Shown here one piece after another: positions 1 to 64,000 of a DNA stretch of 64,000 nucleotides. Under the pieces are notes generated by a model, which saw only the letters and a list, made by a program, of their open reading frames with translations, had not been told where the DNA came from and searched no databases. The stretch's first letter is position 1, and every line of letters begins with the position of its first letter. This DNA is from an uncultured Eubacteriales bacterium (GTDB lineage Bacteria; Bacillota; Clostridia; Peptostreptococcales; Anaerovoracaceae): assembly GCA_902774265.1 (NCBI GenBank), contig CACYHR010000025.1, forward strand, positions 1-64,000, written 5' to 3'. The translations under genes and the position numbers were made by a program.

Positions 1-1
1 T

Positions 2-139
2 ACCGAGACCAGCCTTCGTGTTGTGATAATAGGGATCACTGAGGATGAAGTCGAACTGCTGAGTCAAAAGCTAAAAAGGAAGATCAATACCGATGCTGTG
101 TTGATCACCAAAACAGAAATAGAGTACTGTTATATCTAA
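2..139 (+). CDS. C-terminal end of an unrecognised protein (partial)
   Basis: An open frame enters from the left edge and stops at TAA 137-139, giving the last 45 residues of a protein. The piece has a hydrophobic strand (LRVVIIGI), an acidic helix and a second strand (DAVLIT), which would suit a small alpha/beta domain. I do not recognise the family. Just downstream lies an eroded recombinase fragment, so this could itself be part of an accessory element. Confidence 0.4.
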   Translation, partial: TETSLRVVIIGITEDEVELLSQKLKRKINTDAVLITKTEIEYCYI

Positions 140-177
140 AAGTAAGAGGGTGGAACGACCTCACTATTAAAAGGGTC

Positions 178-438
178 TTGTCGAATGAAACTTACATGGG
201 TGACAAGCTCCTGCAGAAAAACTACTCCAACGACATTCTGGACAAGACCCGCCGCAAAAACGAGGGACAGGTTCCGCAGGTCTATGTGGAGGGCTGCCAC
301 GAGGCAATCATCCCGGCACGGACGTTTCGGCGGGTGCAGGAGGAAATCGAGCGGCTTGATATAGAAAAGACAACAATAAATTCAGGCTTATGGAGGAATA
401 TACTGAGGATCTATTTGTGGAGTATATGCCGCTTATAG
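178..438 (+). pseudogene. Large serine recombinase remnant
   Basis: About 65 codons (roughly 193-372) read like the middle of a large serine recombinase of Tn916/phage type: a KNEGQVPQVYVEG stretch, then HEAIIPARTFRRVQEEIERL, which normally links the recombinase domain to the zinc-ribbon region. The catalytic N-terminal resolvase domain and the zinc ribbon are absent, and the frame degenerates after about 375. It is a dead fragment of an integrative element, not a working enzyme. There is no convincing ribosome site before the first ATG. Confidence 0.6.
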
Positions 439-516
439 AAGTCGAAGATGGTTTTGTTCAATCTGGGTAGAAAGAAACAGGGTGGGCAAAAAAATATGAT
501 AAGGAAGAGAGACACA

Positions 517-1731
517 ATGACTGATGAGCAAATATTAAAAGAAATCAATCCGGTTTTTTTAACAGCACGTTCCTCAATCTATCGCTTTGCGCTTTGGGGA
601 GACGAGACTGCAAAGAAAATTGTTGCTTTTCTTGAGAAGGACGGACCGAAGGAATTGTTCAGGAATGTACCGGATAAGATTACAGATCCGGCCAGGCTGG
701 TGTTGACGTCTGTGCTTGAAGCCAGATACAGGACGATGGGAGAAATCCTGAATAAGGAAAATCCGGGAGTTCTGCTGGATATCCCCTGCGGTTATACCAT
801 GCGGCCTATAGAGTTTGCCGGAAAAGGGATCCGCTACTTCGGAGCAGACCTGCCTGCGACCATCGCTGATATGACAGGGGCGGTGGATGCCATTCTTTCA
901 GAAAGTGATAAGAAATATGTCCACATGGTCAGCGTCGATGCTACGAACCCGGAATCTGTAGAGGAAGCTCTTGCGGGGGTGGAAGACGAGGTATGTATTA
1001 CTACCGAAGGACTGCTGTCCTATTTCACGGATTCTGAGATGGATGCCATCTTTGAAACCATGCGGCTGGTAATGAAAAAACGCGGAGGATGCTGGCTGAC
1101 GCCGGACAGAGAGTTTGGCGATTATATGCAGATTGCCGCCCGGGTTGTGGCGAATGGGGATGATGAAATCCTGGAGCGATTCAACATGTACCGCGCGGAG
1201 ATTGCAAAAAGGGCGCAGAGCAGTCTTGGAAAAAATGCTTTTATGTCAGGGACACTTGATGAGAGTATTCAGTACGCGAACAGGAAAGGTTTTCATGTTG
1301 AGCGCATCAATATCGGGCGGTATCTGCCGGATCTCAAATCTTTTGAGGGCATACGTGATGGCCTGATGGATGAACTGCGTGAAGCATGCATAAATCTTTC
1401 TGTCTGGAAGCTGACTCTGGAAGATAAAAGTAATGAAGAGAGAAAATCTGTAGGCTTCCAAATCGATACATACACAGAAGGGGATACATTGGTGATGGAG
1501 GTCTCCGGAAGACTGGATACCCTGACTGCGCCGGAGCTGGTGGCCCGGTTTGGTGAGGCTGGGAAGGTGCGGATTGATTTTTCTTGCCTGGATTATATCT
1601 CGTCCGCAGGACTCCGCTCACTTATGATCATACTTAAAAAAGTCGGCAGAGAGAATATGTCTGTGGTAAACCTTAAAGAAAACGTGAGGGAAATTTTTGA
1701 AACCACGGGATTTGCTGAACTGATGCTGTAG
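517..1731 (+). CDS. Class I SAM-dependent methyltransferase fused to a STAS domain
   Basis: The start is set at ATG 517 because AAGGAAGAG lies 8 bases upstream; an in-frame ATG at 448 has no good ribosome site. The product is 404 residues. Residues about 1-300 form a Rossmann methyltransferase resembling the leucine carboxyl methyltransferase/PPM1 group (LLDIPCGYT near residue 85 is the SAM-binding loop; TTEGLLSYF follows). Residues about 312-404 are a STAS domain of the SpoIIAA/RsbV antagonist type with the SSAGLRSL motif near residue 362, where the phosphorylatable serine sits. Known STAS antagonists are regulated by RsbW-like kinases; here the domain is attached to an enzyme, so I infer that methyl transfer or binding is switched by partner proteins. 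The substrate is unknown. Confidence 0.7.
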   Translation: MTDEQILKEINPVFLTARSSIYRFALWGDETAKKIVAFLEKDGPKELFRNVPDKITDPARLVLTSVLEARYRTMGEILNKENPGVLLDIPCGYTMRPIEFAGKGIRYFGADLPATIADMTGAVDAILSESDKKYVHMVSVDATNPESVEEALAGVEDEVCITTEGLLSYFTDSEMDAIFETMRLVMKKRGGCWLTPDREFGDYMQIAARVVANGDDEILERFNMYRAEIAKRAQSSLGKNAFMSGTLDESIQYANRKGFHVERINIGRYLPDLKSFEGIRDGLMDELREACINLSVWKLTLEDKSNEERKSVGFQIDTYTEGDTLVMEVSGRLDTLTAPELVARFGEAGKVRIDFSCLDYISSAGLRSLMIILKKVGRENMSVVNLKENVREIFETTGFAELML

Positions 1732-1733
1732 TT

Positions 1734-1929
1734 TTACTGCCCGGACAGGACTATGTGATTCTGCCTGTTTCTACAGAGGAAGCCGAAATGGCTGTCCGGA
1801 GAAGAAGTGTACGATATTTTTGTAGCTGTCTCAGACAGACTGGTGGGCCTGGGTATCTATGAATATGCATCTTTCGGGACAGGAAATGCTCTTGTTGAAA
1901 AGTTGATCCGGTTTGGAACAGCTCTGTAA
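1734..1929 (+). pseudogene. Frameshifted gene fragment, unrecognised
   Basis: Directly after the methyltransferase-STAS gene there are about 65 codons of protein-like sequence spread over two frames: a stretch reading PGQDYVILPVSTEEAE, and then, after a shift near 1787, WLSGEEVYDIFVAVSDRL and onward to a TAA at 1927-1929. Together they look like the C-terminal end of one lost protein. I cannot name the family. It supports the view that this end of the window has been rearranged. Confidence 0.35.
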
Positions 1930-1951
1930 TTTCCAGTTTGTCGTATTAAGC

Positions 1952-1985
1952 AAGCGTCTCTTCTACGGAGGAGGCGCTTTTCTCT
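1952..1985 (+). terminator. Probable rho-independent terminator
   Basis: AAGCGTCTC at 1952-1960 pairs with GAGGCGCTT at 1971-1979 (one G-U pair) around a ten-base loop, followed by a short, interrupted T tract. It would end transcription from the methyltransferase-STAS region. Between it and the symporter gene end (1986-2212) I see no convincing gene; a 96-codon minus-strand frame there has no supporting motif. Confidence 0.5.
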
Positions 1986-2212
1986 TGGAAATTTCACCCC
2001 ACTCACGCGGTCCGGATTATCAGTGTACGGACGCGGACGCTTTGCAACAGCCTTGATCATGGCAAACCACGCGATCACCGCCGCTATAAGAAGAGCCAGC
2101 TTCTGCCCCGTTTCCTTTTTACTTCCCGTTCCATAACAGTTCTCCAAAATGCATTAGTTTTCCATCCGGAGCAGAGATTCTCCGCTTGATCACGATTAGG
2201 AAGAATTATATC

Positions 2213-3814
2213 TTAAATCATACTTGAAAGAGTTTCGCGATCGACCATATCAGATTTCCATGCTGTCATCAGCAGTTCATCCTGCAGGCAGAAACCGTTC
2301 ATGGCAGGAAGCAGATAACCGATCGTAGATGCCACTATGACGGCAAGAGGCATAAGGGACATATCCGTTCCGCAGGCCGAGAACAGGATAGGCATGACAG
2401 CAAATGCCGAGCCCGGAATAGGCGGCGCCGCTATCGCCACGACCATCGATACAAAAGCCACCTTGAACACAGCGCCTGAATCCAGAGGACCATTCGTCAT
2501 GACAGCCAGCACCCACGCGATCGAGCCGAGCATGATAGCACCGTTAGGCATATAAATGACGATGCCCAAAGGCAAACCGAAATCCACCATTTTAGAATCT
2601 ATGCCGAATTTGTCACGGCAGCACTTAATGCTTTCAGGCAGCGCGGATACCTGTGAACTCGTAGTAAGGTTAATCAGGAGCGACGGAAGCTGAGCGGAGA
2701 ACAGTTTCCCGAACGGTATCTTAGTCATCCACACTGTCCGGATTATCGTTATTAAGATAACCGGGATCTGGCAGACCAGCGAAAGGATCACTATCTGTGT
2801 AACCTTGCTGATATTGCTCAGACGGTCTCCCAGGATAAGATCGCTTATGCCGAGATATACAAAGAACGGCAACAGTCTGCAGATGGCAATCATCATCCTG
2901 TTGACGACATCGCCCACTTCGGAGATAAAGCTGCTGACACGAGTGACCTTTTCGCCCAGTTCCAGCATGATCACGCCAATGAATATGCTCATGACGATCA
3001 CCTGCAGATCGTTATCGGTCGCAAAAGGTTCTATAACATTGTTAGGAATCATATCCAGCACGAGAGTCAGCATATCCGTAAACACATTTTTGCCTGCCGA
3101 ACCGCTGCGCAGGCTTGCAAGTCCCATTGCCGACCCTGCAATGACCATGAGCATCGCAGCAATACAGTATGTAAACATCATACGTTTAAGCAGTCTGCCT
3201 CCGACCTTTCCGAAGGAGACCACATCTCCCAGCCCTGTGATACCGTTTATGACAGCGCAAAATACCAGCGGAGTAGCGGCTGCGCTGAACAGAACTGTCA
3301 TTTTGCTGAAAAATCCGGAAAGCGCCGGCTGTATGTACTGACTGCCGATTCCTCCGGGAAGAGCCGGAACAAGCATTCCGGTCAGCACAGCCAGCAGCAC
3401 GGCAGCAGCCAGCTGTATCAGCAGTTTGTTCTTTTTTGCCGGCAGCCGCACCGGAATCGCGACTATATTCAGTCCATGCTTCGCCCGATATGAATATCTC
3501 GGCCTCAGATCCAGCTTCTCCAGGATATCGTAGCTCAGACTGATATTATCTATATCAAGAGGATTGATCTGTTCGCCTTTTTGCGAGATAACGAACCTGA
3601 GGATTCCTCTGTATTTTTTGCAGCTGATGTTGCATGGCTCATCTTCACCATAAAGCTCTCTGAAACGCATAAGCAGCTCTTCAATGCCGAGCCGCACCAT
3701 ATGTGAATGCTTTTCTTTTTCACTCAGGGCATCTTCATATGCCTTTTCAGCCGCTGCGGTCCATTCGGCTATCCTTGCATTACTTAGAACGCCCTTTTCA
3801 TTCATCACGAGCAT
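2213..3814 (-). CDS. Dicarboxylate/amino acid:cation symporter with N-terminal regulatory-like domain
   Basis: The 533-residue product belongs to the DAACS (GltP/DctA-type) family. Residues about 130-520 hold the hydrophobic transporter core, with the serine-rich re-entrant region (LLINLTTSSQVSALP) and the MPNGAIMLGSIAW segment that lies in the substrate and sodium site of this family. The family is usually about 400-430 residues. The extra roughly 120 N-terminal residues are soluble and read like a degenerate HATPase/RsbW fold (RLGIEELLMRFREL, then ISLSYDILEKLDL). AAAGGAAGGAAG lies upstream of ATG 3814; a second in-frame ATG is three codons in. The gene stands alone on the minus strand. The substrate is probably an anionic amino or dicarboxylic acid. 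Confidence 0.85.
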   Translation of the reverse strand: MLVMNEKGVLSNARIAEWTAAAEKAYEDALSEKEKHSHMVRLGIEELLMRFRELYGEDEPCNISCKKYRGILRFVISQKGEQINPLDIDNISLSYDILEKLDLRPRYSYRAKHGLNIVAIPVRLPAKKNKLLIQLAAAVLLAVLTGMLVPALPGGIGSQYIQPALSGFFSKMTVLFSAAATPLVFCAVINGITGLGDVVSFGKVGGRLLKRMMFTYCIAAMLMVIAGSAMGLASLRSGSAGKNVFTDMLTLVLDMIPNNVIEPFATDNDLQVIVMSIFIGVIMLELGEKVTRVSSFISEVGDVVNRMMIAICRLLPFFVYLGISDLILGDRLSNISKVTQIVILSLVCQIPVILITIIRTVWMTKIPFGKLFSAQLPSLLINLTTSSQVSALPESIKCCRDKFGIDSKMVDFGLPLGIVIYMPNGAIMLGSIAWVLAVMTNGPLDSGAVFKVAFVSMVVAIAAPPIPGSAFAVMPILFSACGTDMSLMPLAVIVASTIGYLLPAMNGFCLQDELLMTAWKSDMVDRETLSSMI

Positions 3815-3895
3815 TATTCAGTACTTCCTTCCTTTGATAAAGCATTTATTTCTTGTCTTTGCTGCATTGCATACTATTTAATATTAGCACATGTG

Positions 3896-4282
3896 TCAAA
3901 GATCCTGCCGAGGTTTATTCCGACATCTGCCGCAATCGCTGCAGCCGTTGCAGATCAGCTTCATGGCGCATTCCCTGCAGTTGTCACAGTAGTGCTTCAC
4001 ATACAGCTTCTCCTCCGGGACGGGCAGTCCCCAGCTGTCCACCAGTTTGAAGTCCGTTGCTTTTCCCTGATAATTCATGCCGGACCTGAGAGCCTGACTC
4101 GTCTGCAGGCGCTTGCCCTTAAGTATATAACGTCTGCCATCCTTGAGGAATACTGTTCCGGTCTCCATGAAACAAAACGTTATATCGCGCGCCTCGCATT
4201 CCTCACGCAGAGATCTGATCCAGTCGAAATCGCACGGCCTTTTTCCACCGTAATTTTCGCCGCCGCAGACCACCCGCTCCAT
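3896..4282 (-). pseudogene. DUF5131 (phage Gp37/Gp68-like) protein, 5'-truncated
   Basis: The 128 codons match the C-terminal half of the DUF5131/phage Gp37-Gp68 family: VVCGGENYGGKRPCDFDWIRSLREEC corresponds to the family's GGES...DWVRSIRDQC region, and the tail is cysteine-rich (CDNCREC, CNGCSDCGRC). In-frame codons continue a little upstream of the first ATG but meet a TAG just beyond, so the N-terminal half with its usual metal-binding cysteines is lost. It is best read as a decayed prophage or mobile-element gene. Confidence 0.55.
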
Positions 4283-4366
4283 TATATGGGCTTCGGAGAC
4301 TTCTCTACTCTATGGAGATAGCAATTATCGGCAGAGCCCAGTCAGAAGGGATATTCTTCGATCTGA

Positions 4367-4534
4367 TGGAAGGTGAGAGGTGAATGTGAGGCATTAAGGC
4401 AGGAACTTACCTGTATAAGTAATATCCCTATAGAATATATAGATCCCTATCCAGGTCATCCATTCTATGTTGAAAATGACGAGGATATACGGGGAATGTA
4501 TGGTAAGGCAAATGATATACGTATTTCATTTTGA
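4367..4534 (+). pseudogene. ParB-like nuclease/partition domain remnant
   Basis: A short frame reads IPIEYIDPYPGHPFYVENDED (nt about 4424-4486), closely resembling the N-terminal beta strand and HPF motif of ParB-domain proteins carried by plasmids and integrative elements. It stops at TGA 4532-4534, no start codon with a ribosome site precedes it, and the rest of the ParB domain is missing. With the recombinase and DUF5131 remnants this marks a decayed element. Confidence 0.5.
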
Positions 4535-4861
4535 AAAGAAATCGAGTTATCTTTTTAATATGTTTTTTAGTTTGTTTCACAGTATATCCGGAGAAAATGT
4601 GTGCATTTTCCCAAACGAGGCTCGCGGATTGAAAGGGCTCGGTCGTGTTTCGGTCGGATTTCGAAGATGACAGAGGATCGCCCGGGATCAGTGAGTTGCT
4701 GGGGATCCGATGGAACTTTGCTGTTTATTGAGGGTCTGAGGCGAGATTCGTTTATGAATGAGGTTCTGAAGTGAAATTCTCGCGGGGGGATGAGGCTTTG
4801 GCGAGGTGCGCGGGTGGATGGATGTTTTTTTCGGGGATGGGATGACGGAAAAGGGGGGATT
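4535..4861. other. Noncoding leader upstream of glnN
   Basis: About 330 bases with no supportable gene on either strand. The stretch is G-rich toward its 3' end, and glnN's ribosome site (GGAAAAGGGGG) lies in the last 20 bases. I looked for a glutamine-responsive RNA motif and did not see one that I could defend. Confidence 0.4.
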
Positions 4862-6952
4862 ATGAGTACGGTATCTGAATATTTCGGTTCAATGGTGTTC
4901 GATGACAAGGTCATGAGATCGATGCTTTCGGCGGATGTGTACCGTTCGATGAGGAAGACGATCAATCAGGGCGATCCGCTTGACCCGGATATTGTCAATG
5001 CTGTCGCCCAGGCGATGAAGAACTGGGCGGTGTCCAAGGGCGCGACTCATTTTACTCACTGGTTCCAGCCGCTTAACGGCGTTACCGCTGAGAAGCACGA
5101 CAGCTTCATACAGGAATCACCGGACGGCGGAGTCATCATGGATTTTTCGGGAAAGGAGCTTATCAAAGGCGAGCCGGATGCGTCATCTTTTCCGTCGGGC
5201 GGCCTGAGAGCGACTTTTGAGGCAAGAGGATACACAGCGTGGGATCCTACATCATACGCTTTTATCAAGGGCAAAACGCTCTGCATTCCGACGGCGTTCT
5301 GTTCGTACAGCGGGGATGCTATGGACGAGAAGACGTCGCTTCTCAGGTCGATGGATGCACTTAACAGGCAGGCCATAAGAGTTCTCAGGATACTCGGTAA
5401 TGAGACGGTGAAGAGGGTGCATGCTGTTGCCGGAGCAGAGCAGGAATACTTTCTGGTGCCGCTCGAGCTTTACGAGAAAAGGCCGGACCTGAGATTTACG
5501 GGCAGGACTCTGTACGGCGTTATGCCGCCGAAGGGGCAGGAGCTCGATGATCATTATTTCGGACCGATCAAGCCTGAGATCACAAGATTCATGGAAGAGC
5601 TGAACGAAGAGCTGTGGAAGCTCGGAGTTCTCGCCAAGACAGAACACAACGAGGTGGCTCCGTCACAGCACGAGCTCGCCTGTATATATACCAAGGTCAA
5701 CGTGACGATAGATCAGAACCAGCTTGTCATGGAGATGATCAAGAAGGTAGCTGAGCGTCACGGATTCGTAGCGCTGCTGCATGAAAAACCTTTTGACGGG
5801 GTGAACGGCAGCGGCAAACATAACAACTGGTCACTCTCAACCGACAAGGGCGGCAACCTCATAGCTCCGGGGGATACACCTCATGATAACGCGCAGTTCC
5901 TGCTTTTCCTGTGCGCAGTCATAAGAGCTGTGGATGAGTATCAGGATCTGCTGAGGATTTCTGTGGCATCGGCTAGTAACGACCACAGACTCGGCGCCAA
6001 TGAGGCTCCGCCTGCAGTCATTTCGATCTTCCTGGGAGATGAACTTACAGACGTGCTCAGGTCGATCGAGGAAGATGCACCATACACCAAAAGCGAGGAT
6101 GTGCTGATGAAGCTCGGTACTGTGGTCCTTCCGAGATTCAGCAGGGACAACACAGACAGAAACAGGACATCGCCATTCGCTTTTACAGGGAACAAGTTCG
6201 AATTCAGGATGCCTGGATCGATGAGCAGCCTGGCTTTTCCGAATGTGATCATCAACAGTGCGGTAGCAGATTCGCTGGAATACTTCGCAGACATACTTGA
6301 GGGAGCGGAGGATGTCAGAGGGACGCTGTATGAGCTTGTAAGGACGACGATAAGAGATCATAAGAGGATCATTTTCAACGGAAACGGCTATGATGACGAG
6401 TGGATCAGAGAGGCAGAGAGAAGAGGGCTTTCCAATTACAGGACGACACCGGACTGTGTACCTCATCTGCTTGATGAGAAGAATGTCAGCATGCTTACAA
6501 GGCATAAGGTCTTCTCGAGATCTGAGCTCGAATCAAGATGCGAGGTAATGCTCGAGAATTACTGCAAGACGATCACGATCGAAGCCAGGACTATGAGATC
6601 CATGGCGATCAAGAGGATAGCTCCTGCAGTTGAAAGCTATACTGCTGAGCTGGCGGCCAATATGACTGCCAAGAGAGAGGCAGTCCCGGGACTGGGCTGC
6701 AGATTCGAAAGCGAAACTATAGCAAAACTTTCAGAGCTTACGGACAGCATTTACGAGGGGGTCAGGGCTATGGAGGAAACCCTGGCCGGACTCGGAGACG
6801 GGGACTATCTTGCGGATGCACAGGTCATCAGGGATTCACTTCTTCCTCAGATGCAGGAGCTGAGAGCCTTCAGCGATGCTGCGGAGAAGAACACATCCAA
6901 GAAATACTGGCCGCTCCCTAACTATGGCCTGCTGCTGTTCGGTGAGAAATAA
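4862..6952 (+). CDS. glnN: Glutamine synthetase type III
   Basis: Makes glutamine from glutamate, ammonia and ATP in the cytoplasm. The 696-residue length fits the long GSIII class (about 700-730) rather than GSI. Visible motifs are EHNEVAPSQHE near residue 260, the GSGKHNNWSLS loop near 316, and RNRTSPFAFTGNKFEFR near 433, which contribute the metal and nucleotide sites. ATG 4862 was chosen because GGAAAAGGGGG precedes it; the frame is open further upstream but that part is unlike the family. It is the first gene of a run with asnB, pyrG, purA and purB, so it supplies glutamine directly to the two amidotransferases that follow. Confidence 0.95.
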   Translation: MSTVSEYFGSMVFDDKVMRSMLSADVYRSMRKTINQGDPLDPDIVNAVAQAMKNWAVSKGATHFTHWFQPLNGVTAEKHDSFIQESPDGGVIMDFSGKELIKGEPDASSFPSGGLRATFEARGYTAWDPTSYAFIKGKTLCIPTAFCSYSGDAMDEKTSLLRSMDALNRQAIRVLRILGNETVKRVHAVAGAEQEYFLVPLELYEKRPDLRFTGRTLYGVMPPKGQELDDHYFGPIKPEITRFMEELNEELWKLGVLAKTEHNEVAPSQHELACIYTKVNVTIDQNQLVMEMIKKVAERHGFVALLHEKPFDGVNGSGKHNNWSLSTDKGGNLIAPGDTPHDNAQFLLFLCAVIRAVDEYQDLLRISVASASNDHRLGANEAPPAVISIFLGDELTDVLRSIEEDAPYTKSEDVLMKLGTVVLPRFSRDNTDRNRTSPFAFTGNKFEFRMPGSMSSLAFPNVIINSAVADSLEYFADILEGAEDVRGTLYELVRTTIRDHKRIIFNGNGYDDEWIREAERRGLSNYRTTPDCVPHLLDEKNVSMLTRHKVFSRSELESRCEVMLENYCKTITIEARTMRSMAIKRIAPAVESYTAELAANMTAKREAVPGLGCRFESETIAKLSELTDSIYEGVRAMEETLAGLGDGDYLADAQVIRDSLLPQMQELRAFSDAAEKNTSKKYWPLPNYGLLLFGEK

Positions 6953-6962
6953 GGGGTATGGT

Positions 6963-10179
<3,217 letters not shown>

Positions 10180-10182
10180 AAA

Positions 10183-11469
10183 ATGAGTAATTGCGCAGTT
10201 GTCGGGATCAACTGGGGTGACGAAGGCAAAGGCAGGATGACAGACCTTCTCACCGAAGAATACGATGTAGTCGTAAGATATCAGGGCGGAGGCAACGCAG
10301 GCCATACCGTTATCAATGAGAAAGGCAGATTCGCGCTGCACCTGCTGCCTTCAGGGATCTTCAGGGACGGTGTCATGAATATCCTCGGCAGCGGAGTAGC
10401 CCTTGACCCTGAGAATCTGTGGAAAGAGATACAGGATCTTGAGGCAAAAGGCGTCAGTGTCACTCCTGACAATCTCAGGATAAGCGACCGCGCGTCGCTG
10501 CTGATGCCGTGGCACAGAGATCTCGACGGGCTCGAGGAGGCAAGACTTGCAGACAGGCATTACGGCTCAACAAAACAGGGCATAGCACCTTTTTACTCAG
10601 ACAAATACCATAAGAAAACAGTCCTTGCAGGAGAGATATTCTTCCCTGATGAGATGCGTTCTCACATCAGAGACCTCCTTGAATGGAAGAACCTAACTCT
10701 TACAGGTGTCTACGGTGCAGAGCCGTATACCATGGAGATAATCGAAGAGTGGATCACGGAATACTGCGATAAGATCAGGCCATACATATGCGATACAGGC
10801 ATGGTCCTGAGAGAAGCTCAGGAGCAGGGCAGGAACATCCTCTTTGAAGCTCAGCTCGGGGCACTTAGAGATCTGGACTTCGGTATCTGCCCGTATACGA
10901 CATCATCCAACACACTGGCAGCATATGCACCGGTCGGGGCAGGGCTTCCTTCCGCGAAGATCGATGAGATCATAGGCGTGGTAAAAGCATATTCGACATG
11001 CGTAGGCGAAGGGCCTTTTGTCGGTGAACTGTCGGGACAGGAGGCAGACATGCTTCGCGAAGCCGGAGCTGAATACGGAGCCAAGACAGGAAGACCTCGG
11101 CGCGTCGGGCCGCTTGATCTTGTGGCTACCAGATACGGGACTGAGATGCAGTCAGCGACAGGCCTTGCGGTCACCAAGATGGATGTTCTCAGCTATCTTG
11201 ACGAGATACCGGTCATCACAGGATATATCGTGAATGGCAGGAAGACAGACAGATTCCCGTTCCCGGCACTTCTGAGCAAGGCGGATGCATACATCGAGTA
11301 TGTTCCGGGCTGGAAAAGCGATATCTCAGGGGTCCGTGAGTGGGATGATCTGCCTCCTGAAGCAAGAAACTACATCACTATGATCGAAGAATACACAGGC
11401 TGCCCGGTGACATATATCTCAGTGGGTGCTGAGAGGGACGGCATAATCAGGAGAAATACACATGACTGA
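10183..11469 (+). CDS. purA: Adenylosuccinate synthase
   Basis: Joins IMP and aspartate with GTP to form adenylosuccinate, the first step from IMP to AMP. The N-terminal GINWGDEGKGRMTD is the GTP/IMP phosphate loop (usually GDEGKGKI/VVD) and GGGNAGHTV is the second IMP-binding element; TGRPRRVGPLDLVATRY near residue 305 is a family signature. At 428 residues it is full length. The start is 3 bases after the pyrG stop and the end overlaps purB by 8 bases, so translation of the pair is coupled. Confidence 0.95.
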   Translation: MSNCAVVGINWGDEGKGRMTDLLTEEYDVVVRYQGGGNAGHTVINEKGRFALHLLPSGIFRDGVMNILGSGVALDPENLWKEIQDLEAKGVSVTPDNLRISDRASLLMPWHRDLDGLEEARLADRHYGSTKQGIAPFYSDKYHKKTVLAGEIFFPDEMRSHIRDLLEWKNLTLTGVYGAEPYTMEIIEEWITEYCDKIRPYICDTGMVLREAQEQGRNILFEAQLGALRDLDFGICPYTTSSNTLAAYAPVGAGLPSAKIDEIIGVVKAYSTCVGEGPFVGELSGQEADMLREAGAEYGAKTGRPRRVGPLDLVATRYGTEMQSATGLAVTKMDVLSYLDEIPVITGYIVNGRKTDRFPFPALLSKADAYIEYVPGWKSDISGVREWDDLPPEARNYITMIEEYTGCPVTYISVGAERDGIIRRNTHD

Positions 11470-12877
11470 CAGATATGAATCACCTCTTTCATCAAGATAT
11501 GCGTCGGACTACATGCTGAGGCTTTTCTCACAGGACAACAGGTACCAGACCTGGAGGCGGCTGTGGGCATCGCTTGCAAGGCATGAGATGGAGCTCGGGC
11601 TGCCGGTCACAGAAGAGCAGGTGGCAGAGCTCGAGGCTCATATCACAGATATAGACTACGAAACAGTAAGGCAGAGAGAGAAGGAAGTGCGCCATGATGT
11701 TATGGCGCACATTTATGCCTATGGAAAAGCCGCGCCGTCTGCTGCGGGGATCATCCACCTCGGGGCTACGAGCTGCTATGTTACAGACAATGCAGATCTG
11801 ATCATATACAGAGATGCACTCCGCTACATAAGAAAGGAGCTTCTCAGGGTCATAGCTAACCTTGCGGCCTTTGCTGACAGATACAGATCGCTTCCGGCGC
11901 TCGGATATACGCACTATCAGCCGGCCCAGCCTGTTACTATCGGAAAGCGCGCGGCTCTGTGGATGCAGGATCTTGTATCTGATATTGAAGAAATAGATTT
12001 TGTGCTGGGATGCATTAGATTCCTAGGCTGCCGGGGCACTACCGGAACAGAGGCAAGCTTCATGGATCTCTTCGAGGGAGATGAGGCGAAGATAGACGAG
12101 ATGAACCGCGGCATAGCATCGGATTTCGGCTTTGCCGGGTGTTTTGATGTGTGCGGACAGACTTATCCGAGAAAGGTCGACAGCAGGATACTGAACGCGC
12201 TGTCCTCGGTTGCCCAGAGCTGCTGCCGCATGGCTAATGATATAAGGCTAATGCAGCACGACAGGCAGGTCGAAGAGCCTTTTGCCAGGGATCAGATCGG
12301 TTCCTCTGCGATGGCATACAAACGCAATCCGATGAGATGCGAGAGGATATGTTCGCTCTCGAGGTATCTTATGGCTGACGCAGCCAACGCTCCGGCGACG
12401 GCTTCTCTTCAGTGGATGGAGAGGACTCTTGATGATTCGGCGAACAGACGGATCTCCATGCCGGAAGGCTTCCTCTGCGCTGATGCAATCATTCGTCTTG
12501 CGCAGAATGTGACGGCAGAACTTCATGTCAATGAGAAAATCGTGGAGAAGACGCTTCGCGAATTCCTGCCGTTCATGGCTACTGAAAACCTCCTCATGGA
12601 GGCTGTAAAGCGCGGTGGGGACAGGCAGGAGCTGCACGAGGTCATCAGGAGGTGCTCTATGGCGGCGACCGCTGAGATGAACAGCGGCGGGGAATGCGAT
12701 CTTCTTGAGAGGCTTATGGATGAAGCGGTGTTCGGACTGAGCAGAGAGGAAATAGAGGATATCATGAAGCCTGAGCTCTACATCGGCAGGTGCTCTGAGC
12801 AGGTAAGTCAGTACCTGGCCAGAATAGCGCCGCTGATCGAGGGTATAAATGAGAGCTCTTCTGTGATAGAGGTATAA
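11462..12877 (+). CDS. purB: Adenylosuccinate lyase
   Basis: Splits adenylosuccinate to AMP and fumarate and also SAICAR to AICAR in purine synthesis. It is a fumarase/aspartase superfamily protein of 471 residues, with the flexible signature loop GSSAMAYKRNPMRCE near residue 280 (family pattern SSxMPxKxNxxxxE; here Ala replaces Pro). THYQPAQP near residue 149 carries the histidine of the active site. The start overlaps the purA end by 8 bases (ATGACTGA). It is the last gene of the glnN operon and is followed by a strong terminator. Confidence 0.94.
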   Translation: MTDRYESPLSSRYASDYMLRLFSQDNRYQTWRRLWASLARHEMELGLPVTEEQVAELEAHITDIDYETVRQREKEVRHDVMAHIYAYGKAAPSAAGIIHLGATSCYVTDNADLIIYRDALRYIRKELLRVIANLAAFADRYRSLPALGYTHYQPAQPVTIGKRAALWMQDLVSDIEEIDFVLGCIRFLGCRGTTGTEASFMDLFEGDEAKIDEMNRGIASDFGFAGCFDVCGQTYPRKVDSRILNALSSVAQSCCRMANDIRLMQHDRQVEEPFARDQIGSSAMAYKRNPMRCERICSLSRYLMADAANAPATASLQWMERTLDDSANRRISMPEGFLCADAIIRLAQNVTAELHVNEKIVEKTLREFLPFMATENLLMEAVKRGGDRQELHEVIRRCSMAATAEMNSGGECDLLERLMDEAVFGLSREEIEDIMKPELYIGRCSEQVSQYLARIAPLIEGINESSSVIEV

Positions 12878-12896
12878 TTCAAATGTTATTGCGGGC

Positions 12897-12927
12897 GGGC
12901 TGTAATGGTCAGCCCCTATTCTTTTTT
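12897..12927 (+). terminator. Rho-independent terminator of the glnN-purB operon
   Basis: GGGCTG (12897-12902) and CAGCCC (12910-12915) form a perfect stem with a seven-base loop, followed after a few bases by a T6 run at 12922-12927. Confidence 0.8.
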
Positions 12928-13031
12928 GAATTGAAACAGCGTAAAATATGCTAGTATATGATATACTTCATCTAACATAATTAACACAAAGCGGAGAATC
13001 CTGAAAAATTGCGGAATAATTTATGAGAAAC

Positions 13032-13060
13032 TTGACAGTTTATTCAAATATAAATATGCT
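13032..13060 (+). promoter_or_regulatory. Sigma-A type promoter ending directly at a repeat tract
   Basis: A perfect -35 hexamer TTGACA (13032-13037), a 17-base spacer and TATGCT (13055-13060, four of six matches to TATAAT). Transcription would begin at about 13066-13068, that is, inside the ACGGA repeat array. No comparable promoter was seen between the array and the next gene at 13301. Confidence 0.65.
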
Positions 13061-13063
13061 CTT

Positions 13064-13140
13064 GAACGGAACGGAACGGAACGGAACGGAACGGAACGGA
13101 ACGGAACGGAACGGAACGGAACGGAACGGAACGGAACGGA
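13064..13140. repeat. Pentanucleotide tandem repeat (ACGGA)15
   Basis: Fifteen perfect head-to-tail copies of ACGGA run from 13066 to 13140 with a two-base partial copy (GA) before. The perfect conservation means it is young or actively maintained, and a tract like this is prone to slippage. It is translatable on both strands as five-residue repeats (NGTER or SVPFR) only because 15 bases equal five codons. The tract begins four bases after a promoter -10 box and is followed by a terminator at 13211-13260. Confidence 0.97.
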
Positions 13141-13260
13141 ATAGCTGCGCCCTTTTGCGTCTTGCGGTAGCGAGGCGCTTGAACCCGGATGCTGCATTCG
13201 CAATGGATAACCGTCGGATCTGACGGGGTCGGTGTACCCTGTCAGGTTCGACGGATTTTT
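13067..13260 (+). ncRNA. Candidate small RNA with repeated ACGGA motifs
   Basis: The promoter at 13032-13060 and the terminator at 13211-13260 would bound a transcript of about 190 nt. Its 5' part is the ACGGA array. Its middle can form a hairpin (GCGCC at about 13147 with GGCGC at about 13175), and the 3' end is the terminator stem. ACGGA fits the ANGGA core that CsrA/RsmA proteins bind, so a protein-sequestering role is possible, though the sites are closer together than in known CsrB-type RNAs. A frame starting at 13023 could encode a repeat peptide instead, but its start precedes the promoter; an in-frame ATG at 13056 lies in the -10 box. Confidence 0.4.
13211..13260 (+). terminator. Strong rho-independent terminator
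   Basis: CCGTCG (13211-13216) pairs with CGACGG (13249-13254) and CTGACGGGG pairs with CCCTGTCAG inside it, giving a long stem followed by T5 at 13256-13260. It separates the repeat transcript from the receiver-like gene. Confidence 0.75.
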
Positions 13261-13300
13261 GATAGTTTATTTTTACGCAGCAAGAAGTGGAACGTATTGA

Positions 13301-13696
13301 ATGAACGTACTTTGTGTAGAACAGAATAGGACCAAGCTCAGACAGATGAGCAAGGATGCAAGAAAACTCGTCCCAGGAGTGTGCATTATCCCTTGTCGAA
13401 ATCCGAACAAAGCGGTAGTTGCGGCAAGAGCCAGAGGCTGCGACGTGCTTATGACTGAAGTTGTCTTCGACGGCTTCAGCATGAACGGAGTCATGCTGGC
13501 GAAGCAGATACAGAATATTAATCCCCGGGTCAGCATCATTTTTATAGCCGACCATGCAGATACATCTGCGGCATACGATGCATGGGAGATAGGAGCCAGT
13601 GCTTTTCTCCTACGTCCGTACGAGAAAGATCAGCTGGCAAAAGCGTTTACCGACCTGCGCTTTGCACCTGTAAAAGAAACGACTGAGGAAGTATAG
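13301..13696 (+). CDS. Receiver-like protein lacking phosphorylation residues
   Basis: The 131-residue product has the size and strand-helix pattern of a stand-alone CheY-type receiver domain (MNVLCVEQN..., CDVLMTEVVFDGFSMNGVMLA, SIIFIADH, AFLLRPYEKDQL). The chemistry is changed: the phospho-acceptor Asp is Glu53, the switch Thr/Ser is Ala83 and the invariant Lys is Arg105. It should therefore not be phosphorylated in the usual way; Glu53 might mimic the phosphorylated state. AAGAAGTGG lies upstream of ATG 13301. It is followed about 230 bases later by a c-di-GMP enzyme, and there is no output domain, so any function would be by protein contact. Confidence 0.7.
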   Translation: MNVLCVEQNRTKLRQMSKDARKLVPGVCIIPCRNPNKAVVAARARGCDVLMTEVVFDGFSMNGVMLAKQIQNINPRVSIIFIADHADTSAAYDAWEIGASAFLLRPYEKDQLAKAFTDLRFAPVKETTEEV

Positions 13697-13925
13697 ATCA
13701 CATAGTTTCTGCTTTCCACTGGTCCGTGTTAAATACGGTAAACATCCATTCGAAAGAGTATGTTACAATAATGCATTGGATAAATTATACTACATATGAT
13801 AAATGTATAGTGTTAATTTCATTATAATTCTGCATATCTGCAGAGAGGATGAAGATATACTGGTTGAATTGATCTCGAGTTTTTTTCCAAGAGGGAAGTA
13901 AAGGAATCTGAAAGAAGGATTGTTT
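13697..13925. other. Intergenic region before the GGDEF/EAL gene
   Basis: A/T-rich, with a TATAAT-like box near 13823 that may serve the downstream gene and an AAGAAGGA ribosome site at about 13911-13917. I see no gene and no recognised riboswitch here. Confidence 0.4.
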
Positions 13926-16900
13926 ATGCATTCGATAAAAACTAAGATAACTGCTATGACGGTCAGTGCCATTGTGATAGTGATGGTCATCGCCATGTTT
14001 TTTGGTGTGACAGCTATACGGGATATTGGAAACCGTGATGCAGAGCAGACATTGCTCCTTCTATGTGAAACAGGCCAGAAAGACCTGAACTACTATTTTC
14101 AGAATGTAGAACAGTCGGTAGAAACAGTATCATCCTTTGTTGGATCTGATTTGAACGGGACAGATGACGAAAGCCTTCAGGCCCATATAGACCGGGTAAG
14201 CGATGTTTTCCAACAACTAGCATATAACACTAATGGCGTGTTGACATATTATTACCGGATCGATCCGGAAGTTTCTCAAAACGTTAAAGGATTCTGGTAT
14301 GTCCATTCAGATGACAATGGATTCCAACAGCACGAGGTGACTGATATTACCGAATATGACACGAATGATACATCCGCTATTGTCTGGTTCACTGTGCCAA
14401 AAGCGACCGGAAAAGGCGTCTGGCTATCACCATATATTACAGATAATCTGGGCGCCCGAGTGATTTCCTATAATGTTCCCGTATTTCATGAAGGGAAATT
14501 TATTGGTGTCATCGGCATTGAGATCGATTATTCCACGATGGCGGAAGTCGTGAATCATATTACTCTCTACAATAATGGATATGCCTTCCTTAATGATGAT
14601 GATGGAAAAATCGTCTATCATCCCCAAATGGATGTCACAACAATGGAAACACAGCCAAAGGTGCCCGATGGACTTCTAAGCAAAGATAAGTATATCCGTT
14701 ACTCTTATGGCGGTGTAGAAAAGCAGGCGGTCTGGCTTCCTTTAAGCAATGGGATGCGTCTCAATGTCACGGTTCCTGTAAATGAGATCAATGCTGCCTG
14801 GTACAAATGGATCGTTGAGATCACGATCGTCTTTTTTGTACTGCTGGCTGTCTTCATCGTATTTATTATGACCTTCACCGGGCGGATCACAAACCCTCTT
14901 TTGAAACTGACAAAAGCTGCTGAACAGATAAGTGAAGGCTATTATGATACAGAGCTGGATTATGAAAAGAACGATGAAGTTGGCGTTCTCACGACATCCT
15001 TCAAGAAGCTCATCAGTAATCTGAATGTATATATCAAAAACCTGAACGATATGGCATATGTCGATACTCTCACAGGAATTGGGAATCGTCTTGCGCTTAG
15101 ACGTGATTACGATTCATATCAGGGTCATGAAGTTACGGTAATGATGATGGATCTGAATGGGTTCAAACTGATCAACGACACACACGGCCATGATGAGGGA
15201 GACCGTGTTCTTCGGGAAATAGGAAAACTGCTCTCAGATACTTTCGGAATGGAACACTGCTATCGATATGGCGGTGACGAATTCCTTGTTATTTTAGAGG
15301 ATGTTCCGAGTTCAGAGTTCAATGAGAAACTAAAATCCCTGGAACAAAACAAGCCTGCCATTGATAATACTACCACTGCCGGTTTCTCTATAGGTTTTAC
15401 CCGTGCATTCGTGAACGATTCAGATATGCTGCGTGATATGATCTCCAAAGCAGATGAAAAAATGTATGAATCAAAGCGGGAGAAGAATCGCAGTAATGCG
15501 TTTGAGTGGGGAATATCTGAACCACAGATGAGGCCTGCTGAGTTTACAGTTAAGGAACTGAAAGAATTCCTTAATGAAATGGCAGGAAAGTATGCGCTGG
15601 CCCGCGTGGTAGACCCGATAGAATGCCGTATTATTGAATTGCAGGATGATGGCAGGATCAATTTGAATGAAAGCTGCTATGGCATATGGAATTCAGAACA
15701 GAAATGTGTCAACTGTTCCAGTGCATTGGCTTGCAGGACCGGATGCTCTCAGGAAAAGGCGGAACATTTCAAAGACAACTATTACTTCGTTCAGTCGAAT
15801 CCGGTAAAACTTAAACTTAAAAGCGGAAGCGTATATGATGCAGTTGTGGAGCTGGTGAATGTTGAGAAAGAGAGTGATGTAGCAGCAAATAACAGAGAAG
15901 CAGAAAATGTAGGTAACAGAGCTGCTCATTACCTTGCTCATCACGACAGTTTGACCAATGTACTCAATGCAGATGCATTTTATGAACTTACCCGTGGGAT
16001 GATAAAAAATAGTCCGGACAAGTCATGGGTAATGATAACCTCAAATATCATGAATTTCAGACTGATCAACACATTGTTTGGGGATCAAAAGGGTAATGAG
16101 GTCCTGGCAAGAACAGCATCAATGCTAAGAGATGTTTCGGAGACTTCGAGAGGTCTATGTGGAAGATTGGGATCAGATCAATTCGCTTTGCTCATTCCGG
16201 GAAGTGTTTATGAGGAAGAACGTCTGCTCTCAATAGCGCAGACACTTGCTGAAATCTATAACAGCGGAATCTACACATTCTATATTCATTTTGGCGTTTA
16301 CAATATTGATGATCCGTCGATTCCGGTATCCGTAATGTGTGGAAGGGCAAATTCGGCACTTCGCACGATTCGAGAGGATCTGACCCATACTGTGGCATAT
16401 TTTGATGATACCATTCATCAGAAGATCGTTATTGAACAAACAGTACTTGGCAGTTTTGAAGAAGCTCTCAACAATGGAGAGTTCAAAATGTATCTTCAGC
16501 CGCTTGTCAGAAAAGATGGGAATGTGATAGGAGCAGAGGCTTTGGCAAGATGGTTCAGGCCGGATGGCACAATGATCATGCCGGGAGATTTCATTGAAAC
16601 TCTTGAAACGGCAGGTCTGATCCATAAACTCGACATGTACATGTGGGAACTTGCGGTGAAGCAGCTGAGTTCATGGAAAGGGACAGAGAAACAAAATCTG
16701 ACAATTTCCGTCAATGCTTCCGCAAAGGATTTTTACAATATTGATGTTGTTCGTGTTCTGACAGAACTTGTCGACAAATATGGTGTGGACAGCCATCTGC
16801 TCAGACTTGAGATCACAGAGACGGCACTTCTTGGAAGTCCGGAAAAATGTGAAAAAATAATATCAGAACTTCAAAAGAAGGGATTCCTTGTGGAGATCGA

Positions 16901-17189
16901 TGATTTTGGAAAGGACAATTCGACTCTGAGTTTCCTGAAAGATGTAAAAGCTGACGTGCTGAAAATCGATATGAGCTTATTACATGATATAAAAAATAGT
17001 GAGCGGAACCGAATCGTCCTGAAGTTTGTGATCAGCATGGCAGATTCCCTGGGTATGGATGTGATCACAGAAGGGGTAGAAACAGAAGAACAGCTTTACA
17101 TACTTACAGAACTGGGCTGTAATCATTTCCAGGGGTTCTACTTCTGCCGCCCTGTTCCGGCAGATGAATTCGAAAGAAAAATAAAGTAA
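13926..17189 (+). CDS. Cache-HAMP-GGDEF-GGDEF-EAL cyclic-di-GMP protein
   Basis: Start at ATG 13926, 8 bases after AGAAGGA; the product is 1087 residues. It has a transmembrane helix at about 8-30, an extracellular Cache-type sensor to about 285, a second helix at about 292-318, a HAMP, and then a GGDEF domain with an intact GGDEF motif (residues 449-453). A linker follows with clustered cysteines (CVNC, CRTGC near residues 593-606), then a second, degenerate GGDEF domain (GSDQF near 749), and an EAL domain with the EAL motif at 871, the DDFG loop and EGVETEEQ. Motifs predict both synthesis and breakdown of c-di-GMP in response to an external signal. The cysteine linker may bind a metal or respond to redox state. 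Confidence 0.9.
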   Translation: MHSIKTKITAMTVSAIVIVMVIAMFFGVTAIRDIGNRDAEQTLLLLCETGQKDLNYYFQNVEQSVETVSSFVGSDLNGTDDESLQAHIDRVSDVFQQLAYNTNGVLTYYYRIDPEVSQNVKGFWYVHSDDNGFQQHEVTDITEYDTNDTSAIVWFTVPKATGKGVWLSPYITDNLGARVISYNVPVFHEGKFIGVIGIEIDYSTMAEVVNHITLYNNGYAFLNDDDGKIVYHPQMDVTTMETQPKVPDGLLSKDKYIRYSYGGVEKQAVWLPLSNGMRLNVTVPVNEINAAWYKWIVEITIVFFVLLAVFIVFIMTFTGRITNPLLKLTKAAEQISEGYYDTELDYEKNDEVGVLTTSFKKLISNLNVYIKNLNDMAYVDTLTGIGNRLALRRDYDSYQGHEVTVMMMDLNGFKLINDTHGHDEGDRVLREIGKLLSDTFGMEHCYRYGGDEFLVILEDVPSSEFNEKLKSLEQNKPAIDNTTTAGFSIGFTRAFVNDSDMLRDMISKADEKMYESKREKNRSNAFEWGISEPQMRPAEFTVKELKEFLNEMAGKYALARVVDPIECRIIELQDDGRINLNESCYGIWNSEQKCVNCSSALACRTGCSQEKAEHFKDNYYFVQSNPVKLKLKSGSVYDAVVELVNVEKESDVAANNREAENVGNRAAHYLAHHDSLTNVLNADAFYELTRGMIKNSPDKSWVMITSNIMNFRLINTLFGDQKGNEVLARTASMLRDVSETSRGLCGRLGSDQFALLIPGSVYEEERLLSIAQTLAEIYNSGIYTFYIHFGVYNIDDPSIPVSVMCGRANSALRTIREDLTHTVAYFDDTIHQKIVIEQTVLGSFEEALNNGEFKMYLQPLVRKDGNVIGAEALARWFRPDGTMIMPGDFIETLETAGLIHKLDMYMWELAVKQLSSWKGTEKQNLTISVNASAKDFYNIDVVRVLTELVDKYGVDSHLLRLEITETALLGSPEKCEKIISELQKKGFLVEIDDFGKDNSTLSFLKDVKADVLKIDMSLLHDIKNSERNRIVLKFVISMADSLGMDVITEGVETEEQLYILTELGCNHFQGFYFCRPVPADEFERKIK

Positions 17190-17212
17190 AGATATTGGAG
17201 CAAAAGACATAC

Positions 17213-17322
17213 AAACCTATACAGAGTGTGCGCGAGACAAGCTCAATGACCACACAGCAACCTACCTCATGGTAAGGTATTATTGCTTGATGAAGATTAC
17301 GAGAAGCGTAAGTCATGAGTAT
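17213..17322 (+). promoter_or_regulatory. S-box-like riboswitch aptamer, copy 1
   Basis: Shares with copy 2 the elements AAACCTATACAGAGTG, GACAAGCTCAATGACC and CAGCAACCTACCTCAT. A stem pairs GTGTG (17226-17230) with CACAC (17251-17255); a pseudoknot pairs CAAGC (17238-17242) with GCTTG (17285-17289). The layout (AGAG joint, kinked helix with AATGA, AGCAACC, AAGGT...) is that of the SAM-I/SAM-IV clan. AAGGTGCTAA is here AAGGTATTAT, so the binding core is altered compared with copy 2. A hairpin at about 17294-17314 could be the P4 helix. No terminator follows it directly. Confidence 0.55.
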
Positions 17323-17440
17323 CATATTAATATCAGAATATCCAGAAGCTTTAGACAAAATTGGCAAAAGCTCGGATAGTACTTCAAATCAGCATTTAAA
17401 AATGCTAAAATCCATATATGCCGAAAAGGCACACATATAA
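17315..17440 (+). CDS. Possible 41-residue peptide between the two RNA structures
   Basis: An open frame from ATG 17315 to TAA 17438-17440 occupies nearly all of the space between the two S-box-like structures and ends where copy 2 begins. It is hydrophilic with no recognised motif, and its ribosome site is weak (GAAGCG). It could be a short regulated peptide, a remnant, or chance. Confidence 0.2.
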   Translation: MSIILISEYPEALDKIGKSSDSTSNQHLKMLKSIYAEKAHI

Positions 17441-17530
17441 ACCTATACAGAGTGCGCGAGAGACAAGCTCAATGACCGCACAGCAACCTACCTCATAATG
17501 GCAAGGTGCTAATGCTTGATCGATAGGGAC
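17439..17530 (+). promoter_or_regulatory. S-box-like riboswitch aptamer, copy 2
   Basis: P1 pairs CCTAT (17442-17446) with ATAGG (17523-17527); P2 pairs GTGCG (17452-17456) with CGCAC (17477-17481); a pseudoknot pairs CAAGC (17464-17468) with GCTTG (17514-17518). The core has AGCAACC and AAGGTGCTAATGC, matching the SAM-I consensus GGCAACC...AAGGTGCTAATTCC. Relative to copy 1, a U-A pair in P2 is replaced by C-G, a compensating change that supports the fold. There is no room for the usual P4 helix, so it is closer to SAM-I/IV variants. P1's 3' strand can alternatively pair with the terminator arm downstream. Confidence 0.7.
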
Positions 17531-17557
17531 CACAAAAGAAGATAATTTATTATCCTG

Positions 17558-17589
17558 TCTCCCTGTCGATAACGATAGGGAGATTTTTT
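17558..17589 (+). terminator. Riboswitch-controlled terminator
   Basis: TCTCCCTGTCG (17558-17568) and CGATAGGGAGA (17573-17583) form an 11-pair stem with a four-base loop, then T6 (17584-17589). The 5' arm (TCCCTGTCGAT, 17560-17570) can instead pair with ATCGATAGGGA (17519-17529), which includes the 3' strand of the aptamer's P1. This is the standard arrangement of a ligand-off switch: ligand holds P1, the antiterminator cannot form and transcription stops. Confidence 0.8.
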
Positions 17590-17681
17590 CATTTGCAACA
17601 ATGACTGGAACAACCATCACTGTCCCTCCGCCCTCTGTATGCATCAATCACATGATCATCGGAGAGGAGGAACAGAAAACG

Positions 17682-17912
17682 ATGAAGAAGAAAAGTATTG
17701 AAAACCTTAGAAACAGCTTTGACGGGAAAGTCTATGTGAGATTCAGCTCAGAAGAGGTATTCCACAGATTCCTGAGTGACGCAGAGTCCGAAGGATACAC
17801 ACTCGGAGGAAAAAGACCGAATATGGCCTGCCGTGCCGGCGGAGAGAACATCCATGTCGTAGATTATGAGAAATATACTAACGGTGATGATGACTACGAG
17901 GAGAAAAGATAA
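17682..17912 (+). CDS. Small hypothetical protein downstream of S-box-like switch
   Basis: Start at ATG 17682, preceded by GAGAGGAGG; the longer frame beginning at 17601 lies just after the terminator and has no ribosome site. The 76-residue product is soluble, with a charged N-terminus, a VYVRFSSEEVFHRFLSDAESEGYTL segment suggesting a small alpha/beta fold, and an acidic C-terminus. I do not recognise it. It overlaps the next gene at TAATG, so the two are translated together and share control by the upstream RNA switch. Confidence 0.65.
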   Translation: MKKKSIENLRNSFDGKVYVRFSSEEVFHRFLSDAESEGYTLGGKRPNMACRAGGENIHVVDYEKYTNGDDDYEEKR

Positions 17913-18103
17913 TGCTGGCTTTATTAGGAAAGGCAGTCCTTGCACTGCTGATAGGTGGAATAATCGGTTTGGCATTTGGGGCTGCTTTTCATGATAATGG
18001 AGAAAGCAGCCGTAGTAATACGAAACGGAATGATATTGACGGCAACGAGGACGATATCATGGATGACATTAGATCCGGAAGCACAGTGGAAAAGTATTAC
18101 TGA
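17912..18103 (+). CDS. Small single-pass membrane protein
   Basis: The 63-residue product begins with a hydrophobic segment (about residues 3-26, glycine-rich: LLIGGIIGLAFGAAF) followed by a hydrophilic, acidic tail. This suits a membrane anchor or a glycine-zipper-like helix. It is coupled to the preceding gene through a TAATG overlap. The function is unknown; the pair has no obvious link to methionine or SAM metabolism. Confidence 0.6.
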   Translation: MLALLGKAVLALLIGGIIGLAFGAAFHDNGESSRSNTKRNDIDGNEDDIMDDIRSGSTVEKYY

Positions 18104-18465
18104 CCCTTTGGATCTGTTTTGAGAGGATTAGCATAACAGACACGATGGATAAATTCGGGATGAAAATCATCATGCTGATTAGTCAGATTATAGAGGAATT
18201 TACTTCGACTGCGATTTTATGTTGCATAAACGTATAGATGAAGAAAGAACAAAAGCTATAAGGTGTCTTATTTTTTGAGGGATACTCAAGTTTCTCTCCC
18301 TCTGTCAAATAAAAGAAGCAAATGATAGTAATAATCATAAAAGGTAAGTGTTTGCCTCGTAGCCAAGGTCCTGAAAAATGTTGGTTCATAAACTGTCAAT
18401 TCACGATATAATAAACTATATACGCGAATAGCATTGCTCGATATCCGAACGGAGGGATAGTTTCC
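18104..18465. other. Intergenic region with promoter for the defence operon
   Basis: No convincing gene. A TATAAT at 18407-18412 is the best -10 box for the operon that follows; its -35 is poor (TTCATA or TTGGTT upstream). A frame of 30 codons from 18145 (MDKFGMKII...) has no support beyond being open. Confidence 0.4.
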
Positions 18466-18516
18466 ATGGGAGACAAGAGAAAACTCAAGCTAGAACGTAG
18501 AAGAAAAAGACTGTAA
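18466..18516 (+). CDS. 16-residue basic leader peptide
   Basis: ATG 18466 is preceded at the ideal distance by GGAGGG (18451-18456). The frame encodes MGDKRKLKLERRRKRL and stops at TAA 18514-18516, one base before the helicase start. The ribosome site is far better than anything directly in front of the helicase gene, so translation of the helicase probably depends on ribosomes terminating here. Nine of sixteen residues are Lys or Arg, which could itself slow translation. Confidence 0.5.
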   Translation: MGDKRKLKLERRRKRL

Positions 18517-18517
18517 T

Positions 18518-21500
18518 ATGGAGATTTTCAATAATACTACAAAGGTTGTCAGAGATGACCTAAAGAAGAGAATACAGACCGGTAGCAAAGTTTCAATTGC
18601 AGCGGCGTGCTTTTCGATTTATGCATATCAAGAACTAAAGGAACAGTTGGAATCTTGTGACGAATTGAGATTCATCTTCACATCACCGACTTTCGTTGCT
18701 GAAAAGACCAAGAAAGAGCGTAAAGAATTTTATATACCAAGGCTAAAGAGGGAGAAGAGCTTGTATGGAACGGAGTTTGAGGTTCGCCTTCGCAACGAAC
18801 TCAAACAAAAAGCGGTTGCTAAAGAATGTGCAGATTGGATGCGTGAGAAGGTCAAATTCAGAACTAATGTAACTCAGGAGGGCATGAATAACTTTCTCTT
18901 GGTTGATGGTAATGAAGATACATATGTATATTCTCCGCTAAACTCTTTTACCACGGTTGATCTAGGCTGTGAGAGAGGGAACAATCTTACTAACATGGTG
19001 ACTAGGCTTGAAAACCCGGCAAGCTCTGAGTTCCTCCGCATGTTTGATTCTGTGTGGGCAGATCAGGATAAACTTGCTGATGTAACAGAAGATGTCATCG
19101 AAATGATTTCAACTGTATATCAGGAAAATGCACCGGAACTGATATACTTCATGACTCTATACAACATATTCAACGAGTTCCTAGAAGATATTTCCGAAGA
19201 TGTACTTCCGAATGAAGCGACTGGCTTCAAAGATAGTGTTATTTGGAACAAATTATTCAATTTCCAGAAAGACGCTGCGCTGGCAATTATTAATAAGCTT
19301 GAGCAATACAATGGTTGTATTCTTGCTGACAGCGTTGGGCTTGGTAAAACATTCACCGCGCTTTCGGTTATTAAGTACTATGAAGGCAGAAATAAGAATG
19401 TCTTGGTACTCTGTCCTAAAAAGTTGTCAGAGAACTGGATGACATTCAGGGGGAATCTGATTAACAACCCACTTGCGGCGGATCGTCTGCGGTATGACAT
19501 ACTCTATCATACAGACCTTTCAAGAGATCGCGGTAATACTGTTATAGGTCTGCCGATAGATCGCATTAACTGGGGAAATTATGACTTGGTCGTAATAGAC
19601 GAGAGCCATAATTTCCGCAACGGCAATGGCACTGATAGTCGCGGTGGAGAAAAAGAAAATAGATATATGCGTCTTCTCAATAGAGTTATTAAGCCAGGAG
19701 TCAAGACAAAAGTTCTGATGCTTTCCGCTACTCCAGTTAATAATAGATTTTATGATCTCAGAAATCAGCTCGCTTTGGCATATGGAGACGAGCCATCAGA
19801 ATTTAATGAAAAACTGAATACAAAATCGGATATCGATGTCATTTTCAAGCAGGCGCAAAAAGTATATAACGCCTGGTGCAAGCTACCGGAATCTGAGCGC
19901 ACAACGAACAACTTGCTCTCAAGACTTGATTATGACTTCTTTGAGGTTCTCGATAGCGTTACTATTGCAAGATCGCGCAAGCATATTCAGACCTACTATG
20001 ACACTGCAGATATAGGTACTTTTCCAGACAGGAATAAACCTATTTCTCTTCGCCCTAAGCTTACTACCCGTAAGGATGCAATTAACTACGAGGAAGTCTT
20101 TGAACTGCTATCACAGTTGCAGTTGACAATATATACTCCTACGACATACATTCTTCCGAGCAAGCTTAGTAAGTACCTGGATGAGTCGGAGACAGAAAAT
20201 TTCCGTAAAGGACGTGAATTTGGTATTCAACGTCTTATGAACATTAATCTTCTAAAGCGAATGGAGAGCTCTGTACATTCATTCCTTCTTACCGTTCGCC
20301 GCATATATAAATATCTGGAAGAAACATCAAATGCTATCCAGTCGTTCATGGATGGTGATTTTTCATTTGAGCTTGATGAGGTGAGAGATCTGTCAGGGAT
20401 CTCGGCAGATTTTGATGATGACGATCAGAATACTGACTTCTTCAGCGTTGGCAAGAAGGTCAGGATAGATCTCCGTGATATGGACTATATCTCTTGGAAG
20501 AGGGACATTGATGCGGATAAAGATGCTTTGCAGCTGCTTATTCTAATGGTGGAGGACATCACGCCAGAGTACGACTACAAGCTGAACGAGCTGTTAAGGG
20601 TTATAAAAGAAAAAGTCAGCTCACCAATCAATGAAGGAAATAAAAAAATCCTAATATTCACTGCATTTGCAGATACAGCAGACTATCTATATGAGAATGT
20701 AAGTGCAATAGTAAAACGGGAGCTGGGCCTCAATACTGCAATAGTTACAGGTTCAACTGAGGGAAAGACGACCATTCCGAAGTATCGCACTGAGATGAAT
20801 CATGTTTTGGCAGGCTTCTCGCCAGTATCTAAAGACAGAGCTATCTTATATCCTGATGACAAAGACGAGATTGATATTCTCATTGCTACTGACTGCATAT
20901 CTGAGGGACAAAATCTTCAAGATTGCGATTACTGCATCAATTATGATATCCATTGGAATCCTGTACGGATAATACAGCGGTTTGGTCGTATCGATCGCAT
21001 AGGCAGTAGAAATGCTGTTATACAGCTTGTCAATTTCTGGCCTGATCTTGACCTTGATGAGTATATAAACCTGAAGGCCAGGGTTGAGACCAGAATGAGA
21101 ATATCTGTAATGACATCTACTGGAGATGATGACTTGATCAACCAGGAAGAAAAGGGTGATCTTGAATACAGACGAAGCCAGCTTAGGCGTCTGCAAGAAG
21201 AAGTCGTTGATCTTGAAGATATGACAAGTGGAGTATCGATCATGGATCTAGGATTGAACGAGTTCAGAATGGATCTCTTGGCTTATATGAAGATTCATGG
21301 TGACATAGATCATACGCCGTTTGGTATACATGCGGTCGTAGAGGGCGATAAGCCTGGCGTAATCTTTGTGCTTAAGAATGTTAATAAAAGCGTCAATATT
21401 GAGAACCAGAACAGACTGCATCCGTTCTATATGGTATATATCGGGAATGATGGTGAAGTAATTGCTAATCATCTACAACCCAAAGATACACTTGACATAA

Positions 21501-21751
21501 TGCGGCATCTTGCTCGGGGCAAGAATACACCTGATAAGAAATTATGTGATGCTTTCAACAAAGCAACCAATAATGGCAAGAAAATGGACAGGATATCTAA
21601 GCTATTGGAGGAATCGATAATGTCTATCATCAGTGTAAAGGATGAGAGCGACATCGACAGTTTCTTTGGAGGAGGGAAGACCACATTTTTATCTGGAGGT
21701 TTTTCAGGGCTGGATGATTTCGAACTAATATGTTTCATGGTGATTAAATGA
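18518..21751 (+). CDS. PLD-like/SNF2-type helicase of a restriction-type defence operon
   Basis: The 1077-residue protein has an N-terminal domain (about 1-190) that resembles the phospholipase-D-like segment found in many restriction-associated helicases, without a clear HxK pair. The superfamily 2 helicase core follows: Walker A ADSVGLGKT near residue 269, DESH near 361, SATPVNNRF, and the second half with ATDCISEGQNLQ near 790 and QRFGRIDRIGSRN near 820. The SNF2-like spacing suggests DNA translocation. Its end overlaps the DUF4391 gene (ATGA), and a methylase and type III Res subunit follow, so it likely acts with them on unmodified foreign DNA. This is an extra component beyond an ordinary type III system. 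Confidence 0.85.
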   Translation: MEIFNNTTKVVRDDLKKRIQTGSKVSIAAACFSIYAYQELKEQLESCDELRFIFTSPTFVAEKTKKERKEFYIPRLKREKSLYGTEFEVRLRNELKQKAVAKECADWMREKVKFRTNVTQEGMNNFLLVDGNEDTYVYSPLNSFTTVDLGCERGNNLTNMVTRLENPASSEFLRMFDSVWADQDKLADVTEDVIEMISTVYQENAPELIYFMTLYNIFNEFLEDISEDVLPNEATGFKDSVIWNKLFNFQKDAALAIINKLEQYNGCILADSVGLGKTFTALSVIKYYEGRNKNVLVLCPKKLSENWMTFRGNLINNPLAADRLRYDILYHTDLSRDRGNTVIGLPIDRINWGNYDLVVIDESHNFRNGNGTDSRGGEKENRYMRLLNRVIKPGVKTKVLMLSATPVNNRFYDLRNQLALAYGDEPSEFNEKLNTKSDIDVIFKQAQKVYNAWCKLPESERTTNNLLSRLDYDFFEVLDSVTIARSRKHIQTYYDTADIGTFPDRNKPISLRPKLTTRKDAINYEEVFELLSQLQLTIYTPTTYILPSKLSKYLDESETENFRKGREFGIQRLMNINLLKRMESSVHSFLLTVRRIYKYLEETSNAIQSFMDGDFSFELDEVRDLSGISADFDDDDQNTDFFSVGKKVRIDLRDMDYISWKRDIDADKDALQLLILMVEDITPEYDYKLNELLRVIKEKVSSPINEGNKKILIFTAFADTADYLYENVSAIVKRELGLNTAIVTGSTEGKTTIPKYRTEMNHVLAGFSPVSKDRAILYPDDKDEIDILIATDCISEGQNLQDCDYCINYDIHWNPVRIIQRFGRIDRIGSRNAVIQLVNFWPDLDLDEYINLKARVETRMRISVMTSTGDDDLINQEEKGDLEYRRSQLRRLQEEVVDLEDMTSGVSIMDLGLNEFRMDLLAYMKIHGDIDHTPFGIHAVVEGDKPGVIFVLKNVNKSVNIENQNRLHPFYMVYIGNDGEVIANHLQPKDTLDIMRHLARGKNTPDKKLCDAFNKATNNGKKMDRISKLLEESIMSIISVKDESDIDSFFGGGKTTFLSGGFSGLDDFELICFMVIK

Positions 21752-22383
21752 GAATAGTATTTCCGGAAGCTACAAAAGTACATAGACGAATTCCCAAAGA
21801 AGCTTTTTATAAGCGATTGCAACTTTCAGCTGCACTCAAAGACAAGTTTATATCAGATGTAGATCGCATATTTGTAGAAAACAGTTTAACAGTTGATAGC
21901 CTCAACTTTACTACTGAGGCAGATGTAAAAGAAATACTGCTTCTATCAGTAACTCTGAAAAGAAAGGATTTTGATAAGAAAATCATAGAGGCAATAGCTA
22001 GACAGAATCCGCATCAACTTGTGTTCTTGCTCATCCATGACAATGAATGCCAGCTGGCGTTATACCATAAGAAGCTATACAAAACAGAGTGGATACCGGA
22101 TAATACATTGTCTTTGGAACTTAGAGGTCAGACCCTTGACGATATATGGTGCGGCCTGATTGAGCAGATAGCGTTGTATGAAGAACGGGCAGAAACAGTA
22201 GTAAGCGAAACAATAGAAAAGCGCCTTGAGACTCAAGAAAAGATTTTGAAACTGGAAAAGCAGATACAAAAAACTGAGGCTGCAGCATGGAAAGAACAGC
22301 AGCCCAAGAAACGATTTGAACTATATTCAAAACTACAGGAATACAAAGCGAAACTGGAGGAATTAAAGCATGGACAATCTTAA
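21748..22383 (+). CDS. DUF4391 protein
   Basis: The 211-residue product matches what is known of DUF4391: a short N-terminal motif (FPEATKVHRRIPKEAFYKRL), an alpha/beta middle and a charged coiled-coil C-terminus (about residues 150-210). Genes of this family commonly lie between a helicase and a type III methylase; the biochemical role is not established. Four-base overlap with the helicase and 14-base overlap with the methylase show tight co-translation. I infer an assembly or adaptor role from the coiled coil. Confidence 0.7.
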   Translation: MRIVFPEATKVHRRIPKEAFYKRLQLSAALKDKFISDVDRIFVENSLTVDSLNFTTEADVKEILLLSVTLKRKDFDKKIIEAIARQNPHQLVFLLIHDNECQLALYHKKLYKTEWIPDNTLSLELRGQTLDDIWCGLIEQIALYEERAETVVSETIEKRLETQEKILKLEKQIQKTEAAAWKEQQPKKRFELYSKLQEYKAKLEELKHGQS

Positions 22384-24325
22384 AATGCACACACCTGATC
22401 TGGCAGAAGAAAAATATAGAAAGCTAGCAGAACTGTTCCCTAATGCAGTGACCGAAACTATCAATGAAGATGGTGAAGTTGTCCGTGCAATTGATGCTGA
22501 TGTGTTGCGTCAGGAGATATCCACGACGGTTGTCGAGGGACCTCAAGAAAGATATCAGTTTACATGGCCAGATAAGAAAAAATCCGTGATTCTTGCAAAT
22601 TCACCTATATCCAAGACTTTGCGACTTGATAGAGAAAAGTCGGTTGGTAGAGATGGAACGCTTGGTAGTATTGACACGGAAAACATATACATTGAGGGTG
22701 ATAACCTTGACGCGCTCAAGCTGCTTCAAGAGACATATCTTGGTAAAGTAAAAATGATCTATATTGATCCGCCATATAATACGGGAAATGACTTTATATA
22801 TGAGGATGATTATTCGACGTATTTAACTGATTATATTTACAATAGCGGTCAATTTGATGAGGAAGGAAATCGGCTGGTTCAGAATACAGAGAGCAATGGC
22901 CGATTCCATACTGATTGGTTAAATATGATGTATCCTAGATTACGAATAGCAAAAGACTTGCTATCTGATGATGGAGTTATTTTTATCAGTATTGATGATA
23001 ATGAAGCGACAAATTTAAAGAAAATATGTGATGAAGTCTTTGGAGCGGGTAATTTTGTAGCCCAGTTGGCTGTCCAGCTGAATCCACGAGGGAGGAATCT
23101 GGATCGTTATGTAGCTAAAACACACGAGTCGGTACTGATATTTGTAAAGGACTATCTGAATACTAACTGTATAAGTGGTGTTGAAAAAGAAGGAAAAATG
23201 ATAGATGAGTATAACAAGGAGGATACAAGAGGCAAATATAGATTAATAGGGTTAAGAAATAGAAATCAATCATTCAATCCTACGACTAGGCCAAATCTCT
23301 ACTATCCTCTGTATGTCAATCCTAATACTAAAAAGGTTTCTACCGTGCACTCTGACTGTTATACGGATGAAGTGTGGCCGGACACACCAGATGGAATAAA
23401 AACATGTTGGACATGGATGCAAAGTAAGGTTGAAAAAGAAAATGCATTAATAACTGCAGAAAAAACTGGGAATGAATGGAGAGTGTTTAGAAAAGATTAT
23501 CTCGTTTCAGATGATGGTAGTGTAGCTACAACATTAGTGAAATCCATATGGACAGATGGAACAATTAACAATGACTACGGAAAAAAGTCAATAAAGGAGC
23601 TCTTTGGAGCGAATGTAATGAGTTTCCCTAAGCCCCCAGAACTAATAAAGAAGTTGGTTGCCATTGGAAGCCGGAAAGATTCTTTAATAATGGATTTCTT
23701 TTCAGGCTCCGGTACAACTGCCCAATCTATCATGCAGATGAATATGGAAGACGGCGGAAACAGGCACTTTATTATGGTACAACTTCCTGAGAAAGTGGGA
23801 GCAGACAGCTTGGCTTTTAAAAATGGATACAATACGATTGCAGAACTAGGAGAGGAACGAATACGACGTGCAGGGGCTAAAGTCAGAAACGATGGAGGAA
23901 TAAGAGCAGACGGGATTGATATAGGATTTAGGCTGTTAAGAGTAGATGAGAGTAATATGAAAGACGTCTACTATAGTCCAGCAGATACACAGCAGAGCAT
24001 TTTGGATATGTTGGCAGATAATATCAAGCCTGACAGAACACCTGAAGATCTTTTGTTTCAAGTGATGCTTGATTTAGGAATTCTTTTATCATCAAAGATC
24101 GAAGAAACTGAAATCGCAGGCAAAAAAGTGTTCTCGGTAGCAGATGGGTATTTGATCGCATGTTTTGATAATGATGTGACTGAAACGACTGTTACAGAAA
24201 TAGCTAGGAAGCAGCCGTTCTATGCAGTATTTCGCGACAGTGGGATGGCAACAGATAGCGTAGCAACCAACTTCGATCAGATATTTGAAACTTATAGTCC
24301 GAAGACTCAGAGGAAGGTGCTGTAA
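22370..24325 (+). CDS. Type III DNA methyltransferase (Mod)
   Basis: Methylates adenine in its target site using SAM and provides sequence recognition for the restriction complex. The 651-residue product has the beta-class order of motifs: the catalytic DPPYNTGND near residue 133 comes first and the SAM-binding DFFSGSGTTAQS near 442 comes later. The long region between (about 200-430) is the target recognition domain and is visibly more A/T-rich, as is common for exchanged recognition domains. The gene overlaps DUF4391 and its last base is shared with the Res start (TAATGG), giving strict coupling. Confidence 0.92.
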   Translation: MDNLKMHTPDLAEEKYRKLAELFPNAVTETINEDGEVVRAIDADVLRQEISTTVVEGPQERYQFTWPDKKKSVILANSPISKTLRLDREKSVGRDGTLGSIDTENIYIEGDNLDALKLLQETYLGKVKMIYIDPPYNTGNDFIYEDDYSTYLTDYIYNSGQFDEEGNRLVQNTESNGRFHTDWLNMMYPRLRIAKDLLSDDGVIFISIDDNEATNLKKICDEVFGAGNFVAQLAVQLNPRGRNLDRYVAKTHESVLIFVKDYLNTNCISGVEKEGKMIDEYNKEDTRGKYRLIGLRNRNQSFNPTTRPNLYYPLYVNPNTKKVSTVHSDCYTDEVWPDTPDGIKTCWTWMQSKVEKENALITAEKTGNEWRVFRKDYLVSDDGSVATTLVKSIWTDGTINNDYGKKSIKELFGANVMSFPKPPELIKKLVAIGSRKDSLIMDFFSGSGTTAQSIMQMNMEDGGNRHFIMVQLPEKVGADSLAFKNGYNTIAELGEERIRRAGAKVRNDGGIRADGIDIGFRLLRVDESNMKDVYYSPADTQQSILDMLADNIKPDRTPEDLLFQVMLDLGILLSSKIEETEIAGKKVFSVADGYLIACFDNDVTETTVTEIARKQPFYAVFRDSGMATDSVATNFDQIFETYSPKTQRKVL

Positions 24326-26562
24326 TGGCTGATATGAAATTCAAGTTTACAATACAGCCGTTTCAGACGGATGCGGTAGATAGCGTAGTTGGTGTATTTG
24401 GCGGACAACCATATAATGACAGATTTAAATACAGAAGAGATGTATATCAGGCAACAGACATTATATCTCCTGATGATGAGGCATTAATGGGCTTTGCAAA
24501 TGCCAAGATCCAATTGGATAAGGGCCAACTATTCGATAATGTCTGGAGAATTCAGCGGCGAAATAACATTAATCTTGACAGTGAACTTAATAGCAATGGA
24601 CTTGGAGCAGTATCCCTTGACGTTGAAATGGAAACCGGAACAGGGAAGACATATGTATATATCAAGACTATGTTTGAGCTCAACAAACAATATGGCTGGA
24701 GCAAGTTCATCGTGGTTGTTCCTAGTATTGCTATTCGTGAAGGCGTTCGGAAGAGCTTCGAGACGATGCAAGATCACTTCATGGAGTATTACGGTAAGAA
24801 AGCCAGATACTTTGTTTATGATTCCAAGAATCTGTCAGAAATCGACAATTTCAGTCAAAGCTCAGATATTAACGTAATGATTATCAATATCCAGGCTTTC
24901 AACACTACCTTTGATGAAAAGAAGAAAAATAGTGTATCGAAGATCATAAACTCCGTAAGAGATGACTTTGGAAGCAGAAGACCTATTGATGTCATTGCTG
25001 CAAATAGACCAATCGTGATAATGGATGAACCGCAGAAAATGGGTGGTTCGGCAACACAGGCTGGCATCAAGCGATTTAATCCATTGTTTACATTGAATTA
25101 TTCTGCTACTCACAAGCAGCACCATACTCTGGTATATGTGTTGGATGCACTTGATGCTTACAATAAAAGGCTTGTAAAACGGATTGAGGTCAAGGGCTTC
25201 GATATCAAGAACTATAGGGGAACCGATAAATATCTATTTCTTGAGAGTATTGTAATATCACCCAATAAGCCACCGATGGCCAGAATTGAGTTTGAGATTG
25301 GATATAACAAATCGATAAACAGAGAAACTAGGCTGATTGCTGTGGATGATGACCTGTTTGCTCTGTCAAAAAATATGGAGCAGTATCGTGGATATCACGT
25401 CAATGACATTGATCCTATAAAGGGAACGGTATCATTCACTAACGGCGAGGTCATTCGAGCAGGTGAAGTGGTAGGTGATATTTCAGAAAAGGATCTTCGC
25501 CGTATTCAGATAAGAGAGACCATACGATCCCATTTTGAAAAAGAAAAACAGCTTTATGAAAAGGGCATAAAAACATTATCCCTTTTCTTCATAGATGAGG
25601 TTGCAAAATACAGAAAGTATGATGAGGATGGGAACGAACTCAATTCTGAATATGGGGAAATCTTTGAGCAGGAATATACAGATATTTTGAATGAATATCT
25701 TACAATCTTCAATACACCATACGAGCAGTATCTTCGCAAAATAGATGTCGAAAAAACTCATACCGGCTATTTCAGTATAGATAAAAAAGGGAGAAAGATA
25801 GATAGCACGTTGAAACGTGGAAGTGACGAGAGTGACGATATCTCAGCATACGATCTGATACTCAAAGACAAAGAGAGGCTACTTTCATTTGACAACCCGG
25901 TGCGCTTTATTTTTTCTCATTCTGCACTTCGCGAGGGTTGGGATAACCCTAATGTTTTCCAAATCTGCACACTGAAGCATGGTGGCAGTTCTCCTACACA
26001 GAAAAGGCAGGAAGTTGGAAGAGGGCTAAGATTGTGTGTTAATCAGTACGGAGACCGTATGGATTCAGATATGCTCGGAACGCAGGTGCAGCAGATCAAC
26101 CAGCTTACAGTAATAGCTTCTGATGGATATAAGGATTTTGTAGCAGATCTTCAAAAAGGTATCAGAGACGACCTGTATGAGAGGCCAACAAAAGCTACAT
26201 TCGAGTATTTCTATGGCAAGACACTCGTCTTGGATGGGAAAGATGTCAAAATCGATGATAAGCAGGCAAGAGACATTTATCGTTATCTTGTCAGAAATGA
26301 CTATATCGATGATGAGGATCAGGTAACCGATCAGTACAGAACTGACCTTGCTAATGATAATCTCGCGGTGCTGCCTGAAAGCTGCACCGAGATCACAGAA
26401 GGTGTGCATGCACTTATACAAAGTGTCTTTGATAAGCATGCGTTAGATAACATGATCACTGATGGTCACGATACCAAGATTCAAGAAAATGCTCTTAATA
26501 ACAATTTCTATAGGAAGGAGTTCCAGACTCTATGGAATTACATTAACCATAAGTATGCATAG
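24325..26562 (+). CDS. Type III restriction subunit Res, helicase part (ends at premature TAG)
   Basis: The 745 residues contain the superfamily 2 motor of type III Res: METGTGKTYVY near residue 102 (Walker A), MDEPQKMGG near 233 (the DEPQ form of the DEAD box typical of Res), SHSALREGWDNPNVFQ and QEVGRGLRLCVN. The frame stops at TAG 26560-26562 after INHKYA, but the same frame continues without interruption for another 282 codons that hold the nuclease domain. Res proteins usually run about 900-1000 residues, matching the sum. As it stands this piece can translocate but lacks the nuclease. Confidence 0.85.
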   Translation: MADMKFKFTIQPFQTDAVDSVVGVFGGQPYNDRFKYRRDVYQATDIISPDDEALMGFANAKIQLDKGQLFDNVWRIQRRNNINLDSELNSNGLGAVSLDVEMETGTGKTYVYIKTMFELNKQYGWSKFIVVVPSIAIREGVRKSFETMQDHFMEYYGKKARYFVYDSKNLSEIDNFSQSSDINVMIINIQAFNTTFDEKKKNSVSKIINSVRDDFGSRRPIDVIAANRPIVIMDEPQKMGGSATQAGIKRFNPLFTLNYSATHKQHHTLVYVLDALDAYNKRLVKRIEVKGFDIKNYRGTDKYLFLESIVISPNKPPMARIEFEIGYNKSINRETRLIAVDDDLFALSKNMEQYRGYHVNDIDPIKGTVSFTNGEVIRAGEVVGDISEKDLRRIQIRETIRSHFEKEKQLYEKGIKTLSLFFIDEVAKYRKYDEDGNELNSEYGEIFEQEYTDILNEYLTIFNTPYEQYLRKIDVEKTHTGYFSIDKKGRKIDSTLKRGSDESDDISAYDLILKDKERLLSFDNPVRFIFSHSALREGWDNPNVFQICTLKHGGSSPTQKRQEVGRGLRLCVNQYGDRMDSDMLGTQVQQINQLTVIASDGYKDFVADLQKGIRDDLYERPTKATFEYFYGKTLVLDGKDVKIDDKQARDIYRYLVRNDYIDDEDQVTDQYRTDLANDNLAVLPESCTEITEGVHALIQSVFDKHALDNMITDGHDTKIQENALNNNFYRKEFQTLWNYINHKYA

Positions 26563-27411
26563 ACAGTTGAATTCGACAGCGAAGAACTAATTGAAAAGTC
26601 AATAAAGCATATAAACAATAATCTGTTTGTGTCCAGATTGCAGTATACAATTACCATTGGAACTCAGGAAAAGGACTGGTCTGCCGATCAGGTAAATAAC
26701 AAAACTTCTTTTGTTGCAGAAAAGAGCAGGACGGAATTTCTGAACAGAGCCGAAAGCAGTCAGGTGCCGTATGATCTGATTGGCAAGATTGCAGAAGGGA
26801 CTAAACTGACAAGAAAAACAACGGCACGGATACTTGTGGGATTGATGCCACATGTGTTCAGGATGTTTCGCGACAATCCAGAGGAGTTTATATCAAAAGT
26901 AATCAGACTTATCAACGAGCAGAAGGCAACTGTAATCGTTGAGCATATCAGCTATAACCGCACAGACGGAATATACGACAGCGAAATATTTACGGCAGAA
27001 CGTAACACCGATTATTCCAAAGCCTACAAGGCAAAAAAGAATGTTCAAGACTATGTGTTTACAGATGGATATGCTAGAGATGGGCAGAGCATTGAGCGAA
27101 AATTTGCACAGGATATGGATCTCGCAGAGGAAGTATGCGTGTACGCAAAGTTGCCAAAGGGATTCTTTATCCCGACACCGGTTGGGAACTACTCACCAGA
27201 CTGGGCAATAGCCTTCAATAAAGGAACTGTAAAGCATATATTCTTCATTGCTGAAACAAAAGGTTCAATGGAGTCCATGAATCTCAAGCTGATTGAGCAA
27301 GCTAAAATTGACTGCGCCAAGAAGCTGTTCAATGAGCTATCTACAGAAGATATAGTCTATCATGAAGTGAAGGATTATCAGACATTACTGAATATAATGG
27401 AAAGCCTTTAA
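26563..27411 (+). pseudogene. Severed nuclease domain of type III Res
   Basis: In frame with the preceding gene right after its TAG, these 282 codons (TVEFDSEELIEK...) complete a normal Res. They carry the PD-(D/E)xK nuclease signature: SPDWAI near nt 27195 and FIAETKG near nt 27245. No ribosome site precedes the first possible start (GTG 26629), so separate translation is unlikely. One base change in a tyrosine codon (TAT/TAC to TAG) would explain the split. Other genes here (pyrG, the receiver-like gene) also end in TAG, so TAG is a normal stop in this genome. Confidence 0.8.
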
Positions 27412-27524
27412 ACTTGAAGTGTATTGCTTATGTCAAAAATAGCCATCGAATTATTAGAGAACAAATTGAAAACATCAGAAAAGAATAGATGCACATATGC
27501 AGGAGGTATGGCTTTGTCCAAAAA

Positions 27525-27623
27525 CGGCAAAAGATTACTAATGTGGATCTTGGTATCGCAGCATATCACTTTGAAGCAGCGACAGGAAAGGCAGTGGAAA
27601 TAAAAGGAGGAACTGGGAGATGA
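27525..27623 (+). pseudogene. C-terminal remnant, possibly of a nitroreductase-like protein
   Basis: An open stretch without a start reads NVDLGIAAYHFEAATGKAVEI, resembling the C-terminal part of some nitroreductase-family proteins, and ends at TGA overlapping the start of the intact nitroreductase gene. It is the only protein-like sequence in the gap 27412-27619. The rest of that gap shows nothing I can name. Confidence 0.3.
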
Positions 27624-28141
27624 AGAAGGAAGCGTTGGAAGTACTGAAGAACAGAAGAGCGATCAGAAAATATAAAGCTGATCAGATAACAGAAGAGGAA
27701 CTGAACGCAGTTCTTGAGGCAGGAACATTTGCACCAACCGGCGCAGGCACGCAGGGTGTGAAGATTGTAGTTGTGCAGAGTCCGGAGTATGTAGCGAAGG
27801 TTGATGCGCTGAATGCAAAAGTGATCGGAAAGGACATCCATCCGTATTATGGCGCGCCTACTATAATCTTGGTGTTCGAGACGGCTGAATGTTTCACACA
27901 TGAACTTGATGGAGCAGCAGTATGCACAAATATGCTCAATGCAGCATATGCAGCCGGACTCGGATCATGCTGGATCCACAGATGCAAGCAGATGTTTGAG
28001 CTGGAAGAAGGAAAGGCGCTCCTTAAGGAGTGGGGCCTGCCTGAGGACCTTGTCGGAGTTGCATCAATGGCTCTCGGCTATGCAGACTGCGAACAACCTG
28101 TACCAAAGCCGCGTAAAGAAGATTACATAGTCAGAGTATAG
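27620..28141 (+). CDS. Nitroreductase family protein
   Basis: A 173-residue FMN-dependent nitroreductase-fold protein. The N-terminal NRRAIRKYKADQITEEELNAVLEAGTFAPTG is the family hallmark that binds the FMN phosphate and isoalloxazine; LGSCWIHRCKQMF and VGVASMALGYAD are the later conserved segments. Such enzymes reduce nitro, quinone or flavin-like substrates with NAD(P)H; the real substrate is not predictable. AAAAGGAGG precedes the start by about 10 bases. Confidence 0.9.
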   Translation: MKKEALEVLKNRRAIRKYKADQITEEELNAVLEAGTFAPTGAGTQGVKIVVVQSPEYVAKVDALNAKVIGKDIHPYYGAPTIILVFETAECFTHELDGAAVCTNMLNAAYAAGLGSCWIHRCKQMFELEEGKALLKEWGLPEDLVGVASMALGYADCEQPVPKPRKEDYIVRV

Positions 28142-28157
28142 AGAGGAATATGCTGCA

Positions 28158-28403
28158 ATGGCTGCACCGATCATCAATGTGGATCTGCACGGGCTTTACC
28201 GGGATGAAGCGATCAAAGTGATCGATAAAGCCCTGAAAAATGCGGATGAGAGCACTTATCAGATCAAACTCATTCACGGCTACAACCGCGGAACCAGCTT
28301 AAAGAATATGATCATCGAAGAATACAGGTATCATCCTAAGGTCAGGCGTATAGAGCCGGGCGATAATCTCGGGACTACTATACTTGTTTTAAGGGAGTTG
28401 TAG
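28158..28403 (+). CDS. Smr-domain protein
   Basis: The 81-residue protein is a minimal Smr domain of the MutS2 C-terminal type: VDLHGLYRDEA near residue 8 (the LDLHG motif) and HGYNRGTSLKNMI near 40 (the HGxGxGxLK motif, with GT kept). Smr domains bind or nick nucleic acid and, in Firmicutes, some cleave mRNA at stalled ribosomes. Here the domain stands alone, so its partner is unknown. It lies 16 bases after the nitroreductase gene and is probably co-transcribed. Confidence 0.8.
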   Translation: MAAPIINVDLHGLYRDEAIKVIDKALKNADESTYQIKLIHGYNRGTSLKNMIIEEYRYHPKVRRIEPGDNLGTTILVLREL

Positions 28404-28427
28404 GATAGAGAAGGGAGTTGCGTGGAA

Positions 28428-28700
28428 ATGAAAAAAAGAGTGATAGCTGTTTTGCTGATAGCGCTGATATTCTCGGCTGCTTTTCCGCTTAGTTCGTTTG
28501 CAGCGAAGAACTGTCTGAATAAAACAAAAGTGAATATGACTGCGGGCAGCAGTATCCAGCTTAAGCTGAAATGCAAAACCGGAAAGGTCAAATGGAGCAG
28601 TTCAAAGAAATCGGTCGCTACTGTTTCAAAAAAAAGGAAAAGTAAAAGCGCATAAAAAGGGCACGGCATACATAACGGCCAGGGTGCGCGGAAAAATGAA
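28428..28700 (+). pseudogene. Secreted Ig-like (BIG2) protein, frameshifted and truncated
   Basis: ATG 28428 begins a signal peptide (KKRVIAVLLIALIFSAAFPLSSFAA) followed by the start of a bacterial Ig-like domain (LNKTKVNMTAGSSIQLKLK, WSSSKKSVATVSK). At the A8 run 28628-28635 the frame goes wrong: the stop comes soon after, but in the next frame the domain continues as KGKVKAHKKGTAYITARVRGK. The reading then runs into the tail of a toxin gene on the other strand near 28700, so the remaining domains are missing. Both the slip and the truncation mark it as dead. Confidence 0.65.
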
Positions 28701-28922
28701 GTTGTTAGCCATCAATCTACGTATTCCCATTGTATGAAATGGCTCATCATCCACAACTTTGATACTTGGAGCAATATATTCAAGTTTTGCTATTTCGTTT
28801 CGGATTTCACGCACATATCTTAACGCAGTCTCAGGTGCAAGAAGCTCTTCTGTAATATAGTCACGCAAATCAATAAGATCTGATTCGGCATCAGGTGTGA
28901 TAATGATTTCATAAGAATCCAT
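28626..28922 (-). pseudogene. RelE/ParE-type toxin, C-terminus lost
   Basis: The first roughly 75 residues fit a RelE/ParE mRNA interferase or gyrase-poison fold (YEIIITPDAESDLIDLRDYI, then GIRRLMANNF). After that point, the family normally has two more strands (FYRV...VLRVLYGRRN). Here the sequence becomes unrelated (IFPRTLAVMYAVPFLCAF) and is simply the reverse strand of the broken Ig-like gene. The toxin is thus probably inactive. It overlaps the antitoxin stop by one base, as in intact modules. Confidence 0.6.
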
Positions 28923-29218
28923 TATTTCAGAATCCCTTCAATATCGTCAAAGACTTCGCTGAAAGGCCGGCCCTTTCCTTCAAGCGCCTGAGCATAACTG
29001 TGCTGCAGTCTGGCAATAAGTTCTTCATTGCTCATTGAATCAATAGTATTAGGGACTTCAGGGATAGTTAGAGAAAATGGGATTCCATTTGTAAAAATGA
29101 TTTGTCGATACAGAGAGTTTATAACTACAGAAACAGGTATCCCAAGTTTCTGTAATATATCTTCTGCCTGAGTCTTGATGTCATTCTCGACTCTTGCACT
29201 TACAGTAGAATCTTTCAT
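28922..29218 (-). CDS. RelB/DinJ family antitoxin
   Basis: The start was placed at ATG 29216-29218 (complement) because GTGAGG precedes it; the frame extends upstream without a ribosome site. The 98-residue product opens with a ribbon-helix-helix domain (STVSARVENDIKTQAEDILQKLGI) that binds DNA and dimerises, and has an acidic C-terminal tail that would wrap the toxin. It would neutralise the adjoining RelE/ParE toxin and repress its own promoter. Confidence 0.8.
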   Translation of the reverse strand: MKDSTVSARVENDIKTQAEDILQKLGIPVSVVINSLYRQIIFTNGIPFSLTIPEVPNTIDSMSNEELIARLQHSYAQALEGKGRPFSEVFDDIEGILK

Positions 29219-29242
29219 TTCGTTCACCTCACTTTCAACAAT

Positions 29243-29255
29243 AATGTAATACATT
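29243..29255. promoter_or_regulatory. Palindromic operator-like site of the toxin-antitoxin promoter
   Basis: AATGTAATACATT is a palindrome with six-base arms and a one-base centre, located about 25 bases upstream of the antitoxin start. Ribbon-helix-helix antitoxins commonly bind such sites to repress their own operon. The rest of 29256-29533 has a short orphan coding-like stretch (EPEQRFEAPDGSDPVFDVDY) ending near 29379, probably the tail of a lost gene. Confidence 0.45.
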
Positions 29256-29533
29256 TGCAAGTAATTAGCAAGACATAATTCAAATACAGATGAGCCGGAG
29301 CAGCGCTTTGAGGCGCCTGACGGTTCAGATCCGGTTTTTGATGTGGACTATTACGGCAATAAACGGCCGGTTCCATGATGATAAACAGAGTATTTCGGAA
29401 ATTACATAGTCCACCCAAAAATGCTAAAATAAATATGTGCCTGAGCTGTATATACTTAATGCAGATACTATTACGAGTATGAGGATTATGAAATCTGCAG
29501 GAATTGTCATGCGGAGCATTGTAACAGAGAGAA

Positions 29534-30940
29534 ATGTGCAAAAAAACTTTACTATCATTAATAATTCCAACTTACAATTGTGCAGAGTATATAGAGGAAA
29601 CCTTAGACTCTGTCCTGTCGCAGCTGCCCGCTGACTGTGAACTGATTCTGGTTGATGACGGATCGACGGATCATACAGCTGAAATTCTCAGATCCTATGA
29701 ATCCGGAAGAGTCAGGATAAAACTTGTCCTGTGCAAACATTGCGGTGTATCAGCAGCCAGAAATACCGGGATAGACATGGCAGAGGGAGAATGGGTCGCC
29801 TTTATGGACTGCGATGACTGTCTGAAGGCGGGATTCTTCGAAAGATGCATGCCCCTTCCTGAAGATAATGCAGACCTGTATATATTCAGCTTCGAGCGTG
29901 TGGAATTTCTGCCGGAAACCCAATTCGTAACACCGATGATGCTTGATGACCGGGTATATGATACCGCACATGATTTTGCAGACGACTATATACGTAAAAG
30001 GCATCTGCTTGTTTATTCGGCATGCAATAAATTCTACAGAAAGAGTATACTCGACGATTACGGGATAAGGTTCATCGAAGGCATGTCTTTCGGAGAGGAC
30101 AGGATGTTTAACTATGAATATCTGATGCATGCAGGATGTATTATTACCTCGCGGATAGTGATGTTCCGATATATGCAGAGAAATCCTGACTCTGCATCCA
30201 GGCGGTCGTTCCCTGATTATTTTGAAACTATCATGAATCTTCACCGTGCCAAGATGAACTGCATACTGAAGCTGTCACAAGGCACTGACTCAGAAGAGAA
30301 AAAAGCATTTATCAGAGCAGATATCTATAACGAAATTGAGCGAATGATAGATCGTTTCGAAGAACATCCGGAAGAAGCAAAGGATAATCTGCCGAAAATA
30401 AATGAGCTTATATTCGGCCGTACTGATGATATAAGCGGAAGATTTGATGTCGTTATCGTGCTGGGCAGCACAAACTGCGGATACAGGCTGGACCGGGCTT
30501 ATGAAGCGGCCGCAGGTGATCCTGATACCATATTCCTTGTGACGGGAGGTAATCGCCATATAGAAGGGATATATTCTGAGGCTGAGTTTATGGCGGATCG
30601 TCTGAAAAAATACGGGATACCTGAAAACAGGATCCTGAAGGAGACTGAGGCCGGAAACACATACAGAAATCTTGAATTATCGGCTGAACTGATAGAAAAG
30701 AACATGGATACGGACGATTTGTGCATAGGTATAGTCACCGGAGCATTTCATATTCCGAGGACGAGGCAGATGACTGCTGCTATACCATGGTATGCGAATA
30801 AACAGATTGTTTTTATTCCTGCTTATGGTCCGAATACCGGACCGGATAACTGGTTTATGAATCAAACAGGAAGAGATATATGTCTGGGGGAAATAGCAAA
30901 ATGTTTTGGCAATGACCCTGCACCGGATTCGGGGGAGTGA
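29534..30940 (+). CDS. Glycosyltransferase family 2 fused to a DUF218/YdcF-like domain
   Basis: Residues about 1-230 are a GT-A family 2 transferase: LSLIIPTYNCAEYIEETLDS, LVDDGSTDHT, GVSAARNTG and MDCDD (the metal-binding DxD-type region). Residues about 300-455 are a DUF218/YdcF-SanA-like domain (VVIVLGSTN, VTGGN, ILKETEAGNTYRNLE, VTGAFHIPRTRQM), a family linked to envelope integrity. One polypeptide joining both is unusual. No signal peptide or membrane helix is seen, so it likely acts at the inner face. AACAGAGAG precedes the start. It is followed 3 bases later by an ATP-grasp gene. Confidence 0.8.
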   Translation: MCKKTLLSLIIPTYNCAEYIEETLDSVLSQLPADCELILVDDGSTDHTAEILRSYESGRVRIKLVLCKHCGVSAARNTGIDMAEGEWVAFMDCDDCLKAGFFERCMPLPEDNADLYIFSFERVEFLPETQFVTPMMLDDRVYDTAHDFADDYIRKRHLLVYSACNKFYRKSILDDYGIRFIEGMSFGEDRMFNYEYLMHAGCIITSRIVMFRYMQRNPDSASRRSFPDYFETIMNLHRAKMNCILKLSQGTDSEEKKAFIRADIYNEIERMIDRFEEHPEEAKDNLPKINELIFGRTDDISGRFDVVIVLGSTNCGYRLDRAYEAAAGDPDTIFLVTGGNRHIEGIYSEAEFMADRLKKYGIPENRILKETEAGNTYRNLELSAELIEKNMDTDDLCIGIVTGAFHIPRTRQMTAAIPWYANKQIVFIPAYGPNTGPDNWFMNQTGRDICLGEIAKCFGNDPAPDSGE

Positions 30941-30943
30941 AGG

Positions 30944-32104
30944 ATGTCATACGAAAAGGAATTTAAAGAATACAATGATGCTTTGAACAGAGCTGTAAAC
31001 GCTAAGAAAAGATACCTTTCTGCGGCTCTCAGGGCAGAGACAGAGGAATACCTTTCGCAGATTGGAGGATTTACGGATCATGAAGCATACAGAGAAAAAG
31101 TGCTGCCGTACTGGGAACGGTTCGGATATAAGCCTGATGAGTTCTGGTTTGAGTTTTCGGGTTCACGGGATCAGGTGATGGATCCCGGATTCATGCCGCT
31201 GGATTTCCTGTATAATGAGATCGTTCCGTACCTAAACAACATGCAGTTCAGAACTGCGATCACGGACAAGGCGTATTATGATGTTTGGTTTCCGGATGTG
31301 AAGCAGGCCGTGACTGTCTGCCGCAGAGTAGCGGGTATTTATTACGATGGCGGTATGGACATCATCAGCGAAGCAGAAGCTGTGGAGCGGTGCCTTAACA
31401 GTTCATGTGTTTTGTTCATAAAGCCTGCGCTGTACACATGCGGCAGCAAAGGAATTATAGCGGTGGATCCCTGCGATCTGACTGCCGCGGATCTGAAGGG
31501 GATGTTTTATGATACAGGGATGAACTTTATTGTCCAGCAGGAAATAGAGCAGCATCCGGAACTTGCAGTATTGAATCCGGATTCGGTATGCACAGTGAGG
31601 ATCAATACGCTGCTGATGGACGATAAAGTGCACATACTGACAGAGGTCATGAGGGTAGGAGGCCGCGGCGAAAAGGTACCGCTGCATGGAGAAGGAAACT
31701 ATTTTGCACAGATACTTGATGACGGAAGGCTTCACGAAAAAGTACTCGTTAGAGATCCGGATGAGAGCAGCTTAATAACAGGCATCCATATAGCCTGGAG
31801 GAGTGCGAAGGAGTACGGCCTGTATGACGGATCATACAGAGTGCCCGGGATCGATGATCTTCGGGAACTCGCAAAAAAACTGCACATGAGGCTTGCGCAC
31901 TTCAGATTCATAGGCTGGGATCTGACTCTGGATAAGGACGGGGATCCGGTGCTGATAGAATTCAATCTGTCTCCCGGAACAATTTGCGGACAACTGTCAG
32001 CATGCACACCGATATTCGGTGATATGACAGACAGGGTCCTTGAGGATTTCTTCTTTGAACGCAGCCTCGAAAACACTCAGAAGAGGGGTCTGCTTGTACA
32101 GTGA
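30944..32104 (+). CDS. Sugar-transfer-associated ATP-grasp protein
   Basis: The 386-residue product resembles the ATP-grasp family that accompanies glycosyltransferases in polysaccharide loci: FIKPALYTCGSKGI near residue 160 (ATP lysine and glycine-rich loop), CTVRINTLL, and DLTLDKDGDPVLIEFNLSPG near 325-345 (metal-binding Asp/Glu/Asn). Such enzymes use ATP to join a carboxylate to an amine. GAAGG is close to the start. Position directly after the GT2-DUF218 gene suggests joint decoration of a surface glycan. Confidence 0.75.
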   Translation: MSYEKEFKEYNDALNRAVNAKKRYLSAALRAETEEYLSQIGGFTDHEAYREKVLPYWERFGYKPDEFWFEFSGSRDQVMDPGFMPLDFLYNEIVPYLNNMQFRTAITDKAYYDVWFPDVKQAVTVCRRVAGIYYDGGMDIISEAEAVERCLNSSCVLFIKPALYTCGSKGIIAVDPCDLTAADLKGMFYDTGMNFIVQQEIEQHPELAVLNPDSVCTVRINTLLMDDKVHILTEVMRVGGRGEKVPLHGEGNYFAQILDDGRLHEKVLVRDPDESSLITGIHIAWRSAKEYGLYDGSYRVPGIDDLRELAKKLHMRLAHFRFIGWDLTLDKDGDPVLIEFNLSPGTICGQLSACTPIFGDMTDRVLEDFFFERSLENTQKRGLLVQ

Positions 32105-32139
32105 TCCTGAGTGTAAAGAATAAAAGGTAGGGAAACGAT

Positions 32140-33948
32140 ATGACAAATACAAACAATGAAGGGAAAATCAGATACAGTAAAGCTGTTTTGAATGACTACA
32201 GAAGAGACGGCAGTTTGCTGAAGAGGAAACTCATTGCTTATCTGCCTGCCATGATGATGACCAACCTTTCCAATCTGCTGCTGGTTTCGGTTGACGGTGT
32301 CGTTGTAGGTAACTTTGTCGGCAGCGACGCTTTTGCTTCTGTAAATATTTTCGGACCGATCAACCGTCTGATTGGTGCGATCTCGGTTCTGGCTGCAGTG
32401 GGAATATCGACAACTCTGTCTACAGCTATAGGCAGTAACCGGCAGGAGGAGATAAACAAAGCAAGAGGAGCAGCGTTTCAGTTTATGGTCATCATGGCTG
32501 TTCTGGTGTCGATAGTTCAGATCCCGCTGATACATCTTGTGATCGCTTCATATCGTCTGAGTCCGGAAATAAATGATTTAGTGTGGCAGTATGCTATCGG
32601 GATAATGATATGTTCACCGCTCGGTATGCTGTCAACTATAGGCGTCTATCAGATGCAGATAGTCGGAAAAATGAATATGCTCATGAAACTTTCTGTACTT
32701 GAGGGCGTATCGAATCTTGTATTTGACCTTCTGTTTGTGGGTGCTTTTGATATGGGTGTTGCCGGAGCCGGTTACGGGACGGCATGTGCCAATCTGATCA
32801 GAGCATCTACCACCGTATACTTTCTCTCAAAGTATACAGATATTTACAAAAGAGACGGATACAGGACGGATATCAGAGATTTCGTTAAAATAATACGAAT
32901 AGGAGCTCCGGATGCCACATATGCTCTTATGACTGCGTTTCAGTCATATTTCGTGATGCAGATCCTGCTCAGTAAATTCGGATCTGATGGAGCTTTGATC
33001 AACGGTATTTGCTCCTTCTGTTTTAACCTGACATGCGTACTGACAAACGGCCTGCAGGGAAGTATGAGGCCTCTTGTGGGATTGCTTACGGGAGCTGATG
33101 ACAGAAAAGGTCTGAGCACTCTTATGAACATCGGATTCAGTTTTAATCTCACATACGGTGGAATATGTACGGCTGTGGTGATGCTGTTTCCTGAGATTTT
33201 TTTCAGCATGAACGGTGTAAAGACAATACCTGAAGGCGGAATAGAATCTCTTCGCATCTTTAGCCTTGTTTTCATAGTAAAGGGATTCAATGTCCTGCTC
33301 AGGCTGTATCTGGCTAACCGGAAGGATTCAAAATTTGCCATAAAGCTCAATCTCAGCGGTTCAGTAATAATGCCTTTAACAGCATATATCATATCAATGC
33401 TGGCATCTCCGCCGTGGATTTTTCTGGCATATACGATAACCGACACCCTGATCTTTGCTGTGCTGAGCAAACGCTATATCGCATGGAAAGAAAAAGATAA
33501 AAAAGAGGATTACATGGAAGGGCAGCAGGTCGTATTGTATATGACGGTTGCTCCGGACGTAGCTGTATCTGCTTCAAGAGATATCAGAAAAGTGGCTGAT
33601 GAATATGATATCGATCCTAAGATAGCAAACCGTGTCTCTCTCAGCATGGAGGAGATGGTAGCTTATGCCGAAGAGGTCAGGGATGACGATACAGGAAAAG
33701 GGCACCGCAGAAAGAAGAAGAACGAAGAAGAGGACGTATTCAGTGTTCAGGTCATGATAAGGTTCAGGGGCGAAAATGCAGCCACAGTTGTTACATATGA
33801 TGACGGCCACAAAATAAATCTTGATATGGATGAGGATAAACGTGAACTGGCTGTCAGCAATTATGAGCTTCTAAGGAGACTTGCCAAATCGCTTGAATAC
33901 CAGTATGTTCTTGATATGAATTATACTACCATCAGATTTGAGGTATAG
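32140..33948 (+). CDS. MATE family exporter with C-terminal RsbW-like domain
   Basis: Residues about 20-460 form a MATE-type transporter with about twelve membrane helices, including the family's VDGVVVGNFVGSDAFASVN segment after the first helix. MATE proteins exchange drugs or metabolites for Na+ or H+. The remaining roughly 130 residues are soluble and read as a degenerate HATPase of the RsbW/SpoIIAB type (ASRDIRKVADEYDI..., RVSLSMEEMVAYAEE, VVTYDDGHKIN); the usual Asn of the N-box is not present. A lysine/arginine and glutamate-rich insert (GHRRKKKNEEE) interrupts it. It may be a sensing module rather than a kinase. The gene closes the GT2/ATP-grasp run. Confidence 0.8.
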   Translation: MTNTNNEGKIRYSKAVLNDYRRDGSLLKRKLIAYLPAMMMTNLSNLLLVSVDGVVVGNFVGSDAFASVNIFGPINRLIGAISVLAAVGISTTLSTAIGSNRQEEINKARGAAFQFMVIMAVLVSIVQIPLIHLVIASYRLSPEINDLVWQYAIGIMICSPLGMLSTIGVYQMQIVGKMNMLMKLSVLEGVSNLVFDLLFVGAFDMGVAGAGYGTACANLIRASTTVYFLSKYTDIYKRDGYRTDIRDFVKIIRIGAPDATYALMTAFQSYFVMQILLSKFGSDGALINGICSFCFNLTCVLTNGLQGSMRPLVGLLTGADDRKGLSTLMNIGFSFNLTYGGICTAVVMLFPEIFFSMNGVKTIPEGGIESLRIFSLVFIVKGFNVLLRLYLANRKDSKFAIKLNLSGSVIMPLTAYIISMLASPPWIFLAYTITDTLIFAVLSKRYIAWKEKDKKEDYMEGQQVVLYMTVAPDVAVSASRDIRKVADEYDIDPKIANRVSLSMEEMVAYAEEVRDDDTGKGHRRKKKNEEEDVFSVQVMIRFRGENAATVVTYDDGHKINLDMDEDKRELAVSNYELLRRLAKSLEYQYVLDMNYTTIRFEV

Positions 33949-33964
33949 TTGAAGAAATAGAATA

Positions 33965-34075
33965 ACAGACACCGGATGTCCCCCGCCTCTTAGGCGGCGG
34001 GGTCCATTTCGACCATCAGTGGTGGGTAACAATCCCCCACTGATGCTCTCAGGAGCTGAAGCTCCCGGTGTCTGT
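33965..34075. repeat. Three-hairpin palindromic element, possible IS200/IS605-derived
   Basis: An outer 11-base perfect inverted repeat (ACAGACACCGG 33965-33975; CCGGTGTCTGT 34065-34075) encloses three hairpins: a C-rich one (33980-34002, CCCCGCC/GGCGG), one at 34014-34045 (CATCAGTGG/CCACTGATG), and a short one at 34052-34065 (GGAGCT/AGCTCC). The cloverleaf resembles palindromic ends and non-autonomous relatives of IS200/IS605 elements. No transposase gene is present here. It lies between two converging genes and may also act as a two-way terminator. Confidence 0.6.
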
Positions 34076-34083
34076 AAATGCTT

Positions 34084-35121
34084 CTATAATGCATCTATGC
34101 TTTTGATATAAGTGTCGTAGACCTTCGGATCCACCTTGCTCTGTATGCTGTCGCGTACCGCTTTGCTCGCATCGACTATGGCCTGATGTGTTTCTTCATC
34201 GACCTTCAGAATTTCGGTGCCGCTGTCTTCGATAGTCTTAATCCTGTCTGCTATCCTGTCATCCGAGGCCTGCCGCGCGTATTCGGTCGCAGCAGCTGCG
34301 GCTTCCTTCATGATATTCTGATCTTCCGCAGGCATATCCTTAAAGAACTCGTCATTCATGATCAGAGTGATAAGGTGCGGCAGATGATTGGTTTCCACCA
34401 CGTAATCCTGCTGCTCGTAAAGCCTGTTCGACACGATGACTTCGTAAGGATTCTCCTGAGCATCTATCGTATGCTGCTGCAGTCCTATATATACTTCGGC
34501 AAAGCTCATCGGCGTCGGATTGGCTCCTATGGATTTCCAGAATGCCAGATGATACGGGTTCTCCATTGTCCGGATTTTCTGTCCTTTGAAATCTCCTGCA
34601 GCCTTTACGGCTTTGTTCGTACTCATCACGCGGAATCCCTGGTCAGCTATGCCGAGCAGCTGATAACCGCCGTTTTCATATACACTGCTTATGACAGAGC
34701 TGAAAGACGGATCATCCAGCACTTTTCTGCAGTCTTTCAGGTCTTCGAATGCGCACGGCACATCAAAGATCGCAAGATCCGGCATAAATGTGACCTGCGG
34801 CGCTGTGTTCTGCACTACGAACGGGATATCCCCGTCTTTGCAGGATTCGAGCAGCTCCCGGTCACCGCCGAGCGTAGAATTGGCGTAAACCTGTATTTTG
34901 ATACGTCCGTCGCTGAGTCTGTCCACTTCTTCTGCAAATTTCTCTGCGTATATCTGCGTTACAGTATCTTCCGGACTGGCAGTCGCAAGGGGATAAGCAT
35001 ATCTCTGTTCTCCGTCATTGCTGCTGCACGAAGCCATGAAACCGGCTGCAAGCATCAAGCTGATGCAGAGTACAGCGATCCTGAGCAGCGCGCGATATGA
35101 TTTTGATTTCTTCATAACCAT
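34084..35121 (-). CDS. dctP: TRAP transporter substrate-binding lipoprotein
   Basis: The 345-residue protein has a signal peptide and lipobox (AAGFMASC) and is thus anchored outside the membrane. The DctP-type fold is shown by YPLATASPEDTVTQIYAEKFAEEV, the loop GGDRELLESCKDGDI, and LGIADQGFRVMSTNK before the KIRTMENPYHLAFWKSIGANP region whose Arg contacts the ligand carboxylate. GGAGG lies just upstream; ATG 35121 or the ATG two codons later could be the start. It delivers an organic acid to the DctQM pair; with aroD and aroE in the same operon, a hydroaromatic acid is likely. Confidence 0.9.
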   Translation of the reverse strand: MVMKKSKSYRALLRIAVLCISLMLAAGFMASCSSNDGEQRYAYPLATASPEDTVTQIYAEKFAEEVDRLSDGRIKIQVYANSTLGGDRELLESCKDGDIPFVVQNTAPQVTFMPDLAIFDVPCAFEDLKDCRKVLDDPSFSSVISSVYENGGYQLLGIADQGFRVMSTNKAVKAAGDFKGQKIRTMENPYHLAFWKSIGANPTPMSFAEVYIGLQQHTIDAQENPYEVIVSNRLYEQQDYVVETNHLPHLITLIMNDEFFKDMPAEDQNIMKEAAAAATEYARQASDDRIADRIKTIEDSGTEILKVDEETHQAIVDASKAVRDSIQSKVDPKVYDTYIKSIDAL

Positions 35122-35140
35122 AACACCTCCATTGCACCAG

Positions 35141-36436
35141 TTACAGCAGCGCCAGCGAGAATGCCGGCACGAAAGTGAACAGCAACAGCGCGACGAGGAA
35201 CAGACCTATCATCGGCATCGCTTTCTTTGCTATCTCCATGACCGGAACATCCGTAAGAGCGCTTGCAACGAACAGATTTACACCGATCGGAGGAGTCACG
35301 AACCCGATAGCCAGATTTACGACCATTATCACGCCGAACTGTACCGGATCCATACCGATCCCCTGCGCTATAGGCAGCAGTATCGGTGTCAGTATCAGTA
35401 TCGCAGGCGTCGTATCCATTACCATGCCGACCAGCAGCAGGAATATGTTAATAACAAGCAATATGACGACCTTGCTCGAGAAATTTCCGAGGATAAACGA
35501 GCTTACTGTCTGTGGGACCTGCATCAGAGTCAGCACTCTCGAGAAAGCAGTTGATGCCGCCAGTATGAACAGTATAGGCGTAAAGGTCTTTATCGCTTCA
35601 ACCAGTATGCCCCATAGATCGCCAGGCTTTATCTCTCTGTATATAAAGAGGCTGACGATCAGCGCGTAAAACACCGAGATGACTGCGGCTTCCGTCGGCG
35701 AGGTGATCCCCGAGTAAATGCAGCCGAGAACTATGACCGGGCTCAGTATTGCCCAGAAGCTTTCCCTGAACACTTTTCCGAATCCTTTTTCATGGAGTTT
35801 TCCTATCTCCGCCTGTATCCTGACCCTGTCTTCACCGTTCTTTTTGCAGAAAAATACGGCGTAGCCCATCAGCAGTACAGCTATCACGAGGCCGGGTATT
35901 ATGCCTGCGAGAAAAAGATCGCTTACCGATGCACCTGATGCCATTCCGTACATGATGAAAGGAATGCTCGGAGGAATGATAACGCCGAGACCGCCGGCGA
36001 CCGCTACGACAGACGTAGAGAAGGTCCTGTCGTAGCCCAGCCCGATCAGGATCGGGATGGTCATGCTGCCTACGGCAGCAACGGTCGCCGGCGCAGAGCC
36101 GGAGATCGCGCCGTAGAACAGGCAGGTTACGATCACAGCACATGGCATTCCGGCAGTGAATCTGCCGAAAAAATAAGCAAATATATCAAATATCTTGCGC
36201 GATATCCCGCCTTTGGCCATGATGATTCCCGAAAGTACAAACATCGGGACCGCCAACAGCGGGAAGCTGTCAAGTCCGCCGAACATAGCCCTGATGAGAT
36301 ATTTGGCTCCCACCGTGAACGACGGATCGAATATATGAGGCAGTACAGCGGTTATTCCAAGTGTAATGCCTACAGGTATTGCTATTACAAGAAATATTAC
36401 GAACAGTATGAATAATAATCCTACCGGCATGATCAC
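35141..36436 (-). CDS. dctM: TRAP transporter large permease
   Basis: The 431-residue, highly hydrophobic protein is of the DctM family (about 12 membrane segments; SGSAPATVAAVGSMTIP and AVVAGGLGVIIPPSIPFIMYG are the conserved re-entrant regions). It drives sodium-coupled uptake of the substrate presented by DctP. Its start overlaps the dctQ stop by four bases, and dctP follows after 19 bases. Confidence 0.93.
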   Translation of the reverse strand: MIMPVGLLFILFVIFLVIAIPVGITLGITAVLPHIFDPSFTVGAKYLIRAMFGGLDSFPLLAVPMFVLSGIIMAKGGISRKIFDIFAYFFGRFTAGMPCAVIVTCLFYGAISGSAPATVAAVGSMTIPILIGLGYDRTFSTSVVAVAGGLGVIIPPSIPFIMYGMASGASVSDLFLAGIIPGLVIAVLLMGYAVFFCKKNGEDRVRIQAEIGKLHEKGFGKVFRESFWAILSPVIVLGCIYSGITSPTEAAVISVFYALIVSLFIYREIKPGDLWGILVEAIKTFTPILFILAASTAFSRVLTLMQVPQTVSSFILGNFSSKVVILLVINIFLLLVGMVMDTTPAILILTPILLPIAQGIGMDPVQFGVIMVVNLAIGFVTPPIGVNLFVASALTDVPVMEIAKKAMPMIGLFLVALLLFTFVPAFSLALL

Positions 36437-37005
36437 TCCTTCCCGGCATCGGCCGATGCTGCCGTGCCTGCTTCAATAAATGATTCAGGAGTATTGCGTT
36501 CAGGGTGCGCCGGGTCATAAACATTCTGTCCGAGCGAGATCCTGAATTCTATGATCCACCTCTGTATGATCCTGAAAGCTACCAGGATAAATGACACAAA
36601 TGGAGCCGCCTGTATATAGTACATCGGTATCCCCAGGGCAGGACTCACCTGCCCGCTCTCCACCGCAGACATCATATACATGAAAGCAAACGGTATCATG
36701 TATAAAAAGAATGCCAGCTCTATTGTATGATTTATGACTTTGATGAACGCCTTTTTGCGCCTTGAGAATCTTGCCACGAACTGTTCTATCTTGATCGAGA
36801 TACATCTCTTGGTGCAATAGCTGACGCTGAGAAAACCCGACCAGATAAAGAGATATCTTGTCAGTTCCTCTGTCCACGACAACGACGCTCTGAGTGCGAA
36901 GCGCGAGAAAACCTGTATTCCCATTATGACTGCCATAGCCAGCAACAGCAGGGTCAGCAGGAATTCCTCCAGATTGTGATCAAGCCATTTTATTGTTTTT
37001 GTCAT
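36433..37005 (-). CDS. dctQ: TRAP transporter small permease
   Basis: Start chosen at ATG 37003-37005 (complement), behind AGAAAGGG; the frame reaches further upstream without family likeness. The 190-residue product has four membrane helices and the DctQ signature WTEELTRYLFIWSGFL near residue 45. The C-terminal tail is longer than usual and hydrophilic. It pairs with DctM as the membrane unit of the transporter. Confidence 0.9.
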   Translation of the reverse strand: MTKTIKWLDHNLEEFLLTLLLLAMAVIMGIQVFSRFALRASLSWTEELTRYLFIWSGFLSVSYCTKRCISIKIEQFVARFSRRKKAFIKVINHTIELAFFLYMIPFAFMYMMSAVESGQVSPALGIPMYYIQAAPFVSFILVAFRIIQRWIIEFRISLGQNVYDPAHPERNTPESFIEAGTAASADAGKE

Positions 37006-37085
37006 GGCTCTATACCCTTTCTTTAAAAAGCGCTCCGTCCCGGAAGAACACATGTCATCGGGAACGGAGCGTTAACGAGCATTAT

Positions 37086-37847
37086 TTAGAGAGCTCCGTG
37101 CAGCAGTGTGAGAACCTGTTTCAGATCCTCTACTCCCATCTGTCCCGGAGCCGATGCCTTTGCAGCTGCTCCGAATGTAAGTGCCGAACCGAACACCTCG
37201 CCTGCGAGACGGCTTATAACGCCTGTCCCCGCCATAGACATGGTGATTATAGGACGATCAGCGTGTTCTCCTGCCATTTCCTCTGTTGCAGCGAGAAGTG
37301 TAAGAACGTCCTTCTTGTTCTGAGGCATTACAGCGATCTTAGGTATGTCTGCGCCAAGCTCCTGCATCTTGCAGAGACGGCCGACTATATCATCTTTGTC
37401 CGGAGTCTTGTGGAAATCGTGGTTGGAAGCTACGACCTTGACGCCGGCAGCATGCGCGCCATCGATGATCTTTCTGACTACCTCATCGCCTGTGAATACT
37501 TCGACATCCACCATATCTATATAGCCTGTCTGAGCAGCTCTGATATTGATGTCAGCATAAACATCATCTTCGACAGCCTTCTCTCCGCCTTCTTTTGAAG
37601 TACGGAAAGTCATGAGTATAGGCAGATCGCCGAGAACCTCCCGGAGTTCCTTCATCACATCCTCGAGTGCATCGAAGTCGAACACGTTTTCAAACCAGTC
37701 TATGCGCCATTCTACTACATCTGCAGGCAGTTTGGTGATAGCACGGGCTTCCTCCAGGATGGCTTCTTTTGTTATTCCTACGATAGGCACGCAGATCTTC
37801 GGCATACCTTCGCCAATCACGGTATTTCTTACTTTTACAGTGTTCAT
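37086..37847 (-). CDS. aroD: Type I 3-dehydroquinate dehydratase
   Basis: Interconverts 3-dehydroquinate and 3-dehydroshikimate through a Schiff base. In the 253 residues, VVEWRIDWFE near residue 44 and PKIAVMPQ near 168-175 (catalytic Lys) are visible, and ITMSMAGTGVISRLAGEVFGS near 205-225 is the closing signature. Full length. Placed between an MFS permease and a TRAP transporter, it is more likely catabolic (quinate use) than part of aromatic amino acid synthesis, since no other aro biosynthesis genes are here. Confidence 0.93.
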   Translation of the reverse strand: MNTVKVRNTVIGEGMPKICVPIVGITKEAILEEARAITKLPADVVEWRIDWFENVFDFDALEDVMKELREVLGDLPILMTFRTSKEGGEKAVEDDVYADINIRAAQTGYIDMVDVEVFTGDEVVRKIIDGAHAAGVKVVASNHDFHKTPDKDDIVGRLCKMQELGADIPKIAVMPQNKKDVLTLLAATEEMAGEHADRPIITMSMAGTGVISRLAGEVFGSALTFGAAAKASAPGQMGVEDLKQVLTLLHGAL

Positions 37848-37900
37848 CTCACTTTCCTTTCTGTTAGTCAGGTCTGTTATGCTGCATCTATTCAGATCTT

Positions 37901-39112
37901 TTATGCTTCCTCAGCATTTGCGAGCATCTTGCTGTAGTTCATGTTTACGAATACTCCGAGCAGTACTCCGATTCCTGTCAGAACGATGTTCATGATCATT
38001 ACTCCGCTCGGAGTCATTGATGCAGCAGCTGTCAGGATAGTGTAGTTGCAAAGTGATGAAGCGATCATTACGAGTGCTGTAACTGTTCCCTTGATCTTAG
38101 GGAAGAGCATGTTGCATACGGAAGTTGCGATCTGCAGCAGTCCGCCTGCTCCGAACCATCCGAGAACGAATGCGCCGACTTTGAGTACGCCCTGTGAAGG
38201 TGCCATAAGAACGATTACCATCATTGCGAGGCAGACAGCCGGATAGATCATTACGAATCTTACATCCTTGATCTTGCTTGTCAGAAGAGCTGTAACGACG
38301 AGGCCTATCATTGTTCCGATAGCATAGAACGACTGCATGATCTGAGGTTCAGCCCAACCTGCAACATCCTTGGCATAGTTCTGTGCGCAGTTCAGCCAGA
38401 GCTGGAATGTACCTGTGCAGGTGAATCCGATGAGGATCATAGCGATCGATCCTGCGGAGAAGTGCGCATTCTTGATGCTCTGCAGCAGTCCCTCTTTTTT
38501 CTCGGCCTTGCTGTCTGAATCAGGCAGAGGCAGGAAGAGAATGAGAGCCATCAGTACGAGATAAGCAGCACCTACGATGTAGAACAGCATGTTGTATGTA
38601 ACCAGTCCGCCTGCAGTTGTTCCAACGGTAACGCCGAGGAAGAACGGCAGCAGGAACTGCGAACCCGAGATAGCGAATTTTATTCCCATTGTAGCAACGC
38701 CAGGCGCCTTGTTGATGATTTCCGCAACAGCAGGATATATTCCGGTGTCGAGGAAAGAGTTAGCGATTCCGCCTACGATAGCGCATACATATGCGATCTT
38801 GTAGCCGCTGCCGCCGCCTGCGTTGAATGCCAGAGCGAGTCCGATCAGATAAACGGCATATGAGAATCCGCCGATAGCTGTCGATATCCTGCGTCCGAGT
38901 TTGTCGGAAAGAGGACCTGCGAAAGGAAGAGCGATCAGTCTTCCGAGTCCGAGAGCAGCTGCGATAGCTGTGATCGACATTGCTTCAACTCCCCAGCTTG
39001 CTGAGAGAGCATCCTTGATTACGGCCTGTCCGAGGACGGAGCATCCGATGCCGTGCAGGAAATAGTTCAGATAGAGAACTATCACACTTGGTAAGTATTT
39101 TTTATCAGTCAT
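37901..39112 (-). CDS. MFS transporter
   Basis: The 403-residue product has about twelve membrane helices and the MFS motif A in loop 2-3 (FAGPLSDKLGRRIS near residue 64). AAGGGG precedes ATG 39110-39112 (complement). It sits between aroE and aroD in one orientation, so it probably moves shikimate, quinate or a related acid. The operon then has two different transporters, which suggests two related substrates or import with product export. Confidence 0.88.
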   Translation of the reverse strand: MTDKKYLPSVIVLYLNYFLHGIGCSVLGQAVIKDALSASWGVEAMSITAIAAALGLGRLIALPFAGPLSDKLGRRISTAIGGFSYAVYLIGLALAFNAGGGSGYKIAYVCAIVGGIANSFLDTGIYPAVAEIINKAPGVATMGIKFAISGSQFLLPFFLGVTVGTTAGGLVTYNMLFYIVGAAYLVLMALILFLPLPDSDSKAEKKEGLLQSIKNAHFSAGSIAMILIGFTCTGTFQLWLNCAQNYAKDVAGWAEPQIMQSFYAIGTMIGLVVTALLTSKIKDVRFVMIYPAVCLAMMVIVLMAPSQGVLKVGAFVLGWFGAGGLLQIATSVCNMLFPKIKGTVTALVMIASSLCNYTILTAAASMTPSGVMIMNIVLTGIGVLLGVFVNMNYSKMLANAEEA

Positions 39113-39219
39113 GGTTTTTCCCCTTATTATTTATTTAATGATTGCGATCTTCATTCAGCCGGCTCACATCTGTCTGTGCCGGCAGGTGTATCTGCGGACA
39201 AATATCCTTTCAAGCCTTA

Positions 39220-40098
39220 TCAGTCATCGTAGCTGATGCCGAGGACTTCCTTCATATGCTCGATTGGCATCGGCTTTCCTGTCCAGAGCTCGAATCCTGC
39301 TGCTCCCTGGAAGAGCATCATCCCGAGTCCGTTCATGGTCTTGCAGCCGACTTCTTTAGCCATTTTGCGCATCTTTGTGAGCAGTGTTCCGTAAGGTACA
39401 TCTACAACGATGAGTTCCGGACGGAAGAAGCTCTTGTCAGGAACAACGGAAACATCCTCGAGAGGCTTCATGCCTGCGCCTGTAGCATTTACGAAGAGGT
39501 AGCTGTCTGCCATCTCCTCGCGGAGTTTCTCTGTGTCAGCGAGGTCATACATAGCGGCCTTGCAGTTTGTGTTCTCGTTGATTTTTCTTACGGTATCTTC
39601 GCCTACTTCGTAGAATTTATCTTTGATGTTGAAGATGGAAATCTCAGCAACTCCGTCCAGAGCAGCCTGGATCTCGATAGCTGTAGCAGCGCCGCCGGCT
39701 CCAACGATAGTCATTTTTTTGCCGATCGGGTCGATGCCGTTATCCTTGATAGCTGCCATAAAACCGATACCGTCTGTGATATATCCCTTAAGATGGCCGT
39801 TATCATTTACGATAGTGTTAACTGCTCCGCAGAGCTCAGCAGCAGGATCCAGCTCATCGAGGTACTGACCTACCAGAGTCTTGTTAGGCATTGATACATT
39901 GGAGCCTCTCATCTTGAGTGTACGTATAGCCTTGACTGCATCCTCGATCTCATCAGCGCCGACTTCGAATGCGAGGTAAGCATAATCAGCTCCTACTTCT
40001 GCGAAAGCTTCATTCTGCATTGCAGGTGAGCTGGAATGACGGATAGGGTAAGCCATAAGCCCTATGAGTTCTGTATGTCCTGTGATTCTTTCTGCCAT
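39220..40098 (-). CDS. aroE: Shikimate/quinate dehydrogenase
   Basis: The 292-residue product has PIRHSSSPAMQNEAF near residue 18 (substrate-binding serines), GSNVSMPNK near 66 (catalytic Lys), ITDGIGF near 108 (catalytic Asp) and GAGGAATAI near 131 (NAD(P) loop). It interconverts shikimate and 3-dehydroshikimate, and in catabolic relatives also quinate and dehydroquinate. AAGGAG is upstream. It is the first gene of the minus-strand operon aroE-MFS-aroD-dctQMP, divergent from the LysR regulator. Confidence 0.92.
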   Translation of the reverse strand: MAERITGHTELIGLMAYPIRHSSSPAMQNEAFAEVGADYAYLAFEVGADEIEDAVKAIRTLKMRGSNVSMPNKTLVGQYLDELDPAAELCGAVNTIVNDNGHLKGYITDGIGFMAAIKDNGIDPIGKKMTIVGAGGAATAIEIQAALDGVAEISIFNIKDKFYEVGEDTVRKINENTNCKAAMYDLADTEKLREEMADSYLFVNATGAGMKPLEDVSVVPDKSFFRPELIVVDVPYGTLLTKMRKMAKEVGCKTMNGLGMMLFQGAAGFELWTGKPMPIEHMKEVLGISYDD

Positions 40099-40239
40099 TG
40101 TTCTTTCTCCTTATAAATGATCGTTCTTTTAAATGATTGTCCTGTACGACGGTCTGCAGCTGACGTTTCCTGCAAAAACCTCTGATTCACCACAAGTCAG
40201 AAGACAACTTTGTTAAAACTATAACTATTTGTTGTGTAT

Positions 40240-40268
40240 ATTGTAGCTCTCACATATGATACCGTCAA
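40240..40268 (-). promoter_or_regulatory. Promoter of the aroE-dctP operon
   Basis: On the minus strand TTGACG (complement of 40263-40268), a 17-base spacer and TACAAT (complement of 40240-40245) form a near-consensus sigma-A promoter. The upstream palindrome at 40289-40307 places a regulator just behind the -35 box. Confidence 0.7.
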
Positions 40269-40288
40269 ATGCTATTATTTGTAATTAA

Positions 40289-40307
40289 TGATAGCTTCAG
40301 GCTATCA
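40289..40307. promoter_or_regulatory. LysR-type operator, site 1
   Basis: TGATAGC-TTCAG-GCTATCA: perfect seven-base arms around a five-base centre. It lies between the divergent aroE and lysR genes. The same centre and arms recur at 41321-41342. A further weak palindrome (CAAAT...ATTTG, 40266-40281) lies beside it. Confidence 0.7.
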
Positions 40308-40375
40308 AATGCATCCGCAATGTGATATATTGATTATGGATTAATTGAAACTGCATCGCAACGGAGGAAAAATCA

Positions 40376-41284
40376 ATGACCCTGAATCAGCTGAGATACT
40401 TTCAGGCGGTAGCCAGGCTGCAGAACTTTCGCGCTGCAGCGGAGGAACTGTATATCTCGCAGCCGTCTCTCTCCCGTTCGATAGATTCACTTGAACAGGA
40501 GCTCGGCGTAGTATTTTTCGAGCGCTCGGGAAGAGGCATTGCTCTTACCGGAAGCGGCAGACTCTTCCTCGAATATACAAACCGCATTCTGGAGGAGTGC
40601 GATATTGCTGTATATAAGATGAAGGAAATGTCATCGTCCGGCGGCCGTATCGACATCGGATATGTATTTCCGCTTGCCAACTACTATATTCCGCATAAGG
40701 TACGTTCCTTCCTCGATACACCCGGCAACGAACACGTTACATTCGGTTTCACCCAGAACAGAACTTCCTCTATAATCAGGGATATCAAGAACGGAAAGCT
40801 CGATGTGGGATTCTGTGCATACTCGGAGAATGAGGAGGAACTTGAATTCGTACCTCTTCTTAAACAGGAGATGGTTATCATCACCTCCAATGAGCATCCA
40901 CTGGCCGAAAAAGATGATCTTTCCATAATGGAGCTGACAAAGTATCCGGTGATAGGCTATGACAGGATCTCCGGTCTCGGAGGCTATACGAAAAGGTTGT
41001 ACAGAAATCTCGGTATCAACCCGGATATACTCTGCGAGTGTTCCGATGAGAATTCCATACAGGCGCTGGTAAGAGAGCAGTTCGGAATTGCTCTTGTTGC
41101 AAAGGTCGATATTCTCAATGATAAGTATCTTAAGATACACAGCGTATCTGATGCGGAGCTCATCCATTATGTTAATATTGTCTGGCTCAAAAACCACTAT
41201 CTCATGCCGGCAACAAAGAGATTTATTGATTTTATGATACAGGGATCCGATCTCGATTCTGATATATTGAAAACGACTATTTGA
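40376..41284 (+). CDS. LysR family transcriptional regulator
   Basis: A 302-residue LysR-type regulator: residues 1-60 are the winged helix-turn-helix (MTLNQLRYFQAVARLQNFRAAAEELYISQPSLSRSI), the rest a periplasmic-binding-protein-like effector domain. CGGAGG precedes ATG 40376. It is divergent from aroE and directly upstream of the flavin reductase gene. Matching palindromes stand before both transcription units, so it most likely activates them in the presence of a hydroaromatic acid. Confidence 0.93.
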   Translation: MTLNQLRYFQAVARLQNFRAAAEELYISQPSLSRSIDSLEQELGVVFFERSGRGIALTGSGRLFLEYTNRILEECDIAVYKMKEMSSSGGRIDIGYVFPLANYYIPHKVRSFLDTPGNEHVTFGFTQNRTSSIIRDIKNGKLDVGFCAYSENEEELEFVPLLKQEMVIITSNEHPLAEKDDLSIMELTKYPVIGYDRISGLGGYTKRLYRNLGINPDILCECSDENSIQALVREQFGIALVAKVDILNDKYLKIHSVSDAELIHYVNIVWLKNHYLMPATKRFIDFMIQGSDLDSDILKTTI

Positions 41285-41320
41285 ACAGCATATATTATTG
41301 ACTGTATCGATTTCTACTAA

Positions 41321-41342
41321 TTGATACCTTCAGGCTATCAAA
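41321..41342. promoter_or_regulatory. LysR-type operator, site 2
   Basis: TTGATACC-TTCAG-GCTATCAA: eight-base arms with one mismatch around the same TTCAG centre as site 1. It lies about 95-115 bases upstream of the flavin reductase start, overlapping a possible promoter with TTGACT at 41298. Confidence 0.65.
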
Positions 41343-41434
41343 AATAGGCATTAAAGATAATTTTCTTTTGCCTGTTTTTTATTTATCATTTAATTACCAC
41401 AAGACAGTAAGATAACCGCCTGGAGGAATACGAG

Positions 41435-43438
41435 ATGAAAAAGGATTATCCAAACATTTTTGAGCCTATCACCGTCAAGCGTACTACATTCAAGAACAGA
41501 GTAGTCATGACTCCTATGGGAACCAATTACGGCGAGCCGGACGGTCAGATGAGCTATCAGCACATCAATTACTACAGATTAAGAGCAAGAGGCGGCGTCG
41601 GCCTCATCATCGTTGAGAATGCAAACGTTGATTATCCTACAGGATCGAACGGCACAAGCCAGATCAGGATCGACCACGACAGCTATATGCCGAGATTCTA
41701 TAAGCTTACGGAAGTGCTCCACGATGAGGGCGCCATGGTAGCTATACAGATCAACCACGCAGGAGCATCTGCTTCTTCCGCACGTACCGGAGTACAGCCT
41801 GTTTCCTCATCAAACATCCCTTCAAAAGATGGCGGCGAGACACCTCGTCCGCTCGAAAAGGATGAGATCGAAGCTATCGTAAAGAAATACGGTGAAGCTG
41901 CAAAAAGAGCTATGACAGCCGGTTTTGACGCTGTAGAGGTCCACTGCGGTCACTCCTACCTCATCAGCCAGTTCCTCTCACCTATATACAACAAGAGAAC
42001 TGACGAGTTCGGCGGCAGCGCTGAGAACCGCGCACGTTTCGCAAAGATGGTCATCGAAGAGGTCCGCAATCAGGTAGGTCCTTTCTTCCCTATCATCTGC
42101 AGGATAAGCGCTGATGAAATGCTCGAGGGCGGCAACACTCTCGAAGACTGCCTCGAATATCTGCAGTATTTCGAAAAAGAAGTTGATATATTCAATGTTT
42201 CCGCAGGTCTCAATCAGTCCCTGCAGTATCAGATCGACAGCAACTGCTACGCTGACGGCTGGAGATCATACATGGCTAAGGCAGTTAAGGAAAAATACGG
42301 CAAGCCGGTCATTACAATGGGCAATATCCGCAGTCCTAAGGTCGCTAACGACATACTCGACAAAGGAGATGCTGATTTCATCGGTATCGGCCGCGGTCTT
42401 ATCGCTGATCCTGATTGGGTCAACAAGGCTGAATTCGGCTGCGAGGATGATATCCGCAAATGCATTTCCTGCAACATCGGATGCGCAGGAAACCGTATCG
42501 GCAACAATCGTCCTATCAGATGCACAGTCAATCCGGCTGTTCTCGTAGGCGATGAATATAAGAAGCTCAAGGTAAATAAGGACTGCAATGTCGTAGTTAT
42601 CGGCGGCGGAACAACAGGTATGGAAGCTGCATGCACAGCTGCAGAAGTCGGCTGCACGACATTCCTGGTCGAAAAGGCTGATCACCTCGGCGGACTCGCT
42701 GTAGAGATTTCCAAGTTCCCGGATAAGAACAGACTCAGAGATTTCCCTGACTATCTGCAGAGACGTATGGCCAAGCTCCACAACCTCCATACATTCCTCA
42801 GCACAGAGCCGACTGCGGAATTTATAAAGAGCCTCAATCCTGATATCATCGTCAATTCGACAGGTTCGCTTCCGCTGATCCTCCCTATTCCGGGGCTCAA
42901 GGAGAACGTAAATGCAGAGGGCGGCAAGATCCACACAGTACTCGGTATCATCAACAATCTGCCGAACTATCCTGAGGATATGACAGGCAAGAAGGCCGTA
43001 GTTATAGGCGGCGGCGCTGTAGGACTCGATGTAGTGGAATATTTCGCTCCAAAGGGCGCAGACACAACAGTTATCGAAATGATGCCGTTCATCGGAGCAG
43101 GACTCGATCCTATCACAAAGGTAAGCATCGCAGATCTGATGAAAAAATACAATGTTCACCAGAGACCGTCTACAGCTCTGCAGGAGGTAAGACCTGACTG
43201 CTTCGTAGTCAAGAATCCTGACGGAAGCATCGAAGAAGTCGACTTTGACTACGGATGCATCTGTATGGGTCTCAAGTCCAACAATCCTGTACTCGATATG
43301 CTCAATGAAGAGTTCGGAGACGGAAGCGTTGAGATAATGAACATAGGCGACTCAAAGCGTCAGAGAAGGATCATTGACGGCACACTCGAAGGCCGCAACA
43401 TCATAAAAGTCCTCGAAAAGAGAGGATTTATCGGCTAA
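41435..43438 (+). CDS. NADH:flavin oxidoreductase with FAD domain (Old Yellow Enzyme/FadH type)
   Basis: The 667-residue protein has an N-terminal FMN TIM barrel (residues about 1-335; NRVVMTPMGTNY, VEVHCGHSYLISQFLSP), a four-cysteine iron-sulphur motif (CISCNIGCAG...RCTVNP near 343-361), then an FAD/NAD(P) two-dinucleotide-binding part (VVIGGGTTGMEAA near 385, VVIGGGAVGLDVVEY near 525). This matches 2-enoate/2,4-dienoyl-CoA reductases and BaiCD. It would reduce an activated C=C bond. The shared operator with the aroE operon suggests a dehydrated hydroaromatic acid as substrate. GGAGG precedes the start. Confidence 0.9.
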   Translation: MKKDYPNIFEPITVKRTTFKNRVVMTPMGTNYGEPDGQMSYQHINYYRLRARGGVGLIIVENANVDYPTGSNGTSQIRIDHDSYMPRFYKLTEVLHDEGAMVAIQINHAGASASSARTGVQPVSSSNIPSKDGGETPRPLEKDEIEAIVKKYGEAAKRAMTAGFDAVEVHCGHSYLISQFLSPIYNKRTDEFGGSAENRARFAKMVIEEVRNQVGPFFPIICRISADEMLEGGNTLEDCLEYLQYFEKEVDIFNVSAGLNQSLQYQIDSNCYADGWRSYMAKAVKEKYGKPVITMGNIRSPKVANDILDKGDADFIGIGRGLIADPDWVNKAEFGCEDDIRKCISCNIGCAGNRIGNNRPIRCTVNPAVLVGDEYKKLKVNKDCNVVVIGGGTTGMEAACTAAEVGCTTFLVEKADHLGGLAVEISKFPDKNRLRDFPDYLQRRMAKLHNLHTFLSTEPTAEFIKSLNPDIIVNSTGSLPLILPIPGLKENVNAEGGKIHTVLGIINNLPNYPEDMTGKKAVVIGGGAVGLDVVEYFAPKGADTTVIEMMPFIGAGLDPITKVSIADLMKKYNVHQRPSTALQEVRPDCFVVKNPDGSIEEVDFDYGCICMGLKSNNPVLDMLNEEFGDGSVEIMNIGDSKRQRRIIDGTLEGRNIIKVLEKRGFIG

Positions 43439-43514
43439 CGAACAGAAGCTGACTTTTACAAATGCATATATTGAAACTGCCGTTTCAATAGACATAATCG
43501 AATCTCCCAAAAAT

Positions 43515-43550
43515 AGGTCTGCAGGCATGGAATCTGCAGGCCTGTTTTAT
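43515..43550 (+). terminator. Rho-independent terminator after the flavin reductase
   Basis: AGGTCTGCAG (43516-43524 region) pairs with CTGCAGGCCT (43534-43543) with one G-U pair, then TTTTATTT. Confidence 0.7.
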
Positions 43551-43602
43551 TTGTGAAAAACGAAGGAAACATAAGCATTGGAATGCCGATATCAGCAGCA
43601 GG

Positions 43603-43633
43603 CTACCGCTTAATCCCGTATTTCTACCGCTTA
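43603..43633 (+). promoter_or_regulatory. Paired direct repeat, LytTR-type binding site
   Basis: CTACCGCTTA occurs at 43603-43612 and again at 43624-43633, a period of 21 bases. LytTR regulators such as AgrA bind two direct repeats about two helical turns apart, just upstream of the -35 box. A candidate promoter (TTCATT ... TATAAG) follows about 20 bases later, ahead of the surface protein gene. A LytTR gene lies at 47675 in the same region. Confidence 0.5.
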
Positions 43634-43757
43634 GTCCGCCGGAGAGGTATAGCATTTTCATTTTTAGTAAAATAAATTCGTATAAGTATATCCGGGCTCA
43701 CCTGCAGGGTATCATCAGGATTGTACTCAGTTGGACATGAGGGGGGAAGTGAAGGAT

Positions 43758-46115
43758 ATGGACAGAAACAGTAAAAAAAGAGGAAAGATAAGCAGGTTTG
43801 CGGTCATGCTTTTGGCAATTGCGATGAGCATAGCGATGATGCCTTTCGCTGTCTTCGCTGATGCGGGAGTGTCGAATGAAGCAACAGAAACTGAGCGATG
43901 GGCGGATGCTGTTTACGTGCTTGGAATACAGATAAATGAGAGTAACTGCAACAATGTGCTCGGAGACGGCACGGTCAGCTATGACAGAGACAGCAGGACG
44001 CTCACTCTTAACAACGCGTCACTGGATCTGTCTGATTACGACGACAGCGCGTTTACCGAAAACAATTATGTTTGCGGGATAAGCGCATCGATGGGTGAGG
44101 TGAATCTGATCCTCAAAGGCAGAAATACGATCACATCCTCTGCGGCATCCTTTGAAAATGATAAAGAATATGTATACGGGATCAGTGCGGATGATGTGCT
44201 CAATATAAGCGGTAACGGAACTCTGGATATCAGCATCAATACAGAGGCGCAGGATATCAAGTTTTACGGTATATACAGCAGCAGACAGCTGAATGTGGAT
44301 GGGAGCAGCCTGAGCATAAACATGAGCGGATCCGGTGACAGCAACGGTATCTTTACAGGCTGGAAAGGCTTTGCATTAATGAACAGAGCTGACATAAGCG
44401 TTTATTCGACAGGCGGAAACAGCTGGGCTGTATACGATGTTTCATATAGAAAATCAGGTGTAGAGTACGGATCAAGCTTTGAAATGATATCGGATCATCC
44501 CGCATTTCAGGCAATGAGTCTGTCGGATTCCTTAAAAGAGGGAAGCATTAAAGTAAATGAGAATGCGACTGCACTCGGCGCGTCCGAATGGGACAAGGAA
44601 ACAGCGCTGAGCTCATTCAGATATGTCAAGCTGCTTGGCAACAGCGGCGGCGGATCGCGTCCTTCAGGAGATCTGTATATTCTGGGCAGAAGTATAACAG
44701 AAAAAGGTATAGTATCCTCCGGTACTGTACCTCACAGCGGAAAGATCGAGTATGATCCTGCATCAAATACGCTGACGCTGACGAATGCAAGTATAGATCT
44801 CGACAATTTCATAACCCCGCCTCCCGGGAATCTCTGTGCGGGCATTTATGCGATGTCTGATCTTAACATAATCCTATCGGGCAGCAATACTATAACAGCA
44901 TCGGCGGATAATTACGCTGATGGTACAGAGTATGTGTCGGGTATAGAGTGCTGGGGCAGACTTGTGATCACCGGAAGTGCCGATGATTCTCTTTCTATAA
45001 GTCTTGCAGGCAATAACGCTAGCGGAAACAGCAAAGTGCAGTTTGTCGGAATAAGCAGTGATGAATCGCTGATCGTAAACAAAGCGCACCTGTCTGTGAA
45101 CATGGGAAGCTATGGCAAGTGTACGGGAATATACGGATGGGAACCGATCATCGTCAATAACGGCGCGATAGTAAAAGTCGATGCCGTCGGAAGCGGCGCT
45201 ATGGCTGTGAATGGTGTCAACAGTATCGGTAATACAGAGATAAACGATAATTCCGAGTTCGAAATGTCTGCGGGCGGAGTCGCTTTCAATTGCTGGGTGC
45301 CGGGTGCCTCGCTCAAAGCAGCAAAAGCAGAGGTAAGCGTCAATCAGGATGGATCGGAACTCAAAGACTGGGATAAATCATCGAGACTTACCGGATATAA
45401 ATATGTTAAATTCACAGGCAGAACAGGTGAAGCCTATGATGAAGACAGCGGAGAACGCTTTGGAGACGATATTCTCGTTCTCGGAAAGCTGGTGGACGAA
45501 GACAACTGCGATGATATACTCGGTGACGGATCGGTCAGCTATGATTTCGATACGAAGACCCTGACTCTAAACAATGCTGATCTGGATCTGAAGAAATTCC
45601 ATCACAGATATGATGATTCGGAGGATCCGGATTCAGGCTGCAACTTCGCAGCGGGTATAGATGCTGACGACAATATCACTATTAAGCTTGTCGGCAGGAA
45701 CAGGATTTATTCAACAGCCGAGGATTATTCCAAGCCTAAGCGGGAATATATTTACGGCTTAAATTCAGGAACGATGAACAGCATTACCATTACGGGAGCG
45801 GGTTCTCTGGATATATCTTTGGATAAGGATATAGAGGGCCCTTCATATACCGGTATAAGCATGGGAAAGGACTTTATCCTGGACGGTGTGGCTGTGAATG
45901 TCAGTCTGTCAGGCGTTCAGAAGGGTACCGGCATCGATGATGGTATAGGGGATCTGAAGATAATAAATAATGCATCGCTGAGAGTGAGCGCATTGGGCGG
46001 ATCGAGCACGGCGTGCTACTATACTTTTGCGGATGGGCTGACTATCGGAGACGGTTCGGTGTTCGAAATGAAAGCGGATGGAAAGGCATTCACTATAACC
46101 ATGTACACGAACTGA
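43758..46115 (+). CDS. Secreted surface protein with three beta-rich repeats (5' part of a frameshifted gene)
   Basis: Start at ATG 43758, behind GAAGGA; an upstream in-frame ATG at 43731 is less likely. A signal peptide (FAVMLLAIAMSIAMMPFAVFA) is followed by three diverged repeats of about 260 residues, each opening with a pattern YVLGxxI...LGDGxVSYD...TLTLNNAxLDL (from nt about 43909, 44680 and 45475). Asn/Ser/Gly-rich strands suggest a right-handed beta-helix-like adhesin. The frame closes at TGA 46113-46115, in the middle of a region where the protein clearly continues in another frame. The opening motif is also found in the protein at 49945. Confidence 0.75.
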   Translation: MDRNSKKRGKISRFAVMLLAIAMSIAMMPFAVFADAGVSNEATETERWADAVYVLGIQINESNCNNVLGDGTVSYDRDSRTLTLNNASLDLSDYDDSAFTENNYVCGISASMGEVNLILKGRNTITSSAASFENDKEYVYGISADDVLNISGNGTLDISINTEAQDIKFYGIYSSRQLNVDGSSLSINMSGSGDSNGIFTGWKGFALMNRADISVYSTGGNSWAVYDVSYRKSGVEYGSSFEMISDHPAFQAMSLSDSLKEGSIKVNENATALGASEWDKETALSSFRYVKLLGNSGGGSRPSGDLYILGRSITEKGIVSSGTVPHSGKIEYDPASNTLTLTNASIDLDNFITPPPGNLCAGIYAMSDLNIILSGSNTITASADNYADGTEYVSGIECWGRLVITGSADDSLSISLAGNNASGNSKVQFVGISSDESLIVNKAHLSVNMGSYGKCTGIYGWEPIIVNNGAIVKVDAVGSGAMAVNGVNSIGNTEINDNSEFEMSAGGVAFNCWVPGASLKAAKAEVSVNQDGSELKDWDKSSRLTGYKYVKFTGRTGEAYDEDSGERFGDDILVLGKLVDEDNCDDILGDGSVSYDFDTKTLTLNNADLDLKKFHHRYDDSEDPDSGCNFAAGIDADDNITIKLVGRNRIYSTAEDYSKPKREYIYGLNSGTMNSITITGAGSLDISLDKDIEGPSYTGISMGKDFILDGVAVNVSLSGVQKGTGIDDGIGDLKIINNASLRVSALGGSSTACYYTFADGLTIGDGSVFEMKADGKAFTITMYTN

Positions 46116-47323
46116 TGCACTTTGAGGCAAAGAGCGCAAGCTGCATCGCGCCGGGCAATACGGAATACTGGGTATGCTGGCACTGCGGCAGCTATTTCTC
46201 GGATAACGGGAATACAGAGACAGATCCTGATGAGATATTCCTTCCTAAAACGGGGCACAAATACCTTGAATGGAAGAGCATCAGCGATACGCAGCACGAG
46301 AGAGTCTGCGAATATGACACAAGTCATAAGGTGACGGCCGATCATACATTTGACGACGGCAAAATCACCAAAACAGCAACTTTGCTGAGAAAGGGTGAAA
46401 AAACATATACATGTACCACTTGTCACGGAACGAAAACCGTTGAGATATCGCTGAGGGAAGAAGTAAAAGAAACCACTCAGAAGGTCGCAAGAAGGATCAT
46501 AGAATGGATCCGTAATATCTTCAGCAGAAACGATGCGGGTGCTCCGGGCGCGATATTGAGAGTTACTCTCTCTCAGCCTGCATTCACATATAACGGAAAT
46601 GTGCAGATGCCTGCGGTAGAATCCGTCAGAGCCGGTGACATGATACTTGACCGGGATGAGTACACTGTCTCCTATTCCGATGATAATTCAAGAAATGCCG
46701 GCAAATATACAGTAACTGTAACCGCGGGTGAAGGAAAGCAGATTGTATCCGGAACTGCGGGATACACTATAGAAGAGGCCGACATCACAGCTGTTGATGC
46801 CGGAACACTGTCTTTCGCATATGACGGCAGGATACACAAACCGACTGTCAGATCAGTTAAAGCCGGTCTTCTCAAACTCAGATCATCTGACTACAATGTG
46901 GTGTATCTTAACAGAAACTCAGCAAAAGCAGGAAAATACTTTGCAAAGATCAAAGGAAAAGGCAATTTCTGCGGAGCGGTGTTAGTTGCTTACACTATCG
47001 GAAAGGCAGTCAATACACTTGCCGTACATGGTAAAACTGCAGCCGTAAGTCACAGCAGGCTAATGAAAAAGGCGCAGGTAATCAAAGCTTCGGAGATAAT
47101 GAAGATCCGCGGTGCAAAAGGAAAGCTGATGTTCGCACTTGCAGGAGTATCTGCTGCAGCATATAAGAACTATTTCAAAGTTGATCCGCTGACAGGCAAT
47201 CTGACCATTGGCAGAAATATCAAAAAGGGAACATATACGCTGAGAATCAGAGCCAAAGCAGCAGGAACAGTCAATTACAAAGCTGCAGCAAAAACTGTAA
47301 AATGTATCATCAGGATCAGATGA
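46089..47323 (+). pseudogene. 3' part of the frameshifted surface protein
   Basis: From about 46089 the protein continues in the +2 frame: HVHELMHFEAKSASCIAPGN then YWVCWHCGSYFS, a cysteine/histidine-rich repeat common in clostridial surface proteins, then a related CTTCHGTKTVE unit. Two Ig-like repeats follow (FTYNGNVQMPAVESV, FAYDGRIHKPTVRSV), and a lysine-rich, strand-rich C-terminus. There is no ribosome site for a separate start. A single-base insertion or loss between about 46088 and 46105 would rejoin the halves into one protein of about 1190 residues. Confidence 0.65.
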
Positions 47324-47422
47324 TCGCTGCGATAATCAGGAATCATCATCGCGGCAGAATAGAATAACATAATTTCAATGGCTGAGGCGCCTGACCACGG
47401 GTTTGAACCGGGAGGAAGTAAT

Positions 47423-47668
47423 ATGAATAACAAAAGAAATAAAAGCTACAAACAGTGGACGCCGGCAGTAAGTATAGCTGCGGTAATCGTATTCTTCATA
47501 TGGGGATTTATAGAAGGATCTTTCAAACACAGCTGGTTGATATTCATTGTGTCCGGTCTTGTTATAGTCGTTTTTGGCATTCTGGACAAGAATAACGGCG
47601 GGGATAACAGTGAAGACATAAGCGTGGACATAAGCGTGGACAAAGACGAGGACATAAACGATCAGTGA
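47423..47668 (+). CDS. Small membrane protein with two hydrophobic helices
   Basis: ATG 47423 follows GGGAGGAAG at a good distance. The 81-residue product has a basic N-terminus, two membrane helices (about residues 14-30 and 36-56) and a very acidic tail with repeated DISVD units. I do not recognise the family. It lies just upstream of a LytTR-DUF3021 pair (six bases before the regulator), suggesting a joint operon. Confidence 0.6.
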   Translation: MNNKRNKSYKQWTPAVSIAAVIVFFIWGFIEGSFKHSWLIFIVSGLVIVVFGILDKNNGGDNSEDISVDISVDKDEDINDQ

Positions 47669-47674
47669 CGCGAA

Positions 47675-48127
47675 ATGATAAAAACGCAATTTAAAGAAAA
47701 AGACGGTATTCAGGATATTGAGGTTGTGATCACCGCATCAGAACAAAGTGATGCGGTGAAATCTCTGATGAAAAGGATTGAGGATCCGCTGGCGGGAACT
47801 CTGCTGGTTTCTGATGCCGAAGGAATCACGACCGTCCTTGATGAAGAGAGCATAATCAGTATATCGAGCGGCAGCAAAAAACTGATTATCCGTGCAGATG
47901 ACGGCTTATATGAGCTTCGCATGTCTATGCAGGATGTCGAAAAGCAGTTGAATCCTTTAGCCTTTATCCGGATATCCAGATACGAGATCATAAATCTGGG
48001 TAAGGTCAGGAGATTTGATTTTTCGGTAACAGGAACTCTGCGCATAGAAATGAAAGACGGAACTGAAACATGGGCCTCAAGACGTCTTATTGCTGTGATC
48101 AAAAAAAGACTGCAGGGAGGGCTGTGA
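47675..48127 (+). CDS. LytTR-domain transcriptional regulator
   Basis: A 150-residue regulator without a receiver domain. Residues about 50-148 form the LytTR DNA-binding domain: DEESIISISSGSKKLIIRADDGLYEL, then FIRISRYEIINLGKVRRF. This family binds paired direct repeats. The next gene encodes DUF3021, a membrane protein that is regularly found as the partner of such stand-alone LytTR regulators. A fitting direct repeat lies upstream of the surface protein gene at 43758. Confidence 0.88.
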   Translation: MIKTQFKEKDGIQDIEVVITASEQSDAVKSLMKRIEDPLAGTLLVSDAEGITTVLDEESIISISSGSKKLIIRADDGLYELRMSMQDVEKQLNPLAFIRISRYEIINLGKVRRFDFSVTGTLRIEMKDGTETWASRRLIAVIKKRLQGGL

Positions 48128-48128
48128 T

Positions 48129-48605
48129 ATGAAGCGGAAAATACTCATACTTGCAGTTATTGGCTTTGCAGCCGGACTGGTTATGGGAAATCTTATTGCA
48201 TTTTTTACTAAAAACAGCGAAGCGCCTATCGTAACTCAGGTGCTCATTGAAAGAACCGGCGGCCTGACAGCTGCAATGATCGTTCAGACCGTGCTGTCAG
48301 GTGTATATGGAGCTGCTGCGATGTCCGGAGTCATCTTTTATGATATCGAGGAATGGAGTCTTCTCAGGGCGGTACTTTCGCACTATTCACTTATAATGCT
48401 TGGGTTCATACCGTTCGGTCTGGTGCTTGGATGGATAAGACCGGAACACTTCCTAACAGACTACGGCGCAGTATTTATCGGACAGACCATCGCCTTCCTG
48501 ATAATATTCTTCATAATGTGCGCCCGCTGCAGAGCCGAAGTGAAGGAACTCAACCGATTGATAGAGAAAAAAGACAAAGAGAACAATTCCGGTAAATCCT
48601 GTTGA
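48129..48605 (+). CDS. DUF3021 family membrane protein
   Basis: The 158-residue product has four predicted membrane helices and a charged C-terminus, typical of DUF3021. It lies two bases after the LytTR gene. In other Firmicutes such proteins are thought to hold or inhibit the LytTR regulator at the membrane; that role here is inferred from context. Confidence 0.8.
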   Translation: MKRKILILAVIGFAAGLVMGNLIAFFTKNSEAPIVTQVLIERTGGLTAAMIVQTVLSGVYGAAAMSGVIFYDIEEWSLLRAVLSHYSLIMLGFIPFGLVLGWIRPEHFLTDYGAVFIGQTIAFLIIFFIMCARCRAEVKELNRLIEKKDKENNSGKSC

Positions 48606-48611
48606 AAGATG

Positions 48612-48669
48612 CGCAGATGTATTTCGCGTTTAGATGCTTAACGCTCCGGCTGAGTGCTGAATTGCAACG
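48612..48669 (+). repeat. Dispersed repeat, copy 1
   Basis: GCAGATGTATTTCGC near the beginning and TGAATTGCA near the end are shared exactly with a stretch at about 56919-56966; the middle has diverged in length. Both copies lie between genes. Nature unknown. Confidence 0.35.
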
Positions 48670-48706
48670 TAGCAAAAACCTGCAGCACCGGAATTGCCAT
48701 GTCAGA

Positions 48707-48735
48707 TTGAAGCAAAGACTCATATGTGCTAATAT
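48707..48735 (+). promoter_or_regulatory. Promoter of the methyltransferase gene
   Basis: TTGAAG (48707-48712), a 17-base spacer and TAATAT (48730-48735). Transcription would begin near 48742, directly before an attenuator-like structure. Confidence 0.55.
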
Positions 48736-48746
48736 AGCAATAAACT

Positions 48747-48808
48747 AAGGGCGGTCTCCCGGCGGTTTGCAGCCGGGTGTACGGATAAACGTAGGACCTG
48801 CCTTTTTT
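48747..48808 (+). terminator. Attenuator-like terminator in the leader of the methyltransferase gene
   Basis: An outer stem (AAGG..GGTC at 48747-48756 with GACC..CCTT, two-by-two internal loop) encloses a GC-rich hairpin (CCCGGC 48758-48763 with GCCGGG 48772-48777) and is followed by T6 (48803-48808). It stands between the promoter at 48707 and the start at 48852, so it must be read through for the gene to be expressed. It could instead be the end of a short RNA of about 65 nt. Confidence 0.55.
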
Positions 48809-48851
48809 CATTAGGTGAAAGAGTAAACGGGAGGAAAATATAGGATACAGC

Positions 48852-49766
48852 ATGGAAGGAAAATGGTCGGTATATTTTCAGAATCCGGAGTTCATTGAGC
48901 AGACAAGAATGAGTATGGCTCTTCCGGAGTACAAGCCCCTTATACGGAAATGGTGCGGTATCAGGGATGGAGCCGAAGTGCTTGATGTCGGCTGCGGTAC
49001 AGGTTATTTCGCGCGTCTGCTCGCGGGCGGTGATGAGGATGTTACTGTTACCGGTATAGACCGTGATGACATATTTATCGATTATGCAAAGAGAAAGGCT
49101 TCGGAAGAAAGTCTGGATATAGATTTTGTCCTGGGAGATGCCCTGCATCTGCCTTTTGAGGATAATAGCTTTGATGTGGTCGGAAGCCATACGTTTCTTA
49201 CTAGCATGCCCGACCCGAAAGGAGCTTTTGACGAGATGAAGAGGGTAGTCAGGCCGGGCGGAATCATAGCATCAGTAACGTCTATGAGTTTCTACCCTCC
49301 CGGGATCTCGCTTGGAATATATCCTGAGGAATGCGATGTATGGAAAAAGGAAATGGATACCCTTCTGATCAGGCTCACAAGGGCATACATGAAGATCGAT
49401 CCGATCTCCGAGCGCGCTTCAGGCGTGGCTCCTGCGGCTGTACCGCACTTCTTTGCCGAACAGGGCATGGAACGTGTTTCTGCATATCCTGTAGGTCACA
49501 TGGTTTCTGTTTCGAATGCTGCGATGCCGGTCGAAGACAAGGTCCGCTGGATAGAGCTGTACAGAGAATCAGAGATCAAAAAGCTGGACGCGTTTATGGA
49601 GCTCCCTGAGATGTCTGAGATGTTCAGCCCTGAAGAAGCGGTCAGATACAGGGAACTGCTGGATCGGAAGTGCGACTTCCTTCTCTCAGACCTGACGGAA
49701 AACCGCATATGGGACTGGAGAGGCAATGCGAATCTGCTGGTTACGGGAATAAAACCCGTAGAATAA
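48852..49766 (+). CDS. Class I SAM-dependent methyltransferase
   Basis: The 304-residue protein has a UbiE/Methyltransf_11-like core: VLDVGCGTGYFARLLA near residue 44 (SAM loop), GIDRDD (acidic residue to the ribose), DALHLPFEDNSFDVV near 96-110, and VRPGGIIASVT. The C-terminal third is helical and presumably holds the substrate, probably a small molecule. GGGAGG lies 17 bases upstream, farther than usual. Its leader carries an attenuator-like structure. Confidence 0.85.
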   Translation: MEGKWSVYFQNPEFIEQTRMSMALPEYKPLIRKWCGIRDGAEVLDVGCGTGYFARLLAGGDEDVTVTGIDRDDIFIDYAKRKASEESLDIDFVLGDALHLPFEDNSFDVVGSHTFLTSMPDPKGAFDEMKRVVRPGGIIASVTSMSFYPPGISLGIYPEECDVWKKEMDTLLIRLTRAYMKIDPISERASGVAPAAVPHFFAEQGMERVSAYPVGHMVSVSNAAMPVEDKVRWIELYRESEIKKLDAFMELPEMSEMFSPEEAVRYRELLDRKCDFLLSDLTENRIWDWRGNANLLVTGIKPVE

Positions 49767-49773
49767 ATATAAT

Positions 49774-49805
49774 ACCCTGCTCATTCGGGCAGGGTGTTTT
49801 TTTTT
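49774..49805 (+). terminator. Rho-independent terminator
   Basis: ACCCTGC (49774-49780) pairs with GCAGGGT (49789-49795) and T8 follows. The rest of the gap to 49944 is A/T-rich with no gene. Confidence 0.85.
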
Positions 49806-49944
49806 AGAAAAAATGTGGATTTTTCGGGCATTATTCTTTATACAAATTACAATTGCTGTGTTAAAAATGTTAAACTTTACAGCAAAGTAAGGGGAATATC
49901 TGAGAGGATAACAGCCGTTAATAAGAGAATCTAAGGAGAAGCGT

Positions 49945-52722
49945 ATGAAGAGTAATAGGATATTTAGCATGATGCTCAGCCTTATGCTGTTACTGGGGAT
50001 GATGCCGGGACTGAGTCCGGCAGCATATGCCGATGACGGCACAACATGGAGCGAGAACCGGATCTTTAATGACGATGTAAGTTTTAATAATGGTGTCAGG
50101 ATCAGTAACGATATCACAGTGACGATTGCTGCAGGCAGGAAGGTGTCTGTTAATGGCGGAATCGATGCGGAAAACAAGACTCTTACTGTCAATGGCCACG
50201 GTATGTTGATTGTCAACGGCAGTAACGCCTACGACAGCAGCGGTGACGCCGACGATGGCAGTACCGGCTTTGCAGGAAACATCGTTGTTGAGGGTGCTTC
50301 AATCATTGTGACGGGCGGCCGCGGTGGCGATGGCGGCGACAACAATTATGGCGGCCACGGTGGTGACGGCGGCCGTGGCGTGAGCGGCGATGTTACAGTC
50401 AACAGCGGTTCTGTAAATGTGACCGGCGGCAACGGCGGCAACGGCGGTAATGGAAAAAGCTGGAGCAACGGCGGCAACGGCGGCGAAGGAGGCATGGGAG
50501 TAAGCGGAGAAGTTACAGTAAACGGCGGCTCTTTAAGTGTTACAGGCGGCAATGGCGGCAATGGCGGTAATGCAGAGAGCGGCGGCTACGGCGGCCAGGG
50601 TGGTGACGGCATGTTTGACACTGTTACAGTTAATGGCGGTTCAATCATTGTGTCAGGCGGTGATGGCGGCAGCGCCGGCAGCGGCAAGGATAGCACCGAG
50701 GATGGCGTTGATGGCATCGGCGGCTTCGGCATATACGATGACATTATCCTCAACGGAGGAATTGCAGCTGTGACCGGCGGCAATGACAGACAGGCGATCA
50801 CAGGTAAAATCGGCGGACCATACACTGAGATCAGGGAAAGCGATGATGGTGAAAACTGGTCTCTCGTTTCCGGCACATCTTCAGAAAAGAAGTATGTTAA
50901 GGCGGAAGCTAAATATCCTCTGTGGATCGGCGGCACTCAGGTGACGATAGCGAACAGGAATAACGTGCTGGGTGACGGCAAAGTGAGCTTCACCCCGGCA
51001 TCAGGCAGTGTTCCTGCCACCCTGACGCTGAAAGGTGTTGATCTCAACGGAGATTCTGACGGATGGACAGACGACGGTGGTTCCGGATACAGTACGATAA
51101 GAACTGAACTGAAAGACCTGACTATCATGGTGGAGACTGACAGTACGGTTACCGGTCCGAGCAGCGGGGAAAAAACTTACAGCTATGGCATATTATCAAA
51201 CGATAATCTGACTATCAGAGGCAGGGGTACGCTGAATGTCAGTGGAGGAAACCATGGATATAACTTTGGAATCAGCGCTGATAATATCATTATCGATGGT
51301 AAATTATCCGCCAATGGAGTCATGCCGACAGTGCATACTGATGCAGACAACAGCGGCGTTTATGTCCATACCGGAATTACCATCAACGAGGGAGCGGAAT
51401 TGACGGCTACAGGCGTCGGCAGCAACGGAATGGCAATCGTCGATGCTGATGATGCAAAACTGGTAAATGCTGTCGACGGCACGGGGTGGACAGACACAGC
51501 AGGTACAAAAGAAAAGACGGAAATTGTCAAAGGCAATCATAAGCTTGAAGAACTGCAGAATTATAAGAAGGTGCAGTTCCCCGGAGTGCCTGAGCCGGCA
51601 AAAAAATATACTGTTACATTCACAGACGGACAGGGGAATACTCTGGATGTCCAGTCTGTTGAGGAAGGAAAAGCAGCGACAGCTCCTGCAGACCCTGCAA
51701 GAGAAGGATATAGCTTCAACGGATGGGATACTGATTTCAGCAAAGTCAGATCGGATCTGACCGTAACAGCTAAGTGGAAGCAGATCATCGTGACCCACAA
51801 GGTGACTTTTGAAGACGGAATGGGGAAGGTGCTGGATACACAGGATGTTGTCGATGGAAGACCTGCGACAGCTCCGGCAGCTCCGACAAGAGCCGGATAT
51901 ATTTTCGCGGGCTGGGATACAGACTTCAGCAGTGTCACGACAGACCTGACAGTTAAGGCACGCTGGGAGAAAGAGTCTGCGAAAACCGACTCATATAAAG
52001 TCGTATTTGTGCTCGGGTTCGGATACGATCCGGTCTCTGTGGAGGTCGGCAAAGGAGGATCGGCAGCAGCTCCTGCGGTTCCGAAGGTAGACGGATTCAC
52101 ATTTATCGGATGGGATAAAGAATTCAGCAACGTCACAGAGAATATGACGGTAACGGCTAAATGGGAGAAGGATACACTTGGAAAAGTGCATACAGTTGTA
52201 TTCGTGGATGGTTACAATGTAGTGCCTATACGTATACAGCGCGTAAAAGACGGCACAGCCGCCGTTCCGCCGGCAGATCCTGTAAGAGAAGGCTATACTT
52301 TTGACGGATGGGACACGGATTTCAGCTATGTCACATCAGATCTGACTGTCATTGCACAGTGGACACAGAACGCAGCGACGGTAAAAACCATCACGGTCAA
52401 TTCCAAAACGGTAAGCGCAAGTGTCCTGGATGCAGCAGTTAAAAAAGCCGGATGCAGGAGAAATACAATTACAACGATCACTCTCGGCAAAAAGGTAAAG
52501 AAGATCAGCAAGGGAGCGTTCAAAAATTACAGAAATGCAAAGACCTTGATCGTAAAGACAAAGAAGCTGACGAAGAAATCCGTAAAGGGTTCTCTCAAAG
52601 GCTCTAAGGTCAGGACGGTAAAGATCAAAGTCGGAAAGAAGAAGACCAATAAAAAGTATGTTAAGAAGTATAAGAAGATCTTTACAAAGAAGAATGCCGG
52701 CAGGAAAGTCCGCGTAAGATGA
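49945..52722 (+). CDS. Secreted surface protein with glycine-rich region and InlB-type repeats
   Basis: AAGGAGAAG precedes ATG 49945. The 925-residue product starts with a signal peptide (MMLSLMLLLGMMPGLSPAAYA). Residues about 105-290 are a glycine-rich array (repeated GGNGGNGG and VNGGSxxVxGG units). Then comes a domain opening with LWIGGTQVTIANRNNVLGDGKVSF, related to the repeats of the protein at 43758. Four InlB B/Listeria-Bacteroides repeats follow (residues about 550-810, each ending with GYxFxGWDxDFS...TVxAxW), then a very basic C-terminus (about 830-925) with an LRR-like ITLGKKVKKISKGAF. There is no LPXTG motif, so the basic tail may bind the wall. Confidence 0.88.
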   Translation: MKSNRIFSMMLSLMLLLGMMPGLSPAAYADDGTTWSENRIFNDDVSFNNGVRISNDITVTIAAGRKVSVNGGIDAENKTLTVNGHGMLIVNGSNAYDSSGDADDGSTGFAGNIVVEGASIIVTGGRGGDGGDNNYGGHGGDGGRGVSGDVTVNSGSVNVTGGNGGNGGNGKSWSNGGNGGEGGMGVSGEVTVNGGSLSVTGGNGGNGGNAESGGYGGQGGDGMFDTVTVNGGSIIVSGGDGGSAGSGKDSTEDGVDGIGGFGIYDDIILNGGIAAVTGGNDRQAITGKIGGPYTEIRESDDGENWSLVSGTSSEKKYVKAEAKYPLWIGGTQVTIANRNNVLGDGKVSFTPASGSVPATLTLKGVDLNGDSDGWTDDGGSGYSTIRTELKDLTIMVETDSTVTGPSSGEKTYSYGILSNDNLTIRGRGTLNVSGGNHGYNFGISADNIIIDGKLSANGVMPTVHTDADNSGVYVHTGITINEGAELTATGVGSNGMAIVDADDAKLVNAVDGTGWTDTAGTKEKTEIVKGNHKLEELQNYKKVQFPGVPEPAKKYTVTFTDGQGNTLDVQSVEEGKAATAPADPAREGYSFNGWDTDFSKVRSDLTVTAKWKQIIVTHKVTFEDGMGKVLDTQDVVDGRPATAPAAPTRAGYIFAGWDTDFSSVTTDLTVKARWEKESAKTDSYKVVFVLGFGYDPVSVEVGKGGSAAAPAVPKVDGFTFIGWDKEFSNVTENMTVTAKWEKDTLGKVHTVVFVDGYNVVPIRIQRVKDGTAAVPPADPVREGYTFDGWDTDFSYVTSDLTVIAQWTQNAATVKTITVNSKTVSASVLDAAVKKAGCRRNTITTITLGKKVKKISKGAFKNYRNAKTLIVKTKKLTKKSVKGSLKGSKVRTVKIKVGKKKTNKKYVKKYKKIFTKKNAGRKVRVR

Positions 52723-52738
52723 TAAAGAGGAAAATTAA

Positions 52739-53494
52739 GTGAGCAGACATAATTTCAGAAAAACAATCTTAATCGTAGTGGAGATAGCTCTGTTGCTATT
52801 GCTTTCTTTTTTTCTGTGTCTGCATTTTCAAAAGCCCGGCAGGGAAAACAATGCTGTAGCAGTAAGCAGAATTATTACAGATTCCATGGATGAAATAGTG
52901 CCTGATTTCCCACTGGTTCCCGAAACAGTAGATATAGAGATTACTAAGGATTTCAGAGAAGAATTCATCCATGGTGACAAGGATCGAAAGTACCAGAAGT
53001 ATATCGTGTTACACGACACGGAAGTTGACAGCTCTGCACAGTCCATTATCGATATGTGGGACAAGAACGAGAACAAGGTTGCGACTCATTACATCGTTAA
53101 TAAGGACGGAAGTATCTACCAGTGCGTGCCATTAAGCAAGATCGCTCATCACGTTGGCTACGGGAATACCGGTAACAATGAGAAGTACGGTGTGCAGGAT
53201 GAGAGCAGGGACGACAAAATCGGAACCGGAGAGCCGAATGAAGGAGTAACTGACTATGGAATGAACTCATATTCCATAGGAATTGAGATGGTGCATGTCG
53301 GTGGTGAAGGAGATTATCCTGAGCCGCAATTGGAAGCATTGGACAAGTTAATAGAATACATAGATGAGTATTATGGCTTTGAAAGTGAAATAATAGATCA
53401 TAAAGCCTGGAGACGCGGTAATTCTGATACATCGCCTGAATTTGAAAAATATTTTAACAACTACAAAAAATACAGAAGGCACAGTAATAATTAG
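52739..53494 (+). CDS. Membrane-anchored N-acetylmuramoyl-L-alanine amidase
   Basis: The start is GTG 52739, behind AAGAGG; there is no ATG alternative at the N-terminus. Residues about 10-30 are a membrane helix. The rest is an Amidase_2/PGRP-type zinc amidase: YIVLHDTE near residue 86 (first His ligand), THYIVNKDGSIYQCVPLSKIAHHVGYGN, NSYSIGIEMVHVGG and a late IIDHKAWRRGNSDTSPEF, with the second and third ligands. It would cut the bond between muramic acid and the stem peptide at the cell surface. It lies 16 bases after the surface protein gene. Confidence 0.88.
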   Translation: MSRHNFRKTILIVVEIALLLLLSFFLCLHFQKPGRENNAVAVSRIITDSMDEIVPDFPLVPETVDIEITKDFREEFIHGDKDRKYQKYIVLHDTEVDSSAQSIIDMWDKNENKVATHYIVNKDGSIYQCVPLSKIAHHVGYGNTGNNEKYGVQDESRDDKIGTGEPNEGVTDYGMNSYSIGIEMVHVGGEGDYPEPQLEALDKLIEYIDEYYGFESEIIDHKAWRRGNSDTSPEFEKYFNNYKKYRRHSNN

Positions 53495-53535
53495 CACAAT
53501 TATACCATCGAGAGGATAATACAAGGGGGACTGAA

Positions 53536-54246
53536 ATGAGAAGCAAAAATGCATGCCTTGTGTGCGGCAGACCGCTGAAATACTTTACAAGTCCAAAACA
53601 GATGGAGTGCTGTTTTTGTCATAAGAAATTTCTGAGTTATGCATGCTGTGAAGAAGGGCACTTCGTTTGCGATGAATGCCATTCTGAAAAAGGCATAGAA
53701 GCTATAATCAGCTTTTGTCAGAATACTGACTCATCAGATCCGATAAAAATCGTACAGACCATTATGAAAGATCCGTACATATACATGCATGGTCCGGAGC
53801 ATCACACGATGGTAGGAGCGGCACTTTTGACAGCATACAGGAATGCAGGCGGGGATATCGATCTGCCTTCAGCACTGGCTGAAATGCATGAGCGTGGCAG
53901 GCAGTATCCCGGTGGTTCCTGCGGATTCTGGGGTTGCTGCGGCGCTGCAGTAAGTACAGGAATGTTTATGAGCATAATAACAGATACGACTCCTCTGTCG
54001 ACCGGGACATGGGGTTATTCCAATGAGATAACTTCACGTGCTCTGGCTGAGATTGCTACATATGGAGGACCGAGGTGCTGTAAGCGCAATTCCTTTACTG
54101 CGATCCTGGCTGCAGCGGAATATACAGCAGAGAAAACAGGCGTAGAGATGGAAATTCCGGACAATGTTATTTGCACCTTTTCAAGCGAAAATCACGAATG
54201 CTTAGGAAAGAAATGTCCATATCATAAAAGCAGTAATATGATCTGA
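53536..54246 (+). CDS. DUF5714 cysteine-rich protein
   Basis: The 236-residue protein begins with a zinc-ribbon-like part (CLVCGRPLKYF...MECCFCHKKF...CCEEGHFVCDECH) and continues with a domain resembling DUF5714: GPEHHTMVGAALLTAYRNAGG, GGSCGFWGCCGAAVSTGMFMS and GGPRCCKRNSF. The tail has another cysteine pair. With about seventeen cysteines it should bind metal or an iron-sulphur cluster in the cytoplasm. It immediately precedes the YcaO gene (40-base gap), so the two may act together. The biochemical role of the family is unknown to me. Confidence 0.7.
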   Translation: MRSKNACLVCGRPLKYFTSPKQMECCFCHKKFLSYACCEEGHFVCDECHSEKGIEAIISFCQNTDSSDPIKIVQTIMKDPYIYMHGPEHHTMVGAALLTAYRNAGGDIDLPSALAEMHERGRQYPGGSCGFWGCCGAAVSTGMFMSIITDTTPLSTGTWGYSNEITSRALAEIATYGGPRCCKRNSFTAILAAAEYTAEKTGVEMEIPDNVICTFSSENHECLGKKCPYHKSSNMI

Positions 54247-54286
54247 ATAGAGCGCGGAGCAGCGGACTGCAGCTCTGTGGAGGAAT

Positions 54287-56113
54287 ATGTTGATAAATAG
54301 AAAGGCAAAAACAATGGGATGTAAATATAACAAGTATAAGGACAAAGAACCTGAGGATACCATATTCAGGATACAGGAGATACTCAACAGGGCGGGCCTG
54401 TTCACCGTTATGGATTGGATGGAAACCGGAAGTGACGGTGCTTTCTGCAATCGCGTTACTTTGTATCCATCGGCACTCGGAACTAACGGTAAGGGCACGG
54501 ACAGGCTCTATGCGAGCGCCAGCGGATATGCGGAACTGATGGAGAGGATACAGAATGTCATGCTCAGTATATCAGCAGTACGCCCGAGAGTGAAGGGACA
54601 CGGAGACTTTGCCGTATTTCCTGACGAAAAGGATGTCCCGGTTAAGGAACTCGCGGAACAGGGCGACGCGTTTCTTGAGTATATGTTTGAAAAGCTCGGA
54701 TGCAGTGATCCTTTCTCGAAACAGGTGACCCTTAAGAGTTACGCGGGCATTCTCGAGAAGAGAAATGACGGAAAAATAAGAGTCGTGCCGTATGCTGACA
54801 TAAGCGAGGGCAAAGTCGTATATCTTCCGGATACTGTAGTGACCTCTGTGTGCGGATCAAACGGAATGGCAGCGGGCAATACCATAGAAGAAGCGATAGT
54901 GCAGGGTATGTGCGAGGTGTATGAGCGTTATGTCAACAAAATGCTCCTTACCGGAAAAGCCGTGCCGCCTGAGATACCCGAAGGCGAACTGAAGAAGTAC
55001 AGCATATGGGATCTTATAAAAGAGATCGAAGGCGACGGAAGGTATCATGTATCCGTGAGGGACTGCTCTCTGGGAAAAGGCTATCCTGTCGTAGCTTCGA
55101 TAATAACAGACCGTCATAACGGCAGCTTCGGAGTCAAGCTTGGCTCCCATCCGTCGATGGCGGTGGCTGTTGAGAGGACTCTGACAGAAGCCCTCCAGGG
55201 CAGGAGCGTAGAGAGGATAAGCTCTGTCAATTCTTACGGAAGCAAAGAGCAGGCCGAATCCTATCACAATATCCCTAATATCATGAAGGTAAATGTCGGA
55301 GTCTACCCGGCAGCGCTTCTGAGCAGCAAAGCTGATTGGGAATACAGACCTTGGACTGAGTGGGAAGGCGGGAGCAACCGGGGGTTTGTTGCCCGTATGA
55401 TCAGCATGGCTGAACGTGACGGCTGGCATATGTATATCAGGGACAACTCGCACATGGGCTTTCCGGCAGTCCAGATAGTGGTGCCGGGGTATACCGATAT
55501 GTACACGATCGACCGCACATATTTCAGATCACTCAGGACCACCTGCAGTGCGTATGATGCCTTCTCGCACTTCCCGGATATTACATTATCTGAAGAGAAG
55601 AGCATACTCAGTATAATACGCTTCAAGGAAAACTCGTTCATCGAGAACACGCCTGCTCTCATTATCGGACGGCCTGTCACCGACATCAGAATGCGTACCG
55701 ACAGGATTGGTGCATTTATCGCATTCAGGCAGGGGAACTATGCGGTCGCAGAGCATTTATTTGCCAGACTTGTGTCCTATTATCCGGAGGATGATTGTAT
55801 ATATTACAAGGCTCTGATAAACTGGTGCAGGGCATTCGGTCTCGGACTGGATAAAGAAGGAGCCTTCGGGCTTGTTTATTCACTGTTTGGAGAAGAGATC
55901 GCTTCGCGCGTCAGAGCTGAGGCGGAGGATCCGGACGGAATACTGAAACGCAATTTCCCGAAGATGAACTGTTTCGACTGTGAAAATTGTGAACTGAACG
56001 GAAAAGGTTGTAATAATATGATCGAGGAAGAGATTTATATCCGGATCAAGGATGCTATGAAGGGAAGCGGAGTTTCGCAGCAGGAGCTGCTTGACAGACT
56101 GAGTTCATTGTAA
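54287..56113 (+). CDS. YcaO-domain protein
   Basis: The 608-residue product has the ATP-binding signature of YcaO enzymes: GTNGKGTDRLYASASGYAELMER near residue 65, GNTIEEAIVQGMCEVYERY near 205 and VERTLTEALQGR near 295. These enzymes activate peptide backbone amides with ATP to form azolines, thioamides or amidines. Size and the SNGMAAGNT context are closest to E. coli YcaO, which is tied to ribosomal protein S12 modification. The C-terminus adds a helical repeat part and a CFDCENCELNGKGC cluster. No cyclodehydratase partner is seen. GGAGG is very close to ATG 54287; ATG 54314 is an alternative. Two RiPP-like precursors follow. Confidence 0.88.
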   Translation: MLINRKAKTMGCKYNKYKDKEPEDTIFRIQEILNRAGLFTVMDWMETGSDGAFCNRVTLYPSALGTNGKGTDRLYASASGYAELMERIQNVMLSISAVRPRVKGHGDFAVFPDEKDVPVKELAEQGDAFLEYMFEKLGCSDPFSKQVTLKSYAGILEKRNDGKIRVVPYADISEGKVVYLPDTVVTSVCGSNGMAAGNTIEEAIVQGMCEVYERYVNKMLLTGKAVPPEIPEGELKKYSIWDLIKEIEGDGRYHVSVRDCSLGKGYPVVASIITDRHNGSFGVKLGSHPSMAVAVERTLTEALQGRSVERISSVNSYGSKEQAESYHNIPNIMKVNVGVYPAALLSSKADWEYRPWTEWEGGSNRGFVARMISMAERDGWHMYIRDNSHMGFPAVQIVVPGYTDMYTIDRTYFRSLRTTCSAYDAFSHFPDITLSEEKSILSIIRFKENSFIENTPALIIGRPVTDIRMRTDRIGAFIAFRQGNYAVAEHLFARLVSYYPEDDCIYYKALINWCRAFGLGLDKEGAFGLVYSLFGEEIASRVRAEAEDPDGILKRNFPKMNCFDCENCELNGKGCNNMIEEEIYIRIKDAMKGSGVSQQELLDRLSSL

Positions 56114-56187
56114 ACAATGCAGCGATTAAAGAATAAGAATCGGATTTTTTCAGAAGCAAGGCAATATAGTTTTTGGCCTCAAAAGTA

Positions 56188-56196
56188 TGTTATAAT
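56188..56196 (+). promoter_or_regulatory. Extended -10 promoter of the precursor genes
   Basis: TGTTATAAT is an extended -10 box (TGnTATAAT); no good -35 is present, as expected for this class. It is centred in a small palindrome (TATGT...ACATA) that a regulator might use. The start codon of the first precursor follows about 42 bases later. Confidence 0.6.
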
Positions 56197-56237
56197 TACA
56201 TAACAATCGGTGATTGAATACGGAAGGAGACCCAAAG

Positions 56238-56576
56238 ATGAACGAGAATATAAAAAAATTTGTTGAAAAAGCTATCAATGACAAGGCGCTGCAGGATAAG
56301 ATGGCAGCATGCAAAACTCCTGAGGAGGCTTATGCAATCGCAAGTTCCGTACAGGATGGATTTACCATGGAGGAATTCACAGAGGCCATGCAGCAGTTGT
56401 TTGATCTGACACATGAGAACGAGCTTACTGATGAGGATCTTGCAAAAGCTGCGGGAGGCACATCTGAAGAGGATGACTTTACTATCTTTCTCACCATGAG
56501 CGGGATCGCCGTATCAGCGTCGGCTGCCTTGTCTGTTGTGGAAGCGGCATCTGCAGCAGCAGGATGCGCTGTATGA
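56238..56576 (+). CDS. Nif11-type leader RiPP precursor peptide
   Basis: ATG 56238 follows GGAAGGAGACCC. The 112-residue product has a Nif11-like leader (residues 1-74: MNENIKKFVEKAINDKALQDK, TPEEAYAIASS, FTMEEF, ELTDEDLAKAAGG), ending in a double-glycine cleavage site. The 38-residue core is rich in Ser, Ala and Thr, begins with TSEEDDF, has a hydrophobic middle and only one cysteine (AAGCAV at the end). It would be matured by the neighbouring YcaO and exported and cut by the C39 peptidase transporter. The lack of further cysteines argues against a classical thiazole peptide. Confidence 0.82.
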   Translation: MNENIKKFVEKAINDKALQDKMAACKTPEEAYAIASSVQDGFTMEEFTEAMQQLFDLTHENELTDEDLAKAAGGTSEEDDFTIFLTMSGIAVSASAALSVVEAASAAAGCAV

Positions 56577-56597
56577 CAGAAAATAAGAGGTGAGGGT

Positions 56598-56840
56598 ATG
56601 AAAGAAGGCTTGATTATGGATAAGATAGGAATAGACGAGCTTAATAACGTGACAGGCGGATGTTATGGCGGAGATCTTGATTTCGGGGATGATAATGATA
56701 ATAATAATCCTCCGGAAAACTTCGGTAATGAGGGCCTGGATTTCTGGAAGACTGAGACACAGCAGAAGATCGAAGATGCGACAACTAATCCGCATTCAAA
56801 GAAATACAAAAACAAGGCGAAAAATACTCTGAAATACTAA
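56598..56840 (+). CDS. Second double-glycine precursor peptide, Asn/Asp-rich
   Basis: GAGGTGAGGG precedes ATG 56598 (an internal ATG at 56616 is possible). The 80-residue product has a short bacteriocin-type leader ending IDELNNVTGG (residues 12-21), the classical double-glycine pattern. The core begins with CYGGDLDF, has a run of Asp and Asn (DDNDNNNPPENFGN), and ends with a basic part. The leader differs from the Nif11 type of the first precursor, so the pair may give two distinct exported peptides. Confidence 0.7.
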   Translation: MKEGLIMDKIGIDELNNVTGGCYGGDLDFGDDNDNNNPPENFGNEGLDFWKTETQQKIEDATTNPHSKKYKNKAKNTLKY

Positions 56841-56879
56841 GAGGGCTTACGATGCTCCGCATGAGGAACACATTGCAGG

Positions 56880-57079
56880 AAACAGTTTGTCTAAGAGATG
56901 GACTGTTTTTTTGTTCTTGCAGATGTATTTCGCTTTACATGGTTACGGATGTTCGTTGAATTGCAGCCATCCCGCTGCAATAAATACCGACTGTAGGCAA
57001 ATAGGCAACATAAACCGGCTGAAATGTGATAGAATCAGTCTGGTTATTTATATTCGTTACAACACAAGGGAATCAGTAT
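56880..57079 (+). other. Intergenic region with terminator-like hairpin and dispersed repeat copy 2
   Basis: AACAGT (56881-56886) and ACTGTT (56902-56907) followed by a T run make a weak terminator after the second precursor. The dispersed repeat (GCAGATGTATTTCGC at about 56919, TGAATTGCA near 56957) matches the one at 48612. TAGAAT near 57029 may be a -10 box for the export genes. Confidence 0.4.
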
Positions 57080-58645
57080 ATGTCAAATCCATTCAGAAAA
57101 TCAGTAATAGACAAGCTGTCATCTCCGGAGAAGCTTGACCAGTCAATCATAATAATAGCTCCGTCATTCTGGGTCGCCGCTTTGGGCGGGCTGCTTGTTA
57201 TAGCAGTCGCTCTTGTATGGTCGATAATCGGAAGGCTTCCTGTCAATGTCAGCGCCGGCGGCATGTACATGGGCGCAGGAGGTCTGCAGTCTGTTGTGGC
57301 GGAAGCCGATGGAGTGGTAGATACCGTGTATGTGAACGAAGGAGATGAAGTTAATAAAGGCCAGAAGATAGCTCAGCTCGACTCAGCTGTTTTTGATGAG
57401 CAGATATCTGCTCTGCAGACACGGAAGACAGATGTGGAGAGCGTCACATTCTGGTCATCAGACGATCCCGAAACTGCGGATACCAAGCCTCTTTTAGAAA
57501 TAAAGGCACAGGCCGGTCTGGCCGATACAAACCTTACCGCAGATCAGATAGCACTCAGAGAAAGATCGAAGGCCCTTTCAAAGCAGAGAAAAACAACTTC
57601 GGAAGCCAAAGCAAAGAAAAATTCAGCTAAAAATACTTATCGTAAAAAGCAGGCCGCTTATGCCAAAGCACAGAATGCATACGAGAAAGCAAGTGAGGCA
57701 TACAAAACTGCAGCAGCTGAATTGCAGGAAGCAATCAACGAAGGCAAAACCGGAGATGAACTGATTCCGTATCAGACAGCTGTCGAAGAGACGGAAAAGG
57801 CTCTCAAATCTGCTGAAGGCAGAGTGAAATCTCGTGAACTGGCATTGAAAAATGCTGAATCGGCATACAGCATGGCAGTACAGACATATAACACTGAGAA
57901 AGCGACTAAGAAGCAGCTTGCGGATACTGTATCCCAGATGGAGGCGAAAGTAAAAGCCGATAAATCCGGAACGGGCAAGCAGGTAACGGCGCTCGAGAAG
58001 CAGTTCAACGCGGCAAAGGGCGGATTGCTTGACCAGATAAATCAGGAACTCAAAAAGCAGCAGAGTGCAGCAGACAAGCTGACGCTCAGATCGAGATTCG
58101 ACGGCAGGGTCACCGGCGTCAGTATAGCTGAGGGTAATGCAGTGCAGGCCGGAATGTCGATATGTACGATCAACTATGACGCCGAGGGAGAAGAGACAGT
58201 CCTTTTTTTACCTGTATCCGAAGGAAAGAAGATAAAAAAGGACATGCCCGTTATAGTTTATCCATCAACAGTGAACCGCCAGGAGGCCGGTCACATGGAG
58301 GGAAAGGTTACAGGAGTCTCAGATACAGTCGTATCTGCTCAGGAGATGATCAATCAGCTTGGCGATCAGTCACTGGCACAGGCATTCCAGCAGAGCGGAC
58401 CTGTGATCAGAGTCAGCTGCAGTCTTGAAAAAGACGAAAACACAGCAAGCGGCTATAAATGGTCGAGCAAAAAGGGGTCTGAGATCGAGCTTGATGAAGG
58501 CACTATAGTACAGGCGGATATCGTGATCGAAGAAAAGGCTCCTATAACGATGCTTATTCCTCTTCTCAAGGAGAAACTCTCAGTAAACAGAGAGCAGAAC
58601 GGGCAGAATAACGGACAGGCATCGCAGTCAGCTGAAGGAAATTAG
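57080..58645 (+). CDS. NHLM-type export adaptor (HlyD family)
   Basis: ATG 57080 follows AAGGGA. The 521-residue protein has a short cytoplasmic start (FRKSVIDKLSSPEKLDQS, characteristic of the NHLM secretion protein), one membrane helix at about 34-55, a lipoyl/barrel-sandwich half (VVAEADGVVDTVYVNEGDEVNKGQKIAQLD near 75), a long lysine/alanine-rich coiled coil (about 170-335) and the second half of the hybrid motif (LRSRFDGRVTGVSIAEGNAV). It bridges the ABC exporter to the cell exterior. The two ABC genes follow immediately. Confidence 0.88.
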   Translation: MSNPFRKSVIDKLSSPEKLDQSIIIIAPSFWVAALGGLLVIAVALVWSIIGRLPVNVSAGGMYMGAGGLQSVVAEADGVVDTVYVNEGDEVNKGQKIAQLDSAVFDEQISALQTRKTDVESVTFWSSDDPETADTKPLLEIKAQAGLADTNLTADQIALRERSKALSKQRKTTSEAKAKKNSAKNTYRKKQAAYAKAQNAYEKASEAYKTAAAELQEAINEGKTGDELIPYQTAVEETEKALKSAEGRVKSRELALKNAESAYSMAVQTYNTEKATKKQLADTVSQMEAKVKADKSGTGKQVTALEKQFNAAKGGLLDQINQELKKQQSAADKLTLRSRFDGRVTGVSIAEGNAVQAGMSICTINYDAEGEETVLFLPVSEGKKIKKDMPVIVYPSTVNRQEAGHMEGKVTGVSDTVVSAQEMINQLGDQSLAQAFQQSGPVIRVSCSLEKDENTASGYKWSSKKGSEIELDEGTIVQADIVIEEKAPITMLIPLLKEKLSVNREQNGQNNGQASQSAEGN

Positions 58646-58656
58646 GAGGCAGGCAT

Positions 58657-60753
58657 ATGAAAAAAAATTACGCCAAAACGCCTACTGTCTATCAGATGGA
58701 ATCGACTGAATGCGGAGCCGCTTCTCTTGCTATGGTGCTGGGGTATTACGGCAAATTCGTTCCTCTCGAAAAGCTGCGTATAGAAACGGGCGTCTCGAGG
58801 GACGGATGCAATATGGTGAATATAAAGATAGCTGCGCAGAAGTTCGGCCTTGAGGTGCGTGGTTACCGCAAATCACCCCAAACCCTGCTCGATCTTCCTG
58901 TGCCCTGCATCATACACTGGAATTTCAATCACTTTGTTGTCTGGGAGGGTCACAAGGGCGACGCCTGCTATATAAACGATCCGGCAATGGGCCGGCGCAA
59001 ACTGACAATTCAGGATATAGACGACTGTTTCACAGGCCTGGTGCTCACCTTTAAGCCGACAGAAAAATTCGAGAAATCGAATGAAAAAGAGAGTCTGTTA
59101 ACATTTGTAAGGGAAAGGCTCAGAGGCCAGAAGGGCGCGATCGCAGGGCTTATACTGCTTGGCTTTTTCCTCCTTATACCGGGTATAGTAGTGCCGATAT
59201 TCTCGAGAGTGTTCATAGACGATATACTGCTTGGAGGTAACGACGACTGGGTCACTGCGCTTCTTGTGATCATGCTCTTCACCGCATTATTTCAGTCGTT
59301 ACTCACATATTACAGAGCGCAGACCCTGCAAAAGCTGCAGGACAAAATGATAATGATCAGTGCCTATAATTTCCAGTCTCATATGCTGAGACTGCCTATA
59401 GGATTCTTCACACAGAGATATGCGGGTGATCTCTCAAACCGTATAGAGAATAACAATAATATCAGTGTGTTTCTGACAAGCCAGCTGGCCGAAGCAGTAC
59501 TCAACTGCATAATGGCTCCGCTTTATCTGATTCTGCTGCTGTTTTACAGCCCTCTTCTGACGCTTATCGGAGTCGTAATTACTGCTGTCAATCTGATAGT
59601 GATGCAGCGCAGTTCAAAAGTGCTGGGAGATATGTCTATGAAAGCCCAGCAGGATCAGAGCAGGATGATAGGGTCGCTCTTCTCAGGCATAAAAATGAGC
59701 AGTACTCTGAAGTCATCGGGTACAGAAAGTGAATATGCCGGCCGTATACAGGGCAATTACGCAAAAAGCATACGTATGGAGCAATCAATGGGTCTGACAC
59801 AGGAAGCTCTGAATGCGATACCTGAAGTATCGCAGAACATACTGACGGTTCTCACTCTGGTGATAGGCGGGGTGCAGGTTATACACGGAGATATGACCGC
59901 AGGCATGCTTGTAGCATATACCGCTCTGCTGAACTCTTTCACGGCGCCGGTCAATTCGCTTGCAGGCTTTATTATGAATATACAGACCACCAGAGCCGAT
60001 ATGGCCAGAGTCAACGACATAATGAAATACGAACTCGACGACAAATATGCCGAGGAAGAATATGCAAAATTGAGTGATAAACTGCTCGGAAAGGTCGAAC
60101 TCGACAATGTATCGTTCGGCTACAACGTACTGGATCCGCCGCTTGTGGGAGCATCCGGCAGCGGCAAATCTACTGTCGCAAAGCTCTGCTCCGGTCTGTA
60201 CAGACCGTGGGGCGGTGAGATCAGGTTCGACGGATGCCCCGCAGTGAAGGTGCCGCCTGAGGTGATGTCGGCAAGTCTGTCGACAGTGAGTCAGAACATC
60301 TCGCTTTTCTCCGGCACCATAAGGGATAATCTCACCATGTGGGACAGGTTTGTCACCGATGAAGATATAATCCGGGCAGCAAAGGATGCATGCATCCACG
60401 ACTTTATCACCACCAAGCCGGGTGCATACGAATATGAGCTGACAGAAGGCGGAGGAAACCTCTCCGGCGGACAGAGGCAGAGAATGGAAATAGCAAGAGC
60501 TCTTGTGAGCGGCCCGAGCGTGCTGCTCATGGATGAAGCCACCAGCGCGCTTGATCCTATAGTTGAAAAAGAGATAATCGACAATATCAAGATGCGCGGA
60601 TGCAGCTGTATCATAGTAGCTCACAGACTGTCGGCCATAAGAGACTGTGACGAGATAATCGTTCTCGATCACGGCAAGATAGTACAGAGAGGCACACACG
60701 AAGAACTGTCGAAAGTGCCGGGCCATTACCAGAGACTTACGGAAACGATGTAA
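58657..60753 (+). CDS. C39 peptidase-ABC exporter with apparent deletion before Walker A
   Basis: The 698-residue protein begins with a C39 double-glycine peptidase (ESTECGAASLAMVLGYYG with the catalytic Cys near residue 13; HFVVWEG near 91; NDPAMGRR near 107), followed by about six membrane helices (155-420) and an ABC domain. Walker A GASGSGKST, the Q-loop, LSGGQRQRME, LLMDEATSALD and VAHRLS are present. In this family about 16 residues of the type IxxxSLxxKPGxxVAL normally lie between the DPPL segment and VGASGSGKS; here DPPL joins VGASG directly (nt about 60144), so a strand before the P-loop seems missing. The length is correspondingly a little short. It would cut and export both precursors if still active. 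Confidence 0.9.
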   Translation: MKKNYAKTPTVYQMESTECGAASLAMVLGYYGKFVPLEKLRIETGVSRDGCNMVNIKIAAQKFGLEVRGYRKSPQTLLDLPVPCIIHWNFNHFVVWEGHKGDACYINDPAMGRRKLTIQDIDDCFTGLVLTFKPTEKFEKSNEKESLLTFVRERLRGQKGAIAGLILLGFFLLIPGIVVPIFSRVFIDDILLGGNDDWVTALLVIMLFTALFQSLLTYYRAQTLQKLQDKMIMISAYNFQSHMLRLPIGFFTQRYAGDLSNRIENNNNISVFLTSQLAEAVLNCIMAPLYLILLLFYSPLLTLIGVVITAVNLIVMQRSSKVLGDMSMKAQQDQSRMIGSLFSGIKMSSTLKSSGTESEYAGRIQGNYAKSIRMEQSMGLTQEALNAIPEVSQNILTVLTLVIGGVQVIHGDMTAGMLVAYTALLNSFTAPVNSLAGFIMNIQTTRADMARVNDIMKYELDDKYAEEEYAKLSDKLLGKVELDNVSFGYNVLDPPLVGASGSGKSTVAKLCSGLYRPWGGEIRFDGCPAVKVPPEVMSASLSTVSQNISLFSGTIRDNLTMWDRFVTDEDIIRAAKDACIHDFITTKPGAYEYELTEGGGNLSGGQRQRMEIARALVSGPSVLLMDEATSALDPIVEKEIIDNIKMRGCSCIIVAHRLSAIRDCDEIIVLDHGKIVQRGTHEELSKVPGHYQRLTETM

Positions 60754-63312
60754 ATGAAGCAGATTGTTCTCAAGGGTGGGGATATCCACTACACAAATAA
60801 AGACCGCGCCGTATACAGTATTGTTAAGGGACCTGTCCTTGTTTATCTTATACCGTTCAGAGACGGAGTCGAGGGCAGGAGGTTTTTGCTAGGCAGATTT
60901 GAAGATAACGAGTCGATACCGGGCTTCCACCATAAGTCCGATCTTTTCGGTGAATGGAAATTCGGATTTGTTGCGATGGATCTCGCGGGGCTGATTCTGG
61001 AAGACAGTGAGGCTGATGATGGGCTTCTCATGGACTTTTCTGAAAGCATCGGCATGAAACTGCCGAGGGCAGGGGCTTTTGATGAGCAGATCATAGAACG
61101 ATATGAACGCATAGCGGTAAAGGAAAAGGGATATATATACGCCGCAAAGAGGGAGCGTGCCCGCACAAAGCGCAAGACGCTCGGGATGATATCCGACTAC
61201 TTTGACAAGCAGCGGTCTAAAGAAAAGGCAGCAGGCTTTACGGAGACCGGTAAACCGCTCTACGATGCAGCTGCATATATCTGTGCTCGTGAGAAGATAA
61301 GCATCGCGCCGATTGAGCGCATCAATGAAGCATGCGGCCGCAGATATGATATAAACGATATCGCCAGAGTCTCGCATTTCGTTATCAGAGAGGTAGTGCT
61401 CGAAGAGGAATGGCAGCGAAAGGACTCAGGATCGGTGCTGGCTTTCCGCAAAGAAGACAACAGCCCTGTCGCCTGTGTGCCGAAGGGACCGAAAAAACAC
61501 AGAATGTACGATCCCGGGGCAGGAATAACAAAGCTGATGAACAGCGATGACGTATCAGAGCTTGAGGGAAAGGCGTACATGTTTTACAGGCCTTTTCCTG
61601 AGAAAGCCATTACAAAGATGGATCTGTTCCGATTCGGCATGCAAAAAGTATATCCGGGCGATCTGGTGAGACTCTTCGGTCTGGCGCTGCTCGGCACACT
61701 GGTCGGGCTTCTGATCCCTTACATGAATGAACAGGCATATGACAAATTCATACCTATGGGCAATTCCTCCGGTCTGATGCAGATCGGTGCAGTTCTGCTT
61801 GCGTGCTCACTCGGTAATATATCGTTCACGGTCGTAAAAAATCTGGCATCATTCCGGTCGATGAATACGATGGAATATGCGGTGCAGTCAGCGGTGATAG
61901 ACAGACTGTTCAATCTGCCTGAGAGCTTTTTCAGAAAATATGACGCCGCGAATCTCGGACAGCGGGTTATGGGCATAGCGCAGATATACAATGTGCTGGC
62001 GCAGAGCCTCGTCACGACACTTTTATCCGCAGTATTCTCGCTGCTGTATCTCTGGCGGATGTTCAAATATTCCCGTGCGATGTCTGTCTGGGCAATAGTA
62101 ATGCTGGCTGTAGTGATGGCATTTGTCCTTTATATGGGCTTCAATCAAATTAAATATGAAAAGCTGAAGCGTGATGCGGATGTGAAGATACAGTCGATCT
62201 CATTCCAGAACATCCTCGGTATCAATAAGATAAGAGATGCCTGGGCGGAAGACCGTGCTATAATGCGTTATTTTGAGCCTTTCATAGAATCACGCCGAAT
62301 CAACAGAACCAAAGAAAATTATACAAGAGTAGTAAATGCAGTAACATCGTCAGCATCGATCATATTCTCGATAGTCTTTTTCTATCTGATGATCCGTAAA
62401 AGCATAGGTCTTACTATCGGTGAGTTCACTGCATTCACGTCGGCTTTCGGTTCTTTCTCGGCATCCATGCTCACGATAGTGCAGAACTTCCTTGTGGTGA
62501 ATCAGGTAAAGCCTCTGTACGAATTCGCACAGCCTGTGCTGGAGAGTATTCCTGAACTGTCCGAAGAAACCAGACTGCCCGGCAGACTTGAAGGAGAAAT
62601 AGAAATAAACAACGTCACATTCTCATACGATCCCGGTGAGCCGCCTGTGATCGACGGCCTCAGCCTGCATATCAAGCCGGGTGAATACATAGGAGTCGTG
62701 GGTTCTTCCGGCTGCGGCAAATCGACCTTGCTGAAGCTGCTGCTGGGATTTGAAACTCCTCAGCTGGGAAAGATATATTATGATCAGGCAGATATAGATG
62801 AGCTTGATAAAAGAGAGCTCAGAAAGAAATTCGGAGTAGTGCTGCAGGATGGCGGCCTTATATCCGGAAGCATATCCGATAACATAACAATAACAGCGCC
62901 GAATACGGGCAAGGCCCGCGTAGAGGAGGTAATAAAAGAAGTCGGCCTCGAAGAAGATATAAAGAATATGCCTATGGGACTGCATACCATGGTAGCCGAA
63001 GGAGCCGCCACCATATCCGGCGGGCAGGCACAGCGCATACTAATAGCTCGTGCCATAGTTAATAAACCAAAAATTATATTCCTCGATGAAGCAACAAGCG
63101 CACTCGACAATGTGACACAGAATCAGGTGGTGGAGACACTCGAGAGCATAAATGCCACAAAGCTTGTAATAGCCCACAGGCTGTCCACGGTGCGCAACTG
63201 CGATCGTATAATCGTGATGGATAAAGGGCAAATAGTCGAACAGGGCACATATGATGAACTTATGGCAATGAAGGGACTCTTCCACAGCCTTGCGGTCAGG
63301 CAGATATCTTAA
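60754..63312 (+). CDS. NHLM bacteriocin system ABC transporter (ATP-binding/permease)
   Basis: The 852-residue protein starts directly after the stop of the preceding gene. Residues about 1-290 are a large N-terminal region with a cyclic-nucleotide-binding-like start (VKGPVLVYLIPFRDGVEGRRFLLGRF), typical of the second ABC protein of NHLM systems. Membrane helices follow (about 305-580), then a complete ABC domain: VGSSGCGKST, ISGGQAQRILIARA, IIFLDEATSALD and IAHRLS. Unlike its partner it keeps the IDGLSLHIKPGEYIGV strand before Walker A. It lacks a peptidase, so it probably pairs with the C39 transporter as a heterodimer. Confidence 0.9.
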   Translation: MKQIVLKGGDIHYTNKDRAVYSIVKGPVLVYLIPFRDGVEGRRFLLGRFEDNESIPGFHHKSDLFGEWKFGFVAMDLAGLILEDSEADDGLLMDFSESIGMKLPRAGAFDEQIIERYERIAVKEKGYIYAAKRERARTKRKTLGMISDYFDKQRSKEKAAGFTETGKPLYDAAAYICAREKISIAPIERINEACGRRYDINDIARVSHFVIREVVLEEEWQRKDSGSVLAFRKEDNSPVACVPKGPKKHRMYDPGAGITKLMNSDDVSELEGKAYMFYRPFPEKAITKMDLFRFGMQKVYPGDLVRLFGLALLGTLVGLLIPYMNEQAYDKFIPMGNSSGLMQIGAVLLACSLGNISFTVVKNLASFRSMNTMEYAVQSAVIDRLFNLPESFFRKYDAANLGQRVMGIAQIYNVLAQSLVTTLLSAVFSLLYLWRMFKYSRAMSVWAIVMLAVVMAFVLYMGFNQIKYEKLKRDADVKIQSISFQNILGINKIRDAWAEDRAIMRYFEPFIESRRINRTKENYTRVVNAVTSSASIIFSIVFFYLMIRKSIGLTIGEFTAFTSAFGSFSASMLTIVQNFLVVNQVKPLYEFAQPVLESIPELSEETRLPGRLEGEIEINNVTFSYDPGEPPVIDGLSLHIKPGEYIGVVGSSGCGKSTLLKLLLGFETPQLGKIYYDQADIDELDKRELRKKFGVVLQDGGLISGSISDNITITAPNTGKARVEEVIKEVGLEEDIKNMPMGLHTMVAEGAATISGGQAQRILIARAIVNKPKIIFLDEATSALDNVTQNQVVETLESINATKLVIAHRLSTVRNCDRIIVMDKGQIVEQGTYDELMAMKGLFHSLAVRQIS

Positions 63313-63365
63313 AGGTTACAATAGCATTGTAGTTATGCCGGAAAAAGAGCAGATCGGGATAAGTA

Positions 63366-64000
63366 ATGGACAGGGCTTCAAAAAAACACAGATCGCTTAA
63401 AACCAAAACCATAATAGTTATTCTGCTGGTATCACTGCTGATGATTCTTGTCGGCAGTGCCGGCGGTCTTGTTCTGTACAGCTATTCCACTCTTAAAAGC
63501 TACAAAAATGAGGCCAGAGATCTTATCTCCTATACGATGTCGATGCAGGACGGCGAATATATCGAAAAAATATTCAGAGAGACCCACAGGGTATATGAGA
63601 GCATGCCCGAAGAAGTCCGCAGTGATCCGACTTCAGATGAGTTCATTGAAGCTGTCATACCGCTTATCGATGATGATTACTATGCGGCGCGGAATATCCT
63701 TGTAAAGTGCAGGGAGGAGACTGTGAACCGCAATATGGCTCTTGTGTTCACCGATCCTGAGTCTTCGGCCCTGGTATATGTTATAGACGGAGATGTCAGA
63801 GAATGGGCGTACCTGCCGTGTCAATGGCAGGTGGAAGACCTTGCGCAGCTTGAGTCTGAACAGAGATCCTCATGGAGACTTATTATGACCTATGAGAAGG
63901 AGTACGGCTGGATCGGAACCGACTGTGACAAGATATACGATACAAACGGAAATGTGATCGGATATGCTGTAATGGATCTGGACATCAATGATTTTCTGAA
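63366..64000 (+). CDS. Membrane sensor protein, cut by the window end
   Basis: From ATG 63366 the frame is open to the end of the window (211 codons). A basic start is followed by a membrane helix (about residues 15-37) and an extracellular region that looks like a Cache-type sensor (YSTLKSYKNEARDLISYTMS, DDDYYAARNILVKCREE, MALVFTD, a WIGTDCDKIYDTNGNVIGYAVMDLDIN ending). Sensors of this shape usually carry a phosphatase, kinase or cyclase domain after a second helix, which lies outside. Placed 53 bases after the exporter, it may control the RiPP locus. Confidence 0.6.
   Translation, partial: MDRASKKHRSLKTKTIIVILLVSLLMILVGSAGGLVLYSYSTLKSYKNEARDLISYTMSMQDGEYIEKIFRETHRVYESMPEEVRSDPTSDEFIEAVIPLIDDDYYAARNILVKCREETVNRNMALVFTDPESSALVYVIDGDVREWAYLPCQWQVEDLAQLESEQRSSWRLIMTYEKEYGWIGTDCDKIYDTNGNVIGYAVMDLDINDFL

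Follow-up and report, generated by a model that had tools for sequence, protein, structure and literature searches.

Locus organization

Analysis of the window, a 64,000-nucleotide stretch of DNA from a Clostridia bacterium (3.26 Mb genome, a 110-contig assembly, 90.8% complete), revealed a RiPP locus in which all genes named in the original prediction are present on the plus strand (Table 1). That prediction had passed over an upstream methyltransferase gene, two further YcaO loci in the same genome and a 16-residue gap in ABC1.

Table 1. Features of the RiPP locus, with window coordinates.
Feature	Position	Strand	Basis or remark
SAM-dependent methyltransferase	48852..49766	+	PF08241, E 2.2e-26
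DUF5714 protein	53536..54246	+	PF18978, E 4e-72
E. coli-type YcaO, TPR domain, C-terminal Cys tail	54287 (or 54314)..56113	+	PF02624, E 6.9e-46
Possible own promoter of the Nif11 gene: TATAAT, TG before	56191..56196	+	By eye
Nif11-type leader, ending in ELTDEDLAKAAGG	56238..56459	+	TIGR03798 above cut-off
Core peptide (38 residues) and stop	56460..56576	+	ORF translation
Second double-glycine peptide, MKEGLIMDKIGIDELNNVTGG leader	56598..56840	+	GAGGTGAGGG upstream of start
Terminator-like hairpin between peptide and export genes	56877..56911	+	Consensus match only
NHLM-type HlyD adaptor	57080..58645	+	TIGR03794 above cut-off
NHLM ABC1 (C39 peptidase/permease/ATPase)	58657..60753	+	TIGR03796 above cut-off
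NHLM ABC2 permease/ATPase	60754..63312	+	TIGR03797 above cut-off
SpoIIE-type phosphatase, 5' part	63366..64000	+	Continues beyond the window, then STAS protein

The first of the two candidate YcaO starts is preceded by GGAGGA, and the adaptor ORF opens at 57026 with a likely start at 57080. The TATAAT is not among the elements listed by a scan of the sequence, and the hairpin comes from a scan that found 15 where 8.6 were expected. The SpoIIE-type phosphatase is a possible regulator of the locus; it and the STAS protein were matched on L045 by PF07228 (E 1.3e-44) and PF01740 (E 4.6e-16).

Precursors and export

The leader, the adaptor and both ABC proteins score above their curated cut-offs, which, at the level of gene content, places the locus among Nif11-leader RiPPs with NHLM export, as originally proposed. 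Alignment of ABC1 revealed an in-frame gap of 48 bp directly before Walker A; the loss of 16 ATPase-domain residues may impair export.

Both expected double-glycine precursors were found. The first matches the Nif11 family (TIGR03798; 41.2 bits, cut-off 32.3), and its core contains the single cysteine noted earlier, nine Ser/Thr residues and a C-terminal AAAGCAV. The second matches no family in Pfam, NCBIfam (E up to 0.1) or PHROGs. Four Nif11 leaders were found in the genome, three of them above the family cut-off, and each of the four is found no more than 6 kb from a YcaO gene, in zones that make up about 1.3% of the genome; this proximity is more than chance. The leader in the window is common, by alignment, to three precursors on another contig, C53.

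Comparison of the window core with others of the YcaO family drew on 26 hand-picked Nif11 or Nif11-like cores, two of them identical; the double-glycine peptides of C58, L056, L108 and L098 and the second window peptide lie outside this set. Cysteine occurs in 6 of the 26 listed cores, leaving 20 cysteine-free, and in 20 the final residue, mostly Ile, Val, Met or Ala, directly follows an Ala/Gly/Ser-rich stretch.

Type and conservation of the YcaO

The YcaO had been predicted to be closer to the E. coli type than to azole cyclodehydratases, and structural comparison bears this out. Its best NCBIfam match is the E. coli YcaO model NF040716 (E 3.6e-61; 207.3 bits, below the cut-off of 700), and a sequence search matched residues 9-406 to PDB 4q84 (E 9.6e-43). 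The predicted structure (599 residues, pLDDT 93.4) matches 16 E. coli YcaO chains over 576-603 columns with query TM-scores of 0.69-0.76, compared with 0.35-0.45 for LynD, TruD, 7u58 and the methanogen enzymes, thus indicating an enzyme of E. coli type along its entire length, including the TPR domain.

Thirteen E. coli YcaO positions (K9, S71, E75, E78, N187, E191, Q195, E199, E202, R203, R286, E290 and Q293), which presumably matter for ATP/Mg, are identical in all 35 aligned family members, and by this alignment the catalytic residues are kept in the window YcaO. Overall identity to the E. coli protein is only 125 of 560 aligned positions (22%), and the chemistry may therefore differ. The window YcaO also carries a C-terminal CxxCxxCx6C tail with four cysteines, absent from E. 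coli YcaO, and has a theoretical pI of 5.49 versus 4.40. The higher pI fits a remark in the available text of PMC13063428 that non-acidic relatives occur in RiPP contexts. The uL16-type enzyme is marked by a pI of about 4.4 and precursor-free surroundings; here, a Nif11 precursor lies 101 bp from the YcaO. A plasmid tblastn search with this YcaO gave identities of 26.8-30.3% among the 20 best of 30 records, several of which are annotated as housekeeping ycaO.

Gene neighbourhoods of the YcaO family

A scan of genome contigs with the single YcaO confirmed no relative; an alignment-based scan yielded 67 loci. For want of an assigned YcaO ORF, four of these named loci (L061, L068, L073 and L097) do not enter the neighbourhood counts, which cover 66 loci (63 named and three of the genome itself) and consider separate ORFs only, so that fused methyltransferases are not included. 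The same four entered the YcaO tree as translated match regions (381 aa for L097), whereas L113 and copies shorter than 500 aa (such as L087 and L119) did not.

A methyltransferase of the subfamily encoded at 48852-49766 lies within 7 kb of the YcaO gene in 10 of the 66 loci, including the window, and Nif11 precursors are present in nine. In two loci outside these ten, L076 and L083, a methyltransferase of the same subfamily is fused in frame to the YcaO. At E<=1e-40 the subfamily was found in one of 391 genomes of the class, namely this one, and the upstream methyltransferase very probably belongs to the pathway. A LanM-type dehydratase and an FMN reductase occur together in the same seven of 66 loci, including the one on C53; the DUF4135 dehydratase of these seven loci gives a weak or partial cyclase match. 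The recurrent neighbourhood is scattered across several separate starred clades of the tree. Both the methyltransferase and Nif11 precursors are missing from most of the 66 loci, and among 16 loci of the clade (17 rows) that holds the window YcaO, six (L054 and five from Coriobacteriia) lack a precursor within 6 kb, a count that leaves out L061 and L073. Small ORFs of the double-glycine type were seen at 15 loci, two of which (L078 and L084) look spurious. Judged by gene neighbourhood, the YcaO family is tied to RiPP genes.

One of the two further YcaO loci of this genome, on C53, encodes a YcaO 78% identical to that of the window, adjoined by LanM, FMN reductase and three Nif11 precursors. 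The window cluster has no DUF4135 synthetase; the sole one found in the genome is that on C53, beside the leader-sharing precursors.

In another branch of the tree, the YcaO gene adjoins genes for Met-repeat proteins (Clostridium, Sporomusa and Negativicutes), in which methionine recurs on a three-residue grid. No literature was found that joins YcaO to methionine-rich proteins or to Sporomusa.

Proposed pathway and alternatives

With gene identities, YcaO type, intact catalytic residues, the recurring neighbourhood and the methyltransferase fusion established by sequence and structure comparison, a pathway is proposed in which the leader-bearing Nif11 peptides would be made, modified, cleaved behind Gly-Gly and passed to the NHLM proteins HlyD, ABC1 and ABC2 for export. 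The YcaO would use ATP to activate a backbone amide, probably of the Nif11 peptide, and swap its oxygen, most probably for sulphur, to give a thioamide. The upstream methyltransferase would also modify this peptide; as it is joined to a YcaO in a single polypeptide in two relatives, its target may be the YcaO product itself. From C53, the second YcaO, together with the FMN reductase and the DUF4135 dehydratase, may act in trans on the shared-leader peptides, which would make the enzymes of both contigs parts of one pathway. Taken as a whole, with DUF5714 as a bystander, we regard this proposal as standing at an even balance. The thioamide reading follows from analogy with E. coli YcaO, a full-length relative that thioamidates uL16, as demonstrated since 2026 (PMC13063428). 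That reaction uses ATP, MgCl2 and Na2S and, according to the available text of the same paper, E. coli lacks TfuA. No sulphur donor gene was seen in the window cluster, and TfuA gave no match in this genome (90.8% complete), with a control match in Methanosarcina acetivorans.

The foremost alternative, itself unlikely, is that the backbone change introduced by the YcaO is an amidine, perhaps placed at the C terminus of the core peptides as with ItfB of Bacteroidales; ItfB is described as acting at the amide between the last two residues (PMC10352776). The Ala/Gly/Ser-rich stretch before the last residue would fit a C-terminal site, and Bacteroidales members of the family (for example L104, L105, L116 and L118) have radical SAM, C39-ABC or outer-membrane-type genes nearby (assigned mostly by eye), in a layout that resembles BGC6-8 as presented in PMC10352776. 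However, two short Bacteroidales YcaOs (426-427 aa; best matches 25-28% over 121-220 residues) are of a different type and may be the ItfB type instead, and the nearest full-length characterized enzyme is a thioamide synthase.

Azoline formation on core Ser, Thr or Cys appears improbable. Nif11-leader TOMM clusters are known (PMC4603692, as far as its accessible text goes) and the window core offers suitable residues, but the YcaO scores 44.7 bits against the SagD-type/TOMM model TIGR03604 (cut-off 219.25). No E1-like protein or dehydrogenase was found among ten window proteins (49945-64000) and the methyltransferase, in agreement with the original prediction. The cysteine-poor cores and the lack of a PxPxP motif in the window YcaO also speak against azoles. 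The earlier suggestion of a backbone change other than an azole therefore probably stands, given the E. coli YcaO match and the rarity of cysteine in the cores; the part that it assigned to DUF5714 does not.

The idea that DUF5714 serves the YcaO as a partner for sulphur or metal, put forward originally, now seems to have very little chance. The two ORFs are adjacent (40 bp between them), and the DUF5714 protein is cysteine-rich and reaches 147.7 of 600 bits with a model of MbdU, a metal-binding double selenoprotein according to a table entry in PMC13188914. In a class-wide sample, DUF5714 was present in three of nine YcaO genomes (p 0.04 with this genome, 0.15 without). Against a partnership, tblastn found DUF5714 at none of 67 related YcaO loci. 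Among 35 same-genus genomes, some incomplete, 14 carry DUF5714 and none the YcaO; all 17 relatives with DUF5714 lack YcaO. In the class sample, this YcaO type is missing from 32 of the 35 genomes with DUF5714. As a general YcaO partner DUF5714 was rejected on these counts. Nor was the YcaO-DUF5714 pair found to be common away from precursors, the pattern that would have made the link with the export genes a chance one: the adjacency was seen in this genome only, and it is YcaO with Nif11 that recurs. DUF5714 has no PDB relative by sequence and no PHROG match, was not found named in the literature searched, and is probably a bystander outside the pathway.

That the YcaO is a housekeeping uL16 thioamidase with RiPP neighbours by chance is scarcely credible despite its full-length E. 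coli-type fold, given its absence from all 35 same-genus relatives (some with incomplete genomes), three paralogues in one genome, the recurrent Nif11/methyltransferase neighbourhood and fusion, the less acidic protein and its extra Cys tail.

A possible dedicated thioamide synthase family

The thioamide proposal can be extended to a more tentative joint reading, which we rate as possible and clearly less secure than the pathway itself. TPR-type, Cys-tailed YcaOs would make up a wide-ranging family of enzymes dedicated to backbone thioamidation, and every member would have a substrate encoded for it: Ala-rich Nif11 peptides in the window, short double-glycine peptides on C58 and Met-repeat proteins in Clostridium, Sporomusa and Negativicutes, the last of which would come to hold numerous thioamides along their backbone. 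The methyltransferase that is linked, and in some cases fused, to the YcaO of the Nif11 branch would add a methyl group to what this YcaO makes, with S-methyl thioimidates as one conceivable outcome. Among the relatives, E. coli YcaO would be one that has no tail and took uL16-Met82 as substrate, and the Cys tail could stand in for TfuA by binding metal or relaying sulphur within the enzyme.

In its available text, PMC13063428 describes as open the question of where YcaOs of the E. coli type, working without TfuA, obtain the sulphur for thioamidation. A RiPP branch with small expressible substrates, a conserved Cys tail and a linked methyltransferase makes this question directly testable. The combination of this YcaO type, the methyltransferase and Ala-rich Nif11 cores also offers a handle for genome mining of peptides that azole- or TfuA-based rules may overlook.

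Comparison with known systems

The cluster shares its leader, adaptor and both exporters, all above curated cut-offs, with known Nif11/NHLM-exporter RiPPs; the difference lies in the modifying enzyme, here an E. coli-type YcaO accompanied by a methyltransferase. Dehydrazoles, which combine LanMbC with an azole YcaO, are outlined in PMC10676384 as having NHLP leaders, Ser/Thr/Cys-rich cores and a YcaO/dehydrogenase pair. Seven loci of the present family likewise have a DUF4135 dehydratase with YcaO. In contrast, the family has Nif11 leaders, mostly cysteine-free cores and an FMN reductase, with LanM outside the window cluster; the window YcaO is not azole-type, and no dehydrogenase pair was found among the scanned proteins. 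Thioamitide-type YcaO-TfuA pairs, as presented in PMC8120280, are alike in the proposed product modification and unlike in YcaO type and in TfuA, for which this genome gave no match. ItfB resembles the present system, by its description in PMC10352776, in a GG-leader precursor, a C39 exporter and possibly a C-terminal site, whereas the short Bacteroidales YcaOs are of a different type from the window family.

Literature on YcaO with Nif11, LanM, thioamide or TPR was searched and this cluster was not found in it, the supplementary list of relatives of PMC13063428 being outside its scope. The same paper, in its available text, reports a few E. coli-type YcaOs in RiPP contexts, and the window cluster is a variant of this known theme. 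With E. coli YcaO itself, the window enzyme shares the full-length fold, the TPR domain, the catalytic residues and the lack of TfuA; it differs in sequence, acidity and its four-Cys tail, and lies beside precursor genes.

Cluster and YcaO type

The predicted peptide cluster lies on the plus strand with its genes as named (see table), and four of its proteins scored above the curated cut-offs for a Nif11 leader or for NHLM exporter components. The gene list of the original prediction was sound in what it named, but it overlooked the methyltransferase and the SpoIIE-type phosphatase and STAS proteins. A secreted repeat protein and an amidase sit between the methyltransferase and DUF5714; both are absent from the recurring neighbour clusters of 66 YcaO loci. 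The C39-ABC protein (ABC1, 58657-60753) lacks 16 residues (48 bp) immediately before Walker A relative to three other ABC1 and two ABC2 proteins; as this gap is in frame, it is either a genuine deletion or an error of the assembly, and it sets a caveat on export by this cluster. Farther downstream on the same contig lies a second C39-ABC protein, after which an ABC2-like ORF begins (from 16837 of L045, a stretch of the window's contig). Regulator sets of the partner-switching type (SpoIIE-type phosphatase, HATPase, STAS) are found at the flanks of several peptide loci. The sole Rfam match above gathering score within the window is a SAM riboswitch (17440-17529; RF00162, 60.1 bits), unrelated to the peptide cluster.

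Features of the window cluster and of loci (L) with related YcaO genes
Feature	Location	Strand	Remark
DUF5714	53536-54246	+	
YcaO	54287 (or 54314)-56113	+	
Nif11 precursor	56238-56576	+	
Second double-glycine peptide	56598-56840	+	
NHLM HlyD, C39-ABC protein, second NHLM ABC protein (ABC2)	up to 63312	+	
Methyltransferase	48852-49766		upstream of DUF5714
SpoIIE-type phosphatase, plus STAS protein			behind ABC2
SpoIIE-type phosphatase/HATPase/STAS proteins	L045:5367-7388; L009:11806-13560; L057:3057-5685 and 20030-20356; L059:2374-2745		
Met-rich protein	L063:11864-12157	-	
Met-rich protein	L064:11993-12220	-	
Met-rich proteins	L067, L068, L069, L070, L072, L078, L079, L081, L084		beside YcaO
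Two or more YcaO genes together	L053, L055, L057, L065, L066, L076, L083, L105, L109		

The best sequence match of the window YcaO is E. coli YcaO (E 9.6e-43). An AlphaFold2 model built from 35 sequences (mean pLDDT 93.4) matches 16 chains of E. coli YcaO from end to end with query TM-scores of 0.69-0.76, against 0.35-0.45 for LynD, TruD, 7u58 and methanogen YcaOs; sequence and structural matches together bear out the assignment to the E. coli type. Thirteen catalytic positions, which we take to be relevant to ATP/Mg, are identical throughout 35 aligned family members. Of 63 named loci, 35 have a C-terminal CxxCxxCx(3-8)C motif that fits the strict pattern, with one cysteine invariant and two more conserved in at least 90% of the 35 aligned YcaOs. 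A tree of 79 rows, made by a quick method that left 26 of 76 inner branches open, grouped the window YcaO with records from Lachnospiraceae, Oscillospiraceae, Robinsoniella, Solobacterium and Coriobacteriia; this clade is starred and has 17 rows.

DUF5714 had been put forward as a possible sulphur or metal partner of this YcaO. It was found in none of the 67 related YcaO loci, by blastp on picked ORFs or by tblastn with six DUF5714 proteins. Among 35 same-genus genomes (many incomplete), DUF5714 occurs in 14 and YcaO in none; YcaO is missing from every one of the 17 relatives that have DUF5714, three of which share only the order, and no relatives of the window YcaO, Nif11 or HlyD were found in the 3.3 to 19.9 kb surveyed around each of the 17 DUF5714 genes. 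A class-wide sample of 391 genomes contains DUF5714 in 35 (34 above cut-off), this YcaO type in nine and both in three, including the window's own genome (Fisher p 0.04 with the own genome, 0.15 without it); in genome G381 the two share a contig, ~33 kb apart. These distributions argue against a partnership, thus leaving local chance as the most likely cause of the adjacency.

Neighbours and candidate substrates

Same-strand neighbours within 7 kb were counted at 66 loci with a picked YcaO ORF (63 of the 67 named loci and three own). The methyltransferase recurs in 10 loci, Nif11 precursors and ABC transporter proteins of mixed types in nine each, a DUF4135 protein and an FMN reductase in the same seven, radical SAM in seven and a further Nif11-like precursor in four. 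GG-type small ORFs (pattern scan) occur on the YcaO strand at 15/66 loci versus 3/66 on the opposite strand. Of 26 listed precursor cores, six contain cysteine and 20 have an Ala/Gly/Ser-rich stretch preceding the last residue. Two counts weigh against a tie between YcaO and these genes: methyltransferase and Nif11 are both missing from most of the 66 loci, and 6/16 loci of the window clade, five of them Coriobacteriia, lack a precursor within 6 kb.

The window methyltransferase gave tblastn matches in 11 of the 67 named loci, nine adjoining YcaO; in L076 (7251-9962) and L083 (18990-21236) methyltransferase and YcaO share one reading frame, the methyltransferase being joined to the YcaO N-terminus, and Pfam detects both domains in each protein. 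At E<=1e-40 its subfamily occurs in one of 391 class genomes, the own genome, which was part of the query (at most six candidates scored per genome). At least two YcaO ORFs occur in ten loci, in L113 as fragments; the copies of L055, L057, L076 and L083 fall in different clades, which suggests an old hetero-pair. In L053 a single cluster contains a methyltransferase, two YcaOs, Nif11 genes, LanM and FMN reductase. In Parabacteroides, a 44-residue Cys-rich peptide (L104:9797-9931) is encoded between an E. coli-type YcaO and a gene identified by eye as radical SAM.

The own genome (3.26 Mb, 110 contigs, 90.8% complete) holds three YcaO genes and four Nif11 leaders, one under the family cut-off; all four leaders lie <6 kb from a YcaO, a zone of ~1.3% of the genome, and TfuA had no match in this incomplete assembly. 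The YcaO of contig C53 (L009), 78% identical to that of the window, is accompanied by an overlapping FMN reductase, transposases, the only DUF4135 (LanM-type) protein found in the genome and three Nif11 precursors whose leaders resemble that of the window precursor (AYAIASSVQDG...DEDLAKAAGG). LanM and YcaO are separated there by a transposase that looks IS110-like by eye. The third copy, on C58 (L010), is 39% identical and directly preceded by two GG peptides (75 and 78 residues; 8423-8929) with near-identical leaders. L056, labelled a Methanosphaera MAG and perhaps mis-binned, has a YcaO 89% identical to that of C58 with the same kind of peptide upstream, and L108 has a similar layout.

Another starred branch (15 rows; Clostridium, Sporomusa, Lucifera, Selenomonadales and others) has an ORF for a small Met-rich protein (12-32% Met, some also Cys-rich) within 200 bp of YcaO in 11 loci. 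The whole scan of 70 loci found one more, in L085, 2.9 kb from YcaO, so that 11 of 12 lie this near, with a chance of ~1e-9 under random placement. L075 has a similar ORF by eye; L077 and L082 of the same branch had none in the scan. Met-to-Met gaps are nearly all multiples of three in all 11 proteins, a ribosome-binding site is clear ahead of the first ATG in seven ORFs, and neither of two proteins tested matched a Pfam family. The residue that E. coli YcaO modifies is a Met, which makes these proteins candidate thioamidation substrates.

Proposed chemistry

Gene neighbourhood supports the Nif11 peptide as the YcaO substrate. PMC13063428 reports that E. coli YcaO thioamidates uL16-Met82, requires ATP, MgCl2 and sulphide in vitro, is active in an organism without TfuA, and has a few non-acidic relatives with an apparent role in RiPP biosynthesis. 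With a pI of 5.49 (4.40 for E. coli YcaO), the window YcaO resembles these relatives, so thioamidation is favoured; judged by homology alone, the incoming atom would be sulphur. The main rival is amidine formation, as described for ItfB of Bacteroidales in PMC10352776; two short Bacteroidales YcaOs belong to a different type from the window YcaO. In L051 and L075, E. coli-type YcaOs lie near a protein, named by eye, that resembles CoA-disulphide reductase and has rhodanese and TusA parts; it is a possible sulphur-transfer link.

A pathway is proposed where YcaO would thioamidate the Nif11 core, with methylation as a further step and dehydration and reduction by the C53 enzymes as others. The cyclase match of the C53 LanM-type protein (21.3 bits) is under the cut-off of 23.2, the L053 protein has none and that of L071 has a short match above cut-off; a simple pattern found GxxHG in 0/5 LanM-type proteins, and CHP or CHG is present in those of C53 and L071. 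The weak or partial cyclase matches and missing GxxHG make dehydration without ring formation possible.

Comparison with known systems

We found no earlier description in open-licence literature of the present gene combination, the Cys tail or the methyltransferase–YcaO fusion. Nif11/NHLM loci are already known, as are LanM together with YcaO (PMC10676384 and PMC7268733) and E. coli-type YcaOs in a RiPP context (PMC13063428). E. coli YcaO is without the C-terminal Cys motif.
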